NCBI GenBank assembly: GCA_014526335.1
Contig: JACTAT010000218.1
Span: 529,879 to 593,878 of the forward strand
Direction of reading: 5' to 3'
Length of the DNA stretch: 64,000 nucleotides
Origin: Chrysaora quinquecirrha
Taxonomy: Eukaryota > Cnidaria > Scyphozoa > Semaeostomeae > Pelagiidae
The first letter of the stretch is position 1, and the number at the start of each line of letters is the position of its first letter. The translations under genes and the position numbers were made by a program. Below the pieces are notes generated by a model. It was not told the DNA's origin, ran no database searches, and was given only the letters and a program-made list of their open reading frames with translations. This document shows, in pieces, positions 1-64,000 of this stretch.

Positions 1-1
1 T

Positions 2-184
2 AATACGCTAGAAAAAAAGAGCAATCCTTTTATGTTGACAAGAATAATAAGGTTTGCAAATGATAGTAATGAAAACGTTGACTTTTTAATTCGTATGATA
101 GAATTTAAAGAAATTATAGACAGAGTGGTGAGTAGTTTCCCAGAACGAATAATGCTAAGAGTTACTCAATCATCTGGACGCTAA
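2..184 (+). CDS. 3' end of an unidentified Polinton ORF
   Basis: An open frame enters from the window edge and ends at TAA 182-184, giving about 60 residues with no recognisable domain. It is rich in Asn, Ile, Glu and Phe. It sits upstream of the packaging ATPase remnant in the same orientation as the virion genes, so it is probably an accessory gene of Polinton 1. No start is visible. It is not similar by eye to the ORF at the matching place in Polinton 2 (47171-47580). Confidence 0.4.
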   Translation, partial: NTLEKKSNPFMLTRIIRFANDSNENVDFLIRMIEFKEIIDRVVSSFPERIMLRVTQSSGR

Positions 185-287
185 CTGTTTACATCATTCA
201 AAGAAGAAATCTGTTATAAAACCCTTAGTGATTGACTCTATTTGTCTCATCTTGTATATTGTTTCATGTTAATTAATTGTTGTTGAT

Positions 288-780
288 ATGATAAATTCGA
301 TTATTGAAACGGAAAATGAAGTTGATGATTTACATGATGCTTCTATCTATTTAAAAACTATAAGAGAATATACCAACAGATTAACAATTAGTATAATAAA
401 AGAAGCGCATTCCTTTATCATATACCAAAACTATGGTGAATTTGCGCAAAAACAGCGAATAACATGTTTCAAGAAAGAATACTTTGAATATTGTAAACCT
501 GAAGATATTGAGAAAGAACTTGCTAAACTCTTAGATGATAGAAAAATTCAACCTCATGAATTTCTGCAAAAGTTTTTACAAATACATCCTTTCCCATACA
601 TCCTTGACATTTACAATGATGTGATACAACAGCAAGAATGTACGGCTACTTACTTTGTGATTTCACACAATCGATTGGAGAAGATATGAGATTTCGCACC
701 AATATTTTCCCTAATGAAGCTCTTGTAGTGGTGTACAAGTCTAAAAAAGGTTATAAATGGGGATCAGCAATTCAGTAAGA
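288..780 (+). pseudogene. Unknown N-terminal ORF fused to the tail of an A32-like packaging ATPase
   Basis: The ORF at 288-689 starts with about 100 residues I do not recognise. From about 600 onward the DNA matches the C-terminal part of the packaging ATPase seen on the minus strand at 46363-46700 in Polinton 2 (the LDIYND segment and the stretch reaching YKSKKGYK). The Walker A and B regions are missing here, so a deletion has joined a neighbouring ORF to the ATPase tail. The frame also shifts inside the matching part: the ORF stops at 689 while the ATPase-like tail continues in another frame to about 777. In a working Polinton this enzyme pumps DNA into capsids; this copy cannot. Confidence 0.6.
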
Positions 781-788
781 CAGTAAAA

Positions 789-1420
789 ATGGATTCTTTT
801 GAAAAGATAGTCATGGAACCAAGCAAATCTGACGATGAACCAGTGAAGAAAAAGCCTAAAAAGATTATAAATAAAGGAAAAAAGTGCAAGAAAAGAAAGC
901 AACGAAGAAAAAAGTGTACACATGTTAAATTGTTAGAATTTAACAACAAACCTCTAAAAAGAAAGACTGCAAAAGAAATTGTCAATGCATTTAAAGAAAT
1001 TTTATCCGTAAGAAAACCTAAAAAGGTACGATCGAATAAAGGCAGCGAGTTTATAAACAAAGAATTCCAAGCTTTAAAACGGTATTGGATTTTACACTGC
1101 AAATAATGAAGTAAAGGCAGCAATTGTTGAACGATTTAACAGAACATTAAAAGGACGAATCTTTAGATACCTTACAGCACAAAATACATTGGGATATATT
1201 GATAATTTGCAAAATTTGTCAACACATATAATAACACATACCACAGATCTATTGGTATGAGACCTTCTGAAGTCAACCAAGACAATGTCGACACTGTTGG
1301 AAAAAGACTGTTTAAAAAAGAAACCAGAAAAAATAGAAAAGCTTTCCAAAACTGGACATTATGTAAGGTTGAGTTTGAAGAAGAGAATGTTTAAGAAAGG
1401 TTACTTACAAAAAAAATGAG
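789..1420 (+). pseudogene. Polinton retrovirus-type integrase, internally deleted
   Basis: It begins at ATG 789 with a Lys/Arg-rich head, then jumps to the second half of an rve integrase core. Visible core pieces are SNKGSEF, where the catalytic Asp expected in this motif is Asn, and after a frameshift near 1105 AAIVERFNRTLK with the third acidic residue. The zinc-binding head, the first catalytic Asp and most of the chromodomain are gone. Polinton 2 (38800-39796 and 46182-46334) keeps a fuller version with a chromodomain, which supports the family call. The integrase would insert element DNA into the host; this copy is dead. Confidence 0.75.
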
Positions 1421-2252
1421 TATGTAACAGTCATGGATGAAGAGGGAAAATTGCTTGATTGGGGTATAAATGATTTTTTTAATGAAATTTTTCTTTTAAT
1501 CTTGATAAAGAAATTATTGAAACACGCGATAATACTCTAATGTATTATGAATTCAAAAGGCTTTTCAATGACAGAGTATTGAATTTCCCTGAGTTTGGTT
1601 ATGAGCTCAGTATCCAAAACATGTCATCAGTATCATTGATTGGTGGAAAAATACAGTTTGAAATGAAAGATGATTTGATTTCATTGGGATATTCAACATA
1701 TCAAGGAAAGCCACTGAAATTTACCAGTGCACTTCTCGTGAAATTTCAAGACCTTTGGCTCATTTCCTTGGTTTGGAAGGTCAAACGAATCACACATTCC
1801 CAAATGGTTCAATATTGACATACTTTGAATACAAGACTTCTGACAGCATAGAACCTCATCAGGCTATGTATCTGATGGTATATGAGAAGAAGGCAGATGG
1901 CGATCCGTTAACCGGAGGAAAGATCAACTGTTTGAGTAGAATAAAGAATGGTGTTCATCTAAATGAACATACATCTATAAATATAGAATGCGATCTATTG
2001 AAAAGCAACTACCTTGGTGGTATTTCAGAAAAGGCAAGTTTTGAGAAAACTAACATTTTAAGATACAGATCTCGATACGAATGTTAGATATTATGCTCCA
2101 AAGAATATAATTTTCACACCACTGCAGAGGTTGCAGTTTCAACAAATTCCAATAAGATTGGTAGTAGATGATGGGAATTAACATCTCTCTATTCCGCAAA
2201 GCAATATATTGGACAAACATCACTAACAGTTAGAATTAGACCCGTAATATGA
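1420..2252 (+). pseudogene. Penton-like structural protein, second small-capsid-like gene, broken
   Basis: Three open pieces in different frames (about 1420-1540, 1540-1818, 1755-2087, then to TGA 2250-2252) match in order the Polinton 2 gene on the minus strand at 37791-38770. That copy starts with a short hydrophobic/aromatic stretch containing WEMALLQI, much like WEVALVEM in the minor capsid gene at 2604. I infer a paralogue of the penton/minor capsid jelly-roll protein, not proven. The 5' end is lost where the integrase tail was deleted into it. Its stop overlaps the next start as ATGA. Confidence 0.5.
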
Positions 2253-2611
2253 ATGTAACTTTAAATAATAGACATGTAAATTCTGTTAATCCACTTCCAG
2301 TGGATACCAGTCGGAAATGTAGCATGATTGCTTGTACGCTATATCGAAAAGAAAAAGATGAGAATGCAAAAATGTTTGCTGTTTGTTGTGATTTCATTAT
2401 AGGTAAGGATGCTGTTCCTCTATTGGGTCTAGTTATTGACGATTCGAAATCGATTCATAGATCAACTATAAATCCTGCATCGTATAGAGTAACAAGATCT
2501 GATATAAAATCATTTGATATTAAAATCATCAACTGGGAAACGTTGGAAGATATATCGGATAAATTTGAAGACAATTGTCAGATTGACTTGTATTTCAGCA
2601 AAGATGATTAA
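2249..2611 (+). CDS. Small Polinton ORF, 120 residues, unknown function
   Basis: Intact ORF starting at ATG 2249, overlapping the preceding stop (ATGA) and itself overlapped by the next start at 2604. These tight junctions suit a polycistronic late-gene block. A second copy, truncated by the assembly gap, lies in Polinton 2 at 37585-37794, so the gene is a regular part of this lineage. The protein is acidic at its C terminus (ending KDD) with no membrane segment or known motif. Its place between the two penton-like genes suggests a virion or assembly role, which is inference only. Confidence 0.65.
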   Translation: MNVTLNNRHVNSVNPLPVDTSRKCSMIACTLYRKEKDENAKMFAVCCDFIIGKDAVPLLGLVIDDSKSIHRSTINPASYRVTRSDIKSFDIKIINWETLEDISDKFEDNCQIDLYFSKDD

Positions 2612-3649
2612 TGACTTTTATCTTACATGTTCCAACGATTCAAATTCAGCAATAAAACTTAAAGAACAATTACATTTATATGGAAAATGGGAGGTGGCAT
2701 TAGTGGAAATGGTCTACCAACTGAGCGATAGATTTGTATTTAATCATGCAGAATTCAAATATAGGAAATATGAACCCTGGCGAATGATGGGATTTTTCCA
2801 AATTGGTACTGACAAGGTCGGTTTTGAAGATTTGAATGTGAGATTGGTAATATCCAATGAATATACAAAGAAATGGAATCAAGCTGCTGATAAGCGAGAG
2901 TATTATGTATGTCTTATCAGAGAGTATTATCACAGAGGGAGATGCCGTTCACACATTAACAATGAGAGATATTGTTTCAATTATGAATGAAGACATTCGG
3001 GCGTAAGAGGGAAGAGTAAAAGAATATGTAAAAGAATTAGGTAAAAGCGTAAGAGGGAAGAGTAAAAGAATATGTAAAAGAATTAGGTTTGTCTTACGAA
3101 GGTCTGCCAAAGTTTTCAATTGTAGATTCAAAAATCAAGATAACCTTTCCAAAGTATGTTGAAAGAGTTGTATTGGGAAAAGATTTGTGTAAATTGTTCG
3201 GTTTCGTTGAAGCTACAGAAGAATATAATAATAACATGAATAATGTTTATTACAGAGATGTGAGATGGACACCATGTCCATTTACTAGAACTTATCTACA
3301 CAAACCATTAACAGATTATGTATTCAACGCAATTGAAAGAACGACTGATGTGGTGGGTGATGAACATTTCCAAGTCAACGTAGAAGGGAAGAATATGTTT
3401 ATATATTGCTCCTTGTTAGACTATCGAGTAGTTGGAAAAATTAGCAAGCCACTGCTACGCTTCATTCCGTTGAAACTTAACAAGCATGTTGTAAATTTAG
3501 TGGAATTTGAAAATTTGTTCTACTATCCATTGTTATACAACGATATCAACGAATTTTCTATAAAATTCTGCAACGAGTTGGGAAAAGAGATACAATTCTA
3601 CAAAACAAAGACAACATTCTTGCTACACTTTAGAAGGAAACATGTATGA
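2604..3649 (+). pseudogene. Polinton minor capsid (penton, single jelly-roll) protein
   Basis: It starts at ATG 2604 inside the end of the previous gene. The head has FYLTCSN followed by WEVALVEM, the pattern of Polinton penton proteins: a short N-terminal strand, then a W-E-V-A/G-L motif. The frame breaks near 2900-2990, where a 42-base segment is duplicated (3001-3088), and resumes to TGA 3647-3649. The C-terminal part (about 185 residues) is open and ends with a basic tail. Its stop overlaps the next gene by 8 bases. In the virion this protein would fill the five-fold vertices next to the major capsid protein. Confidence 0.6.
3001..3088. repeat. 42-bp direct duplication inside the minor capsid gene
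   Basis: The segment at 3001-3042 is repeated exactly at 3047-3088 with a 4-base spacer. The 46-base offset is not a multiple of three, so the duplication itself breaks the reading frame. Confidence 0.9.
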
Positions 3650-4184
3650 TCTCCCAATTTACAAATCAACTCCGTATTTTTACAGTTACCAGCGTGGAAG
3701 AGAAGTAGGTAGTATTTTCAGGAAAGCTGGATGTATTTTTAAAAGAGCTGTTAAAGCTGCAATGCCAACTTTAAAGAAGCAAGGTGTAAAAGCTGTGGAC
3801 AAAATTTTGAAACCTGTTTTAGAAGAAGAAGGAGAGAAGGCAGTCAATCGGATATTAGCTGGTGAGCATGTTGGAGAAGTTGCAAAAGATACTGCCAAAT
3901 CTTCTATGAGAGGAATTAAAAGGAAGGCTACTGAAAAAATTGCCGATGTTGTGAAGAAATCTGTAAAGAAATCGTCTGCTGGTAAGAAATCGACTGCTGG
4001 TAAGAAATCGACTGCTGGTAAGAAATCAAGGGTTCGTCCTAAAAGATCTATAAAAGAAAGCACCATGCAGGGGATATTCATACCTAAGCAGCCGGTGAAG
4101 AAAATAAGAGCTAAGAAAGCTAAGCAATCTGATTTGAAAGAAACTTTGTTGAAGAAACTGTTGAAGAAGAAATTGCAACAATGA
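3642..4184 (+). CDS. Basic Lys/Ala-rich putative virion protein (pVI/pX-like)
   Basis: Intact 180-residue ORF from ATG 3642. The head has a YQRG-like motif followed by G-x-I-F-R-K-A, then an amphipathic K/A/V-rich region (about residues 25-75), a run of three exact hexapeptide repeats of the KKSTAG type (about 110-127, from an 18-base tandem repeat), and a strongly basic tail. Polintons and adintoviruses usually carry such a small basic protein just before the major capsid gene; it is thought to be a membrane-active or DNA-condensing virion component. It overlaps the minor capsid stop and shares ATGA with the next start. The exact role is inference. Confidence 0.7.
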   Translation: MYDLPIYKSTPYFYSYQRGREVGSIFRKAGCIFKRAVKAAMPTLKKQGVKAVDKILKPVLEEEGEKAVNRILAGEHVGEVAKDTAKSSMRGIKRKATEKIADVVKKSVKKSSAGKKSTAGKKSTAGKKSRVRPKRSIKESTMQGIFIPKQPVKKIRAKKAKQSDLKETLLKKLLKKKLQQ

Positions 4185-5400
4185 GCATAAAGCCAGAATA
4201 TACTGAATGTCCTAGTGAAAGTTTGGATTTATTCTGCCCACCAGTAATTCAAAACGATGTCAAATATTTTAAAGATGTTGAATATTTTCCACAAACTGCT
4301 GCTCTCAATGCCTCAAAACAAACTGTTGTGTTTGACATTCCTGCTCAGCCTGATCATATGATTGTATTGAATCATTCTTATTTCGTCTCGACTCTGGCCA
4401 TTCAAAGAGTTGATGGAAGTGATATTGGAAAAACCACCACAGAATTTGCTGGAGTAATAAATAATATTGGTCAATCCATGTGGAAGCAGATAGAGTTGGT
4501 TTTGAATGACACTCCCATCACAGAAGCAAATCGAATGTATGCCTATCAATCTGACTTGGAAACAATTCTAATGTTTGATGAAACCGAGCTGAAAACTATA
4601 TGAAAATGACAAACTGGGTCAGTGAAACGATGGGTAAAGAAAATGTTGGCTTTCCAACAACCACATCATCATCTAAAAATCTGGGTTTAAATGCGAGATC
4701 TTCACCATTTGATGATAGTGAAAAGGTTAAAGTGTTGACAAAACCTCATGTTAACATTTGCAATCAAAGCAAATACTTGCTGCCTGGGTTCGTCTTCAAT
4801 GGCGATTGAGTCCAAACAGTGATGTGTTTTGTTTGATGAGGAAAACTGGAAACACTTCACGTCTGTACATTTCTGAAGTCAAACTGGTGCTTCGTCACAT
4901 ACATGTTAAAGATGATGTATTGAAAGGAATTGAAAGAACGCTTATGAAAACTGATGCAATTTACCCAGTCTGTCAACCTCACATGGCAAGATACTTAATC
5001 AATACCGCAATAACCAGTTGGGTTCAAGATAATGTGTTCAATGGAAAGATACCAAACACATTGTTTTTTGCACTGGTCGATAATTCATCATTCAATGGAG
5101 TGGATGAAGGAAATCCGTTTGAGTTTTAACATGTTTCTGTTTCTGCCATTCAAATGACTGTTGACAATCAAGAAGTTACCCCACCGCTAAGATTGAATTA
5201 TGATGACGATGATTACTTTGATGCCTACAGTCGCTTTGTGACCAGCTTGAATAATTCACCTAGCCTAATTGATTACCATAGATTCAAACAAGGATTGGCA
5301 ATCTATGGGTTTGATTTGAAGCGGAAAGGAAACTGTGCAGATAAGCAATATTTAAGCAATATTTGCTTAAAAGAGAGGGTAATCTGAGAATAAGTATAAA
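4181..5400 (+). pseudogene. Polinton major capsid protein (double jelly-roll), frameshifted
   Basis: It starts at ATG 4181 overlapping the previous stop. Four pieces in succession read as one protein: 4181-4603, 4600-4809, about 4790-5128, and 5154-5387. Landmarks are ELDLF-like SLDLFCPP near residue 14, INNIGQSMWKQIEL near 90, the strand VKLVLRHIHV and the later ARYLINTAI and NPFEF segments. Order and spacing fit the Polinton major capsid family related to adintovirus hexons. Breaks: frameshifts near 4600 and 4800, a TAA stop near 5128, and a lost C-terminal end. It would form the capsid shell; this copy is inactive. Confidence 0.8.
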
Positions 5401-5498
5401 TTTTGCAAGCGCTGTTAACAGTTTGTGAACATTGTAATTTTGGGTGAATTTGATAGGGAAATTGATAGTCATAAAAACGTCATTCAAGATTGGTAATT

Positions 5499-5957
5499 AT
5501 GGATGATATAACGATTAATAACTTACTTGCAAAAGGTGAAAAGCTACCTCATTTCCATGGCGTCTTCTGGAAAGATGAAATTAAAAACATCGACATTCAT
5601 TCTCTACCTTGTTTATTCATTTTCAATGAAGATAATTTTACTGGTAAAGGAACCCACTGGGTAGCTGTCTATATTGCCGAGGATGGTCGATTGGATTTCT
5701 ATGATTCGTTTGGTGAACCTCCTATGTTGAAAGAATTTCTAGACTTTATTAGCCCGTTCAAGCTCGCTTATAATAAGGTTCAAGCTCAATCCAATGAGAC
5801 TGCTACATGTGGACAACACTGTATATTCTTTTTAATTAATAGAACAAAAAACGTTTCAATGAACTCATTGATTAATAAATATTTCAACATTGAGTACAAG
5901 TTAGATAACGATTTATTTGTTTACAACTATGTTAAACAAAGATATAATTCAAAATAA
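5499..5957 (+). CDS. Adenain-like (C5/Ulp1-fold) maturation cysteine protease
   Basis: Intact 152-residue ORF. I chose ATG 5499 rather than the upstream TTG. The catalytic residues are visible in family order: His in THWVAVYI (about residue 50), Asp in FYDSFGE (about 69), and Gln-Cys in TCGQHCIFF (about 105-109). The length is typical of Polinton proteases, which cleave capsid precursors during virion maturation. It is the last plus-strand gene and converges on the polymerase, separated by a 33-bp tandem repeat. This is one of the few undamaged genes of the element. Confidence 0.88.
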   Translation: MDDITINNLLAKGEKLPHFHGVFWKDEIKNIDIHSLPCLFIFNEDNFTGKGTHWVAVYIAEDGRLDFYDSFGEPPMLKEFLDFISPFKLAYNKVQAQSNETATCGQHCIFFLINRTKNVSMNSLINKYFNIEYKLDNDLFVYNYVKQRYNSK

Positions 5958-5978
5958 TGTTAAAACGGTTCGTTATAA

Positions 5979-6110
5979 CAGTTTAGAATAATGTTACAGC
6001 AATTTGTTAAACAGTTTAGAATAATGTTACAACAGTCTGTTAAACAGTTTAGAATAATGTTACAATAGTCTTTTAAACAGTTTAGAATAAAGTTAAAACG
6101 GTTTGTTAAA
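5979..6110. repeat. 33-bp tandem repeat, four units, between convergent genes
   Basis: Four adjacent 33-base units each begin CAGTTTAGAATAA and end near TTAAA; a fifth degenerate unit precedes them from about 5946. It lies in the 22-165 bases separating the protease stop from the polymerase stop. It could hold the polyadenylation or termination signals of both converging transcripts. Confidence 0.85.
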
Positions 6111-6122
6111 AAATTTAAATGT

Positions 6123-9100
6123 TCAATCAATTTTTTCTTCTTCACAGCATCTTTCTAGTGAATAATGTCCATATGGCAGCGTGCTAAATCCATCGTCAAG
6201 AATGTATCTTTTATCATCAAAGGAATTCAGTGATGTCATTTTTCTTTCCCTAGTGTATATGGTGTCACAGTCTGATTCAATGTTGCGTTGAGTGTGTGCA
6301 TCAACTCTCCTTTCCATCAAACATTTCACATAATCCTCATGCTTCATTTGATTCTTCACAACATACTTTTTTATTCCTTTGGCTCTTTTGATCGTATTTC
6401 CATCATCAATTTGGCAGCTATACATCTTTGATCGCAATCCAACAAATTCCTTCATTCCCACACCACCAAGCTCGTCTTTCACTTTCCTGATAACTTTCTT
6501 GTTTCTTGTAGAGTAATTTGGATGTTCTTTATCATAATTGCTGAAATCGAATCCATCTTTGTGATCTTTCAATACTTTATGGACTTGATCTTTAGACATT
6601 GGTATGTCGTAGATGAAACTATCAGTATCCATGTAGCATAGCTCAACATTTGGAAGGTTTGGCTTTGCAAAGTTATAATGGAAATCATACAATATGCAGA
6701 AACCAAGATACATTGGTTTATTGAGTGTAACATTCCTCAACTTTTTCTCAACCAAAAGCGTGACTTCTTTGATTTCAATTACTCTGTAAAAGTTTGGATT
6801 TCTTACCCATTTTCTCAAGACTATTCCATCAGTGCCGATATCAAAGTTACAATGATTTTCCATCGTCTTCCCAAACACGGAGTTGTTCATACACTTGAAA
6901 AGATCTTTTTCAAAGTAGTTTCTTGCATGTGTTCTCTTCTGAATATTAAAATCAATATATTGTTTCAACCATAGACTTTGCTTGAAGTCAATGATTTCAT
7001 GAACTTTTGTCAGCTTCAAACCCAATTCCAAACACTGTCTCAAATTTCTTTCATGCATGAGGTATTCTTCTTTGTTGAATAGATTTGGTACTAGCTTCGG
7101 TGTTGACTTAAACTTTTTTCCATTGAAAAGTTTTTGTGAGCGTTCTTTTGAGGTTCTGATAGCATGTCTTCTTGAACTTGCAATCTTTGAGGCGCCAATG
7201 GTAGATCTGCATGATGATCGTGTTACTCGGCTGGATATTCCAAATCGACTTTTAGAATATAACCAACATCTTTATTCGATCTTGTTAGCAAAGCGTGGAT
7301 GTCTGTATTTCGGATTTCTTCTTGTGTAAATTGCTTGAAACCACCGTATGGTATTGGTTGCAACATTGCCCATCCATAGAGATTGTTTGCATCCAGATAC
7401 ATTAGCATGTGGTTTTCTGTTGATTTGGCATGCTGTTTCACTGCTATCGAGACACCACCACGAATGCCATCTTCAATCATAAGTAGAATGTCCTTCTTTT
7501 CTTCGGATAACAATTCCAGCTTCACACCGGTCATCTTCAGCATTGCATCCCAGGCCAGAGAAAGAGCAGTTAGATAATGTGCAGGATCGAGTCCGTAGAA
7601 TTCCAGACTTTGTGCTCTGAACAATTCAAATATATCAGTCAACAGCAACACATCGGTTTTCAAGTACAGTTCATGATAATCTTGAAACGTCTGACAGTTG
7701 AAGAATTGCAAAACCTGCTGAGCATGTTCATAATCTTCATCAGTGATGTTAGAATCATTGAGTTTGTTGTATGCCAACAATCATTTGTTGGCATGCCAAC
7801 AATCATTGTGTAAAATGCTTCTTTCGGTGGTAGAGATGTTTCCTCCATTTTCTCTGCACTATCCACCCAATCCTAGGGATAAACACCTTTTCTTGTCAGC
7901 AACTCAAATTCTTTCTTAACTTCTTCAGCTTCAGCATCTGTCAAATCTCTCTTTGATGGTATTTTCCAATTTCTATAATCTAGAACATGTTCATCTTTTA
8001 GCGGGTTTTTACATATAACACCAGGTTCCAACATTCCTTGGCGTTCTCTTTTCAATTCTGCAACTCTTTCCTGTTCATTTCTTGGTACATCAGGATACTG
8101 TTGTTGAGTAATCTCATCATGTAGGTAACCTTTCACAGAGACAAATTGTTCTTTCGGTAGGTTGTTGGCTAGCGTTGCCAAACTTGTACTCAGAAATGCA
8201 AAGGAGTCGATGTATTTGATTCCATGAATATTTCTTTCCTTACCATTTTCATTCACGTCAGTATGGGCACCAATCTCTGCAGTCATGATCTTTTCTTTCG
8301 AATTTGCAATGACCTTTGTATTTCCGCCTCTCAAATTCTTCAGAACATGGTGCATGTCATACCCTTTCAGATTGTGGAAGACAATCAGAATCGTGTGAGC
8401 GTTTGCTATTATATTTAGATGATTAAAGTTGCAATACTTACAAGCTGGACCTCTGTATTTCCCAGTAATGTGGCAATGATCCTTGAATTTCTTTACATCG
8501 CTACCATCAAATAACTGCTTGCAGCAATAGCAGTGTGTAGCTATATCATGCCTTGTGTTTTCTTCAGGTGTTAATATAATCATCCGCATGGTTTATTTGA
8601 ACACTTTCCGGATTTCCTCATTCAATTCATCTAGCCTATTCATCAACACCTCCATGCAGTCTTCACCAGTATAACATTCCAACGGTTGATGCCATCTATC
8701 ATCAATACATGTAACAGAAATACAATAACTGATCGGATTGTGTTCTTGATAAGCAGCTCTTCTGTTTGAGCTTTCGAGAATGGATTCCATATCTGCATAG
8801 ATGATAAATGGTAGCCTGCTCTGATGTTTGAAATGTTCAAACTTTAATTCTGTATCTTGAGGATATTCAACAGCTTGAAGGGTCTGACATAGCTTTTCAT
8901 GCTTTTCCAACCTTTCTTAGTTGTACACCCCGAACAGCATAGAGGACAGTAAAAACGTTTTTGTTTATTTTTATGACCATCACAACCTGCTAAAAGACGA
9001 CTAAAGTCCTTTATCCAGCAATAGTGACTCTCACCATCCTCATTGAATACCAATAGCAAATGTACATGTTTTTTATGTTTAACTTCAGTTTTCCTTACAG

Positions 9101-9953
9101 GTACAATTGTACCATCTTCATCCACATAGATGTTGATTGAAATGTTGTTGTTTATTTCAAATGTATCAATCACCTTTTTATCGGTTGCTTTTACTCGATA
9201 TGTCAATCCTTCACAATTAAGTTCATCTGAGTATGGGTAATACTTTGAAACTCTCGGAGGATCTTTTGCTGGTGGATGTAGAGCAGATAGAATTGCCCAG
9301 ATGAAGCACTTATCATCTCTGTTCTGTACATTGATAACAGCCTTCTTGTTTTGGGTGTATGCAGGTAGTTGTAAATACTTTCCACCACAATTTGTTTCAT
9401 AATCAAACATCTTCACTTGCAATTTGGTAAACTTTGCAAATATCCAACAACTACCATTCCCCAAGAATTCATCAACCTTTTCTCGTAGTGTGTTGATAGC
9501 TTCAACTACCTGATCTTCAACATAGTCATACTCTGATCTTAACAACGCCTGCACGGTGGATCTGAATGTGGGTGGTGGCTCTGTAACAATAGGCTTATCA
9601 CCATACTTTTTAAATTCTGCATCGTTAGTGAGATAAGACTTTATCCCCTGCTTGTGGTTTTGTAATTCATCTTTAATTTCTCGAATGGTATGTTGTGTGA
9701 TTCTTACCCAGTCTTTAATATTTTCTTCTTTGGTATATATTCTAAATGCTTTCTTATCCATCTTGTTCATGTTACCTTCACTGACTCATTTATCTTGTTC
9801 TGCTGTTGACGGATGTATATCATGTGCTGTTTGCCTATGTGATGTGAGATTTAACATTCTGTCAAACAATTTCCCACATACATCGCAAGCGATTTTTCTT
9901 CGCTTACTATTATTATTAGCAGCTGAGCTCTCTTCTTCGTGTGACCTCTTCAT
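6123..9953 (-). pseudogene. Protein-primed family B DNA polymerase with N-terminal C2H2 finger, disrupted
   Basis: The gene reads right to left. ATG 9951-9953 opens a 55-residue head with a C2H2 zinc finger (C-x2-C-x12-H-x4-H) ending in TGA 9786-9788; the same frame continues as the 308-residue N-terminal region (9770-8844). Then come Exo I YADMES (about 8790), a CxxC pair and Exo II FHNLKGYD (about 8370), the pPolB TDVLLLTDIFE motif (about 7650), Pol A DANNLYGWAM (about 7390), Pol B KCMNNSVFGK (about 6890) and Pol C YMDTDSF (about 6630). Breaks: TGA at 9786, a frameshift near 8911, TAA at 8593-8595, a small duplication at 7771-7807 and frameshifts between 7058 and 7223. It replicated the element by protein priming; now dead. 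Confidence 0.92.
7771..7807. repeat. 22-bp offset duplication with hairpin inside the polymerase
   Basis: ATGCCAACAATCATT occurs at 7771-7785 and 7793-7807, and the stretch between forms a perfect 8-base-stem hairpin (GCCAACAA / TTGTTGGC). The insertion shifts the polymerase frame just before the exonuclease III region. Confidence 0.85.
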
Positions 9954-10407
9954 GACTAATTTGTAACAGAACTCATTTCGCTTCGATTTAAATAGATGAT
10001 TTGAACGTCACATTGAATTATTACACCATCATGATGAAATCCATAACAAAACAATTTAACCGGTTTTGAGTATAAAAAAACGTAGAGCTTTGAATTTAGT
10101 TGTAAAGTCATAATATTTGTAAGTAACTGATTAAAACAATGTATCACTTTAATTCAAGAATAGCACTGAGTGAAATTGAAGAAAATGATGACAGTCTTTG
10201 AGTTGTACAAAACTTCAAAATTGCGATGAATAGCGGAATCATTTTCGGGCATACTTAAAAGCTTTTTTCGTCTGACACTCCTCAGAGTATGAACGTCAGA
10301 AACAGACGGAAACAATAGACTAAGGCGGAATTTATACCCAGATGCGGCTCGAAATGCACCAATCAGAAAGAACGAAAAGCTGAATTGCCAATGATTCTGA
10401 AAAAATC

Positions 10408-10695
10408 ATGCAGCATGTCCCTACTAACATTCCTCTGCATAATTTTTGGCAAAGAGAGCAACCACCCCGTGGGTCTAAACAACAACCTAGTTTTAAACAT
10501 GATTCTGCCATAGGACAACATCTGCTCGATAACCCGATTAGTGCGGAAAATTACAGCGAGGATTTTTTCAGAATCATTGGTAAAGCAAGATCTTTGTTTC
10601 ACTTAGGGGTTTTGGAATCTGTCTACATCAAAACCAAAAGGCCGGTTCTGTGTAGACAGAAAGAGTTCGTTTTCTCACTTGGACTCTTCAAATAA
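10408..10695 (+). pseudogene. C-terminal fragment of a GIY-YIG-type endonuclease tail (Penelope-like retroelement)
   Basis: A 95-residue open frame contains SAIGQHLLDNP, then FRIIGKARSLFHLGVLES and LCRQKEFVFSLGLFK. This run of motifs (conserved H-L-L, a basic ARS-x-F-H-L step, a Y-I-K-T stretch, then Q-K-E-F-V) is what I know from the C-terminal endonuclease domain attached to reverse transcriptases of Penelope-like elements in aquatic invertebrates. The reverse transcriptase itself is absent. It fills the core of the inverted repeat, so it was probably captured or inserted there. Family call by recall, moderate confidence. Confidence 0.45.
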
Positions 10696-10799
10696 TTCAT
10701 TGGTTCTCCCGCTGTATCCGACCAGCTGATTGGTGTTTAAAACACAATGCCAATTCAGCTTTTCGTTCTTTCTGATTGGTGCATTTCAAGCCGCATCTG

Positions 10800-10806
10800 G
10801 GTATAA
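10800..10806 (+). promoter_or_regulatory. TATA-like box of the gene at 10886
   Basis: TATAAAT lies about 80 bases upstream of ATG 10886 in the right arm of the inverted repeat, with a mirror copy in the left arm near 10330. Its position suits a core promoter. Confidence 0.35.
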
Positions 10807-10885
10807 ATTCCGCCTTAGTCTATTGTTTCGGTCTGTTTCTGACGTTCATACTCTGAGGAGTGTCAGACCAAAAAAGCTTTTAAGT

Positions 10886-11502
10886 ATGCCCGAAAATGAT
10901 TCTGCTATTCATCACAATTTTGAAACTGATGATCTGGAAGCCCTTTTTAACACTTACAGAAATGAAGTTTTGCCGTTTGCTTCAATGCACCATAGAAACA
11001 CATACTATGAAGCACTGGTTGAATTTGTTCGAGGTGATGAGCAAACACATACAGGAAAACCTCTGGAAAATGGTGAGTGGGATATCTTCAACGGAGAAGC
11101 AGAAGGATATTGGAAAAATTTTACTGGCTATGAGATAAGCAGACATATATCAAATATTGAATCTGCTTCATCACTCATCTTTCTGTTTAAAGATTTGCTG
11201 GACATGTTGTATGGTTATTACCCGCCATTCCTAACATTTGAAAAACAATCTACAATTTGCCTATATGCTGATGGAGAGGAAAAGAAATTCATTTCAAACT
11301 GTATGGTTTAATAGATGACTGTTTAGATAGACCTTCTTTATATTGTTATACTCCCGGATTGTACTGTGATGGAATACCAACTTTGGCTATTTGTAATTAT
11401 TGTGGTCGAGAATGGGATGGAATGGCTCAGTGCGATTGTTTTAGAAATGCAGAGATAGAGGATTCAGCCGTTGAGATGAGCGAAGATAATGTAACAGTAT
11501 AA
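10886..11502 (+). pseudogene. Unrecognised acidic protein with C-terminal Cys cluster, one frameshift
   Basis: ATG 10886 follows a TATA-like box. The first frame runs about 132 residues (acidic, aromatic-rich, with NGEWDIFNGEAEGYWKNF) before a one-base shift near 11275-11311; the next frame continues to TAA 11500-11502 and carries CNYCGREWDGMAQCDC, a C-x2-C-x9-C-x-C pattern that may bind zinc. Total about 205 residues. I know no family for it. It lies just beyond the polymerase end of Polinton 1, with its promoter inversely duplicated, so it may be an accessory gene of a mobile element. A real frameshift and a sequencing indel cannot be told apart here. Confidence 0.5.
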
Positions 11503-12277
11503 CTTTAATAGTATTGTTGGTGTTTAGAATTAAACTGTACCAATATTTCATATTAAGAAAATGTTATTGTTGATAATAAATGAATTGTCAGCTTGCTAAT
11601 ACAATACATTGTTGCTTGCCATCTTTCTGAAATTCTGATATCATATAACGCCTGTGTGCTCGGATGTCTCTGCTTTCCCGGGTCTCTTGAAAACGAGGTT
11701 GGAGAAACCATCGCGCTAGATTAAAACTGTCAGCACGACCTGGTGATGTCCTGATGACGTCCTTGATAGTCAAAAGCCCTTCCCGAGACTCTGAAAACGA
11801 GGTTGGAGTATGATAAATTAAGAACCGTCACTGGGCTCAAAGCCTTGCTGCGCCTATGGCCTTGCTTTGCTACCTACTGACCAAAACTTATTGGTATGCA
11901 TACAAAGTATGAGCATTTTCGTTGAGAACTTATTTTGTTTCACAAACAATGCAGATAAATATTAAAGACAATGTTATATACATGGTACATTAGCATTGTG
12001 ACAATTTCCTTCTGGCAAACATGCATTCAATGTTTCCAATTTGGTTTAATTGTGAACCCAAAAATCAAGTTGAAGGCCTTATCCATTTTTCCTATTCATT
12101 TAAAAAAAAACGAGTTCAGAAATCTTAAATCTTTCAGGAAATGTGTCAGTTTGTCTATTCATCTAAAAACAAATTTGAAAACGCAGAATCATGTTTTTCC
12201 TAACTGCACTGTCACACTTTTTTTCCATTAATTAACAAGACTTATGTAAAGGTAATATTTTTCAAACTTACTAAAAG
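11503..12277. other. No gene seen; short repeated motif
   Basis: I find no supported coding region. GAAAACGAGGTTGGAG occurs near 11688 and again near 11800, suggesting a small local duplication. The ORF around 11971-12231 is low in information and not supported. Confidence 0.5.
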
Positions 12278-15200
12278 TTAACGTCTAGATTTATGGAGTC
12301 TGATGTATTTCTTGTGCTCATAAATCCACTGGTACATGTCATGCTCACTGAAGTTCTTAAGCAATGTTGCGTCCATGCCAGCAAATGACTGGTAGCTCCT
12401 ACGTGGCTTCAATACAAAAACTTCATTCTTCATGATCTCCTTAACTATCTTCAGCAAATCATTTGAAACATTAGCCTCAACATGCTAGCCAGATCATGTT
12501 ATTAAGCTGCAACTGCTTTCAAAGTTCTGAAGAAGTGTCTTGTTAACAGTAAGAGCTTTACAGTAGCGCTCAAGGACCTTAGGATTTGTTGCATTTGGAC
12601 CAAGGTGTTTGACAATTGTTTTCGGCAAATTGTTCTAATGCTTTAGAGCAAGATCCAATGGAATACTGCCACCATGTCCTGTTTTGTTTTTCTGGAAACG
12701 ATTCCAGATTAACCTGTGGGCCTCTCTAGGAGACAAGATTGCATAAATTTGGCAGAAAATGAAAAGTGCTTCAAACGCATATTTTCTACTACGAGCACCA
12801 TCGTGTTCAAGGAAAGGAAGCATAAACTTCCAGCATCTTACAACTTGCTGTCCGTCTCCCTCTGAGACTGCGTCAAAAAAATTGAGGATGACCATTCCTA
12901 TGTTCAAAAGTGAGCACTGATAACTGAACATGTCATCTGTAACTGTGCTTGGAGGAATGATATCAATTTCCTTATGCAGCCTGTGACTCTTCTCATGCTC
13001 TACTCTTCTCTTCCCATCAAATTTGAATTTCCTATGACATCCCTCAGATCTAAATAGGAAGTGACCTTCTTCATTTCTCCTGTTGCTGGAAAGACACCAG
13101 TCTTCATAAGACTTGCTTTTAACCATGTTTTCCATTGCCTCTGATCTAAGATAAAGTTGTCTACAACTTCAGGGGAAATTGTGTCAAGAAACCTCTGTTG
13201 ATCTTCCTTGCCAGCACATGTTACAGCCTCAAAGTCTTTACTCACGAACATCTGGTCAGGGCTGCTGATTCCAAGAACCTTGCAGAAACCTGCTACAATC
13301 CTGGCATGCGCTTCAAGCATCAGAAACTTTTTACAGCCATCGACATTTCTGCTGACATTTGTATTAACATTTCTCCTGTTTATCAGCACTTTGTTAGAGA
13401 ACAAAGTACACTTGTCTGTTATAGCCTTTGGATTGTAGAAGTTGTCATAGACAACCTCGAGATAGAAAAGTTTTCAATAAGCTCTTTCTAAATTCAACAA
13501 GACAGCTTTCATGATTTGTAAAAATCTTTATTCAAACTTCCAGCAACTGATAACTTGCTAAATGAAGGTGCTGTATTTTGAAATATACCAATAAGAGGGA
13601 GAAGTACCATTCAAATAGAAAAATGAGTGCTGAAGATCAATTGATACTGCTAACTTTTAAGGTCAAGTATTGCAATAGAGGAACATGGTCTTGCCATTTT
13701 CAGATGCTGGAAATTTGGAACTAGAAAACTGTTAAATGTGAAACATACCTGCAAAACTTCATACCAGCATGGAAATCTGCTACTTCTAGATGTATACCTT
13801 CCAGTCGTTCTTTTGGAGTGAATCCATTTTCCAACTGGAGCAAGCAATTAACTCCTCGCTCAACTGTTAACTAATCTCCAACTACACCTTGCTTTCCAAA
13901 GACTAGACTGCCTGATTCACCAGCAGATGGAACATAGCTATGCAGATGTGTCATTACATTCTGCATCCCACTGGCCTGATTCTCATCCTCATATATCATT
14001 TCCACAAACATCTGAATGCAAAAGAAACAGTTGATAAAGGGTGAATACACTATTACAAATTAAATGAAAACAGAGATATTTGATTCAATATTAGTGTTTG
14101 AAACCTTATTGAACATCAAGCAAATTGAATGTATAATTATGCATAGGTCAGAAAAAAATTATAAAAACGTATTCCAAAAAAACTAAACAGATATGAGCAT
14201 CTAAAAGAGCATGGTATAACTGTGCTTCAAGCATTTTGGGTTCTGTTTTAGAAGGCCATTTCAAGAGAAAGTGATTTCAAATATATCTCTGCAAAACAAG
14301 CAGTAGCATCCAATATAAGAAATTTCAAAGTAAAGAGAATGATACAACGAGAGGTATGCTTAATTTCTTACAGTCTTTGTCTGTTGACTTGTCAGACTGG
14401 AATACTGATGCTTGATGTGTTTGGAAGTGCAGTCTTCAACGTTTTGCAGGCATTTGATGTACTTCACTGCAATTCTTCCACAAAGAGCAATATAATCTCT
14501 GCACTGACGGGAGTGTTCAATGTTGTTAGGAAGACAAAGACCATTCTCCATTTCCAATAGCTTTTCTAAGAGAGGCTTGGTAGAATCAAGGTATGCCCCT
14601 GATATTCGGTTTTAGTTATCATCAAGCCCACCCAGTTGACAACCTTGTTCTGGCGATCATCTGTCATTTCATGGGGTTGGGACATATAATTGAAATTGCC
14701 GATAAGCAATTTTCTGCCATTTGAATTCAAGGGACAAGTATCTGCTGCTGGAGACAATGCTTTACCTTTCTTCTTGACACTGTCGAAGCTGTGCTCAAGA
14801 TGATCATGCCCAAACTCATCCAGTTTCTTATACAAAAAGGTATGAGAGACAACCAATCGTAGAGAACTCATTCTCAGCAGTGTAGCCTGTTTGGAAAGAC
14901 CAAAATTAATCAGTGAAAATTTGCACAAAACCTTTAATTGGACGAATTTGTCATCAGTAATACATTCTTCTCTTACTTACCATAAATCCAGAGTGTTGCA
15001 GCATAAGAGAAATGATTAGCTGCATAATAGTCATTCTCGTTGACCTGTTCTTCAGACAAACAGCTGCTGCCATGCAAACGGATGGGGCATGATACACGTC
15101 ATCATCCTTCAGCTTACTTCTGCGCCAGCTCATAGCCATAAGGGCCGATCTCATCAATGGCGCCCGCTCTTTGAGTTCTGTGTCTAGGTTCTCCAGCTTG

Positions 15201-16030
15201 AACTTTAAGATATCTTCCTTTTTCGTTAGACATAAACAACTTGGAGATACCTCTGTAGAATTAGCTGGCGTTACCTTTGCTGGACTCTTGCTAGCAATCT
15301 TTTTGGCACATTTGGAGTTAGAAGGCTTGTCTTCCTTTTTTGTGACACAAAGACGATTACATTCCTTGTCAATCTCCTTCATAAAGAGTTCAACAAGGTT
15401 TGCTCTTAACTTAGCATGTCTCCACACGGCTGCAACAATCTGCCTGCCAACAGAATTCAGTTCAACTGGAAGCATTTTCTTCTTTGTCTGGGATGACCAA
15501 ACCATTTTCACAAAGGCCTTTGTACTCCGGTTGGCTTCTGTAATAATGGGTAATGGTGGTGGAGGCAACGATACAGGGGCATCCCCAAACTTTGGAGTAC
15601 TTGAAAGCAGTAATACTGATGGTTTCAACTGTGAACTTCCCTAAACCAGACGAATAGTCTTTGTGGGTGTTTGTAGGTCGGCCATGTTTGAGTCTCCAAG
15701 ACTACAGCCAGGCCCTGCATCCTCATTCCCAGCAAAAAGAGCACGTTTTGATGAGGTTGCCTTCATGGCAGGATCTTACTTCAAGGAACCAGCTTTATAT
15801 TTGCCGATGGCTTCTTCTTCAAGCTCCTTTGCTTTCTTTCGAGCCCCATCTATTCTCTTCAAGAGACAAAGGCATGCCTGACATATATAGTCAGAATTTG
15901 ATGCTGAGGCCTTCACAACAGCTACTCCTAATCCAAGCAGCAGCTCTTCCACATTGAATCCTCTTTTTCCACCATCTTTAACTAGATTGTAATCCCAGCG
16001 TTTATCTCTGGATATAGCAGCAGAACACAT
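12278..16030 (-). pseudogene. DUF6589-type gene, four exons, disrupted
   Basis: Read on the minus strand, four exon-like blocks with consensus splice sites are visible: 16030-14981 (donor ATG|GTAAGT), 14886-14372, 14011-13749 and about 13416-12278. The first encodes a CxxC head (ICQACL) and a SKRALF linker; later blocks carry VCLKNRS, HIKHQYSS, the GD-x-LTVER motif typical of DUF6589 (its Gln codon is TAG here) and the C-terminal VRCWKFMLPFL and GHGGSIPLDLALKH. Breaks: TAA at 15776, a TAG near 15645, a frameshift near 14570, the TAG in the GDQLT motif, TAG at 12635 and more beyond. DUF6589 proteins are abundant in cnidarians, often in mobile contexts; their function is unknown. Confidence 0.7.
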
Positions 16031-18703
16031 TTCTTAAAACAAACAACTCGGAGAAATCTTTATGACCACGTTTCAGCTGAGGAAGAACTCTTTGACAAAA
16101 GCAAAAGCTCAAAACTCAACAGTTCCTCAGTGTCAAGCGGACAGCTAAAAACGCATTGGGCACTCGTGCAGATGGTTGACTTGAAAACGAGGGTATGGTT
16201 TTGCTGACTCAGCAGCACAAGCTTTCGTTCATTGTTGCGCAGACTCTACTCTTTCGGTAAGATGAGTTGAGGCTGCACACAGGCTAGATTTGTATTGCTT
16301 CAATGTGTCAATTTTTGTTTTTGGCATTAATACAATTTTGATACCTAAAGAAACTCCTAAGAAATTGTCAGTACCAAATTCCTCAAAAAATTAATAAACT
16401 TTTGTTACTAAAAATTTAAGTTTCTTATTGAAAACAGAGTGAAAAAGCATTGAAAATTTCTGTTTTGAGGTCAATTGATGTCTTGCTGACCTCAATGATC
16501 AAAATAAAGCTACCTATTAAAACTTACAAATAAGTTCTCTCTAAGATTTTATCATCTTGGAGAAAACATCTTTACATTGCTCTTGTGTGTCAATCAAGAA
16601 TATTCTTGCAGCATCCTTTCAGTTTGTGGGAAACAGATTTTATATTCAGCAGTTTTAAAGTAAACGTATTAATTTAAAACTCTTCAGATCTTTCATTTAA
16701 TCCATGACAAATTTGTAGCTTTCTCTTGAAATTTGAAATAACACTATTGTCAGGTGTAAGTTTTGCATCAAAATTACATTTCATGTCTGGCCTCTCCTTT
16801 CCTTTCCTGTACAAGGCTACAGTAACAGGCAGTACAGCATTGAGGAAAACTGGCCTTGAGAAAACATGTTGTGTTGCTGGCTCAAAGGTTCTGGCAGTGT
16901 GGGCAGTCAGGCTTGGTTTAGGCTGATACTGATCTGTAGTTTCTCGCTATTGCAAGACATCACAGATAGCAAGCAAGAGCCTTCAAACACATGCACAGCT
17001 CCTTTGATCCTCAATCCAAGTGAAAACTAAAAAGAGGTGAATTTTTATGTAAATAAAGAGTGTAGGTGTCCGTTTTCTGTTGTCTGTCACATATGCATTT
17101 TGCAGAATAAAGTGCGGATCAAATGATATTGAAAATCTTCTTCATGTTTATAAATAAATTTACCTCTCGACTGTTTACAATGTCTTTTAGAGTGTTTCGT
17201 GATCACTGAAAGGAAACTAATTGTTCCCTTGTTCCCTCTTCAGATTCCTGTTCCCTTTGTTCCTTTGTTCCCTATGTCGTTTTTAGTATGTTATCCTGTT
17301 CACTAATAAAGGTAAAAAAACATGGGTTGAAAATAAATTCAAGATCAAAATCAGTAAAGGATAATTTATAATTATAAGGTTATAACATGACATTTTCTAA
17401 TATTTTGAAAAAGGAAATAATTTTTTATCTATGTTCCCTGGTCATTTTTCCCCTGTTATTAGCAGCTTTCTATTTCTTAAAATTCTTCCTAAAAGCCTTA
17501 TCATTAGATACTTGTTTTAATGATTCTAGGAGGTTATTCCAAAGTCAAGCACCCACATGTTTCACAAGTCTTGTGATATAAGACCTTTTAATTGTATTTT
17601 ACCTGATTTAGTGCTGATTGAACACATTGTTGCTGTAAGAAAGTAGCATCTTAAAATGATTTTACTATATTTTGCTGTTTTTGTAATAAATTCTGATAAA
17701 AGTAAAAATAGAAGTGATATATAGAAATATATGTATATATTGCGTATTTGTGCGAGCCTGACTCCTTTGAAACCATAATGCATTTCACATGGCATGGCGC
17801 AAGTGCGATGAACATTTATCTCATACTGCTTCAGTGCTTTCACACTGCAAGTTAAACCAGTTTAAATAAAACCTATTTTTCTAATGCTGCGTTCTGATTC
17901 GTCAGTTTGACAAATTGAATCAATCTGATTGGTGGAAATTTAAGCTAGTTTGATTTATAAAATGATTGGTATTGAACACATTTATCCATATAATAGCTGG
18001 ACTCCAATCTTAGCAAGCTCGCAGTATTGTAGATTTAACTGTGAGAAGACATAAAAATACTGTAATTTTTGTACTTTGCATTTAATTGAACCTAACTTCT
18101 CATTTGTTAGAACCAGACTTCATAATATACGACAATGCATGTAGCTTACATGACTTTTGCTTGAACCACCAACCGCAATTTTTTGAGAACCAAGATTTTT
18201 AGAAAACAGAATGAACTGGAAAAACCACACAGGTAAGTAAAGTTATGTTGATGATTGCATACTGAAAAGCACAGTTTCACTGGGGAAATTACTGGGCAGT
18301 TTGGCAATTGAGCAATTTGACCCTGCTTCGAAAGCATGTGACCCCTCTGTGCTGCAATTTAGAGTGACACCATTGATTTGCGTGTGAATGGCTTCCTGTG
18401 TGCTGAGCTGTGAGGTTCTCCCATATGAAAAGAATTAGCAGGAGGATTTGGAATTCTCTAATGATAGAATTATATGGTAGATTGATTAACATAGATATAG
18501 TCCGACAGAATTGTCTTTTTCTTTTGGTGGAGAAGAGATAAAAGTGAAGAGATTTCACATAGTTGTCCACCAAACCGGATAGAGCTGTTTGGGTAGAATC
18601 AACCTAGATAGGATTCATTGGAAAAAATTGGTTGGATAGAGTTTGAAACTGATAGGTAGATTTGATACAACTTGAAATTTTAGAAATATATTGATTAAAC
18701 AGA
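16031..18703. other. No gene seen
   Basis: AT-rich sequence without a supported ORF. A low-complexity patch of TTCCC and TTGTTCCC repeats lies near 17220-17280. The short ORFs here have no recognisable motif and are probably chance. Confidence 0.5.
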
Positions 18704-18709
18704 TTGAAA

Positions 18710-19165
18710 ATGATGGCAGAGTTGACAAAGCAACAAAAGAAGTGGACACGAAACCGACATTTTGTGACACATTTGTTGAAATCAGGGAAAGGGTTAATTG
18801 ATCCGAAGAAATATGAAGAAGATCAGGAGCTATCTTTTCAGATGAAAAGTAGTTTGATGGATCAACTTGGCGTTTTAGAATCTCTTGACCCAGAAAATTT
18901 TGGATTGGTTGTCTCAAGAGGTTGCTGATATGGAAGAAAGAGAAGCTATATTGTTGAAAGAAATTCAAGATGTAGCATTAATAAAGTCAGAGATGAAAGT
19001 AGCTTTGCTTTCCCTGGAAAAGGTTTTGGGTATGGATAAGACAATAGGGAGATCTGTTGACGAATCTAAGAAGAAAGTGGGTGAAGCAAAGGTAGGATCT
19101 TCTCTGAAGGTTCATGCAAAATAGCCAAAATTGGAAATGACAAAATTTTGGGGTTAACCAGAGAA
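18710..19165 (+). pseudogene. Gag-type (DUF1759-like, BEL/Pao) remnant
   Basis: Two overlapping open pieces (18710-18928 and 18885-19124) read as one coiled-coil-rich protein with a frameshift near 18900. It has the shape of the N-terminal Gag region of BEL/Pao elements: a short helical head, an acidic coiled coil (ADMEEREAILLKEIQ), and after a TAG stop at 19124 the PKLEMTKFWG motif, close to the P-K-L-x-x-x-x-F-x-G signature that opens the DUF1759 domain. Nothing of protease or reverse transcriptase follows, so this is a truncated fossil. Confidence 0.55.
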
Positions 19166-20870
19166 TTGTCAAGAATTTCGCACATAGTCCAGCAGCAAAA
19201 TGGTCATCAATTGACATAACCCCGTTTTTTGACGGTGTTATAATAATTCAAGCCTGCTGATCATGATTCCAAGGGGGTGCACCAGCGACACCCTTGGGTA
19301 AAATGAGATACGAGAAATGCGAAATGCCCCCAAATGTTCTGTGTTCCAAAGGCATTGTAAAACCCAAAGAAATCTCTACCAGAAAAGGTAGACTTGCGCA
19401 TTTTGCGGCAGTGAATAATTGAACTTAAGATTCAAGAATGTAAAATATCAAATTTTTTTCTTTTCTGAGCAATTTTGAAAAATGTCAGAGGCATTTTCAG
19501 AAAATGCTCTGTAATGTAAGGGTACTTACTGAGGGTATCCTGCCTGCTTTTGTTTTCTTACTCTTTGTTTTATGTTTGAAGAATAAAAACATTATAAAGG
19601 GGTTTTCAGCAAACTGGATGAAATATACCTAGCTAGATACATAGATAGGAATCTGGAATGTTGTAACAAAAGATAGGAATTTCTATTCTCTATGCACAAA
19701 CTATCAATGATTTTACTCATTTACTTCAATCACAATTCAAATGCATATAATCAAAACAATCGAAGAGGTTGTTCTAAATTTATGACAGCTGGCATGAGTT
19801 TGAACAACAAACTCGTTAATGTTTATACAAAAGCAATTTCATCAAATTCAAACATAAATTAGATCAATACTATTTTCTTGCTCGTAAAAATTATTTCAGC
19901 ATTAGAACCTTTTCCCCAAATTAGAACCCCTTGTTTTCCTCAACCAACCATTTAGCAGATGTCAGGCTACTTTAAATATGCCATGGAAAAGAACTGAGAA
20001 GTATCTTTCTATTTATAACTACCAACTCATCCTATACAGACATAAAGTTGTTAATTAGTGAAGCGCCTTCTCAGTTATGAAATGCTGTGTATGTAATAAA
20101 TGTAAAGGGGAGAAACCCCTTTCTTGACATTCATGGGCACATGTCAGAACGAAATGAGAACACCAGTTATTCAAATCTTAACCAGGATTCAAAAAAACAA
20201 GCTGAGTCTAATAGGTAAAGACTAGGTGAGTGCTTCTTATATTATTATTTCACAATTGTGGGTCCTGAGTAGGCAGGTCCCTTGCTCATTTTTTCCTGAA
20301 TAATTGGACCCCTCTTTAATAATGTTCTAGTTTTTTCAGAGGATAACAAGAGAAATTAACATAGATATGATTTCCTCAATTGTCATTAATAGCCTTTGTA
20401 CAGGTTTTTTTATATAGATACTCATTTCTGTTTCACAATTCGAGTTTCATTATGTTAAGATGACAAAGAAACAGAATTTGAGTACTATTATAATTTTGAA
20501 GAATGCTTGTCGAATGTGACTAAAAGATTCCTTAGCATAGTGAAGAAAAATTTGCTTAAGAAAAACAGGCTCCAAAAACTATTCAAGAAAAAAAACTTGA
20601 AAATTAGCTACAGCTGTCTACCTTAAATTGCGAGCAGTATCTCGCCACATAACAAAAAAGTTTCAACAGATCCAACAAATGCCACCATTGAACCATACAA
20701 CTGCAGATACATGGTCAAAAAGTTAATAAAAGATACAAAATATAAAAGATACAACAAGTTAAAAAAGAAATTAAACTAAAGTAAGCAGTTCAATTAACCA
20801 ATAATTGATAGATATAAAGCAAAACTATTGTTATTAAAGGCAGAGTTTATTAGTAAAGATCTTCCTTATC
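19166..20870. other. No gene seen; small hairpin
   Basis: AT-rich, no supported ORF. A hairpin, CCAAGGGGGTG with CACCCTTGG, lies at 19269-19297. Confidence 0.5.
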
Positions 20871-21269
20871 TTAAGTTGTTCGTTTAATGTAAATATCATA
20901 CAGAAAGGCACTGAAATGTTCTAAAAAGGCTTCATTTTCATTTGTCATTAAATATATAAACTGTTGATCTGTAGAAGGGATATTTGTTAAGTTTGGGCAA
21001 AGACTATAAATTTGGTTTGAGACATTTTCTCTTTCAAAACTGTATTCGTTACAAACTGAGATAAAGTGTATTTCATCATCTACAAAATTTTTGCAATATT
21101 TGCAGAATCTCTGTCTATCAACAGGCGGTTTAGAGTGCCTACCTTTTTCAATGGCGAGGCAGTGGTCACTTAATCTTAGTTTGGATAGTATTCTTCTATG
21201 TCTTCTAGTCCGGATAAGGTCTAGATATTTTTCATAAGCTATTTGATTCTTATAGGATTTGTACATCAA
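20871..21269 (-). pseudogene. C-terminal fragment of a non-LTR retrotransposon ORF2
   Basis: A 132-residue frame contains LSKLRLSDHCLAIEKGRH followed by CKYCKNFVDDEIHFISVC. This pattern (R-x-L-x-K-L-R-x-S-x-H, then C-x2-C...E-x-H-F-x3-C) is the usual tail behind the reverse transcriptase of many animal non-LTR elements. No reverse transcriptase lies upstream, so it is a fragment, possibly 5'-truncated on insertion, although the 3' end without a tail was not resolved. Confidence 0.6.
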
Positions 21270-22177
21270 AGCTTTAGAGCAGTTATTTATATATGTTCTC
21301 CAGTAAATGCTGTAGTTTGTTTCTAATGCTTTTGTTTCTGATCTCCAAGTGCACCCTCACGTCATCAGGCAAAAAAAAAATTATTGTTTGATCACCGTAG
21401 ACTGCAGTGGCTAAGCCTAACTACAATCCTCGCCGAATCCTGTTGACACAAACAGAAAATTTCAAGATTTTTGGAGAAAAAGCTGCTCACTTTCCTTTCA
21501 ATGTCGCTTTTCTAGCATCACACCCCCCTCTTCCCCCCAAATTCAATGTTGGGAATTGATAATTATAACTCCTGGCACTTTACAAACTGTAACAACATTG
21601 GATTGGGGGGAGGGGGAGCTGGGACTGTCAGCCGTTTGTTGGCGTTCCAATTTTTGGTAACATGTGTCAAGAGTTTCGGCGAGGATTGTAGCATATGTTA
21701 TGTTCTTTCATTAGAAACTTGGATCAGCCCTCTGAAAGTTTCTTACAGTTTCTTATAAACCAATTTCTCTATGTGAGAAAAGCTGGAGAAAATTTTTGCT
21801 GAATAAAAGCCCTCATGTGTGCATTAGAGTAAATAGTTTTTGAAATCAGTTCTTGACTTTCAATTTGTTAGGAAGAAGAAAAGATGGAGGAGGAGATTAA
21901 CGTAGAAGCGGAGGGACCAAAACAGCAGATGTACCAGAGGTATGATTTTCAGAAAGCCACTCATTCACTCATATGATGGATTTCCGCAAATAGCTGTCAA
22001 AAATCTCACCCATACAGGCCCCACGTATCTTATATTATGCACCCTCTCTGGCCTCGAGTTCCATTATATGTTACATTAAGTTATCTCTCAGATCAACCCA
22101 TATTTCTTCCCTAATTGGAAATTTGTTAATTTGTTTCCTTCTTCCATGAATTAGGCTTTTAAATTTTTGCACTCCTG
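21270..22177. other. No gene seen; left flank of the LTR element
   Basis: No supported coding region. An exon-like stretch at 21872-21939 has splice-like borders, but its only open frame does not join in phase with the open stretch beyond the LTR element at 25934, so I do not call it. Confidence 0.45.
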
Positions 22178-23037
22178 TGTTATGAAGGCAATATAAGAAC
22201 AATGGATAACAATAGAGAATATAATAAGAAGTTTACAATTGGCCAAGATATAAATAAAGAAAATAAGAAGAATTAAGAAAATATATATATAGAATCTGCA
22301 AAAATAAATATTTGGACAAAGAAGTCTGAATAGAAAAAGATATCAGGATAAAGAATAATTCTGATAAGTATATTTAGATAAAGATTGCGATTATACAAAA
22401 GTCTATAGGCGCAAATCAAGAAGCAGATTCACAAGATTTTCGTAGCATAAACAAAATATTGTGGCCGTATTCAGAATAATGAATTTCTATTGTTATTGTT
22501 TATTTAGGCAAGCTGCCTAGTGAGTACCATGTCAGTTACAGGTTTATCAGGTCAAGGGTAACATTGTGTAATGGACCGTAGGTCGCTAAAGGCCTCTAGC
22601 ATCATCTGATGCATGATGCCTGGGATGCCGAAGGTCCAAAAGTCGTGGTTCTCTATCGAATCAGGACCGTTACTCAACTGTTACCCATTATTTGTAACTG
22701 ATGAACTTTGTAAGGTTCAGAGAGTATGACCTGACGCGATAGCGTCAGGGTGACCCCGATGGTGTCATTGATTCCCTCGGTTGATATAAGCCGAGTAGTT
22801 ACTCAGCAAAAGGAGGCTTGTTCGAGGATAGCGAGCAAGCTTCATCAGAATGGTTTCTCGAAGGTACGTAGATTGAAATTATACTATCCAGATAAAATAT
22901 ACATTACTAGTACCTTTATAAAATTTTATGTATAAAAGAAGACTGATGACTGGCTGACTTATTGACTGTTAATCTGTGGACTTGACTACACTCCTGTATA
23001 AGGAGGGGTGTTCCGACACGAAAGACCTCACTCAACA
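22178..23037 (+). repeat. 5' LTR
   Basis: 860 bases, starting TGTTATG and ending CAACA. It matches the 3' LTR except for about four substitutions (near 22277, 22738, 22986 and 23020). Confidence 0.92.
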
Positions 23038-23039
23038 AC

Positions 23040-23060
23040 TGGTGCCCAGTGTGAGGATCA
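23040..23060 (+). other. Primer binding site candidate
   Basis: TGGTGCCCAGTGTGAGGATC begins two bases after the LTR. The leading TGG complements the universal CCA tRNA end. The tRNA species is not assigned. Confidence 0.65.
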
Positions 23061-23136
23061 CCCAGTAGGTAAGCCAACATGTCAATTACACATATAAGAA
23101 TGCCAAAAATGAGTTAAAGAAAAAAAAAAAACAATT

Positions 23137-24375
23137 ATGGACGAAGACAGAATCTCTCGTTTGCAGGATCAGTTCATTGAATTCATCAACCTCCGAGAAG
23201 ATGATTTCAGAGAAGAAAAACATATTTTCAAACAGCGTATCACAGGACTTGAAGTGGAAATTCGTCTGCTAAAAACTAAGTTTGAGATCGCCAACAGCCA
23301 AGTGATTGAGGCAAATGCCCACAAAGAGCGCATGAGGAAAATAGTTGTGGAACTGCGTCGAGAAAATGAAAGTTTGAAGAGTGAAGTGACAAAGTCTCGC
23401 GAATATGCAGGGGAAATGGCCTCCACTGTTGCAAGTCAGAAAAGCATTATCCAAGAACTTGAGTCACAATTTTCTGTGAAAGAAGAAGACCTGCTGTTGA
23501 TGGGTAATAAGCTACATGCTGTATCTAAATCACGTGCTGCTGCAGAAGGCAAGCTTTTGGAGGCTCAACATGACATTGATAAACAGAAGGAGAAAATCAA
23601 AGAGTTGACTGAAAAGTTTCAAAAGGTCGTTGCACAAAATAAGTGTTATTTACAACAAGGCAGTCGTCTTAAAGCTGAGTATGATTTTTTGAAGGATGAA
23701 AAAATTAGAATAGAAGAAGAGAAGAAAGAAATTAAAAAGCATGTAAGAGAACGCAAAAAGGAGCTGGAAGAGCAAGCGTTTATTAAAGAGAAGTTAGATC
23801 TGGAGTTGAAGAAGACACAGACTGATCTTTCTAGAGTTTCTGACGAGCTAAACGACACAAGAACTGCTAAACAGTTGTTGGAGGAAGATATTGCTTATCT
23901 GGAAAAGAAATGTGTAGCATTGGATAGAAACTACCAAAAGTTTACAGATGAAGAAGAAAAAGAACAGAAACAGATACAAATAGCAGAGAAGGAACTTAAT
24001 GAATCGCAGGAAGTATTAATGGAGAAGCGAACGGAGTGTGCAAAGCTGGAAGATCAAGAGCAGAGAAAGAGGTTGCCATTGGAAGATGAAGATTTTTGCG
24101 ACGCGGAAAGTACACAACATTATATTTTGCAAAATGGTCTGTATGCTCTATTTCTCTTATCTCTATGGGTAATGTGCATCGTCAGATGTTCTGTCCATAA
24201 GTTTTACCGCGAAAGCAAACCAAGAAAACAAGAAGAGTCACGGCTAAGGAAACGGAATCTAGTAAAATCAAATTTTCAGATATCTTTTAAGGTTTCGGAG
24301 GCATTGGCCTGTCTGAAAATTTTATTACAGCAGGTATGTTGTAGCTTTTTACAACCATTCGTAATGAAAGACTGA
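23137..24375 (+). CDS. Coiled-coil protein with C-terminal membrane segment, only gene of the LTR element
   Basis: Intact 412-residue ORF from ATG 23137, the first ATG after the primer site in this frame. Residues 1-320 are an almost unbroken charged heptad-rich coiled coil (E, K, L, Q dominant). Around 335-357 is a hydrophobic run with LYALFLLSLWVMCIV, a likely transmembrane helix, followed by a basic cytoplasm-like tail (KPRKQEESRLRKR). There is no zinc knuckle, protease or polymerase motif. It could be a highly diverged Gag-like or Env-like protein, or a captured host coiled-coil gene; I cannot decide. The ORF has stayed open, consistent with the young LTRs. Confidence 0.8.
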   Translation: MDEDRISRLQDQFIEFINLREDDFREEKHIFKQRITGLEVEIRLLKTKFEIANSQVIEANAHKERMRKIVVELRRENESLKSEVTKSREYAGEMASTVASQKSIIQELESQFSVKEEDLLLMGNKLHAVSKSRAAAEGKLLEAQHDIDKQKEKIKELTEKFQKVVAQNKCYLQQGSRLKAEYDFLKDEKIRIEEEKKEIKKHVRERKKELEEQAFIKEKLDLELKKTQTDLSRVSDELNDTRTAKQLLEEDIAYLEKKCVALDRNYQKFTDEEEKEQKQIQIAEKELNESQEVLMEKRTECAKLEDQEQRKRLPLEDEDFCDAESTQHYILQNGLYALFLLSLWVMCIVRCSVHKFYRESKPRKQEESRLRKRNLVKSNFQISFKVSEALACLKILLQQVCCSFLQPFVMKD

Positions 24376-24960
24376 GCTAGTTGTAAAGGACCCTTCTCTA
24401 TACATAGATTTTGTTTTTCACGCCGTGCATTCTTTGTCTGTTTGTATTGAAAATGATTTTGCACTTTATCAGTTAAAACAAAAAAAAAAACAACAAAAGT
24501 AAATATCTCATTTACAATAAACTCAATACAAAATTATATACGTGAGCCTTAAAACAAATAAAAAAAAATATATACATATATATATATATATCCCCGGTAT
24601 TTATTTTATTCTCTATATGTAGTTACAGTATACCAGTATTATCAATATAAGTTTCGTAATGCATCGTTTCTTAGCAACGTTATACTCTTAGTACTCTATT
24701 CAGTTGCATTATGTATTTATACACCTACATAATACATTACTCGTAGTTATGGACATTGAACTGGTATCGCTATAGTTATGCATTTAATAAAGTATTTAAA
24801 ATTTTAGTCTTCATTTTTAATCTGTATCACAAGATATGTATTCGCAGTTATTATAGTAATTAAGCTTCCGTGCTACTCGTTTTTATGTTAACCAGGGACA
24901 TCCGTGACACCACCCTTACCTCCCCTATATTTCTCTCCTATTCGATGAGGACATCGAATC

Positions 24961-24974
24961 TGGTGAGGGGGAAA
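24961..24974 (+). other. Polypurine tract
   Basis: TGGTGAGGGGGAAA lies directly before the 3' LTR, in the position of the plus-strand primer of LTR elements. Confidence 0.75.
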
Positions 24975-25834
24975 TGTTATGAAGGCAATATAAGAACAAT
25001 GGATAACAATAGAGAATATAATAAGAAGTTTACAATTGGCCAAGATATAAATAAAGAAAATAAGAAGAATTAAGAAAATATATATATAGAATCTGCGAAA
25101 ATAAATATTTGGACAAAGAAGTCTGAATAGAAAAAGATATCAGGATAAAGAATAATTCTGATAAGTATATTTAGATAAAGATTGCGATTATACAAAAGTC
25201 TATAGGCGCAAATCAAGAAGCAGATTCACAAGATTTTCGTAGCATAAACAAAATATTGTGGCCGTATTCAGAATAATGAATTTCTATTGTTATTGTTTAT
25301 TTAGGCAAGCTGCCTAGTGAGTACCATGTCAGTTACAGGTTTATCAGGTCAAGGGTAACATTGTGTAATGGACCGTAGGTCGCTAAAGGCCTCTAGCATC
25401 ATCTGATGCATGATGCCTGGGATGCCGAAGGTCCAAAAGTCGTGGTTCTCTATCGAATCAGGACCGTTACTCAACTGTTACCCATTATTTGTAACTGATG
25501 AACTTTGTAAGGTTCAGAGAGTATGACCTGACGTGATAGCGTCAGGGTGACCCCGATGGTGTCATTGATTCCCTCGGTTGATATAAGCCGAGTAGTTACT
25601 CAGCAAAAGGAGGCTTGTTCGAGGATAGCGAGCAAGCTTCATCAGAATGGTTTCTCGAAGGTACGTAGATTGAAATTATACTATCCAGATAAAATATACA
25701 TTACTAGTACCTTTATAAAATTTTATGTATAAAAGAAGACTGATGACTGGCTGACTTATTGACTGTTAATCTGTGGACTTGCCTACACTCCTGTATAAGG
25801 AGGGGTGTTCCGACACTAAAGACCTCACTCAACA
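24975..25834 (+). repeat. 3' LTR
   Basis: 860 bases, nearly identical to the 5' LTR, followed by the target duplication CCTG. Confidence 0.92.
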
Positions 25835-26220
25835 CCTGGAATCAGTTTATCGACCTGCTAATTTACATATATTCCAGCACTTTACGTTTTATTTTTAATC
25901 ATATCATATATTACATTGTTGGATGTTTGACAGGATGATTTCACAACCAATGACACCTGGCTGACGTGTGCTGGCGCACTTGCATATTCTGTCAATGATT
26001 TGGAAAAAGCATCCGCTTTGTCAATGCAAGTTCAAACATCAGAAAAAGTGAACTCAAGAGATTTTTTGCTTCAGAGTGCTGAATTTGGGAAAAAGATCAA
26101 AGCCAATGCCACAATCCTTTTAACTCATCTGAGAATGCTCTTCAGCAACAGGAAGATGCCGTAGGTGATTTGACTGAAGTTAGCAAGCTAAAAACACTGC
26201 GAGACTGAGATCTGGGACTA
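25835..26220. other. Open stretch with splice-like ends, unassigned
   Basis: From 25934 (after TTTGACAG) to 26160 (before GTAGGTGA) one frame is open for about 75 residues and looks helical. It could be an exon of an unknown gene. No partner exon in phase was found, so I leave it uncalled. Confidence 0.25.
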
Positions 26221-26460
26221 AGAAGTGTAAAATTGAGTGACAATGAAAAGAAATACCTGATAAGCAAAGGTCCGCACCAACCAAGATTACAAAGATTTCC
26301 ACAAAATGATGACATCCCTGTGGAACAGCAATGACATTTCAGTGGAAATTGGTAAAGCGAGCATCCACACCTTGAATATAGCACAAGCAAGGATGCAGCC
26401 TATTGTTTTATCTGTTCTCTGTTCAAGAAACAGGGACAGGATTCAGCTTGATCTAAAAGT
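26221..26460 (+). pseudogene. hAT-type (TTF zinc finger, ZMYM1-like) transposase fragment
   Basis: One frame, interrupted by TGA and TAA stops, reads LSDNEKKYLISKGPHQP, then LEYSTSKDAAYCFICSLF. GPHQP followed later by W/L-E-Y-S-x3-D-A-A-x-C-F-x-C is the signature of the TTF-type finger at the head of hAT-family transposases and ZMYM1-like proteins. It is only a fossil. A later piece of what may be the same gene lies beyond the Academ element at 33305. Confidence 0.6.
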
Positions 26461-26861
26461 GGTGTTTCTGCTTGAAGTAGATGAGCTAGAGGAGTAAAGA
26501 AAAAAGTAGCTCCTAAAGAGTCTCAGAATTAATTTGTTTAAGACTTAAATGAAAGTATGAGTACCATTTTTCATATGATGTTCTAAAACCATAACTGGGT
26601 CCCAGATAAATATGTGGGTATATTCAGAAGAGCAAATTTCCGACCTTCTTGTTTACTTCCATCTTTTCATTGATAGTCAAGCATGGACAGTTGGAAGAGA
26701 GTATCAAGGAAGTCGAGAATTCTTTGAAGCTAAGGAACCTTACAAAGACTGAGCCAAATCAGTCTGAGCCAAAATAACAGTCTGAGCCAAATCAGTACGA
26801 GCACTTAAGATCAGCTATGAGCCTGTTAAAACATCCTAGTTGGGGGAATTCGTGCAAAAAT
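26461..26861. other. No gene seen; left flank of the Academ element
   Basis: No supported ORF. A short AGTCTGAGCCAAA motif is repeated near 26760-26790. Confidence 0.5.
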
Positions 26862-27476
26862 TGTGCTATTGGGGGTAAAAGCGTGAAATTTGGCACAGGG
26901 GCAGTAAATATGAAGTAGGTCAGATTCCAGCTCGGACCCACCCAAAATTCTTGTGCTGGTGTATTTTACGGACCAAAATGCCACGCCCATATGAAAAAAA
27001 TTACTTCATCAAAAGTATAATTTCTTTCATTATTCTGAAAGAGTTTCATAAATACAGCAAAAAATGTTTTAACAAGAAATTAATATATTCTATAATAAGC
27101 GAGTTATTAAGCTTTGAAGTTTCGATAATCCAGGGGGTAACATAGTAAAAATCATCGAGTAGTTTTTGCATTAAGCTTTTACAAATAAGAGTTTTATTGT
27201 AGCAACGGATTAAGATACAGTTGATGCTAGATAATATGTCAATTTTACGAGTTTCTTGGTAATATTTCCTCTAAAATGTAGCCACTGTCGAGATAAGCTA
27301 CCCCCTGGAATTCTTGTTTTAATGCTTATTTTCATATATTGCTTTGTTTTTCGTTCATGAAACCATAAAATATGGACAAATACAATATATTACTTCTGTT
27401 AACTGTTTGGAAACAACTAAACGTGAATACTAATGAAAAAACTTTGCAATAATCTTTGTCCTACAGATATCGAAGA
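26862..27476 (+). repeat. Left terminal inverted repeat of the Academ-like element
   Basis: About 615 bases, matching the reverse complement of 32677-33290 with scattered substitutions and small indels. It reaches to within about 8 bases of the transposase stop codon. It contains three GGGGGTA-type motifs, at about 26871, 27132 and (inverted) 27299. Confidence 0.9.
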
Positions 27477-27483
27477 ATACAAA

Positions 27484-30400
27484 CTAAGACAAGCTTTCAC
27501 AGTCTCCATCGCAGTTGCAGAGTGCTGTACATTTCAATGATGACTTAAAACATTTACAGTTACCTCGACAACCTTTTTCCTTATTGCATCCACAACGAAT
27601 CAACTCTCGACAGATTTTAGCTGCTTCTGAAAGAGTCATCCATACTACCTCATATTTATTGTTGGACATTTTCCATCCCCATTCACTGGGATCCGGGAGT
27701 GGTGCATTTTTCAATAACGTTTTTGCCCAGCAATAGCTAGCTTGATAAACTGCTCTTTTAAGGTGCAAAGCCAGTGCATCAGATGTTGGAGGTATTCCAT
27801 CTAGAGAGCGTCCTTTTCTGGCGAATAAATGTTTGCGACACTCATCTATGTTTGTAGAAGTGCTTGTACGGTCGTACATCAATATTACGAACCTCTCAAT
27901 TACAGGTAGAGAAGCCGAAACATCATGCAGTGATGGACAATATGATAGGCCGTTTAATGTTCTAGTCAACTCGTCATACTGCTTCCAGGTACTCCAGGCA
28001 ATCTTTTTACCTCTTCCGGCAAAAAAAGAAACTTGGTCGCAGCCAGTTAATGCGTGAAATAGTGGCAAACAGGACGATTTCAGGTTACCAAGATTTCCTG
28101 CTAATGAGTGGATGGGAATATAACGGTGATGTTTTCCAGTGCCAAATGATACCCAAAGTTCTGTTATGCTTAGCCTTTGGAAGATGCCTATACCGATCAC
28201 GACAACATCCGTATCCACTGTTCGAATCATAACCTTCTTTTTCCCTGATTTGCTGGCATCTTCAGCATGTAGAAACATTCGAGTGTCTGCTTCTTCTTGC
28301 GTGCAAGGTGATATTCCTGAAAGATCGTCGTTAGTATTTGAGAGCACTCTATTTCCATGCGTAGAAAATACTTTCCCATTTGCATCAAATTTGGTAGATT
28401 CGGTGGCCAAATACTTAAACAATTCTTCTTTGTTTTCATCAACACGCAGAAAGGAATGCCAATTGCGTGGAATTTTTGAGTCTGGAAGTACTCTTCGACG
28501 TATCCCTTGGCCTCGTTTACTTCTGGCAGATGCTTTAAGCGTATTCTCAAGATAAATGTCCCAAACGATATCAACACGGGTAGATTCTTGTAGCTGACGT
28601 TGAACAAAAGGGATAAATACTTTTGATGAGTACTCAGAGAATGTTGCAGCACCACTTGGTGATAGAATATTTACAACTGCTGGCCCATCAAGAATTATAC
28701 AGTCGACTAGAGGGGCTTCAGAAGCGCAAGGACTTATGTCTTCCAAACAAAGCAGCAAATCAGATTTTGTACCTGAGCGCAGGTCTCCATTTTTGGCTAA
28801 AGAAGGTGGACATGGCTGGTTTTCATGACGGAAGAAATCCTCAAGGTTTCCTTCTCGAATCTGGCATGCTATATACAGTTGTGAAAACAGCTGGCAGCTT
28901 TTCTTGAGAGTTGTTACTTGAGTCTGCATACTGGATGCTTTTTTTGCTGTTGAGCGACTGAAATGTGGAAGCCTGTTGACTTTAATGGGATCAAACAGTG
29001 ACTTATCTCTTGACTTGAAGGGAATTTCAACAAAATCTTGAAACTGCTCTTTTCCCAATGATTCTATTGAGCGAACAGTACTAACAACATTTTCAGCGAC
29101 AACATTACGACTATCAAGAGCCAATAGATCACTGGATTGCTCCAAGAACGGGTTTCCCATTCGCGAGATCACTTTGACCAAATTTTCCACTTGTGCAGAG
29201 AATCTTTTTTGTCGGCTGCCGGTTTGTTCATGATGTTTATTCTGTGAATTATTTTCTGCATCGTTATCATCATCAAAATAATAAGGTAAGCTTGATTCAA
29301 ATTCATTAACACATCGTGCTATTTCTGGTCCACACACCATCCATCTTAGTAATTGTACAGAATCTTCGGTCAGGCCAACTGCGCCTGCAGGGTTTTAGAA
29401 TAAAGACATTTAGTAAAAACGACTTGACTGGCAAATGTTACTGAAAACACAGATGAATTTATAATATAGACAACGTACACAAGATAAGAAAGAATTACCT
29501 CCATCGCCTTTAACACACTTGTTGTTTTGTTCATGAGCATGATCAATACCAATAGAAGAAAAAGGACGCGACGATTTTGACACAACGAACATGCCTTTTT
29601 CAAAACTGTTTGCCACACTTGGATTGGTATGTACAAGGTTCACCATATCGAGCAAGTGAACAGAAAGCCAACGGGCGTAGTTGGTATGATCGAGCGCAAA
29701 AAACCAGGGCAGTAATTTTTGAATTGCCAACTTGTACAGATTGAAATCTCCGGAGCGTATTGAACGAACAAACGATAGAACCAATAACTCAAGCTCGAGT
29801 GTAATAGACCAAAATTGAAATTGTGGATATTTTTCTTCGCATTCTTTTCGCCATTGCTCAAAAGATACATTGCTTTCAGAAGCGGATATGCATCCAATGT
29901 AGGCTTCTTTCAACAATACGAATAAAGCAGATGCTGTTACTTGATGTGCTTGTCGTGTTCTACTGACATGAGATGCAGAAATGAATGATTGGGCTGTTCC
30001 AGCTGACGCTATGTCTGCTTCTTCTAAAGCTGAACACCAACCAGATTCATCCAACCAATCACCTAACGTCTTCAATGCAGCCATTTCAATATGTAGTGGA
30101 CCCATCATGACAACAAATTTATCTTCTCCATAGAATGATTTCCAATTCCACTGTATTTGTTTTGCTATTGCATACAGTGGCTGATCGAAAGCTATAACGG
30201 GTGTTTGGTTACCATTCACAATAGAGACTGCCTGCTTAATTACATCCATAGCATGTTTAATCATTGCAGTGGACTTAGAGGACTCTTGAAACAATGGTAG
30301 CAAAACAGATATATCTGCTGTCTTTTTTCTTTCATTGGAAGACAAAGAGGCATTAAAAGCGGACCAAGAAATGTTTGGGCTTTTCTCAGATACTTCTTGT

Positions 30401-32288
30401 GTCCTCTGCTTTTCAACGTGGTGCAACCAACTGAAAAGGAAATTCAATGAAATATCTTTACAAACTCGTATTTGTAATACAAATGTATAACTTAAGGTAT
30501 TACAACAGGAAAATGGTCTCACCTATATTCTTGTTGTGTTACATCTCCTGTTGTTGAACTAGATATGTTTATGTCCACATATTGTGGCAGCTGAGCCTCT
30601 TTATTTAAATTTGATACAGGACGAACGTCTGCATAAACACTGGGGAGAGCTAATAATTTCTTCTCACCCACATCTAGAATTTCTTTATCACGCTTGATTC
30701 CGGGCTCTTCGATACTTGTGTGCTGAAAAATTGATATTCCCGTGCCATGAAAAGATCCTTCTGCAGTGGTGGAGCTGGGGTTGTGGTCAATGTTATCCAC
30801 TGCAGCTGTTGTAAATAAGTTCTTCTTTAGCGACTGTGGGCAGACAGCCCCTTCTGCTGCATATTGCGACAACACTGTATTGCCAACGGTAGTAGAAAGC
30901 TCTATGACTCTCTTGTACGAGACTGCAATTCCCAGATGATAAAGTTTTTCTATTAGCCCCTTTTTCCTTGTCTTTGCATGCAACATCATTCCCAAGTAGA
31001 TCCCTAAAGGACTTTCTCTTGACTTTGACCGATAGGGTGCTGTTGTTACCCTTGTTCCTTTCCGCAAACGCTTTACAGCATTCTGCATTATCATTTGGGA
31101 GATAGAAAGTGTGGACTGCTCCAGATGTTTGTGGGTGCTATTTATTGCACCTCCTTGCAGAATGCTACCAACAAACGATTTAAGAGACAGTGGCACAAAT
31201 TCCTGTTGGCAGTCCATAGTAAAATTACCACTGAACTCTTTGTTTTCTTTCCCAAGTATATCACGTCGTAATATTCTTGCAGCTTCAGACAGGATGAAAG
31301 CTTCTTCATCATAATCTTTTTCATATACGGTCTTCAGGACATTGCCAATAGCCCTATCAAAAGCCAAATAAATGTTTTTTCCTTCTTTATACTCCTTTAA
31401 GTTCTCCATATGAGACATTAGCCGGGTTTTTAGTTTTGTTGTGTGAACTCTCTCAGGAGTATGTCCACCGAGTTCTATAACCCTCAATTTGTACATTTCT
31501 GCAAGATCAGAAAGCTTAAATATGTTTCCATTTTCTTCGTTCGTAGCTGTTTGTTCCATAAAACATGCTAGCTCTGCAAGCACTTGCCCATGAATTTGCT
31601 TGTCGCAGTCAGTTAGATCACCATCAGATGCCTTCTGGGTTGATTTCCTATACAGTGATAGCAGACATTTTGAGTGGTACATCGCATCCTGAGCAATCAT
31701 ATCACCGGAGCTTAGTTTTCCTAGTAAAATAGTGTCTTCAAGTTGTATCGCACATTGCCGAACCTTTCTATCTAACTGGAATGTAAGAACTCTGTGAAGA
31801 TCACCTTCGACCGAGCCACAAAAGAAACATTGATATTTTTCATCTGTTTTGTCGCTCCTTGATGAACATCTTCTAATCGGTGGACTGCTGGGATTAGTAA
31901 GAACTCTATCTTCATCGCCAGTTTCGTTCGCATTGTCATCTTCATTATTGACTCTTGCCCTCTTTTCTGCTCTTTCTAATTTCAGATCACTGAATTTATT
32001 TCCACAGGTTTTGTGAAACTTTGCTTTGTTTCTCAAAAACATTTCTTTCAAATCCGTTTCATTCTCGTGGTCTGGCAACGAAAGATTCATTGGTGATTGA
32101 CTCAAGTTATTAAACTTGACTATATTTCCTGCGATTTTTCCATAGACAGCTGCAGGGTCGTGTCCTTCTCGTTCCAAGGTTCCAGGACAGCGTAGCTGTT
32201 CTTTCTTCGTAACTTGACAATACAAACATAACTCCCATTTGTAATCAGATCCAAAAAGGGAATCATCACTGTGCCGTCGCTTAGACAT
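27484..32288 (-). CDS. Academ-like transposase, three exons, 1532 residues, intact
   Basis: Exons 32288-30523, 30430-29499 and 29384-27484 are joined by 92- and 114-base introns with clean borders (ATAG|GTGAGA...TTTTCAG|TTGG and GGAG|GTAATT...CCTGCAG|GCGC). The exons sum to 4599 bases in one frame. The head has Cys/His pairs (CLYCQVTKKEQLRC, CFFCGS); exon 1 ends past VDNIDHNPSSTTAEGSFHG; exon 2 is helical; exon 3 has the acidic nuclease-like block QEEADTRMFLHAEDA (about residue 1260) with RTVDTDVVVIG, then HALTGCDQVSFFAGRGKK, and a C-terminal CXC cluster (CGCNKEKGC...CNCDGDC). The acidic block resembles the XPG/PIN pattern; catalysis is inferred. It would excise and integrate the element. Confidence 0.85.
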
Positions 32289-32676
32289 CTCGTAATGTTA
32301 CATTATGACAAAACGAGAAACTAAAATATTTTAGAGACCAAATCAGGATAGCCAAGGCTGCAGTGACCAACTATGTATTTGATTGAACATGACAGAGAAA
32401 CCCCTTTTATGTAAAAGGCAGTGCTATAATTAGAAATATGAATTTATTGAAAGTAGCTGTAAAAATGTGAAATATTTGAAATTACGTGACATGTTTATAC
32501 GGATTTCATGCATGTTATATGAAATATTTTTAATTATGTGTCGTATTATGTTAAATATAGGTAGCCCACCTACGTGTATGTACGTAGTATCCTGTCGCGC
32601 AGCATCAGGATGATGCAAGGAGGTCATGAAATACAATTAGACATTACATCATGTTCATTGTGTTGTTTGCGACTGT

Positions 32677-33290
32677 AAGATATTTGTAGAAAAAAGATTA
32701 CTGCAAAGCTTTTTCATTATTTCTCACGTATTAGTTGTTTCCAAATAGTTAACAGAAGTAATATATTGTATTTGTCCATATTTTATGGTTTCATGAACGA
32801 AAAACAAAGCAATATATGAAATTAAGCATTAAAACAAGAATTCCAGGGGGTAGCTTATCTCGACAATGGCTACATTTTAGAGGAAATATTACCAAGAAAC
32901 TCGTAAAATTGACATATTATCTAGCATCAACTGTATCTTAATCCGTTGCTACAATAAAACTCTTATTTGTAAAAGCTTAATGCAAAAACTACTCGATGAT
33001 TTTTACTGTGTTACCCCCTGGATTATCGAAACTTCAAAGCTGATTAACTCGCTTATTATAGAATATATTAATTTCTTGTTAAAACATTTTTTGCTCTATT
33101 TATGATACTCTTTCACAATTATGAAAGAAATTAAACTTTTGATGAGGTTAATTTTTTCCATATGGGCGTGGCATTTTGGTCCGTAAAATACACCAGCACA
33201 AGAATTTTGGGTGGGTCCGAGCTGGAATCTGACCTACTTCATATTTACTGCCCCTGTGCCAAATTTCACGCTTTTACCCCCAATAGCACA
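32677..33290 (-). repeat. Right terminal inverted repeat of the Academ-like element
   Basis: Reverse complement of 26862-27476. As the transposase runs leftward, this repeat is its upstream side and probably contains the promoter; about 390 bases separate it from the start codon at 32288. Confidence 0.9.
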
Positions 33291-33304
33291 AATGTGACTG
33301 TCTT

Positions 33305-33560
33305 TTGCACCATTTCCCTCCACTAATCCTGACAGTGACTCAGTTCTCTGACAAATTTGATTACAATACTAAGGTGGCTGCTGCAGGCCTTCATCACAAA
33401 TTAGCATCAGCAGATTTCATCATTTCCGTGATGTTTAGGAAGAACATTATGACTAAAACGAAGCAGATGATTGAAGACCTTCAAGCTGAAGATTCAAATA
33501 TCATCAATGCCATGACTATGAAAATTACAACTGTTGAGAATTAAATGAGGATCAATCATA
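33305..33560 (+). pseudogene. Possible hAT/ZMYM1-like transposase middle fragment
   Basis: A 79-residue frame contains VAAAGLHHKLASADFIISV and later LQAEDSNIINAM. The pattern (a G-L-x-x-K-L/M step, then a mostly aliphatic line, then L-Q-x-x-D-x-N-I) resembles the mid region of hAT/ZMYM1-type transposases. It lies just right of the Academ insertion and in the same orientation as the fragment at 26221. They may be parts of one older element split by the insertion; spacing cannot confirm this. Confidence 0.35.
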
Positions 33561-34334
33561 ATGCAACAGCAATAAATTGAGAGATTTAGACTAGCATTAA
33601 GTATGTGGTTAACGTAGGAGGCAACCCAGAGGCTGAATCCAGACGTAAGGATCTTGTCAGAAGACTCGAATGATGAAACGGGGAATCAATGAAAACAATG
33701 AAACTGAAGTTGAGCTGACAATGATCCAGTTCTATAGTTGCATGTAGAGACGCAGATTGTTCAATTTGATGATAACCTTATTAAACATTTTACTGCAGTT
33801 CATCTTGACGCCATTCCAAACATGGTGAAATTCCAAATATGACTCTGTATCAATGGCTTGTAAATGCATTGCAAAAATGTTGATTACTTTAATGAATATT
33901 AAGTATTGAGTTTTCCAATTACAACTTTTCACTGAAGATTTTTCTTTTATAAAGGGGAGATGGTGGTTGTTGGCTAGCCTGTGATAGTCTTTCTTAACAT
34001 GAATGACCTACTATTGTGCTATATATACCATTGCACAGAGTGTTTCTCTTCTGAAGACAACCAGGAGAAAGAAGCTATTTCTTGCTTGTTGTGCTGCACA
34101 ACACAACATTTATGCCACTTCAGAACTAATGTGTTAAGGCAATCAGCAGCGTATACCCAAGCAAAAAATAAAACAGAAGCAGAAAGACTTACCAAGCAGA
34201 ATGGGGAACGCTATGTGAAACTCCATAGACTACTTTACTGGGATTCTGTAAGAATGTGTTCTGTAATCCCTATGCACATACTGTTACTTTGATTGGGTAA
34301 AAAACGAGATGCCACAATGCTATTGGGAATCTAC
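33561..34334. other. No gene seen
   Basis: Degenerate continuation of the preceding frame up to about 33730 (NPEAESRRKDLV), then non-coding AT-rich DNA. The ORF at 33981-34292 has no known motif. Confidence 0.4.
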
Positions 34335-34944
34335 AATCATGGAATCTGGAAAACATAAATTATGAGACAAAGTGCGAGAAAATGAAATCTTCCACCCCTT
34401 CCCCCCATTTTCAATGTTGGAGACACAGCAAGAGTGTGGCAAGTGTACTCATGTTACCAATTCTTCAACACTGAATAAGGGGAGAGGGGGAAGTGGTTTT
34501 ACGTTTGATTTGTCTCAAAATATTTTGTCCATGATTGTCTCATTTTTTGAGATAAAAAAGAGACGCTTATTTGTTACTTGTGGTGAGTTTTGTAGTGAAA
34601 AAAACTACGTAGTATTAATCCAGGGCTTTGTTTCGAAGTGAAAAATTGTTTTCTGACTAAACAACATGGAATAATTAAGCAAAGCATCCGAAATGAATAA
34701 ACTACACACTTAATACTGAAAATAGTACTTAATCACTTCTTGAATAAGCTACAGGTACGAATTTTAGATGATTATCGTTAATTGAAGATCTATGAAATGT
34801 TCATTTACTTCATACCAAATAAAGTGGACATACATCGCCGTTAGCCTTCCACCCATAATTTATGCATGACAAAATGCCTCACTCCCAGACCCCTTGTCAA
34901 ATTTTGGCGCGAAACGGGTTAATGAAATTTTTTCACAAATACAC

Positions 34945-36330
34945 ATGGTTGTTAGCGATAGTAGCGATAAGCACAAAATGGACTCGACATTATCAGATAC
35001 ACGTTCAGGACGGAGACAGTACCTTATCACGTACTCGCAAGTTGATGAAGTGAAATTCCCAACAAGAGAGAGTTTTGGTTGTATGCTGGAGAGTGAATTC
35101 AACTCTGGTAAATCTGTAGTTAAAGTGGAGCAATAGGCCTGTTGTCCGGAACCACACGAGAAAGGTGGATTTCATTACCACTGTGCTCTGAAAATGACAG
35201 GAAACTAAAAGTGGCTAGCTGTGAAGGAAAACATCACAAAAAAGTATGGTATAGTTGTGAACTTTAGCGATAGCCATGACCACTATGTCAGTGCATATAG
35301 ATACATGACGAAAGAAGATCAGAATGTTGCTCATAGTAAAGACCATAAAAACTTGGCTGATGTGAGATCTCCAAAAACAAAACATTCAATTGCTGGTAAC
35401 CAGGCCGCTGGAAAGAAAAGAAAGCTATCTTTGTCAGGTGGAAATCAAAACAAAGTATGAATAGTACCCAAGAAGAAAAAACGACGTCTCAGTAACTCCA
35501 AAGTAGCAGATTTCACCCGAAAACACAACATCACAACATACACGTCCTTGTTTGCCACTGCTGAGGAAAGAAAAGAAGAAGGAGAAAATGATATAGCCGA
35601 ATTTGTTTTGTCCCATCAAGAAAAGCATATAAGAGAGCTGATCAGCAAGGCATGGTTTATCAAAGAGGCACCAAGCAAATTGCAGAGAGAAAAAATATCC
35701 CGAATTACAGAAGTTCAAAATGCCTTGGAAGGAGAATGCGTTCTTGGTTGCAACAAAATCTGGTTACAGTGTGCCTTAGAGGTTCTCAACTTCAACAATG
35801 TGGACCCACAAGTCTATGCTTCAAGCTTGCGAGATATCTTGGTGAATGGAAGAGGGAAGTTCCGAAATCTAATTCTTGTTGGCCCTGAAAATTGTGGGAA
35901 AACTTTTATGTTAAAGCCACTGAAAAGTATCTTCCATGAAAAAGTCTTTGAAAACCCATCTAATGATAAGTTTGGCTGGATTGGTGCAGAGAATGCAAGC
36001 ATAATAATTCTACAAGACTTCTGTTGGAACAAGGATTCTATTACATGGAAGGATTTGCTGCTTCTTCTGGAGGGGGAAACTGTTAAGCTGCCAGCACCCA
36101 AAAATTTATATTTGTGTGATGTGGTCATTGACAGTGATGTTGCAATATTCGCCACAAGCAAAGCACTGGTCACATACAGAGGTCCCTACAATACAACTGA
36201 CCAAGCTGAAGACGCAATGATGAAGGTACATTGGAATGTCATCAATTTCAACCATCAATTTTCTGAAAAGAATCAGAAAACTGTTCTGCCTTGCGGTCGA
36301 TGCTTTGCTGAATTGGCATTCCTTAACTAA
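34945..36330 (+). pseudogene. CRESS-type Rep (HUH endonuclease + superfamily 3 helicase), copy 1
   Basis: One frame of 461 codons from ATG 34945, broken only by three stops: TAG 35134, TAA near 35207 and TGA near 35458. Visible motifs: motif I YLITYSQ, HUH motif II HYH (residues 77-79), motif III YMTK with the candidate nicking Tyr (about 120), basic nuclear-localisation-like runs (KKRKLS, KKKKRR), Walker A GPENCGKT (about 313), Walker B IIILQDF (about 353) and the later IFATSK block. The combination is that of Rep proteins of circular ssDNA viruses, which nick and unwind DNA for rolling-circle replication. It is an endogenous, inactive copy. Confidence 0.85.
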
Positions 36331-36404
36331 TCGACTTTACCACAATATAATGTTATGATATGATTGGAGAATTAGCAAGTCATATGCAACCTACATGCAC
36401 ATGT

Positions 36405-36530
36405 AACCATGTGTAACCAAACATGTTTCCACACATGTTCCCACCAGTTTATTAAGACTTTCTATATATTTTCACATGTCACCACATGTTACCAAACTTT
36501 TAAAAAAATATATATATATATATTTTTTTA
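36405..36530. repeat. Left arm of the array palindrome, truncated at the apex
   Basis: The left arm found in units 2-4 is present, then TATATATATA and unrelated sequence replace the right arm. Confidence 0.75.
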
Positions 36531-36689
36531 AAGATTACTGGACATCTTTGCTGGAAAAACAAGTTTGGATTGTTTGATGCACAGCAGTGGCTTATCTTAC
36601 AAGAATAGCTGCAGAGGGGCTGCCTTTTTCAGCTGATTAGGGACCATCTTCATTGAGTGTCTAAAAGTCAATTGAAATGGCTATCTTTA

Positions 36690-36856
36690 AAACCTGGAAT
36701 CTGGAATCTGGAAAATGGAATCTAGAAAACATGGAATCTTTAAAACATGGAATCTAGAAAACATGGAATCTTTAAAACATGGAATCTGGAAAACGTGGAA
36801 TCTTTAAAACATGGAATCTAGAAAACATGGAATCTTTAAAACATGGAATCTTTAAT
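36690..36856. repeat. CATGGAATCT tandem repeat
   Basis: About ten copies of ACATGGAATCT alternate with TTTAAA and AGAAA linkers, giving a unit near 16 or 32 bases. A stray unit (GGAATCTGGAAAA) interrupts the leader of copy 1 at about 34341. Confidence 0.85.
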
Positions 36857-37084
36857 CATGGCCATAAATTATGAGACAAAGTGTAAACTGGTTATTTTGT
36901 CGACAGGTTGGCACAAATAAAACGACACAATTGGAGTAATTAGTCCTTCTTTAATTCTTCTGATATAAATATCTTCCCAGAGCTATACTTTGCAGCATGC
37001 GATAAACGGCAAAACGACAATACGTTTCATACGTACTAGGAACTCTATAGCTAACATTTCTCAAGCGTTCAACATCATTCTAGA

Positions 37085-37584
37085 NNNNNNNNNNNNNNNN
37101 NNNNNNNNNNNNNNNNNNNNNNNNNNNNNNNNNNNNNNNNNNNNNNNNNNNNNNNNNNNNNNNNNNNNNNNNNNNNNNNNNNNNNNNNNNNNNNNNNNNN
37201 NNNNNNNNNNNNNNNNNNNNNNNNNNNNNNNNNNNNNNNNNNNNNNNNNNNNNNNNNNNNNNNNNNNNNNNNNNNNNNNNNNNNNNNNNNNNNNNNNNNN
37301 NNNNNNNNNNNNNNNNNNNNNNNNNNNNNNNNNNNNNNNNNNNNNNNNNNNNNNNNNNNNNNNNNNNNNNNNNNNNNNNNNNNNNNNNNNNNNNNNNNNN
37401 NNNNNNNNNNNNNNNNNNNNNNNNNNNNNNNNNNNNNNNNNNNNNNNNNNNNNNNNNNNNNNNNNNNNNNNNNNNNNNNNNNNNNNNNNNNNNNNNNNNN
37501 NNNNNNNNNNNNNNNNNNNNNNNNNNNNNNNNNNNNNNNNNNNNNNNNNNNNNNNNNNNNNNNNNNNNNNNNNNNNNNNNNNNN
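37085..37584. other. Assembly gap, 500 N
   Basis: Exactly 500 unknown bases, a standard scaffold gap, so the true distance is unknown. It removes one end of a Polinton 2 gene, and the DNA to the left (36884-37084) shows no Polinton gene. Confidence 0.98.
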
Positions 37585-37794
37585 GAATTGATTTCGAATC
37601 GTCAATAACTAGATCCAATAGAGGAACAGCATCCTTACTTATAATGAGATCACAACAAACAGCAAACACTTTTTCATTCTCATATTTTTCTTTTAGATAT
37701 AGCGTACAAGCAATCATACTACATTTCCAACTGGTATCCACTGGAAGTGGATTAACAAAATGAAAACATGTCTATTATTTAGAGTTACATTCAT
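37585..37794 (-). pseudogene. Polinton small ORF (as 2249-2611), truncated by gap
   Basis: Starts at ATG 37792-37794 and matches 2249 onward, with a 2-base insertion near 37765 that shifts the frame. It then reads KCSMIACTLYLKEKYENEK and is cut by the gap. Confidence 0.75.
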
Positions 37795-38790
37795 ATTACT
37801 GGTCTAATTCTAACTGTTAGTGATGTTGCTCCAATATATTGCTTTGCGGAATAGAGAGATGTTAATTTCATAGGATTCCCATCATCATCTACCAATCTTA
37901 TTGGAATTTGTTGAAACTGCAACCTCTCCAGTGGTGTGAAAATTATATTTTTTGGACCATAATATCTAACATATGTATCGAGATCTGAATCGTAAAATGT
38001 TAGTTTTCTCAAAACTCGCCTTTTCTCAATACCACCAAGATAGTTGCTTTCCAATAGATCACATTCTATATTTATAGATGTATGTTCATTTAGATGAACA
38101 CCATCCTTTATTCTACTCAAACAGTTTATCTTTCCTCCAGTTAACAGATCGCCATCTGCCTTCTTCTTATATACAATCAGATACATAGCCTAATGAGGTT
38201 GTATGCTGTCAGAAGTCTTGTATTCAAAGTATGTCACTATTGAACCATTTGGCAAAGTGTGATTCATTTGATCTTCCAAACTGAGGAAATGAGCCAAAGG
38301 TCTTGAAAATTTTATGAGAAGTGCACTGGTAAATTTTAGTCACTTTCCTTGATATGTTTAATATCCCAATGATTTCAAATCATCTTTCATTTCAAACTGT
38401 ATCTTTCCACCAATCAATGATACTGATAACATGTTTTTCAGCTCATAACCAAACTCAGGGAAATGCAATACTCTGTCATTGAAAAGCCTTTTGAATTCAT
38501 AATACATGAGAGTATAATCGCATGTTTCAATAATTTCTTTATCAAGATAGATTTTTCATTAAAAAAATCATTTATACCCAAAGTAAGCAAATTCCCCTTA
38601 TCATCCGTGACTGTTACATACTCATTTGCTATTGAAAACCAATATTGATCTTGCAGTGATTTTTCTTGTCTATCCGGCAACGTTATCTGTAACAATGCCA
38701 TTTCCCACTTTATCTTATTGTTTAATTGAAATACATGAGGTAAATCAACTGTGAAATCTACTAATTTCATTCTATCGGTAGCAAATCCAG
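37791..38790 (-). pseudogene. Penton-like structural gene of Polinton 2
   Basis: Homologue of 1420-2252 with a better preserved head: the ORF at 38770-38438 opens with a short aromatic stretch and KIKWEMALLQITLPD. The middle is frameshifted (38190-38440), and the tail at 38186-37791 ends SLTVRIRPVI. The W-E-M-A-L motif near residue 25 resembles the penton-type capsid gene at 2604. A structural role is inferred from this and from its place among virion genes. Confidence 0.5.
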
Positions 38791-38799
38791 AAGGAAGAA

Positions 38800-39796
38800 C
38801 TAAATCAAATTCTTTATCAATAATATTGTCTCCAATTGGCTTTCAGCTACCCACTCATCAAATTGTGGAGGATAACCTCTCCATCTGATTAAGTAGAAGT
38901 TTTTGCCCCTCTTCTTCTTAGTTTTCAACACTTGCTCGACAACAAATGTTTTTGGAAGATACACACGCTGTAGCTCTTCTTTGTAAAAACAATCAACTAT
39001 CACTGATCTTGAATATTTCTTCAGTGTAATTTTGCAAGTAACCTTAATCTTAAACATTCTCTTCTTCAAACTCAATCTTACATAATCTCCAGTTTTGAAA
39101 AGCTTTTTATTTTTTCTGGTTTCTTTTTTAAACAGTCTTTTTCGAACAGTGTCGACATTGTCTTGGTTGTCTTCAGAAGGTCTCATACCAATAGATCTGT
39201 GGTATGTATTATTGTATGAGTTGACAAAATCGTGCAAATTATCAATATATCTCAATTAATTTCGTGCTGTAAAGTATCTATACATTCGTCCTTTTAATGT
39301 TCTGTTAAATCGTTCAACAATTGCTGCCTTTACTTCATTATTTGCAGTGTAAAATCTAATACCGTTTTTCTTCAACAAAAGCTTGGAATTCTTTGTTTAC
39401 AAAGTCGCTGGCTTTATCCAATCGTATCTTTTTAGGTTTTCTTACGGATAAAATTTCTTTAAATGCATTGACAATTTCCATACTTGCTAAAAGTATCAAT
39501 ACAGCATAAGAGGAATGTAATGTTGTCATTTTCTGTTTTCAAATGCGCCATATCAACAAGATCACATTCCCATAAATAATCAATGTTATTGGTTAGTATC
39601 CGCTCCGGTTTAAAATTCTTCCTACTTGGTTTTGTTTAGTGAATAGGCAAGACTAGTTTTACTCCACTCTTCAACATCTTTCCTTTTTAAATAAGGAATC
39701 ACTTTTTTGAATTCCCTATATGCTTTATCCAGACTCCCTAGAGAACCCGGAACAGAAGGATCAGAATATAACTTTTCTAAACTCACAATAAGTCAA
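38800..39796 (-). pseudogene. Polinton 2 integrase, core and chromodomain part
   Basis: Downstream part of an rve-type integrase interrupted at 39797 by the Kolobok. Pieces seen: WECDLVDMAH with the first catalytic Asp (about 39570), a DKASDF segment with the second, AAIVERFNRTL with Glu (about 39310), NTYHRSIGMRPSE, and a C-terminal chromodomain (NFYLIRWRGYPPQFDEWV, about 38880). Frameshifts occur near 39260, 39370 and 39490-39640. The chromodomain is typical of Polinton integrases and may steer insertion to chromatin marks. Confidence 0.8.
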
Positions 39797-39965
39797 TTAA
39801 AGGGCCCCTAAAGTCAAAAATTTTTTTTTAAGATTTCGATAGTGGATAACGCCCTGAAAGCCATCCTGAAGTTTTTTTTAAGAAATATTGCTTCTTCTGC
39901 CTGTTATAAGCGCTCAAAGTTGGACTCGGCGGGCAAAATCCGAGAAATTTTTCTCGGAAAAAAGC

Positions 39966-40006
39966 CCTGTGTGACGTAACACGGGGCTATTGTTACGTCA
40001 CACAGG
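39966..40006. promoter_or_regulatory. Perfect 16-bp-arm hairpin with TGACGTAA sites
   Basis: CCTGTGTGACGTAACA and its exact reverse complement flank 9 bases, about 255 bases upstream of the transposase ATG. TGACGTAA resembles a CREB/ATF site; TGACGTCA also occurs near 46009, upstream of the element's other gene. Confidence 0.6.
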
Positions 40007-40259
40007 TCTATTGTTATCATTTCGGTGAGTAAAACGCGTAACTCGGCCATGACGATTCCTGATCGGTCAGAAACCGAGAAAACAAGCACAGACAGGCACA
40101 GACCGCATTTGGCATACTGTTTTCAGTCTTTTGGGAGTACTTGCTACTAGTCGTCAGACGCTTTCGCTTTCTCTCAAATTATAGTGTGAGAATAATCGTA
40201 CTGTTTGATTTTTTTCCTTTATCATATTATTTTATTATTTTTGAACACCAAACTGCGAA

Positions 40260-43200
40260 ATGCCAAGAAAGTGTTTCGTGGAAGACTGTGGCAGTGTTTC
40301 TTTGCCACATAAAGTAGCGTTGTTCGAGTTCCCTCGTGAGGAACCACTTCGGTCGGCCTGGGCTGACTTCGTTGGAGTTGAACGCTTCCAGCTAAAGTGG
40401 ACCAGTAATGCTCGTATCTGCAGTGCTCACTTCACAGAGAACTGCTTCAGAAACTATCAGCTTTGGAGAAATGGTACAGCTGCAAAACTCCATCTTTTAC
40501 CCAACGCTACTCCTGCTACTGTTGTTAGTAGCTCTGGGCTCGGACAGATAAGGGCCAGACATGCTGCAGAGGAGACCTCGCATGTAAGTGCTTCCCTATC
40601 TACTTTTATACTTCTAATTGAGGTTGCAAAGCCTATCTAGTGCTACATGATATACTATCTATTTCTACATGGTGTAATGGTGTATTTCTCCTGCAGAGCC
40701 ACCAGGCTATATATAATTTGGTTTATCTATTTTCATTTTTTCATTTTCAGAAGCCTGTAATGGTATCTCTAGAAACAGAGTACAGACCTCCGCGCACAAC
40801 GAAAAGAAATGCCTCTGTACAATGCACATTGAGTGGGGTCCATTACCACCTCCAAAACATCAATTGCAACCCAGACTGAGCTGCAGTGTGATTTGTGGAC
40901 ACCAGTACCAAGGTCATCATCAACACCAATCCACAGAGATGATGAGATGGATACATCCGAACTACAAACTGGATGTACAGGTTCCAGCCTATATATACCC
41001 GATACTGAAGAGGATGTCCATGACTTGACAACAGTGGAAAACAATGCTTCGTAAGTCCTTTGATATTGTGTAAATACATGTATTGCCATACTATTCGGAG
41101 GTCTAAGGGACCATTTTGATATCTTCCAAAATAAAGTACTGTAGGCATTCTGCACTTTTTCTAAATTATGTATACGTATTATTGCAGGTGCATGGAGGGG
41201 CAGTATGTTGGTGAAATAAAGTTCATTGTATTCAAGAGTTGCTTGATGGAGCTTTTTTCCAAATGCCCTCTGTGCAAGCAGCCTTGTGGAGTAGAAGACG
41301 AGAAACAGATTGGAACCCAGATTTCCATACTCCAAACCTGCACCTCTTGTGGGTATCAAAGAAATTGGTTTTCTCAGCCATCCTATGGAAAGATACCGGC
41401 AGGAAATTTACAGCTGGCAGGAGCAATTTTCTTTAATGGCTCTTCATTCAGAAAAGTCATAAAAACATTGCAGTCGATCAACATAGCATGCTTTAGTGAA
41501 GTTACCTTCTACAACCATGCAGCAATTTATTTACAGCCTGCTATTTACCATGTATGGAAGTCTCATCAGAACAAGCTTTTTGAACAGCTTTCGAACATGG
41601 ATGGCAGCCTTGTGTTAGGCACAGATGGAAGAGCAGACTCTCCAGGCCATTCTGCAAAATATGGCTCGTATACAGTAATTGAAGAAAGAATCAATAAAGT
41701 TATTGATATCCAGCTAGTCCAGGTATTATTTACACATTTTTTTTTATAACAACACTTTCTATTTTTTTTTCAGGGAATTTGCACATACGTGTTCACCCCA
41801 TGTTTAAAATGTGTTTCCGGGCAAAGGCATGCTAGTTACCTTTGCTTTGTGTGAATTTGTGATGTTTCTTGTAAAGGTTGTTCGTAGAAAGAAATGTTTA
41901 CTTTACAGTCAGTGAATACCTCTTTGATTTATCTTCCCTAACAGCCACAACCTTATTTTCTTAGATCATTTCCTTTTGCTGTCCTAAGGTTGGACCCCTG
42001 GCTAAGGAACTCAATGCCTTTTATATGTGCATCAAAAAATTGCTTGGAAATTTTTAAATTAAAATTCTTTCTTTGTTTGTTAGTGCAATGAAGTAGCCAA
42101 TAGCAATGCCATGGAGAAAGAAGGCCTCATAAGAACTTGCCGCAGTATTCAGAGTGCTGGACTAAACATTGGAGTTCTCATTACTGATCGTCACCTTCAG
42201 ATTCAGAAGTGGATTCGCGAGAATCTACCAGAAGTAATGCACTATTATGATGTTTGGCATGTTGCAAACGGTAAATAAAGCAAAGCTTGTTGCCTTGATT
42301 TAAAAATGCTTTTTGTTTTGAATCCAACAACAACAAGACCTTCAGACTAATTTTATTTCACATATGGACTATTTCATGTTTCACAAAGAAAATAACAGCT
42401 GCATCACAACAGAAAGAATGTGAACAACTTGCTGGATGGGTGAAAAGCATGTCAAACCACATGTATTGGTGCGCATCAACATCTGATGGGGATGGGGAAA
42501 TGGTCCTTGCAAAATGGCTGTCACTAAGTAATCACCTGCAAAACATTCATGCCAACCATGGGGAAATTTTTCCATCCTGTGCACATGATGACCTTGGAGA
42601 GGCTGGAAGGTTGAAACAATGGCTCAAACCAAGTATACTTGTTTATTCTTATCATGAAAAGGGTTACTTGTAGCCTTTAAAAAGTCAGGACAAATTGTGT
42701 TCAGCAGTGATTCATAAAGCCTATCATCTCTAGGAACCAAGGCATCAGAGAAAGCTGAACAGTTGATACATGACAAGAATCTTTCTAAAGCTATCAAGAA
42801 ACTTAGTCCTTTTCATCAAACTTCAAATGTGGAGGCATATCACTCTTTGATTCTCCACTTTTGTCCTAAAATGACTGCATTCAGTTACAAGGGGATGCTG
42901 TGCAGGTAAAGTAACCTATATTTAGATTTCGTCTAACTAGAAAATATTGTTGCAATTTTATTAGTTGCACATTTTTTAAACAAAGTCAATAACTTTTTGG
43001 ACAAAGCTTCTAGAAGCATATGGAACACAAACAAGCAAATGCAACTTAACTTTGTAACGGTGTTGTCTACATTAGCCCTTTATAGAGAAATGGAATTATT
43101 GTTTGCTACTCCAAATGCATTTTGTTGTTGTCATTGAGTATTTATTCTTTATTTTGGTAGAGGAATAAAGCCACTGATTTTATCACTTGTTTTAGACTTC

Positions 43201-43599
43201 TTCTTGCTGCTTTGCACTATAATGAAAACAGCGACAGACCTCAAGCAACAACCAGTGATGGCAAAGCTGCACATTCAGTCAAATTTCCAAAATACAAAAA
43301 AGGAGGCTATATCATTCGAGTTAAGCAAACTGCACCAACATATGGTATGTGATATCGCAGTGGCTTTTTTATATTCTCTTGAAGATGCTGACTTGTGGTA
43401 AGGTTTTATTTCAAAATTAAACTTTCCAGGATACATTGAGACATTAATGAAAACTTTATGTGATGAAGTCATTGTCAACTCTGACCCATTTCAACAAGAA
43501 ATGGCCAGTGTAGTAGCTCCAGAGCCTATGTGCAAGAGATATGAGCATCCAGACAGAGAGAATGCTATAGCCCAATACTGCAAACGTTTCAACACCTAA
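40260..43599 (+). CDS. Kolobok transposase with THAP domain, eight exons
   Basis: Exons by GT-AG sites and phase: 40260-40583, 40751-41050, 41188-41722, 42084-42270, 42399-42632, 42734-42905, 43196-43344, 43430-43599, about 690 codons. Exon 1 is a THAP zinc finger (C-x4-C in CFVEDC, then CSAHF), which binds the element ends. Exon 3 has two CxxC pairs (CPLCKQPC, CTSCGYQ) and GTDGRADSPGHSAKYG with a catalytic-type Asp; later exons carry ITDRHLQIQKW, YYDVWHVA and EAYHSLILHF. All junctions stay in phase except one apparent one-base shift inside exon 2 near 40830. That may be a real lesion or a sequence error. Confidence 0.8.
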
Positions 43600-44637
43600 C
43601 TTGATGCACGAAAAAGAAACAAACAACTATGGCGGATAGTGGCTAGATTTTGTCATTGACAGAATCTAGAATGGAGATGTGGACACCTCTATACTTCCAC
43701 TAGTCTGGGTGTTCGCCTTGGGAAAGTGATAGCACGCCCTTATCCTCCCTGCCAGGGTTACGGCGAAGAATTCACAGTCAGCTGGGGCTGCAATAAGGTA
43801 TTGCCAGAATAACAAAACTATTTAACAAAAAATGATATTCAATCATAAGAATACAATTTATGGTATGATGTGTCATTGATTGATAATCTTCAAAATAACT
43901 TTTCATGTACTTTAGTAATATGCTATTAATCATTTCTAGTAGATTTTCACAGAGGACCATGGTTATGATAATTTATCAGATGGTGAGAATGGGGTATGCA
44001 TCACCATTTCACAGAATAGAATTCAAAGCAAACTGCCAATGGAAATAATGACAAGAGAACCACAAAGATACATCCAAGATTCAACGTGATGTTATTGGTA
44101 TTGATGGATGAATACAATTATGATCACAATCTGATCGCATTAGAGGACAGTATTATCATTATTATGTCCACATTTTTAAAAACATAGCAATTCCAGGAGT
44201 ACAGTCGGACTTGCACTAGAATCAAGTTTCTTGTAATTAGGACTCAAATTTTCGGTCTAAAACCCATCTGCCTTCAAATATTTCAGAATTTGAAAGCATT
44301 GGATCCCTTAATTAGTACATCACAATAATAGTATTTCTCCTGACCTAAATAGATCATCTGTCTATTATCACAGTGAAGAAATGGGGCTTGCTATTACATG
44401 ATATATTGGAAAAAAAATAATTTTTAATTGAATTTGCGATTTCAAATCAACACCATTTTAAGCAACAAGCTTTGCCACAAATGATTAAAAATGAAGGCTA
44501 TTGACCATTTTCTTTTCCTGGCAAATGCTTTACTGATCTAATGATTTTGTTACCCTCTGTGTGAAAATTTGCAAAAATTATAACCTGGTCATGTATGAAA
44601 AATAAGGATGAAAACTACTATATACATATATTACAAA
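43600..44637. other. Kolobok interior, non-coding
   Basis: Sequence between the two convergent genes. A degenerate stretch follows the transposase stop to about 43800; no supported ORF. Confidence 0.5.
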
Positions 44638-45923
44638 CTAAGTTACATCTTGATAACCAACAAATTCATGCTGCCCAAACTCTTCTTCATTTCCAGGTGG
44701 AGGAAAATTTGCCCGAATACAGCAAACAGCACAAGCAGGAAGCACTACTCTCACCTCCCTGCCAAGAAAGCCCCAACACCATCTGGCAAGTTGACGATAG
44801 GCTACATGCCTGTTCTGTTTGTGCTCTGGACCGTTGTAGTGCTGCTGGTACTGTGTACGATACTGAAACCATGCTGTCTGAAGAACCCATCTATTCAAAC
44901 AAACGGCATGAAAAGCATCCGTATCAGTTATGCAGGAAGGCTGGTTTTCTTCAGAATGGGTTGCAGCAACTTCCTCAAGCTTGTTGGCCACCTCCACAAC
45001 TTCATCACAGCAGATACATCCATGTGCCGTTGGCATGATCTGGCAATGACCACAGGTGCAACTTTGAGACAAAATTTATGATAAATTATTTCTGAGTGAT
45101 TAATTTCATCTTCCATTAATCCAATTAATCAAAGTGTATTAATTAGTTATAAATGGGACACATTCTGAACTTTTTTAGAATAATGCTGTTAGTGCAACAA
45201 GGACCTTCAGAGAACATTTGACTAATCTGTTTTGTATGTATCTAGATTAATAATATTTATTATACTGATAACAGCTGACATACAAGGACAGAGACATCAG
45301 AACAGTAAATCTGAGCCATAACTGGCTGAGGAATTCCACACGTGAGCTCATGTGTCAGAGCAATGATGGTGTTCAACTACCCAATATAACAAGTACAGAC
45401 AACAAGCTAGTAACATAATAATTTTTGCATGTAAATTTAAATTGACATAAGGCTCGCTTGCTTTTGGGTCAAGGAATTCCATATCTGAGCTCTTGGCTGT
45501 GCATTCAGCACTTGAGCAATGATGGTGAACTTCTACAAAGCCAAAATACAGCAAAACAAAAAGGGTATGAATGCTTTAATTCTATGTGAAATTGAAAGCT
45601 TTAGAAGTTTGGTATTTTTTAATTGAATTTTATATGTCATTGATAAGAAAGCTCACCAAGATAAATCATGCAGTCTGTCTTCATTTTCGTTTCCCTATCT
45701 CTATTCTCAGCTCTAGGTCCAACTCTTCCAATTGCTCTACCAGATATTGAGGTTCAAACTGGTACGGTAAGACATTGCCATTTTCAACTATAATATCTGG
45801 AGAGCCTTGAGAATCCATAGATTGAGCCTCTGAATCCAAATCAGACATCCCGACGTACACACTGGAAACAAAACTGGCCTCATCACTGCTGGCGCTGCTG
45901 CTCGGATCAGATCGATCCGCCAT
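44638..45923 (-). CDS. P2X7 C-terminal-domain-like second gene of the Kolobok, at least two exons
   Basis: Main exon about 45061-44638, after a TCTCAAAG acceptor, encodes C-x-C-x2-C in CTCGHCQIMPT, CCDE, an AVCLNRWVLQTAW block and YRQLARWCWGFLGREVRVVLP. This is the zinc-binding cytosolic tail domain of P2X7 receptors, widely found as a stand-alone protein in cnidarian mobile elements. A likely first exon at 45923-45681 starts MADRSD and contains PYQFEP, usual at the head of such proteins. How the two are joined is not settled. There is no channel domain, so it is not a receptor; its role in transposition is unknown. Confidence 0.65.
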
Positions 45924-46181
45924 CTTTGCAAAGACAAAGTGAAGTCCAGTTTTTGCTGCCTAACCGAAAATTTTGTCCGAAGATTTGGCGATTGCCGACT
46001 GGCAGTGTGACGTCAATTCAGGATTTTCCGAAAATAACAATTCAATTCAATTTTCGAAATACAAATGCTTATATAAGCAAAACGGTGCTAGATATCAAAG
46101 AAATAATAACAGATTCCTTTTCAAGAGGTCCATTCCCATCATAATCAGAAATAAAAATCTTTGACTTTAGGGGCCCTTTAA

Positions 46182-46334
46182 CAATTCTAAAAATTTAACA
46201 CTTGTACAGTTTTTTCTTTGTCGCTTTCTTTTCTTGCACTTTCTTCCTTAATTTATGATCTTTTTAGGCTTTTTCTTCACTGGTTCATTGTCAGATTTGC
46301 TTAGTTCCATAACTATCTTTTCAAAAGAATCCAT
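46182..46334 (-). pseudogene. Polinton 2 integrase N-terminal part
   Basis: ATG 46332-46334 opens MDSFEKIVMELSKSDNEP, nearly identical to the head of the integrase at 789 in Polinton 1. It is frame-broken in the Lys-rich head, then cut by the Kolobok at 46181. It continues at 39796 on the other side. Confidence 0.8.
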
Positions 46335-46362
46335 TTTTACTGCCTTACTGAATTGCCGATCT

Positions 46363-47036
46363 CTATTTATAACCTTTTTTAGACTTGTAAACCACTAAAG
46401 GAGCTTCATTAGCGAAAATATTAGTACCAAATCTCATATCTTCTCCAATCGATTGTGTGAAATCACAAAGTAAGTAGCCGCACATTCTTGCTGTTGCATC
46501 ATTGTAAATGTCAAGGAATGTTTTTGAAGATGTGGGCACAATTTGTCGCGCAAGAAATCTAATTTGACTTCTATCACGAGCATTCTTGAAAAATACTTGA
46601 TATTGAGTATTGAGAGCTAAATTTTTCATTTCTGTTCCTCTTGGAAAAGGGTTTTGCATCATAACAATGACGTTGATGTTTAAATGAGAACTTCCTCTTG
46701 TGAACAATTTTCCCAAATCTTTAAAGTTGGCAATTTCATGCATTAAATCATTGACAACAATAGTTAATCTTTTGTCGGATCTTTCGATTTCTTTGTACAA
46801 GTTTTCAGGTAGCTCAGTAAAAATCTACAATTCCCGTTAAAACTTTTTTTAACATGCTCAAACAATTCCAGTTGATTTGTTCCTAAGATCCACATAAGAT
46901 TGGGATATTGTCTGCCATTATCAATTATATTGTTATAATTTTTCAACAGATTTTCCACCCAAGTCCCTTTGCCGCTTCCGCTTACTCCAGATAAAATCAA
47001 AGAAAAAGGTGCTTTAAATCTCAAATCGTAACTCAT
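46363..47036 (-). pseudogene. A32/FtsK-like DNA packaging ATPase, one frameshift
   Basis: ATG 47034-47036. Walker A SGVSGSGKGTW lies near residue 15-25, LMWILGT in the next strand, Walker B-like RLTIVVNDLMHE near residue 95, then MMQNPF and the end KSKKGYK. Two open pieces (47036-46764 and 46800-46363) are offset by a one-base shift near 46800. The length (about 225 residues) fits Polinton packaging ATPases, which load DNA into preformed capsids. Its tail matches the fragment at 600-777 in Polinton 1. Confidence 0.85.
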
Positions 47037-47170
47037 ATTTATAACAATATCTTAACATCTCATACAACAGGTAACATCTATTTATAACAAATTCTTAACA
47101 TCTAGCTCTAACATCAAAATAATATCTATTAAATCTAATTTTGAACATCTCATAAATAACAACGTTCAGT

Positions 47171-47580
47171 CTAGACAAATGCGATGATTAAATTGTTTAT
47201 TATTTGTTTTAATAATTGCAGCAGATATATCGTTGTCGAGAGACTTGGATGAGATAATTCATCATACAGGTTTTCAACTCTGGATTTGATTATTTGATTC
47301 AGACGACCATTCTTCTTCTTCAGCTCATCAATCATTGATGTCTTGAATGATTCTTTCCCTTCAGCCAGCATGTCGGAGTTGACATAACTAATGTGAAATG
47401 TTAGAAATCTGAAAGTATTATGAACCATACAATCTCGCTTGTGGTCAGAAGCATCAATTTGTTTTGTCTCTGTAGTTGCAGACTTTTCACAATACTTTTT
47501 TGCTTTGCAGAAAATACATTTCAGGAGAACTTCCGCGTATGCTTCTTGCCCTTGACCTTCGACGTCTGGATGTTTTTGTT
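47171..47580 (-). pseudogene. Unrecognised Polinton 2 ORF with Cys/His cluster, 5' part unclear
   Basis: One minus-strand frame is open from about 47580 to the stop at 47171. It holds CIFCKAKKYC, then HKRDCMVH, a possible zinc site, and a helical Lys-rich C-terminal part (IDELKKKNGRLNQII). No clear ATG at the head; the Rep array begins just beyond (47622). It occupies the place upstream of the ATPase, where Polinton 1 has different ORFs. Function unknown. Confidence 0.4.
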
Positions 47581-47837
47581 TCGTTTTCTTTGTTTTTTTT
47601 CATCATCAATCGCTGGTCTACAATCATGGCCATAAATTATGAGACAAAGTGCGAGAAAATGAAATCTTCCACCCCTTCCCCCCATTTTCAATGTTGGAGA
47701 CACAGCAAGAGTGTGGCAAGTGTACTCATGTTACCAATTCTTCAACACTGAATAAGGGGAGAGGGGGACGTGGTTTTACGTTTGTGTTTACGTTTGATTT
47801 GTCTCAAAATATTTTGTCAACATGGAATAATGATTGT

Positions 47838-49168
47838 ACACGTTCAGGACGGAGACAGTACCTTATCACGTACTCGCAAGTTGATGAAGTGAAATTCCCA
47901 ACAAGAGAGAGTTTTGGTTGTATGCTGGAGAGTGAATTCAACTCTGGTAAATCTGTAGTTAAAGTGGAGCAATGGGCCTGTTGTCGGGAACCACACGAGA
48001 AAGGTGGATTTCACTACCACTGTGCTCTGAAAATGACAGGGAACAAAAAGTGGCTAGCTGTGAAGGAAAACATCACAAAAAGTATGGTATAGTTGTGAAC
48101 TTTAGCGATAGCCATGACCACTATGTCAGTGCATATAGATACGTGACGAAAGAAGATCAGAATGTTGCTCATAGTAAAGGCCATAAAAACTTGGCTGATG
48201 CGAGATCTCCAAAAACAAAACATTCAATTGCTGGTAACCAGGCCGCTGGAAAGAAAAGAAAGCTATCTTTGTCAGGTGGAAATCAAAACAAAGTATCAGT
48301 AGTACCCAAGAAGAAAAAACGACGTCTCAGTAACTCCGAAGTAGCAGATTTCATCCGAAAACACAACATCACAACATACACGTCCTTGTTTGCCACTGCT
48401 GAGGAAAGAAAAGAAGAAGGAGAAAATGATATAGCCGAATTTGTTTTGTCCCATCAAGAAAAGCATACAAGGGAGCTGATCAGCAAGGCATGGGTTATGA
48501 AAGGGGCACCAAGCAAATTGCAGAGAGAAAAAATATCTCGAATTACAGAAGTTCAAAATGCCTTGGAAGGAGAATGCGTTCTTGGTTGCAACAAAACCTG
48601 GTTACAGTGATCCTTAGAGGTTCTCAACTTCAACAATGTGGACCCACAAGTCTATGCTTTAAGCTTGCGAGATATCTTGGTGAATGGAAGAGGTAAGTTC
48701 CGAAATCTAATCCTTCTTGGCCCTGCAATTTGTGGGAAAACTTTTATGTTAAAGCCACTGAAAAGTATCTTCCGTGAAAAAGTCTTTGAAAACCCATCTA
48801 ATGATAAGTTTGGCTGGATTGGTGCAGAGAATGCAAGCATAATAATTCTACAAGACTTCCGCTGGAACAAGGATTCTATTACATGGAAGGATTTGCTGCT
48901 TCTTCTGGAGGAGGAAACTGTTAAGCTGCCAGCAACCAAAAATTTATATTCAGGCGATGTGGTCATTGACAGTGATGTTGCAATATTCGCCACAAGCAAA
49001 GCACCGGTCACATACAGAGGTCCCTACAATACAACTGACCAAGCTGAAGACGCAATGATGAAGGTACGTTGGAATGTCATCAACTTCACCTATCAATTTT
49101 CTGAAAAGAATCAGAAAACTGCTCTGCCTTGCGGTCGATGCTTTGCTGAATTGGCATTGCTTAACTAA
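47838..49168 (+). pseudogene. Rep, array unit 2, N-terminal truncation
   Basis: Similarity begins at the SGRRQYLITYSQ region; the first about 17 residues and the upstream region were deleted. One base is missing in an A-run near 48078 (frameshift), and TGA at 48608-48610 replaces a Cys codon. Motifs kept: HYH, YVTK (Tyr kept), Walker A GPAICGKT, Walker B IIILQDF. It lacks the insertion and stop shared by units 3 and 4, so it represents an earlier state. Confidence 0.85.
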
Positions 49169-49236
49169 TCAACTTTACCACAATATAATGTTATGATATG
49201 ATTGGAGAATTAGCAAGTTATATGCAACCTACATGT

Positions 49237-49460
49237 ACATGTAACCACATGTAACCAAACATGTTTCCACACAAGTTCCCACCAGTTTATTAAGATTTTC
49301 TATATATTTTCACATGTTACCACATGTTACCAAACTTTTAAAAAATATATTTTTTATAAATAAGTGGTAACATGTGGTAACATGTGAAAATATATAGAAA
49401 GTCTTAATAAACTGGTGGGAACATGTGTGGAAACATGTTTGGTTACACGTGGTAACATGT
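49237..49460. repeat. Long palindrome, unit 2
   Basis: Arms 49239-49332 and 49365-49458 (about 94 bases, few mismatches) enclose a 32-base AT-rich loop. Both arms carry repeated ACATGT and GTTACC words. It lies downstream of Rep, between the convergent genes. Confidence 0.9.
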
Positions 49461-49586
49461 TGCTGCTTTGTATAACTTCTGTGTTTTGTTAAACTTTGAT
49501 AAATAACTAGCATGAATCAGATAAAGAAATACCAGCACCACCTATGTAGAAGCATCTCTGTCTTTCAGGTCATCTTTTCCTCCTCT

Positions 49587-49750
49587 GCACCCCCAACCGG
49601 CAGCCCTCACAAGGATTGGCAAGGCCAAAATGAAATGCTAATCCCTTGAAATGAGGGTGGTGGTACCTCCCCGGACGGCTGTGACAGGAATTACAGCCAC
49701 GCATCCCTGGCATGAGGGGTATGAATGCAAACCACTACACTGCCTACCAC
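49587..49750 (-). repeat. SINE-like or repeated stretch, unit 2
   Basis: On the minus strand it reads GTAGTGGTTTGC followed about 40 bases later by GGCTGTAATTCC, loosely like the A and B boxes of a tRNA-derived SINE. Present in all three full units. Weak call. Confidence 0.25.
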
Positions 49751-49930
49751 CTACAAAATGCAGTTAACAATATGACGTGACCTGCAAAACATTTTACCTC
49801 CAAATTGGTGGACCTGGTTAAATCGTAATGAGAGATATATGTAAACATTGTCTAACCCCCTTAAGTACTTAATTTGCATACCTTTAGCTTTCATTACCAT
49901 GCTTATTCTCTTATCCATTGTCTCGATTAA

Positions 49931-50942
49931 TCAGTCGATTTCTTCACTCGGATACTCCATCATAGTTTTCTTTACAAGCTCTGAGAACTGTTCGCATGTT
50001 TCTTTCCGGATATCATTTGCCAAAGCTTGCTCTCTTAGTTTCTGTGTAACAGAGTTGAAGAAATTCTTAATTGGATTTAAATCTGGTGACCTTGCAGGAA
50101 TCTTTAATACTTTAGCTCCAATTGAATGCAGTGCATCTCTGGCCTTTTTACTATTCTGCCGTGGACAACCATCTTGCAAAACTCTTTTCCCTTTTGGATC
50201 AATACTTTTTTGGAAAGCTGGTGGAAAAGCAGAATGAATCATATCGGCCATTTTCCGACCATTAATTGCTCCAGAATATTGCTCACATAGAACAACACCA
50301 TTGTGATATGATATTCCAACCATGAAATTTACATTAACTGCACCCTCTTTGCTCCCTTTTGCTGTGCAACCACGTTTCAAGCCCTCACTTCTCTTCCTCC
50401 ATTCCTCTTGCCTGATCAAGCGGATTGGTTTTGTAAACAAACCCCTTGCCATCCAAATAAAAGGAGATGTGATAACTCCAAAAGTCTTGTCCGATTTTAT
50501 GCCTGCACACCTTCCGACAAAATTTCACTCTTTCCTTTAAGTCTTGCTGCGTCATCAGCCCCTTCTTTCGTGATCGTAGATAAGAGTATCCTTCTTCGTT
50601 CAAAACCCCTCTGACAGTTCGATTTGAAACCTTGCCTTCGACACTTGCTTCGACAGCAATTCGTCGTAATGTAAACGACCCGTGTGTTTCTCGGAGCTTC
50701 GGCACAGAACGCACAATACTCCTTTTAGCTGTGGGTGTTAGCTTGGGAGGCCGACCTTTGTTCAACTTTCTTTTATCATGAGGAACCTCTCCTCCAACAA
50801 CCCTTTTTGCATGCCTGTAGATAGTCGCTTTACTATACTGTGGAAAAATTCTCAACAGCTCTGCACCCGTAACTTCAGCATTCTAATACAAGGCAGCGAT
50901 TTCTGCTGATTGCCTCAGGGGAACTTGTTGTCGTCTCGCCAT
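49931..50942 (-). pseudogene. Tc1/mariner DD34E transposase, unit 2
   Basis: ATG 50940-50942 (MARRQQVPL). An N-terminal paired-type helix-turn-helix with GRPPKLTP (AT-hook-like) is followed by the DDE core: FYLDGKGF (first Asp), VLQDGCPRQNS (second Asp), SPDLNPIKNFF where the catalytic Glu is Lys. Two further lesions: TAG near 50885 and the frameshift near 50420 (after NPLDQA) shared by all three units. It would cut and paste DNA at TA sites. Confidence 0.88.
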
Positions 50943-51170
50943 TTTGTAATTACTTTTGTTTGTTGTTTATTTTGATTTGTTTTGCTAATGATGTTGTTGT
51001 TGTTGTTGCTGTTCTTTTCTTGGTAAATAACAGACAGTAATCCGAAAACATTTTCCGTTTTATCTGTGGGTATCTATTTCTATTACAACTGTCAATCTTC
51101 ATCACTTTCGTATGCCTACTGCTACAACATTTCTCACGAAAATTTGTTTAAGTCTAATGAATTTTAAGAT

Positions 51171-51252
51171 GTCTCATTTTTTGAGAAAAAAAAGAGACGC
51201 TTATTTGTTACTTGTGGCGAGTTTTGTAGCGAAAAAAACTACATAGTATTAA
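51171..51252 (+). promoter_or_regulatory. Candidate replication origin, unit 3 5' intergenic region
   Basis: GTCTCATTTTTTGAG at 51171 forms a hairpin with TCTCA/TGAGA and an outer GTCTC/GAGAC pair; 45 bases on, TGTAG/CTACA forms a stem next to TAGTATTAA (51244-51252), one base off the circovirus-type nonanucleotide TAGTATTAC. It lies between divergent transposase and Rep starts, where such origins sit. Also in copy 1 (34610), unit 4 (55083) and unit 5 (58913). Confidence 0.4.
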
Positions 51253-51581
51253 TCCAGGGCTTTGAGTCGAAGTGAAAAAATTGTTTTTGGTCTAAACAAC
51301 ATGGAATAATTAAGCAAAGCATCCGAAATGAATAATCTACACACTTAATACTGAAAATAGTGTTTAATCACTTCTTGAATAAGCTACAGGTACGAATTTT
51401 AGATGATTATCGTTAATTGAGGATCTATGAAATGTTCATTTACTTCATGCTCAATATAAAGTGGACATACATCGCCGTTAGCCTTCCACCCATAATTTAT
51501 GCATGACAAAATGTCTCACTCCCAGACCTCTTGTCAAATTTTGGTGCGAAACGGGTTAATCAAATTTTTTCACAAATACAC

Positions 51582-52977
51582 ATGGTTGTTAGCGATAGTA
51601 GCGATAAGCACAAAATGGATTCGACATTTTCAGATACACGGTCAGGACGGAGACAGTACCTTATCACGTACTCGCAAGTTGATGAAGTGAAATTCCCAAC
51701 AAGAGAGAGTTTTGGTTGTATGCTGGAGAGTGAATTCAACTCTGGTTAATCTGTAGTTAAAGTGCAGCAATGGGCCTGTTGTCGGGAACCACAAGAGAAA
51801 GGTGGATTTCACTACCACTGTGCTCTGAAATTGACAGGGAAGAAAAAAAGGCTAGCTGTGAAGGAAAACATCACAAAAAAGTATGGTATAGTTGTGAACT
51901 TTAGTGATAGCCATGACCACTATGTCAGTGCATATAGATACATGACAAAAGAAGATCAGAATGTTGCTCATAGTAAAGGCCATAAAAACTTGGCTGATGC
52001 GAGATCTCCAAAAAACAAAACATTCAATTGCTGGTAACCAGGCTGCTGGAAAGAAAAGAAAGCTATCTTTGTTAGGTGGAAATCAAAACAAAGTATCAGT
52101 AGTACCCAAGAGGAAAAAACGACGTCTCAGTAACTCGGAAGTAGCAGATTTCATCCGAAAACACAACATCACAACATACACAACATACACGTCCTTGTTT
52201 GCCACTGCTGAGGAAAGAAAAGAAGAAGAAGAAAATGATGTAGCCGAATTTGTTTTGTCCCATCAAGAAAAGCATATAAGAGAGCTGATCAGCAAGGCAT
52301 GGTTTATGAAAGAGGCACCAAGCAAATTGCAGAGAGAAAAAATATCCCGAATTACAGAAGTTCAAAATGCCTTGGAAGGAGAATGCATTCTTGGTTGCAA
52401 CAAAACCTGGTTACAGTGTGCTTTAGAGGTTCTCGACTTCAACAATGTGGACCCACCAGTCTATGCTTCAAGCTTGCGAGATTTCTTTGTGAATTGAAGA
52501 GGGAAGTTCCGAAATCTAATTCTTGTTGGCCCTGCAAATTGTGGGAAAACTTTTATGTTAAAGCTACTGAAAAGTATCTTCCGTGAAAAAGTCTTTGAAA
52601 ACGCATCTAATGATAAGTTTGGCTGGATTGGTGCAGAGAATCCAAGCATAATAATTCTACAAGACTTCCGTTGGAACAAGGATTCTATTACATGGAAGGA
52701 TTTGCTGCTTCTTCTGGAGGGGGAAACTGTTAAGCTGCCAGCACCCTAAGATTTATATTCAGGCGATGTGGTCATTGACAGTGATGTTGCAATATTCGCC
52801 ACAAGCAAAGCACCAGTCACATACAGAGGTCCCTACAATACAACTGACCAAGCTGAAGACGCAATGATGAAGGTACGTTGGAATGTCATCAACTTCACCT
52901 ATCAATTTTCTGAAAAGAATCAGAAAACTGCTCTGCCTTGCGGTCGATGCTTTGCTGAATTGGCATTGCTTAACTAA
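51582..52977 (+). pseudogene. Rep, array unit 3
   Basis: Start ATG 51582. Lesions: TAA at 51747-51749 (Lys codon), one extra A near 52012 (frameshift), TGA at 52495-52497 (Gly codon), TAA at 52747 (Lys codon). HYH, YMTK, GPANCGKT and IIILQDF remain readable. A 9-base in-frame duplication (ACAACATAC) near 52175 is shared with unit 4 but absent from copies 1 and 2. The extra A and the TAA at 52747 are also shared with unit 4. Confidence 0.85.
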
Positions 52978-53040
52978 TCAACTTTACCACAATATAATGT
53001 TATGATATGATTGGAGAATTAGCAAGTTATATGCAACCTA

Positions 53041-53270
53041 CATGTACATGTAACCACATGTAACCAAATATGTTTCCACACATGTTCCCACCAGTTTATT
53101 AAGACTTTCTAAATATTTTCACATGTTACCACATGTTACCAAACTTTTAAAAAAGATATTTTTTATAAATAAGTGGTAACATGTGGTAACATGTGAAAAT
53201 ATATGGAAAGTCTTAATAAACTGGTAGGAACATGTGTGGAAACATGTTTGGTTACACGTGGTAACATGTT
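53041..53270. repeat. Long palindrome, unit 3
   Basis: Same palindrome as in unit 2, arms about 95 bases around an AT-rich loop near 53150-53170. Confidence 0.9.
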
Positions 53271-53417
53271 GCTGCTTTGTATAACTTCTGTGTTTTGTTA
53301 AACTTTGATAAATAACTAGCATGAATCAGATAAAGAAATACCAGCACCACCTATGTAGAAGCATCTCTGTCTTTCAGGTCATGATAAATAGCTTTATTTT
53401 TTATGAATTTTTCTTTT

Positions 53418-53590
53418 TCGTCCTCTGCACCCCCAACCGGCAGCCCTCACAAGGATTGGCAAGGCCAAAATGAAATGCTAATCCCTTGAAATGAGGGTGG
53501 TGGTACCTCCCCGGACGGCTGTGACAGGAATTACAGCCACGCATCCATGGCATGAGGGGTATGAATGCAAACCACTATACTGCCTACCAC
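53418..53590 (-). repeat. SINE-like stretch, unit 3
   Basis: Copy of the stretch at 49587-49750. Confidence 0.25.
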
Positions 53591-53770
53591 CTACAAAATG
53601 CAGTTAACAATATGATGTGACCTGCAAAACATTTTACCTCCAAATTGGTGGATCTGGTTAAATCGTAATGAGAGATATATGTAAACATTGTCTAACCCCC
53701 TTAATTACTTAATTTGCATACCTTTAGCTTTCATTACCATGCTTATACTCTTATGCATTGTCTCGATTAA

Positions 53771-54782
53771 TCAGTCGATTTCTTCACTCGGATACTCCAT
53801 CATAGTTTTCTTTACAAGCTCTGCGAACTGTTCGCATGTTTCTTTCCGGATATCATTTGCCAAAGCTTGCTCTCTTAGTTTCTGTGTAACAGAGTTAAAG
53901 AAATTCTCAATTGGATTTAAATCTGGTGACCTTGCAGGAATCTTTAATACTTTAGCTCCAATTGAATGCAGTGCATCTCTGGCCTTTTTACTATTCTGCC
54001 GTGGACAACCATCTTGCAAAACTCTTTTCCCTTTTGGATCAATACTTTTTTGGAAAGCTGGTTGAAAAGCAGAATGAATCATGTCGGCCATTTTCCGACC
54101 ATTAATTGCTCCAGAATATTGCTCACATAGAACAACACCATTGTGATATGATATTCCAACCATGAAATTTACATTAACTGCACCCTCTTTGCTCCCTTTT
54201 GCTGTGCAACCACGTTTCAAGCCCTCACTTCTCTTCCTCCATTCCTCTTGCCTGATCAAGCGGATTGGTTTTGTAAACAAACCCCTTGCCATCCAAATAA
54301 AAGGAGATGTGATAACTCCAAAAGTCTTGTCCGATTTTATGCCTGCACACCTTCCGACAAAATTTCACTCTTTCTTTTAAGTCTTGCTGCGTCATCAGCC
54401 CCTTCTTTCGTGATCGTAGATAAGAGTATCCTTCTTCGTTGAAAACCCTTCTGACAGTTCGATTTGAAACCTTGCCTTCGACACCTGCTTCGACAGCAAT
54501 TCGTCGTAATGTAAACGGCCCGTGTGTTTCTCGGAGCTTCGGCACAGAACGCACAATACTCCTTTTATCTGTGGGTGTTAGCTTAGGAGGCCGACCTTTG
54601 TTCAACTTTCTTTTATCATGAGGAACCTCTCCTCCAACAACCCTTTTTGCATGCCTGTAGATAGTCGCTTTACTATACTGTGGAAAAATTCTCAACAGCT
54701 CTGCACCCGTAACTTCAGCATTCTGATACAAGGTAGCGATTTCTGCTGAGTGCCTCAGAGGAACTTGTTGTCGTCTCGCCAT
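53771..54782 (-). pseudogene. Tc1/mariner DD34E transposase, unit 3
   Basis: ATG 54780-54782, 185 residues open to the shared frameshift (near 54255), then 173 residues to the stop at 53771. First Asp in FYLDGKGF, second in LQDGCPRQ, Glu in LNPIENFF with 34 residues between second Asp and Glu, the DD34E spacing of Tc1. The catalytic residues are all present; the frameshift is the only lesion I see. It is the best preserved transposase of the array. Confidence 0.9.
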
Positions 54783-55421
54783 TTTGTAATTACTTTTGTT
54801 TGTTGTTTATTTTGATTTGTTTTGCTAATGCTGTTGTTGTTGTTGTTGCTGTTCTTTTCTTGGTAAATAACAGACAGTAATCCGAAAACATTTTCCGTTT
54901 TATCTGTGGGTATCTATTTCTATTACAACTGTCAATCTTCATCACTTTCGTATGCCTACTGCTACAACATTTCTCACGAAAATTTGTTTAAGTCTAATGA
55001 ATTTTAAGATGTCTCATTTTTTGAGAAAAAAAAGAGACGCTTATTTGTTACTTGTGGCGAGTTTTGTAGCGAAAAAACTACATAGTATTAATCCAGGGCT
55101 TTGTGTCGAAGTGAAAAAATTGTTTTTGGTCTAAACAACATGGAATAAATAAGCAAAGCATCCAAAAATGAATAATCTACACACTTATTACTGAAAATAG
55201 TGTTTAAACACTTCTTGAATAAGCTACAGGTACGAATTTTAGATGATTATCGTTAATTGAGGATCTATGAAATGTTCATTTACTTCATGCTCAATATAAA
55301 GTGGACATACATCGCCGGTAGCCTTCCACCCATAATTTATGCATGACAAAATGTCTCACTCCCAGACCTCTTGTCAAATTTTGGTGGAAAACGGGTTAAT
55401 CAAATTTTTTCACAAATACAC

Positions 55422-56816
55422 ATGGTTGTTAGCGATAGTAGCGATAAGCACAAAATGGATTCGACATTATCAGATACACGGTCAGGACGGAGACAGTACC
55501 TTATCACGTACTCGCAAGTTGATGAAGTGAAATTCCCAACAAAAGAGAGTTTTGGTTGTATGCTGGAGAGTGAATTCAACTCTGGTAAATCTGTAGTTAA
55601 AGTGCAGCAATGGGCCTGTTGTCGGGAACCACAAGAGAAAGGTGGATTTCACTACCACTGTGCTCTGAAACTGACAGGGAAGAAAAAGTGGCTAGCTGTG
55701 AAGGAAAACATCACAAAAAAGTATGGTATAGTTGTGAACTTTAGTGATAACCATGACCACTATGTCAGTGCATATAGATACATGACAAAAGAAGATCAGA
55801 ATGTTGCTCATAGTAAAGGCCATAAAAACTTGGCTGATGCGAGATCTCCAAAAAACAAAACATTCAATTGCTAGTAACCAGGCTGCTGGAAAGAAAAGAA
55901 AGCTATCTTTGTTAGGTGGAAATCAAAACAAAGTATCAGTAGTACCCAAGAGGAAAAAACGACGTCTCAGTAACTCGGAAGTAGCAGATTTCATCCGAAA
56001 ACACAACATCACAACATACACAACATACACGTCCTTGTTTGCCACTGCTGAGGAAAGAAAAGAAGAAGAAGAAAATGATGTAGCCGAATTTGTTTTGTCC
56101 CATCAAGAAAAGCATATAAGAGAGCTGATCAGCAAGGCATGGTTTATGAAAGAGGCACCAAGCAAATTGCAGAGAGAAAAAATATCCCGAATTACAGAAG
56201 TTCAAAATGCCTTGGAAGGAGAATGCGTTCTTGGTTGCAACAAACCTGGTTACAGTGTGCTTTAGAGGTTCTCGACTTCAACAATGTGGACCCACCAGTC
56301 TATGCTTCAAGCTTGCGAGATTTCTTGATGAATGGAAGAGGGAAGTTCCGAAATCTAATTCTTGTTGGCCCTGCAAATTGTGGGAAAACTTTTATGTTAA
56401 AGCTACTGAAAAGTATCTTCCGTGAAAAAGTCTTTGAAAACGCATCTAATGATAAGTTTGGCTGGATTGGTGCAGAGAATCCAAGCATAATAATTCTACA
56501 AGACTTCCGTTGGAACAAGGATTCTATTACATGGAAGGATTTGCTGCTTTTTCTGGAGGGGGAAACTGTTAAGCTGCCAGCACCCTAAGATTTATATTCA
56601 GGCGATGTGGTCATTGACAGTGATGTTGCAATATTCGCCACAAGCAAAGCACCAGTCACATACAGAGGTCCCTACAATACAACTGACCAAGCTGAAGACG
56701 CAATGATGAAGGTACGTTGGAATGTCATCAACTTCACCTATCAATTTTCTGAAAAGAATCAGAAAACTGTTCTGCCTTGCGGTCGATGCTTTGCTGAATT
56801 GGCATTGCTTAACTAA
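55422..56816 (+). pseudogene. Rep, array unit 4
   Basis: Start ATG 55422, intact through the HUH and YMTK motifs. Lesions: the extra A (near 55852) and the TAA at 56586-56588, both shared with unit 3, plus one missing A near 56243. The Lys and Gly stops of unit 3 are absent. Walker A GPANCGKT and Walker B are kept. Confidence 0.85.
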
Positions 56817-56880
56817 TCGACTTTACCACAATATAATGTTATGATATGATTGGAGAATTAGCAAGTTATATGCAACCTAC

Positions 56881-57107
56881 ATGTACATGTAACCACATGT
56901 AACCAAACATATTTCCACATGTTCCCACCAGTTTATTAAAATTTTCTATATATTTTCACATGTTAACACATGTTACCAAACTTTTAAAAAAGATATTTTT
57001 TATAAATAAGTGGTAACATGTGGTAACATGTGAAAATATATAGAAAGTCTTAATAAACTGGTGGGAACATGTGTGGAAACATGTTTGGTTACACGTGGTA
57101 ACATGTT
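56881..57107. repeat. Long palindrome, unit 4
   Basis: Third copy of the palindrome, with a small deletion in the left arm (CATATTTCCACATG). Confidence 0.9.
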
Positions 57108-57258
57108 GCTGCTTTGTATAACTTCTGTGTTTTGTTAAACTTTGATAAATAACTAGCATGAATCAGATAAAGAAATACCAGCACCACCTATGTAGAAGCA
57201 TCTCTGTCTTTCAGGTCATGATAAATAGCTTTATTTTTTATGAATTTTTCTTTTTCGT

Positions 57259-57429
57259 CCTCTGCACCCCCAAGCGGCAGCCCTCGCAAGGATTGGCAAG
57301 GCCAAAATGAAATGCTAATCCCTTGAAATGAGGGTGGTGGTACCTCCCCGGACGGCTGTGACAGGAATTACAGCCACGCATCCCTAGCATGAGGGGTATG
57401 AATGCAAACCACTACACGGCCTACCACCT
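57259..57429 (-). repeat. SINE-like stretch, unit 4
   Basis: Copy of the stretch at 49587-49750. Confidence 0.25.
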
Positions 57430-57607
57430 ACAAAATGCAGTTAACAATATGACGTGACCTGCAAAACATTTTACCTCCAAATTGGTGGACCTGGTTAAAT
57501 CGTAATGAGAGATATATGTAAACATTGTCTAACCCCCTTAAGTACTTAATTTGCATACCTTTAGCTTTCATTGCCATGCTTATTCTCTTATCCATTGTCT
57601 CGATTAA

Positions 57608-58611
57608 TCAGTCGATTTCTTCACTCGGATACTCCATCATAGTTTTCTTTACACGCTCTGAGAACTGTTCGCATGTTTCTTTCCGGATATCATTTGCCAA
57701 AGCTTGCTCTCTTAGTTTTTGTGTAACAGAGTCGAAGAAATTCTCAATTGGATTTAAATCTGGTGACCTTGCAGGAATCTTTAATACTTTAGCTCCAATT
57801 GAATGCAGTGCATCTCTGGCCTTTTGACTATTCTGCCGTGGACAACCATCTTGCAAAACTCTTTTCCCTTTTGGATCAATACTTTTTTGGAAAGCTGGTG
57901 GAAAAGCAGAATGAATCATGTCGGCCATTTTCCGACCATTAATTGCTCCAGAATATTGCTCACATAGAACAACACCATTGTGATATGATATTCCAACCAT
58001 GAAATTTACATTAACTGCACCCTCTTTGCTCCCTTTTGCTGTGCAACCACGTTTCAAGCCCTCACTTCTCTTCCTCCATTCCTCTTGCCTGATCAAGCGG
58101 ATTGGTTTTGTAAACAAACCCCTTGCCATCCAAATAAAATGAGATGTGATAACTCCAAAAGTCTTGTCCGATTTTATGCCTGCACACCTTCCGACAAAAT
58201 TTCACTCTTTCTTTTAAGTCTTGCTACGTCATCAGCCCCTTCTTTCGTGATAGTAGATAAGAGTATCCTTCTTCGTTCAAAACCCTTCTGACAGTTAGAT
58301 TTGAAACCTTGCATTCGACACCTGCTTCGACAGCAATTCGTCGTGATGTAAATGACCTGTGTGTTTCTTGGAGCTTCGGCACAGAACGCACAATACTCCT
58401 TTTATCTGTGGGTGTTAGCTTGGGAGGCCGACCTTTGTTCAACTTTATTTTATCATGAGGAACCTCTCCTCCAACAACCCTTTTTGCATGCCTGTAGATA
58501 GTTATACTGTGGAAAAATTCTCAACAGCTCTGCACCCGTGACGTCAGCATTCTGATACAAGGCAGCGATTTCTGCTGAGTGCCTCAAAGGAACTTGTTGT
58601 CGTCTCGCCAT
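57608..58611 (-). pseudogene. Tc1/mariner DD34E transposase, unit 4
   Basis: ATG 58609-58611. It has the shared mid-gene frameshift, an 8-base deletion near 58500 (absent from units 2 and 3) that breaks the N-terminal helix-turn-helix frame, and several substitutions in the linker. DNPIENFF-type Glu and the second Asp remain. Confidence 0.85.
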
Positions 58612-58839
58612 TTTGTAATTACTTTTGTTTGTTGTTTATTTTTATTTGTTTTGCTATTGCTGTTGTTGTTGTTGTTGCTGTTCTTTTCTTGGTAAATAAC
58701 AGACAGTAATCCGAAAACATTTTCCGTTTTATCTGTGGGTATCTATTTCTATTACAACTGTCAATCTTCATCACTTTCGTATGCCTACTGCTACAACATT
58801 TCTCACGAAAATTTGTTTAAGTCTAATGAATTTTAAGAT

Positions 58840-59170
58840 GTCTCATTTTTTGAGAAAAAAAAGAGACGCTCATTTGTTACTTGTGGCGAGTTTTGTAGCG
58901 AAAAAAACTACATAGTATTAATCCAGGGCTTTGTGTCGAGTGAAAAAATTGTTTTTGGTCTAAACAACATGGAATAATTAAGCAACGCATCTGAAATAAA
59001 TAATCTACACACTTAATACTGAAAATAGTGTTTAATCACTTCTTGAATAAGCTACGGGTACGAATTTTAGATGATTATCGTTAATTGAGGATCTATGAAA
59101 TGTTCATTTACTTCATGCTAAATATAAAGTGGACATACATCGCCGTTAGCCTTCCACCCATAATTTATGC
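58840..59170 (+). repeat. Array unit 5, partial (5' region only)
   Basis: Repeats the first 330 bases of a unit (hairpin, TAGTATTAA and Rep upstream region), then ends abruptly at GCAT before unrelated DNA. Confidence 0.85.
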
Positions 59171-59399
59171 ATAGCTTAGCAAAATCTTTAAACAGTGTCC
59201 GGCCAGAAACGGGATCAATTAAAGAAAGAAGCGCATCTCTGGGTGGCCCAGGGAAAAAGCCTTTCTTTTTCAATTGAACAAAGGGCCATAACAATGGGGC
59301 AACCTGATTTGCATTTAAACATATTAGTAATACAGGATATACCAACATGTCTATCTCTACGAATCTCTCCTTAAAATATTACAATTACAAAACAGCAAC

Positions 59400-59830
59400 A
59401 TGGCAAGAGCTGTAGAGAAACGCAAGTTTGAAAAGTACCACAGAATTAAGTTTTAAAAAATAATAAGAGGCCATCATGTATATGAAAGTGCTTGGAGTTC
59501 TTATGACGAAGAAAAACTTGTAGCCCATCCCGATGAAAGAGCAGAAGCATTAGAATACAATAAGTATGCCGTTGTTATATATAAAACAAATGATAAAGAA
59601 AACGAAGAGTTAGTTGGTCATGTTCTAATAGAGTTGTCGAGCCTTATCATTTTCTTAATACAAAGTCTGAAAATAGGATTACTGTCAAAGTGACAGGGAA
59701 AAGAAAATGACAAGTGGGATTGGTGGTCCCAGCACAATTAAATACTTTGACAAAAGAAAAAAAATGGCAGTGATAATGGATGAAGCGATTTATAAAAGAA
59801 TAACTCGGTTTAACTCTTGTTTGGAGTTAA
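59400..59830 (+). pseudogene. HIRAN-domain-like protein remnant 1
   Basis: From ATG 59400, one frame with a TAA at 59454 reads IIRGHHVYESAW, then the acidic strand with DERAEALEYNKYAVVIY and ELVGHVLIELS. This G-x-H-x-V-Y ... E-x-x-N-x-x-A-V ... V-G-H-x-P-x-E-x-S pattern is that of HIRAN domains, which bind DNA ends and occur in repair proteins such as HLTF. After TGA 59691 the adjacent frame carries VTGKRK and QVGLVVPAQL, the usual end of the family, so a frameshift is also present. A related gene lies at 61508. Confidence 0.5.
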
Positions 59831-61002
59831 AACACCAACAAAAAAAATATTTCGTATTTTTTCAGTATATCAACAATAGATTTTAAAATAGTTCGTAATT
59901 CGATTCCTTTTCCACCTTAACGGTCCACAACACCTATTTTTATAATTTAGAACTACGTATTTACGTAAATGTTACTTTTCTATAATTTCTTTTTAGAAGT
60001 ATAAAAGGCTATTGTAATAAAAAGAAATACCTGAAATACAATAATTATACTGATAACCATAAACAGGCTGTTTATTGCAAGCTCACGATTTTTTCTAATA
60101 AATGCTCCTCTTTTATCAATTGAAAGGAGGGAATTTAAAAGAGAGGGCGTTTAAAAGAGAGGGCCTTTTAATGGATAAAATACGGTATGGTCAATTTGCA
60201 CATACCAATCCCGCAGTGGTTGCTTTCAAACAATTGCTTGGACTGTCAGGATGAGAGCATCGGTATATTTAGCTTTGATAATCACAAGCAATACACCTCA
60301 TGTGTGTGTGAGAGCTTCCTTGTGATTGCACTTCAACATTAGTTGTACATCAGGCCTTGTTTCTGCTATTATGTTGTTTCTGTAACTGATTTTACAAGTA
60401 CCATTGAAATTTTGGCGTGTGTCAGACTGAATGATATAATCTACAAGGCGCTTGACACCCTTTGTCGATTTCTTGTCAAGCCCGGTTTATATGTTGCTTA
60501 TCTTGATCGATGAAAATGATCAACTTTGAAAGAAAGCTGGCGATAAGAACAAAATTGTTGATGTATTTCTTCTCCACTGGATCTTGTGCTAAGAAGCCCG
60601 GTAACTATTTCTGTTCTGAGTCTACTGCTTCAGGGGAAGTGTTATAGCCACCCTTCATTGGACTTCCTGGTATCTCGCTTCCTCGATTTGGCCCAATCTC
60701 TGTAACAAAATTACCAGGAATGCTTGAGAAAGCCTCACCACTTAGGCAGACACCAGGGCCACATTTTTCACAATATGGTAAGCCTCTGGATTATCGATTT
60801 TCATGTTTGAAAGAATGATGTGGCTGAATCTCAAATATCTAGAATAATTCTGATGGTAAAAAGCAAAATCAAGGGTACCAAATGTTCCTATGCGTCAAGA
60901 TGGAGTTCTATGTTCTGTTCTCTGAAACTTACTACAAATGAAAGGATTGTGCTGTCTTTCTTTATATTATTCTAAACTAGTAGAGCTAGGAATATAAGCG
61001 AA
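59831..61002. other. No gene seen
   Basis: AT-rich, no supported ORF. A short doublet (AAAAGAGAGGGC) repeats near 60135-60165. Confidence 0.5.
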
Positions 61003-61110
61003 ATTTCCCTCAATCGGGAGAAATTTCCCTCGATCAGGGGAAATTTCTCCCGATCGGGGGAAAAATGCTTCCAAAGTTATGGAGAAAATTTCCCCCGATC
61101 GGGGGAAAAA
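61003..61110. repeat. Cluster of CGATCGGG palindromes
   Basis: Four or more variants of TTTCCCTCGATCGGGGAAA, some perfectly palindromic (TTTCCCCCGATCGGGGGAAA near 61088-61107), in about 100 bases. No gene is attached with confidence. Confidence 0.85.
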
Positions 61111-61507
61111 ATCAAGAAAATGCTAATTTCTCTACCAAGGAGTCTCCGTCGGGAATTTTTGACTTGATTTTGAAATCTACGACCTCGAAAATGGGGGTTA
61201 AGGTACAAAATTCGAAACTTCTCCGTGGAAATTAGAAAACATAGAGTAAAGAAGATTCCGATGACATAATCTATTGTTCTCCAACGTTGGCTTGCAAGGT
61301 GATTCCCACTGCGGGAGTCAGTAAAATACGCGTTGCTCTGTTTTCTAAGAGGCCTGATCACAGTGCAAAGATGAGAAAGCAAATTTCTCATAGATGTTAA
61401 TGAAAAATAGTAGAAAATTAATTTTATTACCGAATATCGTATACTCTATTAGTTTGTTATTGTAATATAACACATCAACGTAAACTGACCAATTTTTCCC
61501 ATATTTT

Positions 61508-62060
61508 TCAAAATAACACGCGTTCTATTTCTTTGCTTGACAAATGCTGCTTCAAAATTTGCGTAGCTTTATTGGAACAGCTGCTTTTCAGTCTCAGATG
61601 GTAGCTACAGGTCAGCTCTGCTCCACCTCCTTGAACATCACGTCCATATCTTGTCCTGGCTCTTTTAAACGCTTGATGCACAGGAACATCTTTTGAATGA
61701 CCTGCAGCACCTCCATAGTAACATAACATACTGTCATCATGCAGCATACCATCTGTAAAAATCTGTTTCAGACTTCTGCACAGGTTCGCAGGAACTCTGC
61801 TGACGACTTTCCCAATAATATCCGAAACTCTCTGTGCTGGTCTTCTCTTGTCCTCTGGCCTAGTGATCTTGTCCATTAGTTCAGCAGGAACATGGTCAGG
61901 CATTTTCATGATCATAGCGTTTTCGTCAAATTTATTGGAAGGCTCTGGAACAACCACCATAGCTATTTCTGCATAAGGTTTAATTTTAAAAACGTGATAG
62001 CCTTTAATGGACAAAAATAGCTATTTCCCTTAACTCGTTGACATTGTTAGCATTTGCCAT
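61508..62060 (-). pseudogene. HIRAN-domain-like protein remnant 2
   Basis: ATG 62058-62060 opens MANANNVNEL. A frameshift follows near 62010, then IKGYHVFKI, VVPEPSNKFDENAMIM, ...IIGKVVSRVPANLCRSL and VQGGGAELTC, to the stop at 61508. The GYHV, E-P-x-N-x-x-D-x-N-A and G-x-V-x-x-V-P steps match the HIRAN pattern of the gene at 59400, with a longer C-terminal half. It is divergent from the gene at 62491 across a promoter minisatellite. Function unknown; DNA-end binding is the family expectation. Confidence 0.5.
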
Positions 62061-62128
62061 TTTCTTTATGTTTTCTTGCTGATTAACTCGGATATTCAAG
62101 TTGGATAGTCTGACTAGAGATTGGGACA

Positions 62129-62435
62129 ACGGAAAAATATCGACAATACTGTACGCATTTTCACCAGAAAAAAACATGCCTGTTTTCCTGGGAAAAGTGA
62201 TGAACACGTGTTTTTTTCCTCCGATCAAAGGAAAAATAACAACAATACTGTACGCATTTTTCACCAGAAAAAACAACATGCCTGTTTTCCCGGGAAAAGT
62301 GATGAACACGTGTATTTTTACTCCAATCGAAGGAAAAATAACGACGATGCTCATTTTTCACCATAAAAAACCACCATGATTATTTACCCGGGAAAAATAA
62401 CGGAACACGTGTACTTTTCTTCCCATTGAAGGAAA
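62129..62435. repeat. ~105-bp minisatellite, three units, with CACGTG boxes
   Basis: Three units contain CATGCCTGTTTTCC-type cores, GAACACGTG (E-box-like) and GGAAAAATAAC ends. It lies between the divergent genes at 62060 and 62491. Confidence 0.8.
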
Positions 62436-62490
62436 AAACTAGGTATCACTTATTTCATTTCAATCTCAACTTTACGAAGTATAGACGAAC

Positions 62491-62860
62491 ATGACCAGAC
62501 TTACAGTTTTTGATCTGAGAAAGAGTCAGATGGATAGTGGGGGAGAAAATTCGAAATTTAAATCAACCTGTGGTGCAACTACACATACCCCGCACAAAAA
62601 AGCATGGTAAGATAAGCAAGGCAAAGTATGAAAAGCTGTTGAAGATAGGAGCCATAAAAGAGTCGACTAAATATATATGTCACGAATGTCTTAATGCTGT
62701 CTCGCTCAAAGCGATCAATCAAGAAAAATCTGTAACTTCAGGCTCAGAAGACAGTTTTGTTAATTTAAGTTCCAATTCCGAAACAAAGGGCGGCAAAGCA
62801 AGCATTATAGGCCTACTAGAAAAATGTTTGGCAGAAATCGGTAGATTAATTATGATATAA
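62491..62860 (+). pseudogene. Small protein with CxxC motif, unrecognised
   Basis: ATG 62491 opens MTRLTVFDLRKSQMDSGGEN; from about 62519 another frame continues with KKHGKISKAKYEKLLKIGA and ICHECL (C-x2-C) to TAA 62858-62860. The good frame has no ATG, so a frameshift or a missing exon is needed. It could be a zinc-binding partner encoded divergently from the HIRAN-like gene. No family recognised. Confidence 0.35.
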
Positions 62861-62908
62861 AACGATTATATATGATATTAAAAGAGATTAATAATGATAT
62901 AAAACTAT

Positions 62909-62988
62909 TATACAAAAGTAACAATCTATGCTCTATTGAAGCTCTTGGTATACAAAAGTAACAATCTATGCTCTATTGAAGCTCTTGG
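62909..62988. repeat. 40-bp exact tandem duplication
   Basis: 62909-62948 equals 62949-62988. It follows a short TGATATAAAA-type repeat at about 62853-62905. Confidence 0.95.
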
Positions 62989-63194
62989 TTGATACGCATG
63001 TCGACGTGTCGTGCGGACCTGTTTTTGGTCGCTCTCAACAAAAGTTCAGAAAATATCAAATGTTTTAAGTTTTTATCTAATCATTATTCTTTTCTTTTCT
63101 TTTTTTATTATTTTTTGGAATGCCTTGTCAGTTTTAATAAGATTCATTGCCTTTTTGCATCATCGATTCAATTTTTATTAACCTAAACTTGGAA

Positions 63195-64000
63195 ATGGCT
63201 TCAGAAAAGACAAACGCTGCTTCTAACTTGGACACCATAGTTTTAATGCTGGAAAAACAAGAGAAAAACATCAGCAAAAGACTTAATATGTTAGAAAATA
63301 AAATTGACAACATCAACAGAGAAATTATAGAGAAAGTGAAAGAATTAGATATAAGAGTATCGTCTGTTGAGAAATCTGCTGATTTTATAGGACAGCAATT
63401 CGAATCTCAGAAGAAAACGACCGATTTTGTGCTAAAGTCTCACACTGTTCTAACTAAAGAAAACGAAGCGTTAAAGAATGAAATCAAATTTCTTCGTTCT
63501 GATCAAGAGAGGCAGAGAAATACTCTAAACGATCTTGAACAGTACGGGAGACGCGATTGCCTAGAAATAAGTGGCGTGCCTCCAGACGAAAGTGAAAACA
63601 CCGAGGATATCACAATCGCGATAGCGAAAGAAATTGGAGTGAATGTGGCGAAAAATGATATAGTTGCTTGCCATAGAGTCAAGAAATCAAAAGGAGAGCC
63701 CATTATAATCGCAAAGTTTCTGAATAGAAAGAAAAAGAAAGAGATGATGGGAAGCCGAAAGAATCTAAAAGGGAAGACAGTTGGATCTCTTAATCTAACC
63801 AACGATGAATCAAGGGCAGATGGTAAGATATACATTAATGAATCTCTTACAAGTATAAATAAAAATGTATTTCGCTTAGTCCGTCTGAGATGTGAAGAAA
63901 AGGGTTGGGAATTTCATTGGACAAGAAATGGTGTTATCTATGCAAGAAAAAATAAAAGCACCACAACAACTAGAATTGGTAATCTAAAAGATCTTGAAGA
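63195..64000 (+). CDS. Non-LTR retrotransposon ORF1-like protein, continues beyond the window
   Basis: Open from ATG 63195 to the window end (268 codons). Residues about 10-110 form a coiled coil with a heptad of L/I/V (QEKNISKRLNMLENKIDNI). LEQYGRRDCLEISGVP begins the RRM-like domain, with VACHRVKKS, AKFLNRKKKKEMM and GKIYINESLT following; then WEFHWTRNGVIYARKN and the IGNLKDLE end of the C-terminal domain. This is the coiled coil-RRM-CTD plan of LINE ORF1 proteins (RNA chaperone). The companion ORF2 would lie to the right. Unbroken so far, so possibly a young copy. Confidence 0.75.
   Translation, partial: MASEKTNAASNLDTIVLMLEKQEKNISKRLNMLENKIDNINREIIEKVKELDIRVSSVEKSADFIGQQFESQKKTTDFVLKSHTVLTKENEALKNEIKFLRSDQERQRNTLNDLEQYGRRDCLEISGVPPDESENTEDITIAIAKEIGVNVAKNDIVACHRVKKSKGEPIIIAKFLNRKKKKEMMGSRKNLKGKTVGSLNLTNDESRADGKIYINESLTSINKNVFRLVRLRCEEKGWEFHWTRNGVIYARKNKSTTTTRIGNLKDLE

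What the first reader, a model, noticed from the sequence alone, without database searches (positions are those of the whole stretch)
47622..59170. Tandem array of a composite unit: CRESS-type Rep plus Tc1/mariner transposase in an ambisense layout
Three successive 3.8-kb units each pair a HUH/SF3 Rep (plus) with a DD34E transposase (minus). As a circle the unit has divergent 5' ends around a hairpin region and convergent 3' ends around a palindrome, the plan of circovirus-like genomes with a transposase in the capsid position. Seen: both genes in all three units, exact head-to-tail periods of 3840 and 3829. Inference: a replicon that used Rep to amplify and a transposase to insert. I know of no described family with exactly this pair, but I could not search.
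Basis: partly seen in the sequence, partly recalled or inferred. Interest (0 to 1): 0.9.

Follow-up and report, generated by a model that had tools for sequence, protein, structure and literature searches.

The report
Rep-plus-transposase composite mobile element
An animal-type genome carries tandem arrays of a small DNA element that pairs a virus-like replication protein with a cut-and-paste transposase; related arrays and relatives elsewhere indicate the two genes have travelled together for a long time, which points to an undescribed hybrid of virus and transposon.

Summary
The array is real: three head-to-tail units (periods 3840 and 3829), each with a HUH-SF3 Rep (plus) and a DD34E Tc1-type transposase (minus), converging on a ~224-bp palindrome. 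Chance nesting is very unlikely. A second array of the same units lies on contig C386, a single unit on C643, and a diverged family B on C246 (68-70% DNA identity) has the same layout, one unit with a 447-aa Rep and a 364-aa transposase in open frames. Between A and B both genes show equal, near-saturated synonymous change and low amino-acid change (Rep pN 0.18/pS 0.76; transposase 0.17/0.72). In public proteins Rep and transposase homologs share six exact contig lengths, three over 100 kb, and their distances correlate (r 0.88, 2 of 40320 permutations). 42 of 150 transposase loci of this genome, these included, have a direct neighbour at 3.2-4.7 kb; Rep was not tested at most of them. The copies in this window are decayed. 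An excisable TIR-bounded cassette (X) marks the left end of the integrations mapped. Most likely: a ~4-kb circular replicon amplified by Rep and integrated by transposase and/or Rep; circularity and activity are not shown. Closest known: RepE1 cressviruses, Teratorn.

The parts
47620..59172 (+). Tandem array (X, then about three head-to-tail Rep+transposase units)
47620..47818 (+). X cassette at the left end of the array; left TIR CAATCATGG..., preceded by TA; similar X at the left end of the other integrations mapped
47837..49168 (+). Rep of unit 1 (HUH + SF3), frameshifted, N-terminus lost
49237..49460 (.). 224-bp palindrome between convergent 3' ends, unit 1 (centre 49348/49349)
49931..50945 (-). 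Tc1-type transposase of unit 1, frameshift and early TGA
51160..51181 (.). X-less junction AAGA-TG-TCTC in the divergent intergenic region (X excision footprint?)
51617..52978 (+). Rep of unit 2, broken
53046..53269 (.). Palindrome, unit 2
53771..54782 (-). Tc1-type transposase of unit 2, same frameshift and TGA
55000..55021 (.). X-less junction, same sequence as at 51160
55457..56817 (+). Rep of unit 3, broken
56885..57106 (.). Palindrome, unit 3
57608..58614 (-). Tc1-type transposase of unit 3, same frameshift and TGA plus a further break
58829..59172 (+). X-less junction and start of a fourth unit; similarity ends at 59172
34354..36513 (+). Second integration in the window: X - Rep upstream - Rep - palindrome arm, no transposase; ends near the palindrome tip
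36852..36883 (+). Isolated piece of the X left TIR followed by other sequence

Best explanation
The unit is a member of a family of ~4-kb composite mobile elements that encode a HUH/SF3 Rep and, in the opposite orientation, a DD34E Tc1-type transposase, with a divergent intergenic region (X, short TGTCTC/GAGACA repeats) and a long palindrome between the convergent 3' ends. Shown: the pair, the layout and the palindrome are conserved between two families diverged to synonymous saturation, with low amino-acid change in both genes (purifying selection). Inferred: the element replicates as a circle by Rep-driven rolling-circle replication, giving head-to-tail concatemers; the transposase acts on the TIRs of X, so that in a concatemer a segment X-unit(s)-X can be inserted at TA, and X can also be cut out, leaving 2-4-nt footprints. 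The arrays in this window are decayed descendants.
Against: No circular form was seen. Scans of IMG/VR and GTDB contigs with Rep gave no confirmed relative. Two loci (34 kb and C211:70k, one duplicated integration) hold Rep without transposase. Right ends differ between loci and in three loci fall near the palindrome tip, not at a TIR; the left X of C643 and the left end of C246 are not flanked by TA. The X-less junctions of family A are identical (7 of 7), so they count as one event. At 3-5 kb the contig-length coincidences alone are weak (2 against 0.32 expected, reached in 4% of trials), and one of them comes from two different sources. Rep adjacency was tested only for the fetched loci, which were found with DNA of this element; for the other transposase loci it was not tested. 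Common descent with the hosts could add to the distance correlation.
Confidence: 0.72

Rival explanations
1. Composite element, but integration is done by Rep (HUH nick-and-join, single-ended), as proposed for other endogenous ssDNA viruses; the transposase serves something else or only moves X.
For: The integrations mapped start at the same left point (X left end) while right ends vary and in three loci lie near the palindrome tip; direct arrays with X at the leading edge.
Against: C643 ends at the outer TIR of a second X followed by TA; X-less junctions look like transposase footprints; the transposase is as conserved as Rep.
Confidence: 0.22
2. Chance nesting: a Tc1 element inserted once into an endogenous Rep element and the pair was multiplied by segmental tandem duplication.
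For: Rep-only copies exist (34 kb, C211:70k); the transposase in both family-A arrays shares one frameshift and one stop, so it was broken before the arrays grew.
Against: No TIR pair found around the transposase gene alone; the same pair and orientation in family B with open frames and equal divergence of both genes; shared contig lengths and correlated distances elsewhere.
Confidence: 0.04
3. The arrays are host-made satellites: unequal crossing-over multiplied single integrated copies, without Rep.
For: The window array and its C386 counterpart have different unit numbers at one shared integration; a satellite of palindrome-arm-like repeats exists at C275.
Against: Direct arrays of similar ~4-kb period on 11 contigs and in diverged lineages of this transposase; contigs of ~4 kb in other sources.
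Confidence: 0.15

Closest known systems
RepE1 cressviruses of sea anemones and seawater (PMC11071296: section 12 read in full, passages elsewhere)
   Same: Sequences of ~3.5-4.5 kb with a papillomavirus-E1-like Rep, in part endogenous, high-copy and rearranged in cnidarian datasets; our Rep relatives include Paramuricea clavata, and some match Parvo_NS1 and PPV_E1_C. That it is the very same Rep family was not tested, as their sequences were not at hand.
   Different: Those described in section 12 carry capsid- or coat-like proteins (Hepecap, Nodacap, Filcoat); no transposase gene is mentioned there. Here a DD34E transposase takes the second-gene position.
Teratorn (piggyBac-herpesvirus fusion; PMC10175614, passages read)
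   Same: Fusion of a DNA-virus replicon with a cut-and-paste transposase; the review proposes insertion of one viral unit flanked by two transposon copies out of a concatemer, which resembles X-unit-X at C643.
   Different: 180 kb, herpesvirus plus piggyBac, against ~4 kb, Rep plus Tc1. The review (2023) calls Teratorn the first example of such a fusion.
Helitrons and Terminons (PMC6431247, passages read)
   Same: Eukaryotic mobile elements that use or carry rolling-circle Rep proteins; Terminons can form head-to-tail arrays.
   Different: Helitrons have one large RepHel protein; Terminons are retroelements.
Tc1/mariner transposons (Sleeping Beauty-like, DD34E)
   Same: Transposase (5cr4 match E 7.6e-07; DD34E); TIR-bounded X with some TA flanks.
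   Different: No TIRs found around the transposase gene alone; linked to a Rep; ~4-kb direct arrays.

Membership tests
CRESS-DNA virus (RepE1 cressvirus) | Rep with HUH endonuclease and SF3 helicase | tested here: met
   Motifs conserved in a 26-row alignment (motif names recalled); structure model of a relative matches AAV Rep68 and geminivirus Rep domains
CRESS-DNA virus (RepE1 cressvirus) | Capsid gene | tested here: not met
   In the window units no ORF of 90 aa or more lies outside Rep and transposase (others overlap them); in the L117 part of family B no ORF of 150 aa or more besides Rep and transposase lies inside the array; broken, spliced or short genes not excluded
CRESS-DNA virus (RepE1 cressvirus) | Circular ssDNA genome | not testable with these tools
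   Only direct arrays and ~4-kb contig lengths
Tc1/mariner transposon | DD34E transposase with HTH domains | tested here: met
   PF01498 and PF13358 above cut-off; DD34E in family B
Tc1/mariner transposon | TIRs immediately around the transposase gene | tested here: not met
   Best inverted match between the two flanks of the gene in unit 1/2 is 12 nt
Tc1/mariner transposon | TA target duplication | tested here: inconclusive
   TA before the X left end at 47620, C386 and (with a 10-nt insertion in the TIR) 34 kb, and after the X right end at C643; not at C643 left or C246; no empty site seen
Parvovirus | Linear genome with terminal hairpins | tested here: inconclusive
   Long palindrome present and three loci end near its tip, but units are joined head-to-tail
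Helitron | RepHel with SF1 (Pif1-type) helicase | tested here: not met
   Helicase matches SF3 proteins; that Helitrons use an SF1 helicase is recalled
Teratorn-like fusion | Transposase and viral replicon inside one TIR-bounded unit | tested here: inconclusive
   C643 is X-unit-X with outer X TIRs, the left one damaged

The most novel reading that the evidence does not exclude
A widespread, ancient class of ~4-kb animal mobile elements ('Rep-Tc1' elements) alternates between a Rep-replicated circle and chromosomal tandem arrays, with a Tc1 transposase in place of a capsid: a virus that gave up particles for a transposase, or a transposon that gained a viral replication engine. Its X cassette would be the transposase's own substrate, turning concatemers into X-unit-X insertions.
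Probability: 0.5. Interest if true: 0.9.

Novelty: new variant of a known kind. Interest (0 to 1): 0.84.

Why it matters
The review PMC10175614 (passages, 2023) calls the 180-kb Teratorn the first fusion of a cut-and-paste transposon with a DNA virus. A 4-kb version, with both genes conserved to synonymous saturation and transposase arrays on at least 11 contigs of one genome, would be a minimal system for the question of how viruses become transposons and back, would explain ~4-kb direct arrays of Tc1-type genes, and would warn against filing such Reps as virus infections or such transposases as plain Tc1 elements.

Tried and rejected
Chance nesting was tested by looking for TIRs around the transposase (none found), for the pair at other loci and for co-divergence; rejected. 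The abutting palindrome arms were first taken for the transposon's TIRs (note); weakened, because at C211:70k similarity runs about 13 nt past the centre and at C386 it stops about 11 nt before it, and because X has its own TIRs. X was first taken for host flank or a random MITE; less likely because its counterpart lies at the same place in family B. That the window and C386 arrays are independent integrations was rejected: they share ~10 kb of left flank at 98.6-99%, so they are haplotypes or a duplication; likewise 34 kb and C211:70k. The near-equal pN and pS between B units (ratios 0.69-0.94) cannot be read as neutrality: the units are 99.3-99.5% alike, so those values come largely from out-of-frame stretches; not used.

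No confirmed relative of Rep in IMG/VR or GTDB contigs; of the transposase none in IMG/VR and, among the best 80 kept, only loci of bacterial records at 22-40% identity in GTDB. PDB sequence searches with Rep gave nothing meaningful. Ten paper searches (listings seen) showed no described Rep+Tc1 element; most subscription papers are not held and Repbase was not available. Passages of PMC6668415 were also read.
Full report
Observation. Each unit has a Rep on the plus strand and a transposase on the minus strand. A near-palindrome of about 224 bp without spacer lies between the convergent 3' ends. The window also holds a fourth Rep copy at 34354-36513, without transposase. The window is G000:C211:529879-593878 in a genome of 328 Mb in 740 contigs; it looks like an animal (a P2RX7_C domain; Polinton-like genes judged by eye from the ORFs), but the species was not determined.

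Transposase. HTH_Tnp_Tc3_2 and DDE_3 are above cut-off; Sleeping Beauty is the only PDB match at E 0.01; family B shows D, D and E with 34 residues between the last two. In the window all three copies share a frame break (between residues 179 and 185 of the B protein) and an early TGA. The query, which begins with about 35 out-of-frame residues of unit 2, matches 7 of 7 copies of the window and C386 arrays in one open frame from residue 1, so the break is shared; the four C386 copies also have the TGA (3 match the motif exactly, the fourth has one changed base before the same stop). C643 lacks this TGA and is broken between residues 153 and 161. So in the array lineage the transposase was broken before the arrays grew.

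Other loci. With the left flank of the transposase as DNA query, one search found 54 matches: a second array on C386, a single unit on C643, a piece at C211:70 kb, a diverged array on C246 and a satellite of arm-like repeats at C275. Fetched and mapped: C386 has 5 full Reps and one partial with 4 transposases between them; C643 reads X - Rep - palindrome - transposase - X; C246 has 3 Reps and 3 transposases at 68-70% DNA identity to the window, units 99.3-99.5% alike and a palindrome of about 240 bp; C211:70k is X - Rep - arm, without transposase. Of the six loci with these genes that I examined (these four and two in the window), none has a transposase without Rep, but they were found with DNA of this element. 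C275 showed neither gene. One C246 unit has open frames for Rep (447 aa) and transposase (364 aa); one C386 Rep is open too.

Independence. The C386 and window arrays share about 10 kb of flank on the X side at 98.6-99%, hence one integration; so do 34 kb and C211:70k on both sides, at about 94% with other shared stretches. Independent integrations known: these two, C643 and C246.

Selection and age. Between A copies and B, Rep shows pN 0.178-0.193 in 7 of 9 copies compared and pS 0.747-0.774 in all nine; the other two, with out-of-frame stretches in the alignment, give pN 0.23 and 0.29. The transposase shows pN 0.167-0.185 in 6 of 7 copies (the seventh 0.23) and pS 0.709-0.721. Three of the five full C386 Reps and three of its four transposases were in this comparison. 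Both genes thus have about the same age and constraint in the pair; pS is near saturation, so no dN/dS is given (infinite dS). Within A, Rep copies are 93-99% alike.

Linkage elsewhere. The last protein search, with the 197-aa transposase piece, gave 145 homologs, 120 listed. When the transposase lengths are jittered by up to 10%, 1.2 matches are expected in all (6 or more in 0.15% of trials), 0.0004 above 100 kb (3 observed) and 0.32 at 3-5 kb (2 observed, reached in 4% of trials). So the short ones alone are weak; the long ones are strong for the same contig but not for adjacency; the 4227 pair is listed under two different sources. Over 8 pairs (A, B and the six) Rep and transposase identities correlate, r 0.88, reached by 2 of 40320 permutations. 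Shared host history could add to this.

Arrays of the transposase. With the same piece this genome has 150 scored loci out of 336 candidates. 42 of 150, those of this array, C386 and C246 included, have a same-strand neighbour at 3.0-4.8 kb (3158-4686 observed), on 11 contigs; of 47 same-strand spacings under 60 kb, 29 fall at 3-5 kb; a few matches are pieces of one gene. Whether the others have Rep could not be tested.

X and the ends. X (about 190-226 bp) has TIRs CAATCATGG[A/C]CATAAATTATGAGACA... in both families. It stands at the left end of the six loci mapped, between transposase and Rep at one of two internal B junctions, and at the right end of C643. X-less junctions read AAGA-TG-TCTC in family A (7 of 7 identical) and CAGA-CGGG-TCTATG and CAGA-CAG-TCTATG in family B, which I read as excision footprints. 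TA precedes X at 47620, C386 and 34 kb (there with a 10-nt insertion in the TIR) and follows it at C643; not at the left of C643 or C246. Right ends vary: near the palindrome tip (34 kb, C211:70k, C386), X (C643), 59172 (here), and the Rep upstream region (C246).

Mechanism. Rep-driven rolling-circle replication of a circle of about 4 kb would give the direct arrays; the transposase acting on X TIRs in a concatemer would give X-unit-X. This parallels the scenario given for Teratorn (PMC10175614, passages). The alternative, Rep-made single-ended integration, fits the fixed left and ragged right ends. I cannot decide between them.

Known and new. RepE1 cressviruses (PMC11071296, section 12) are the nearest described replicons, about 3.5-4.5 kb, partly endogenous in sea anemones, with capsid-like second genes. 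No described element with this pair was seen in ten paper searches. I therefore call it a new variant of the virus-transposon fusion kind.

Noticed in passing
window 1-9770 and 37585-47600: Two Polinton/Maverick-like stretches (A32-like ATPase match below cut-off, PolB-, integrase- and capsid-like ORFs by eye); the second abuts the array and is shared at ~99% with C386, where it continues further.
   Followed up: partly
window 37085-37584: A 500-N scaffold gap separates the 34-kb Rep copy from the second Polinton stretch, so their order is not certain.
   Followed up: no
L118 (G000:C275:71394-76223): Satellite-like block of many repeats 70-87% like the palindrome arms, without Rep or transposase.
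   Followed up: partly
window 36852-36883 and L115:5005: X-type TIR followed by different sequence (GTAAACTGG...), perhaps another cassette with the same TIR.
   Followed up: no
window 44638-45072 (-): P2RX7_C domain ORF (E 2.1e-10), sign of an animal host.
   Followed up: no
G000 contigs C185, C190, C2, C247, C285, C368, C424, C620: Further direct neighbours or arrays of diverged relatives of this transposase with spacings of 3.2-4.7 kb.
   Followed up: partly
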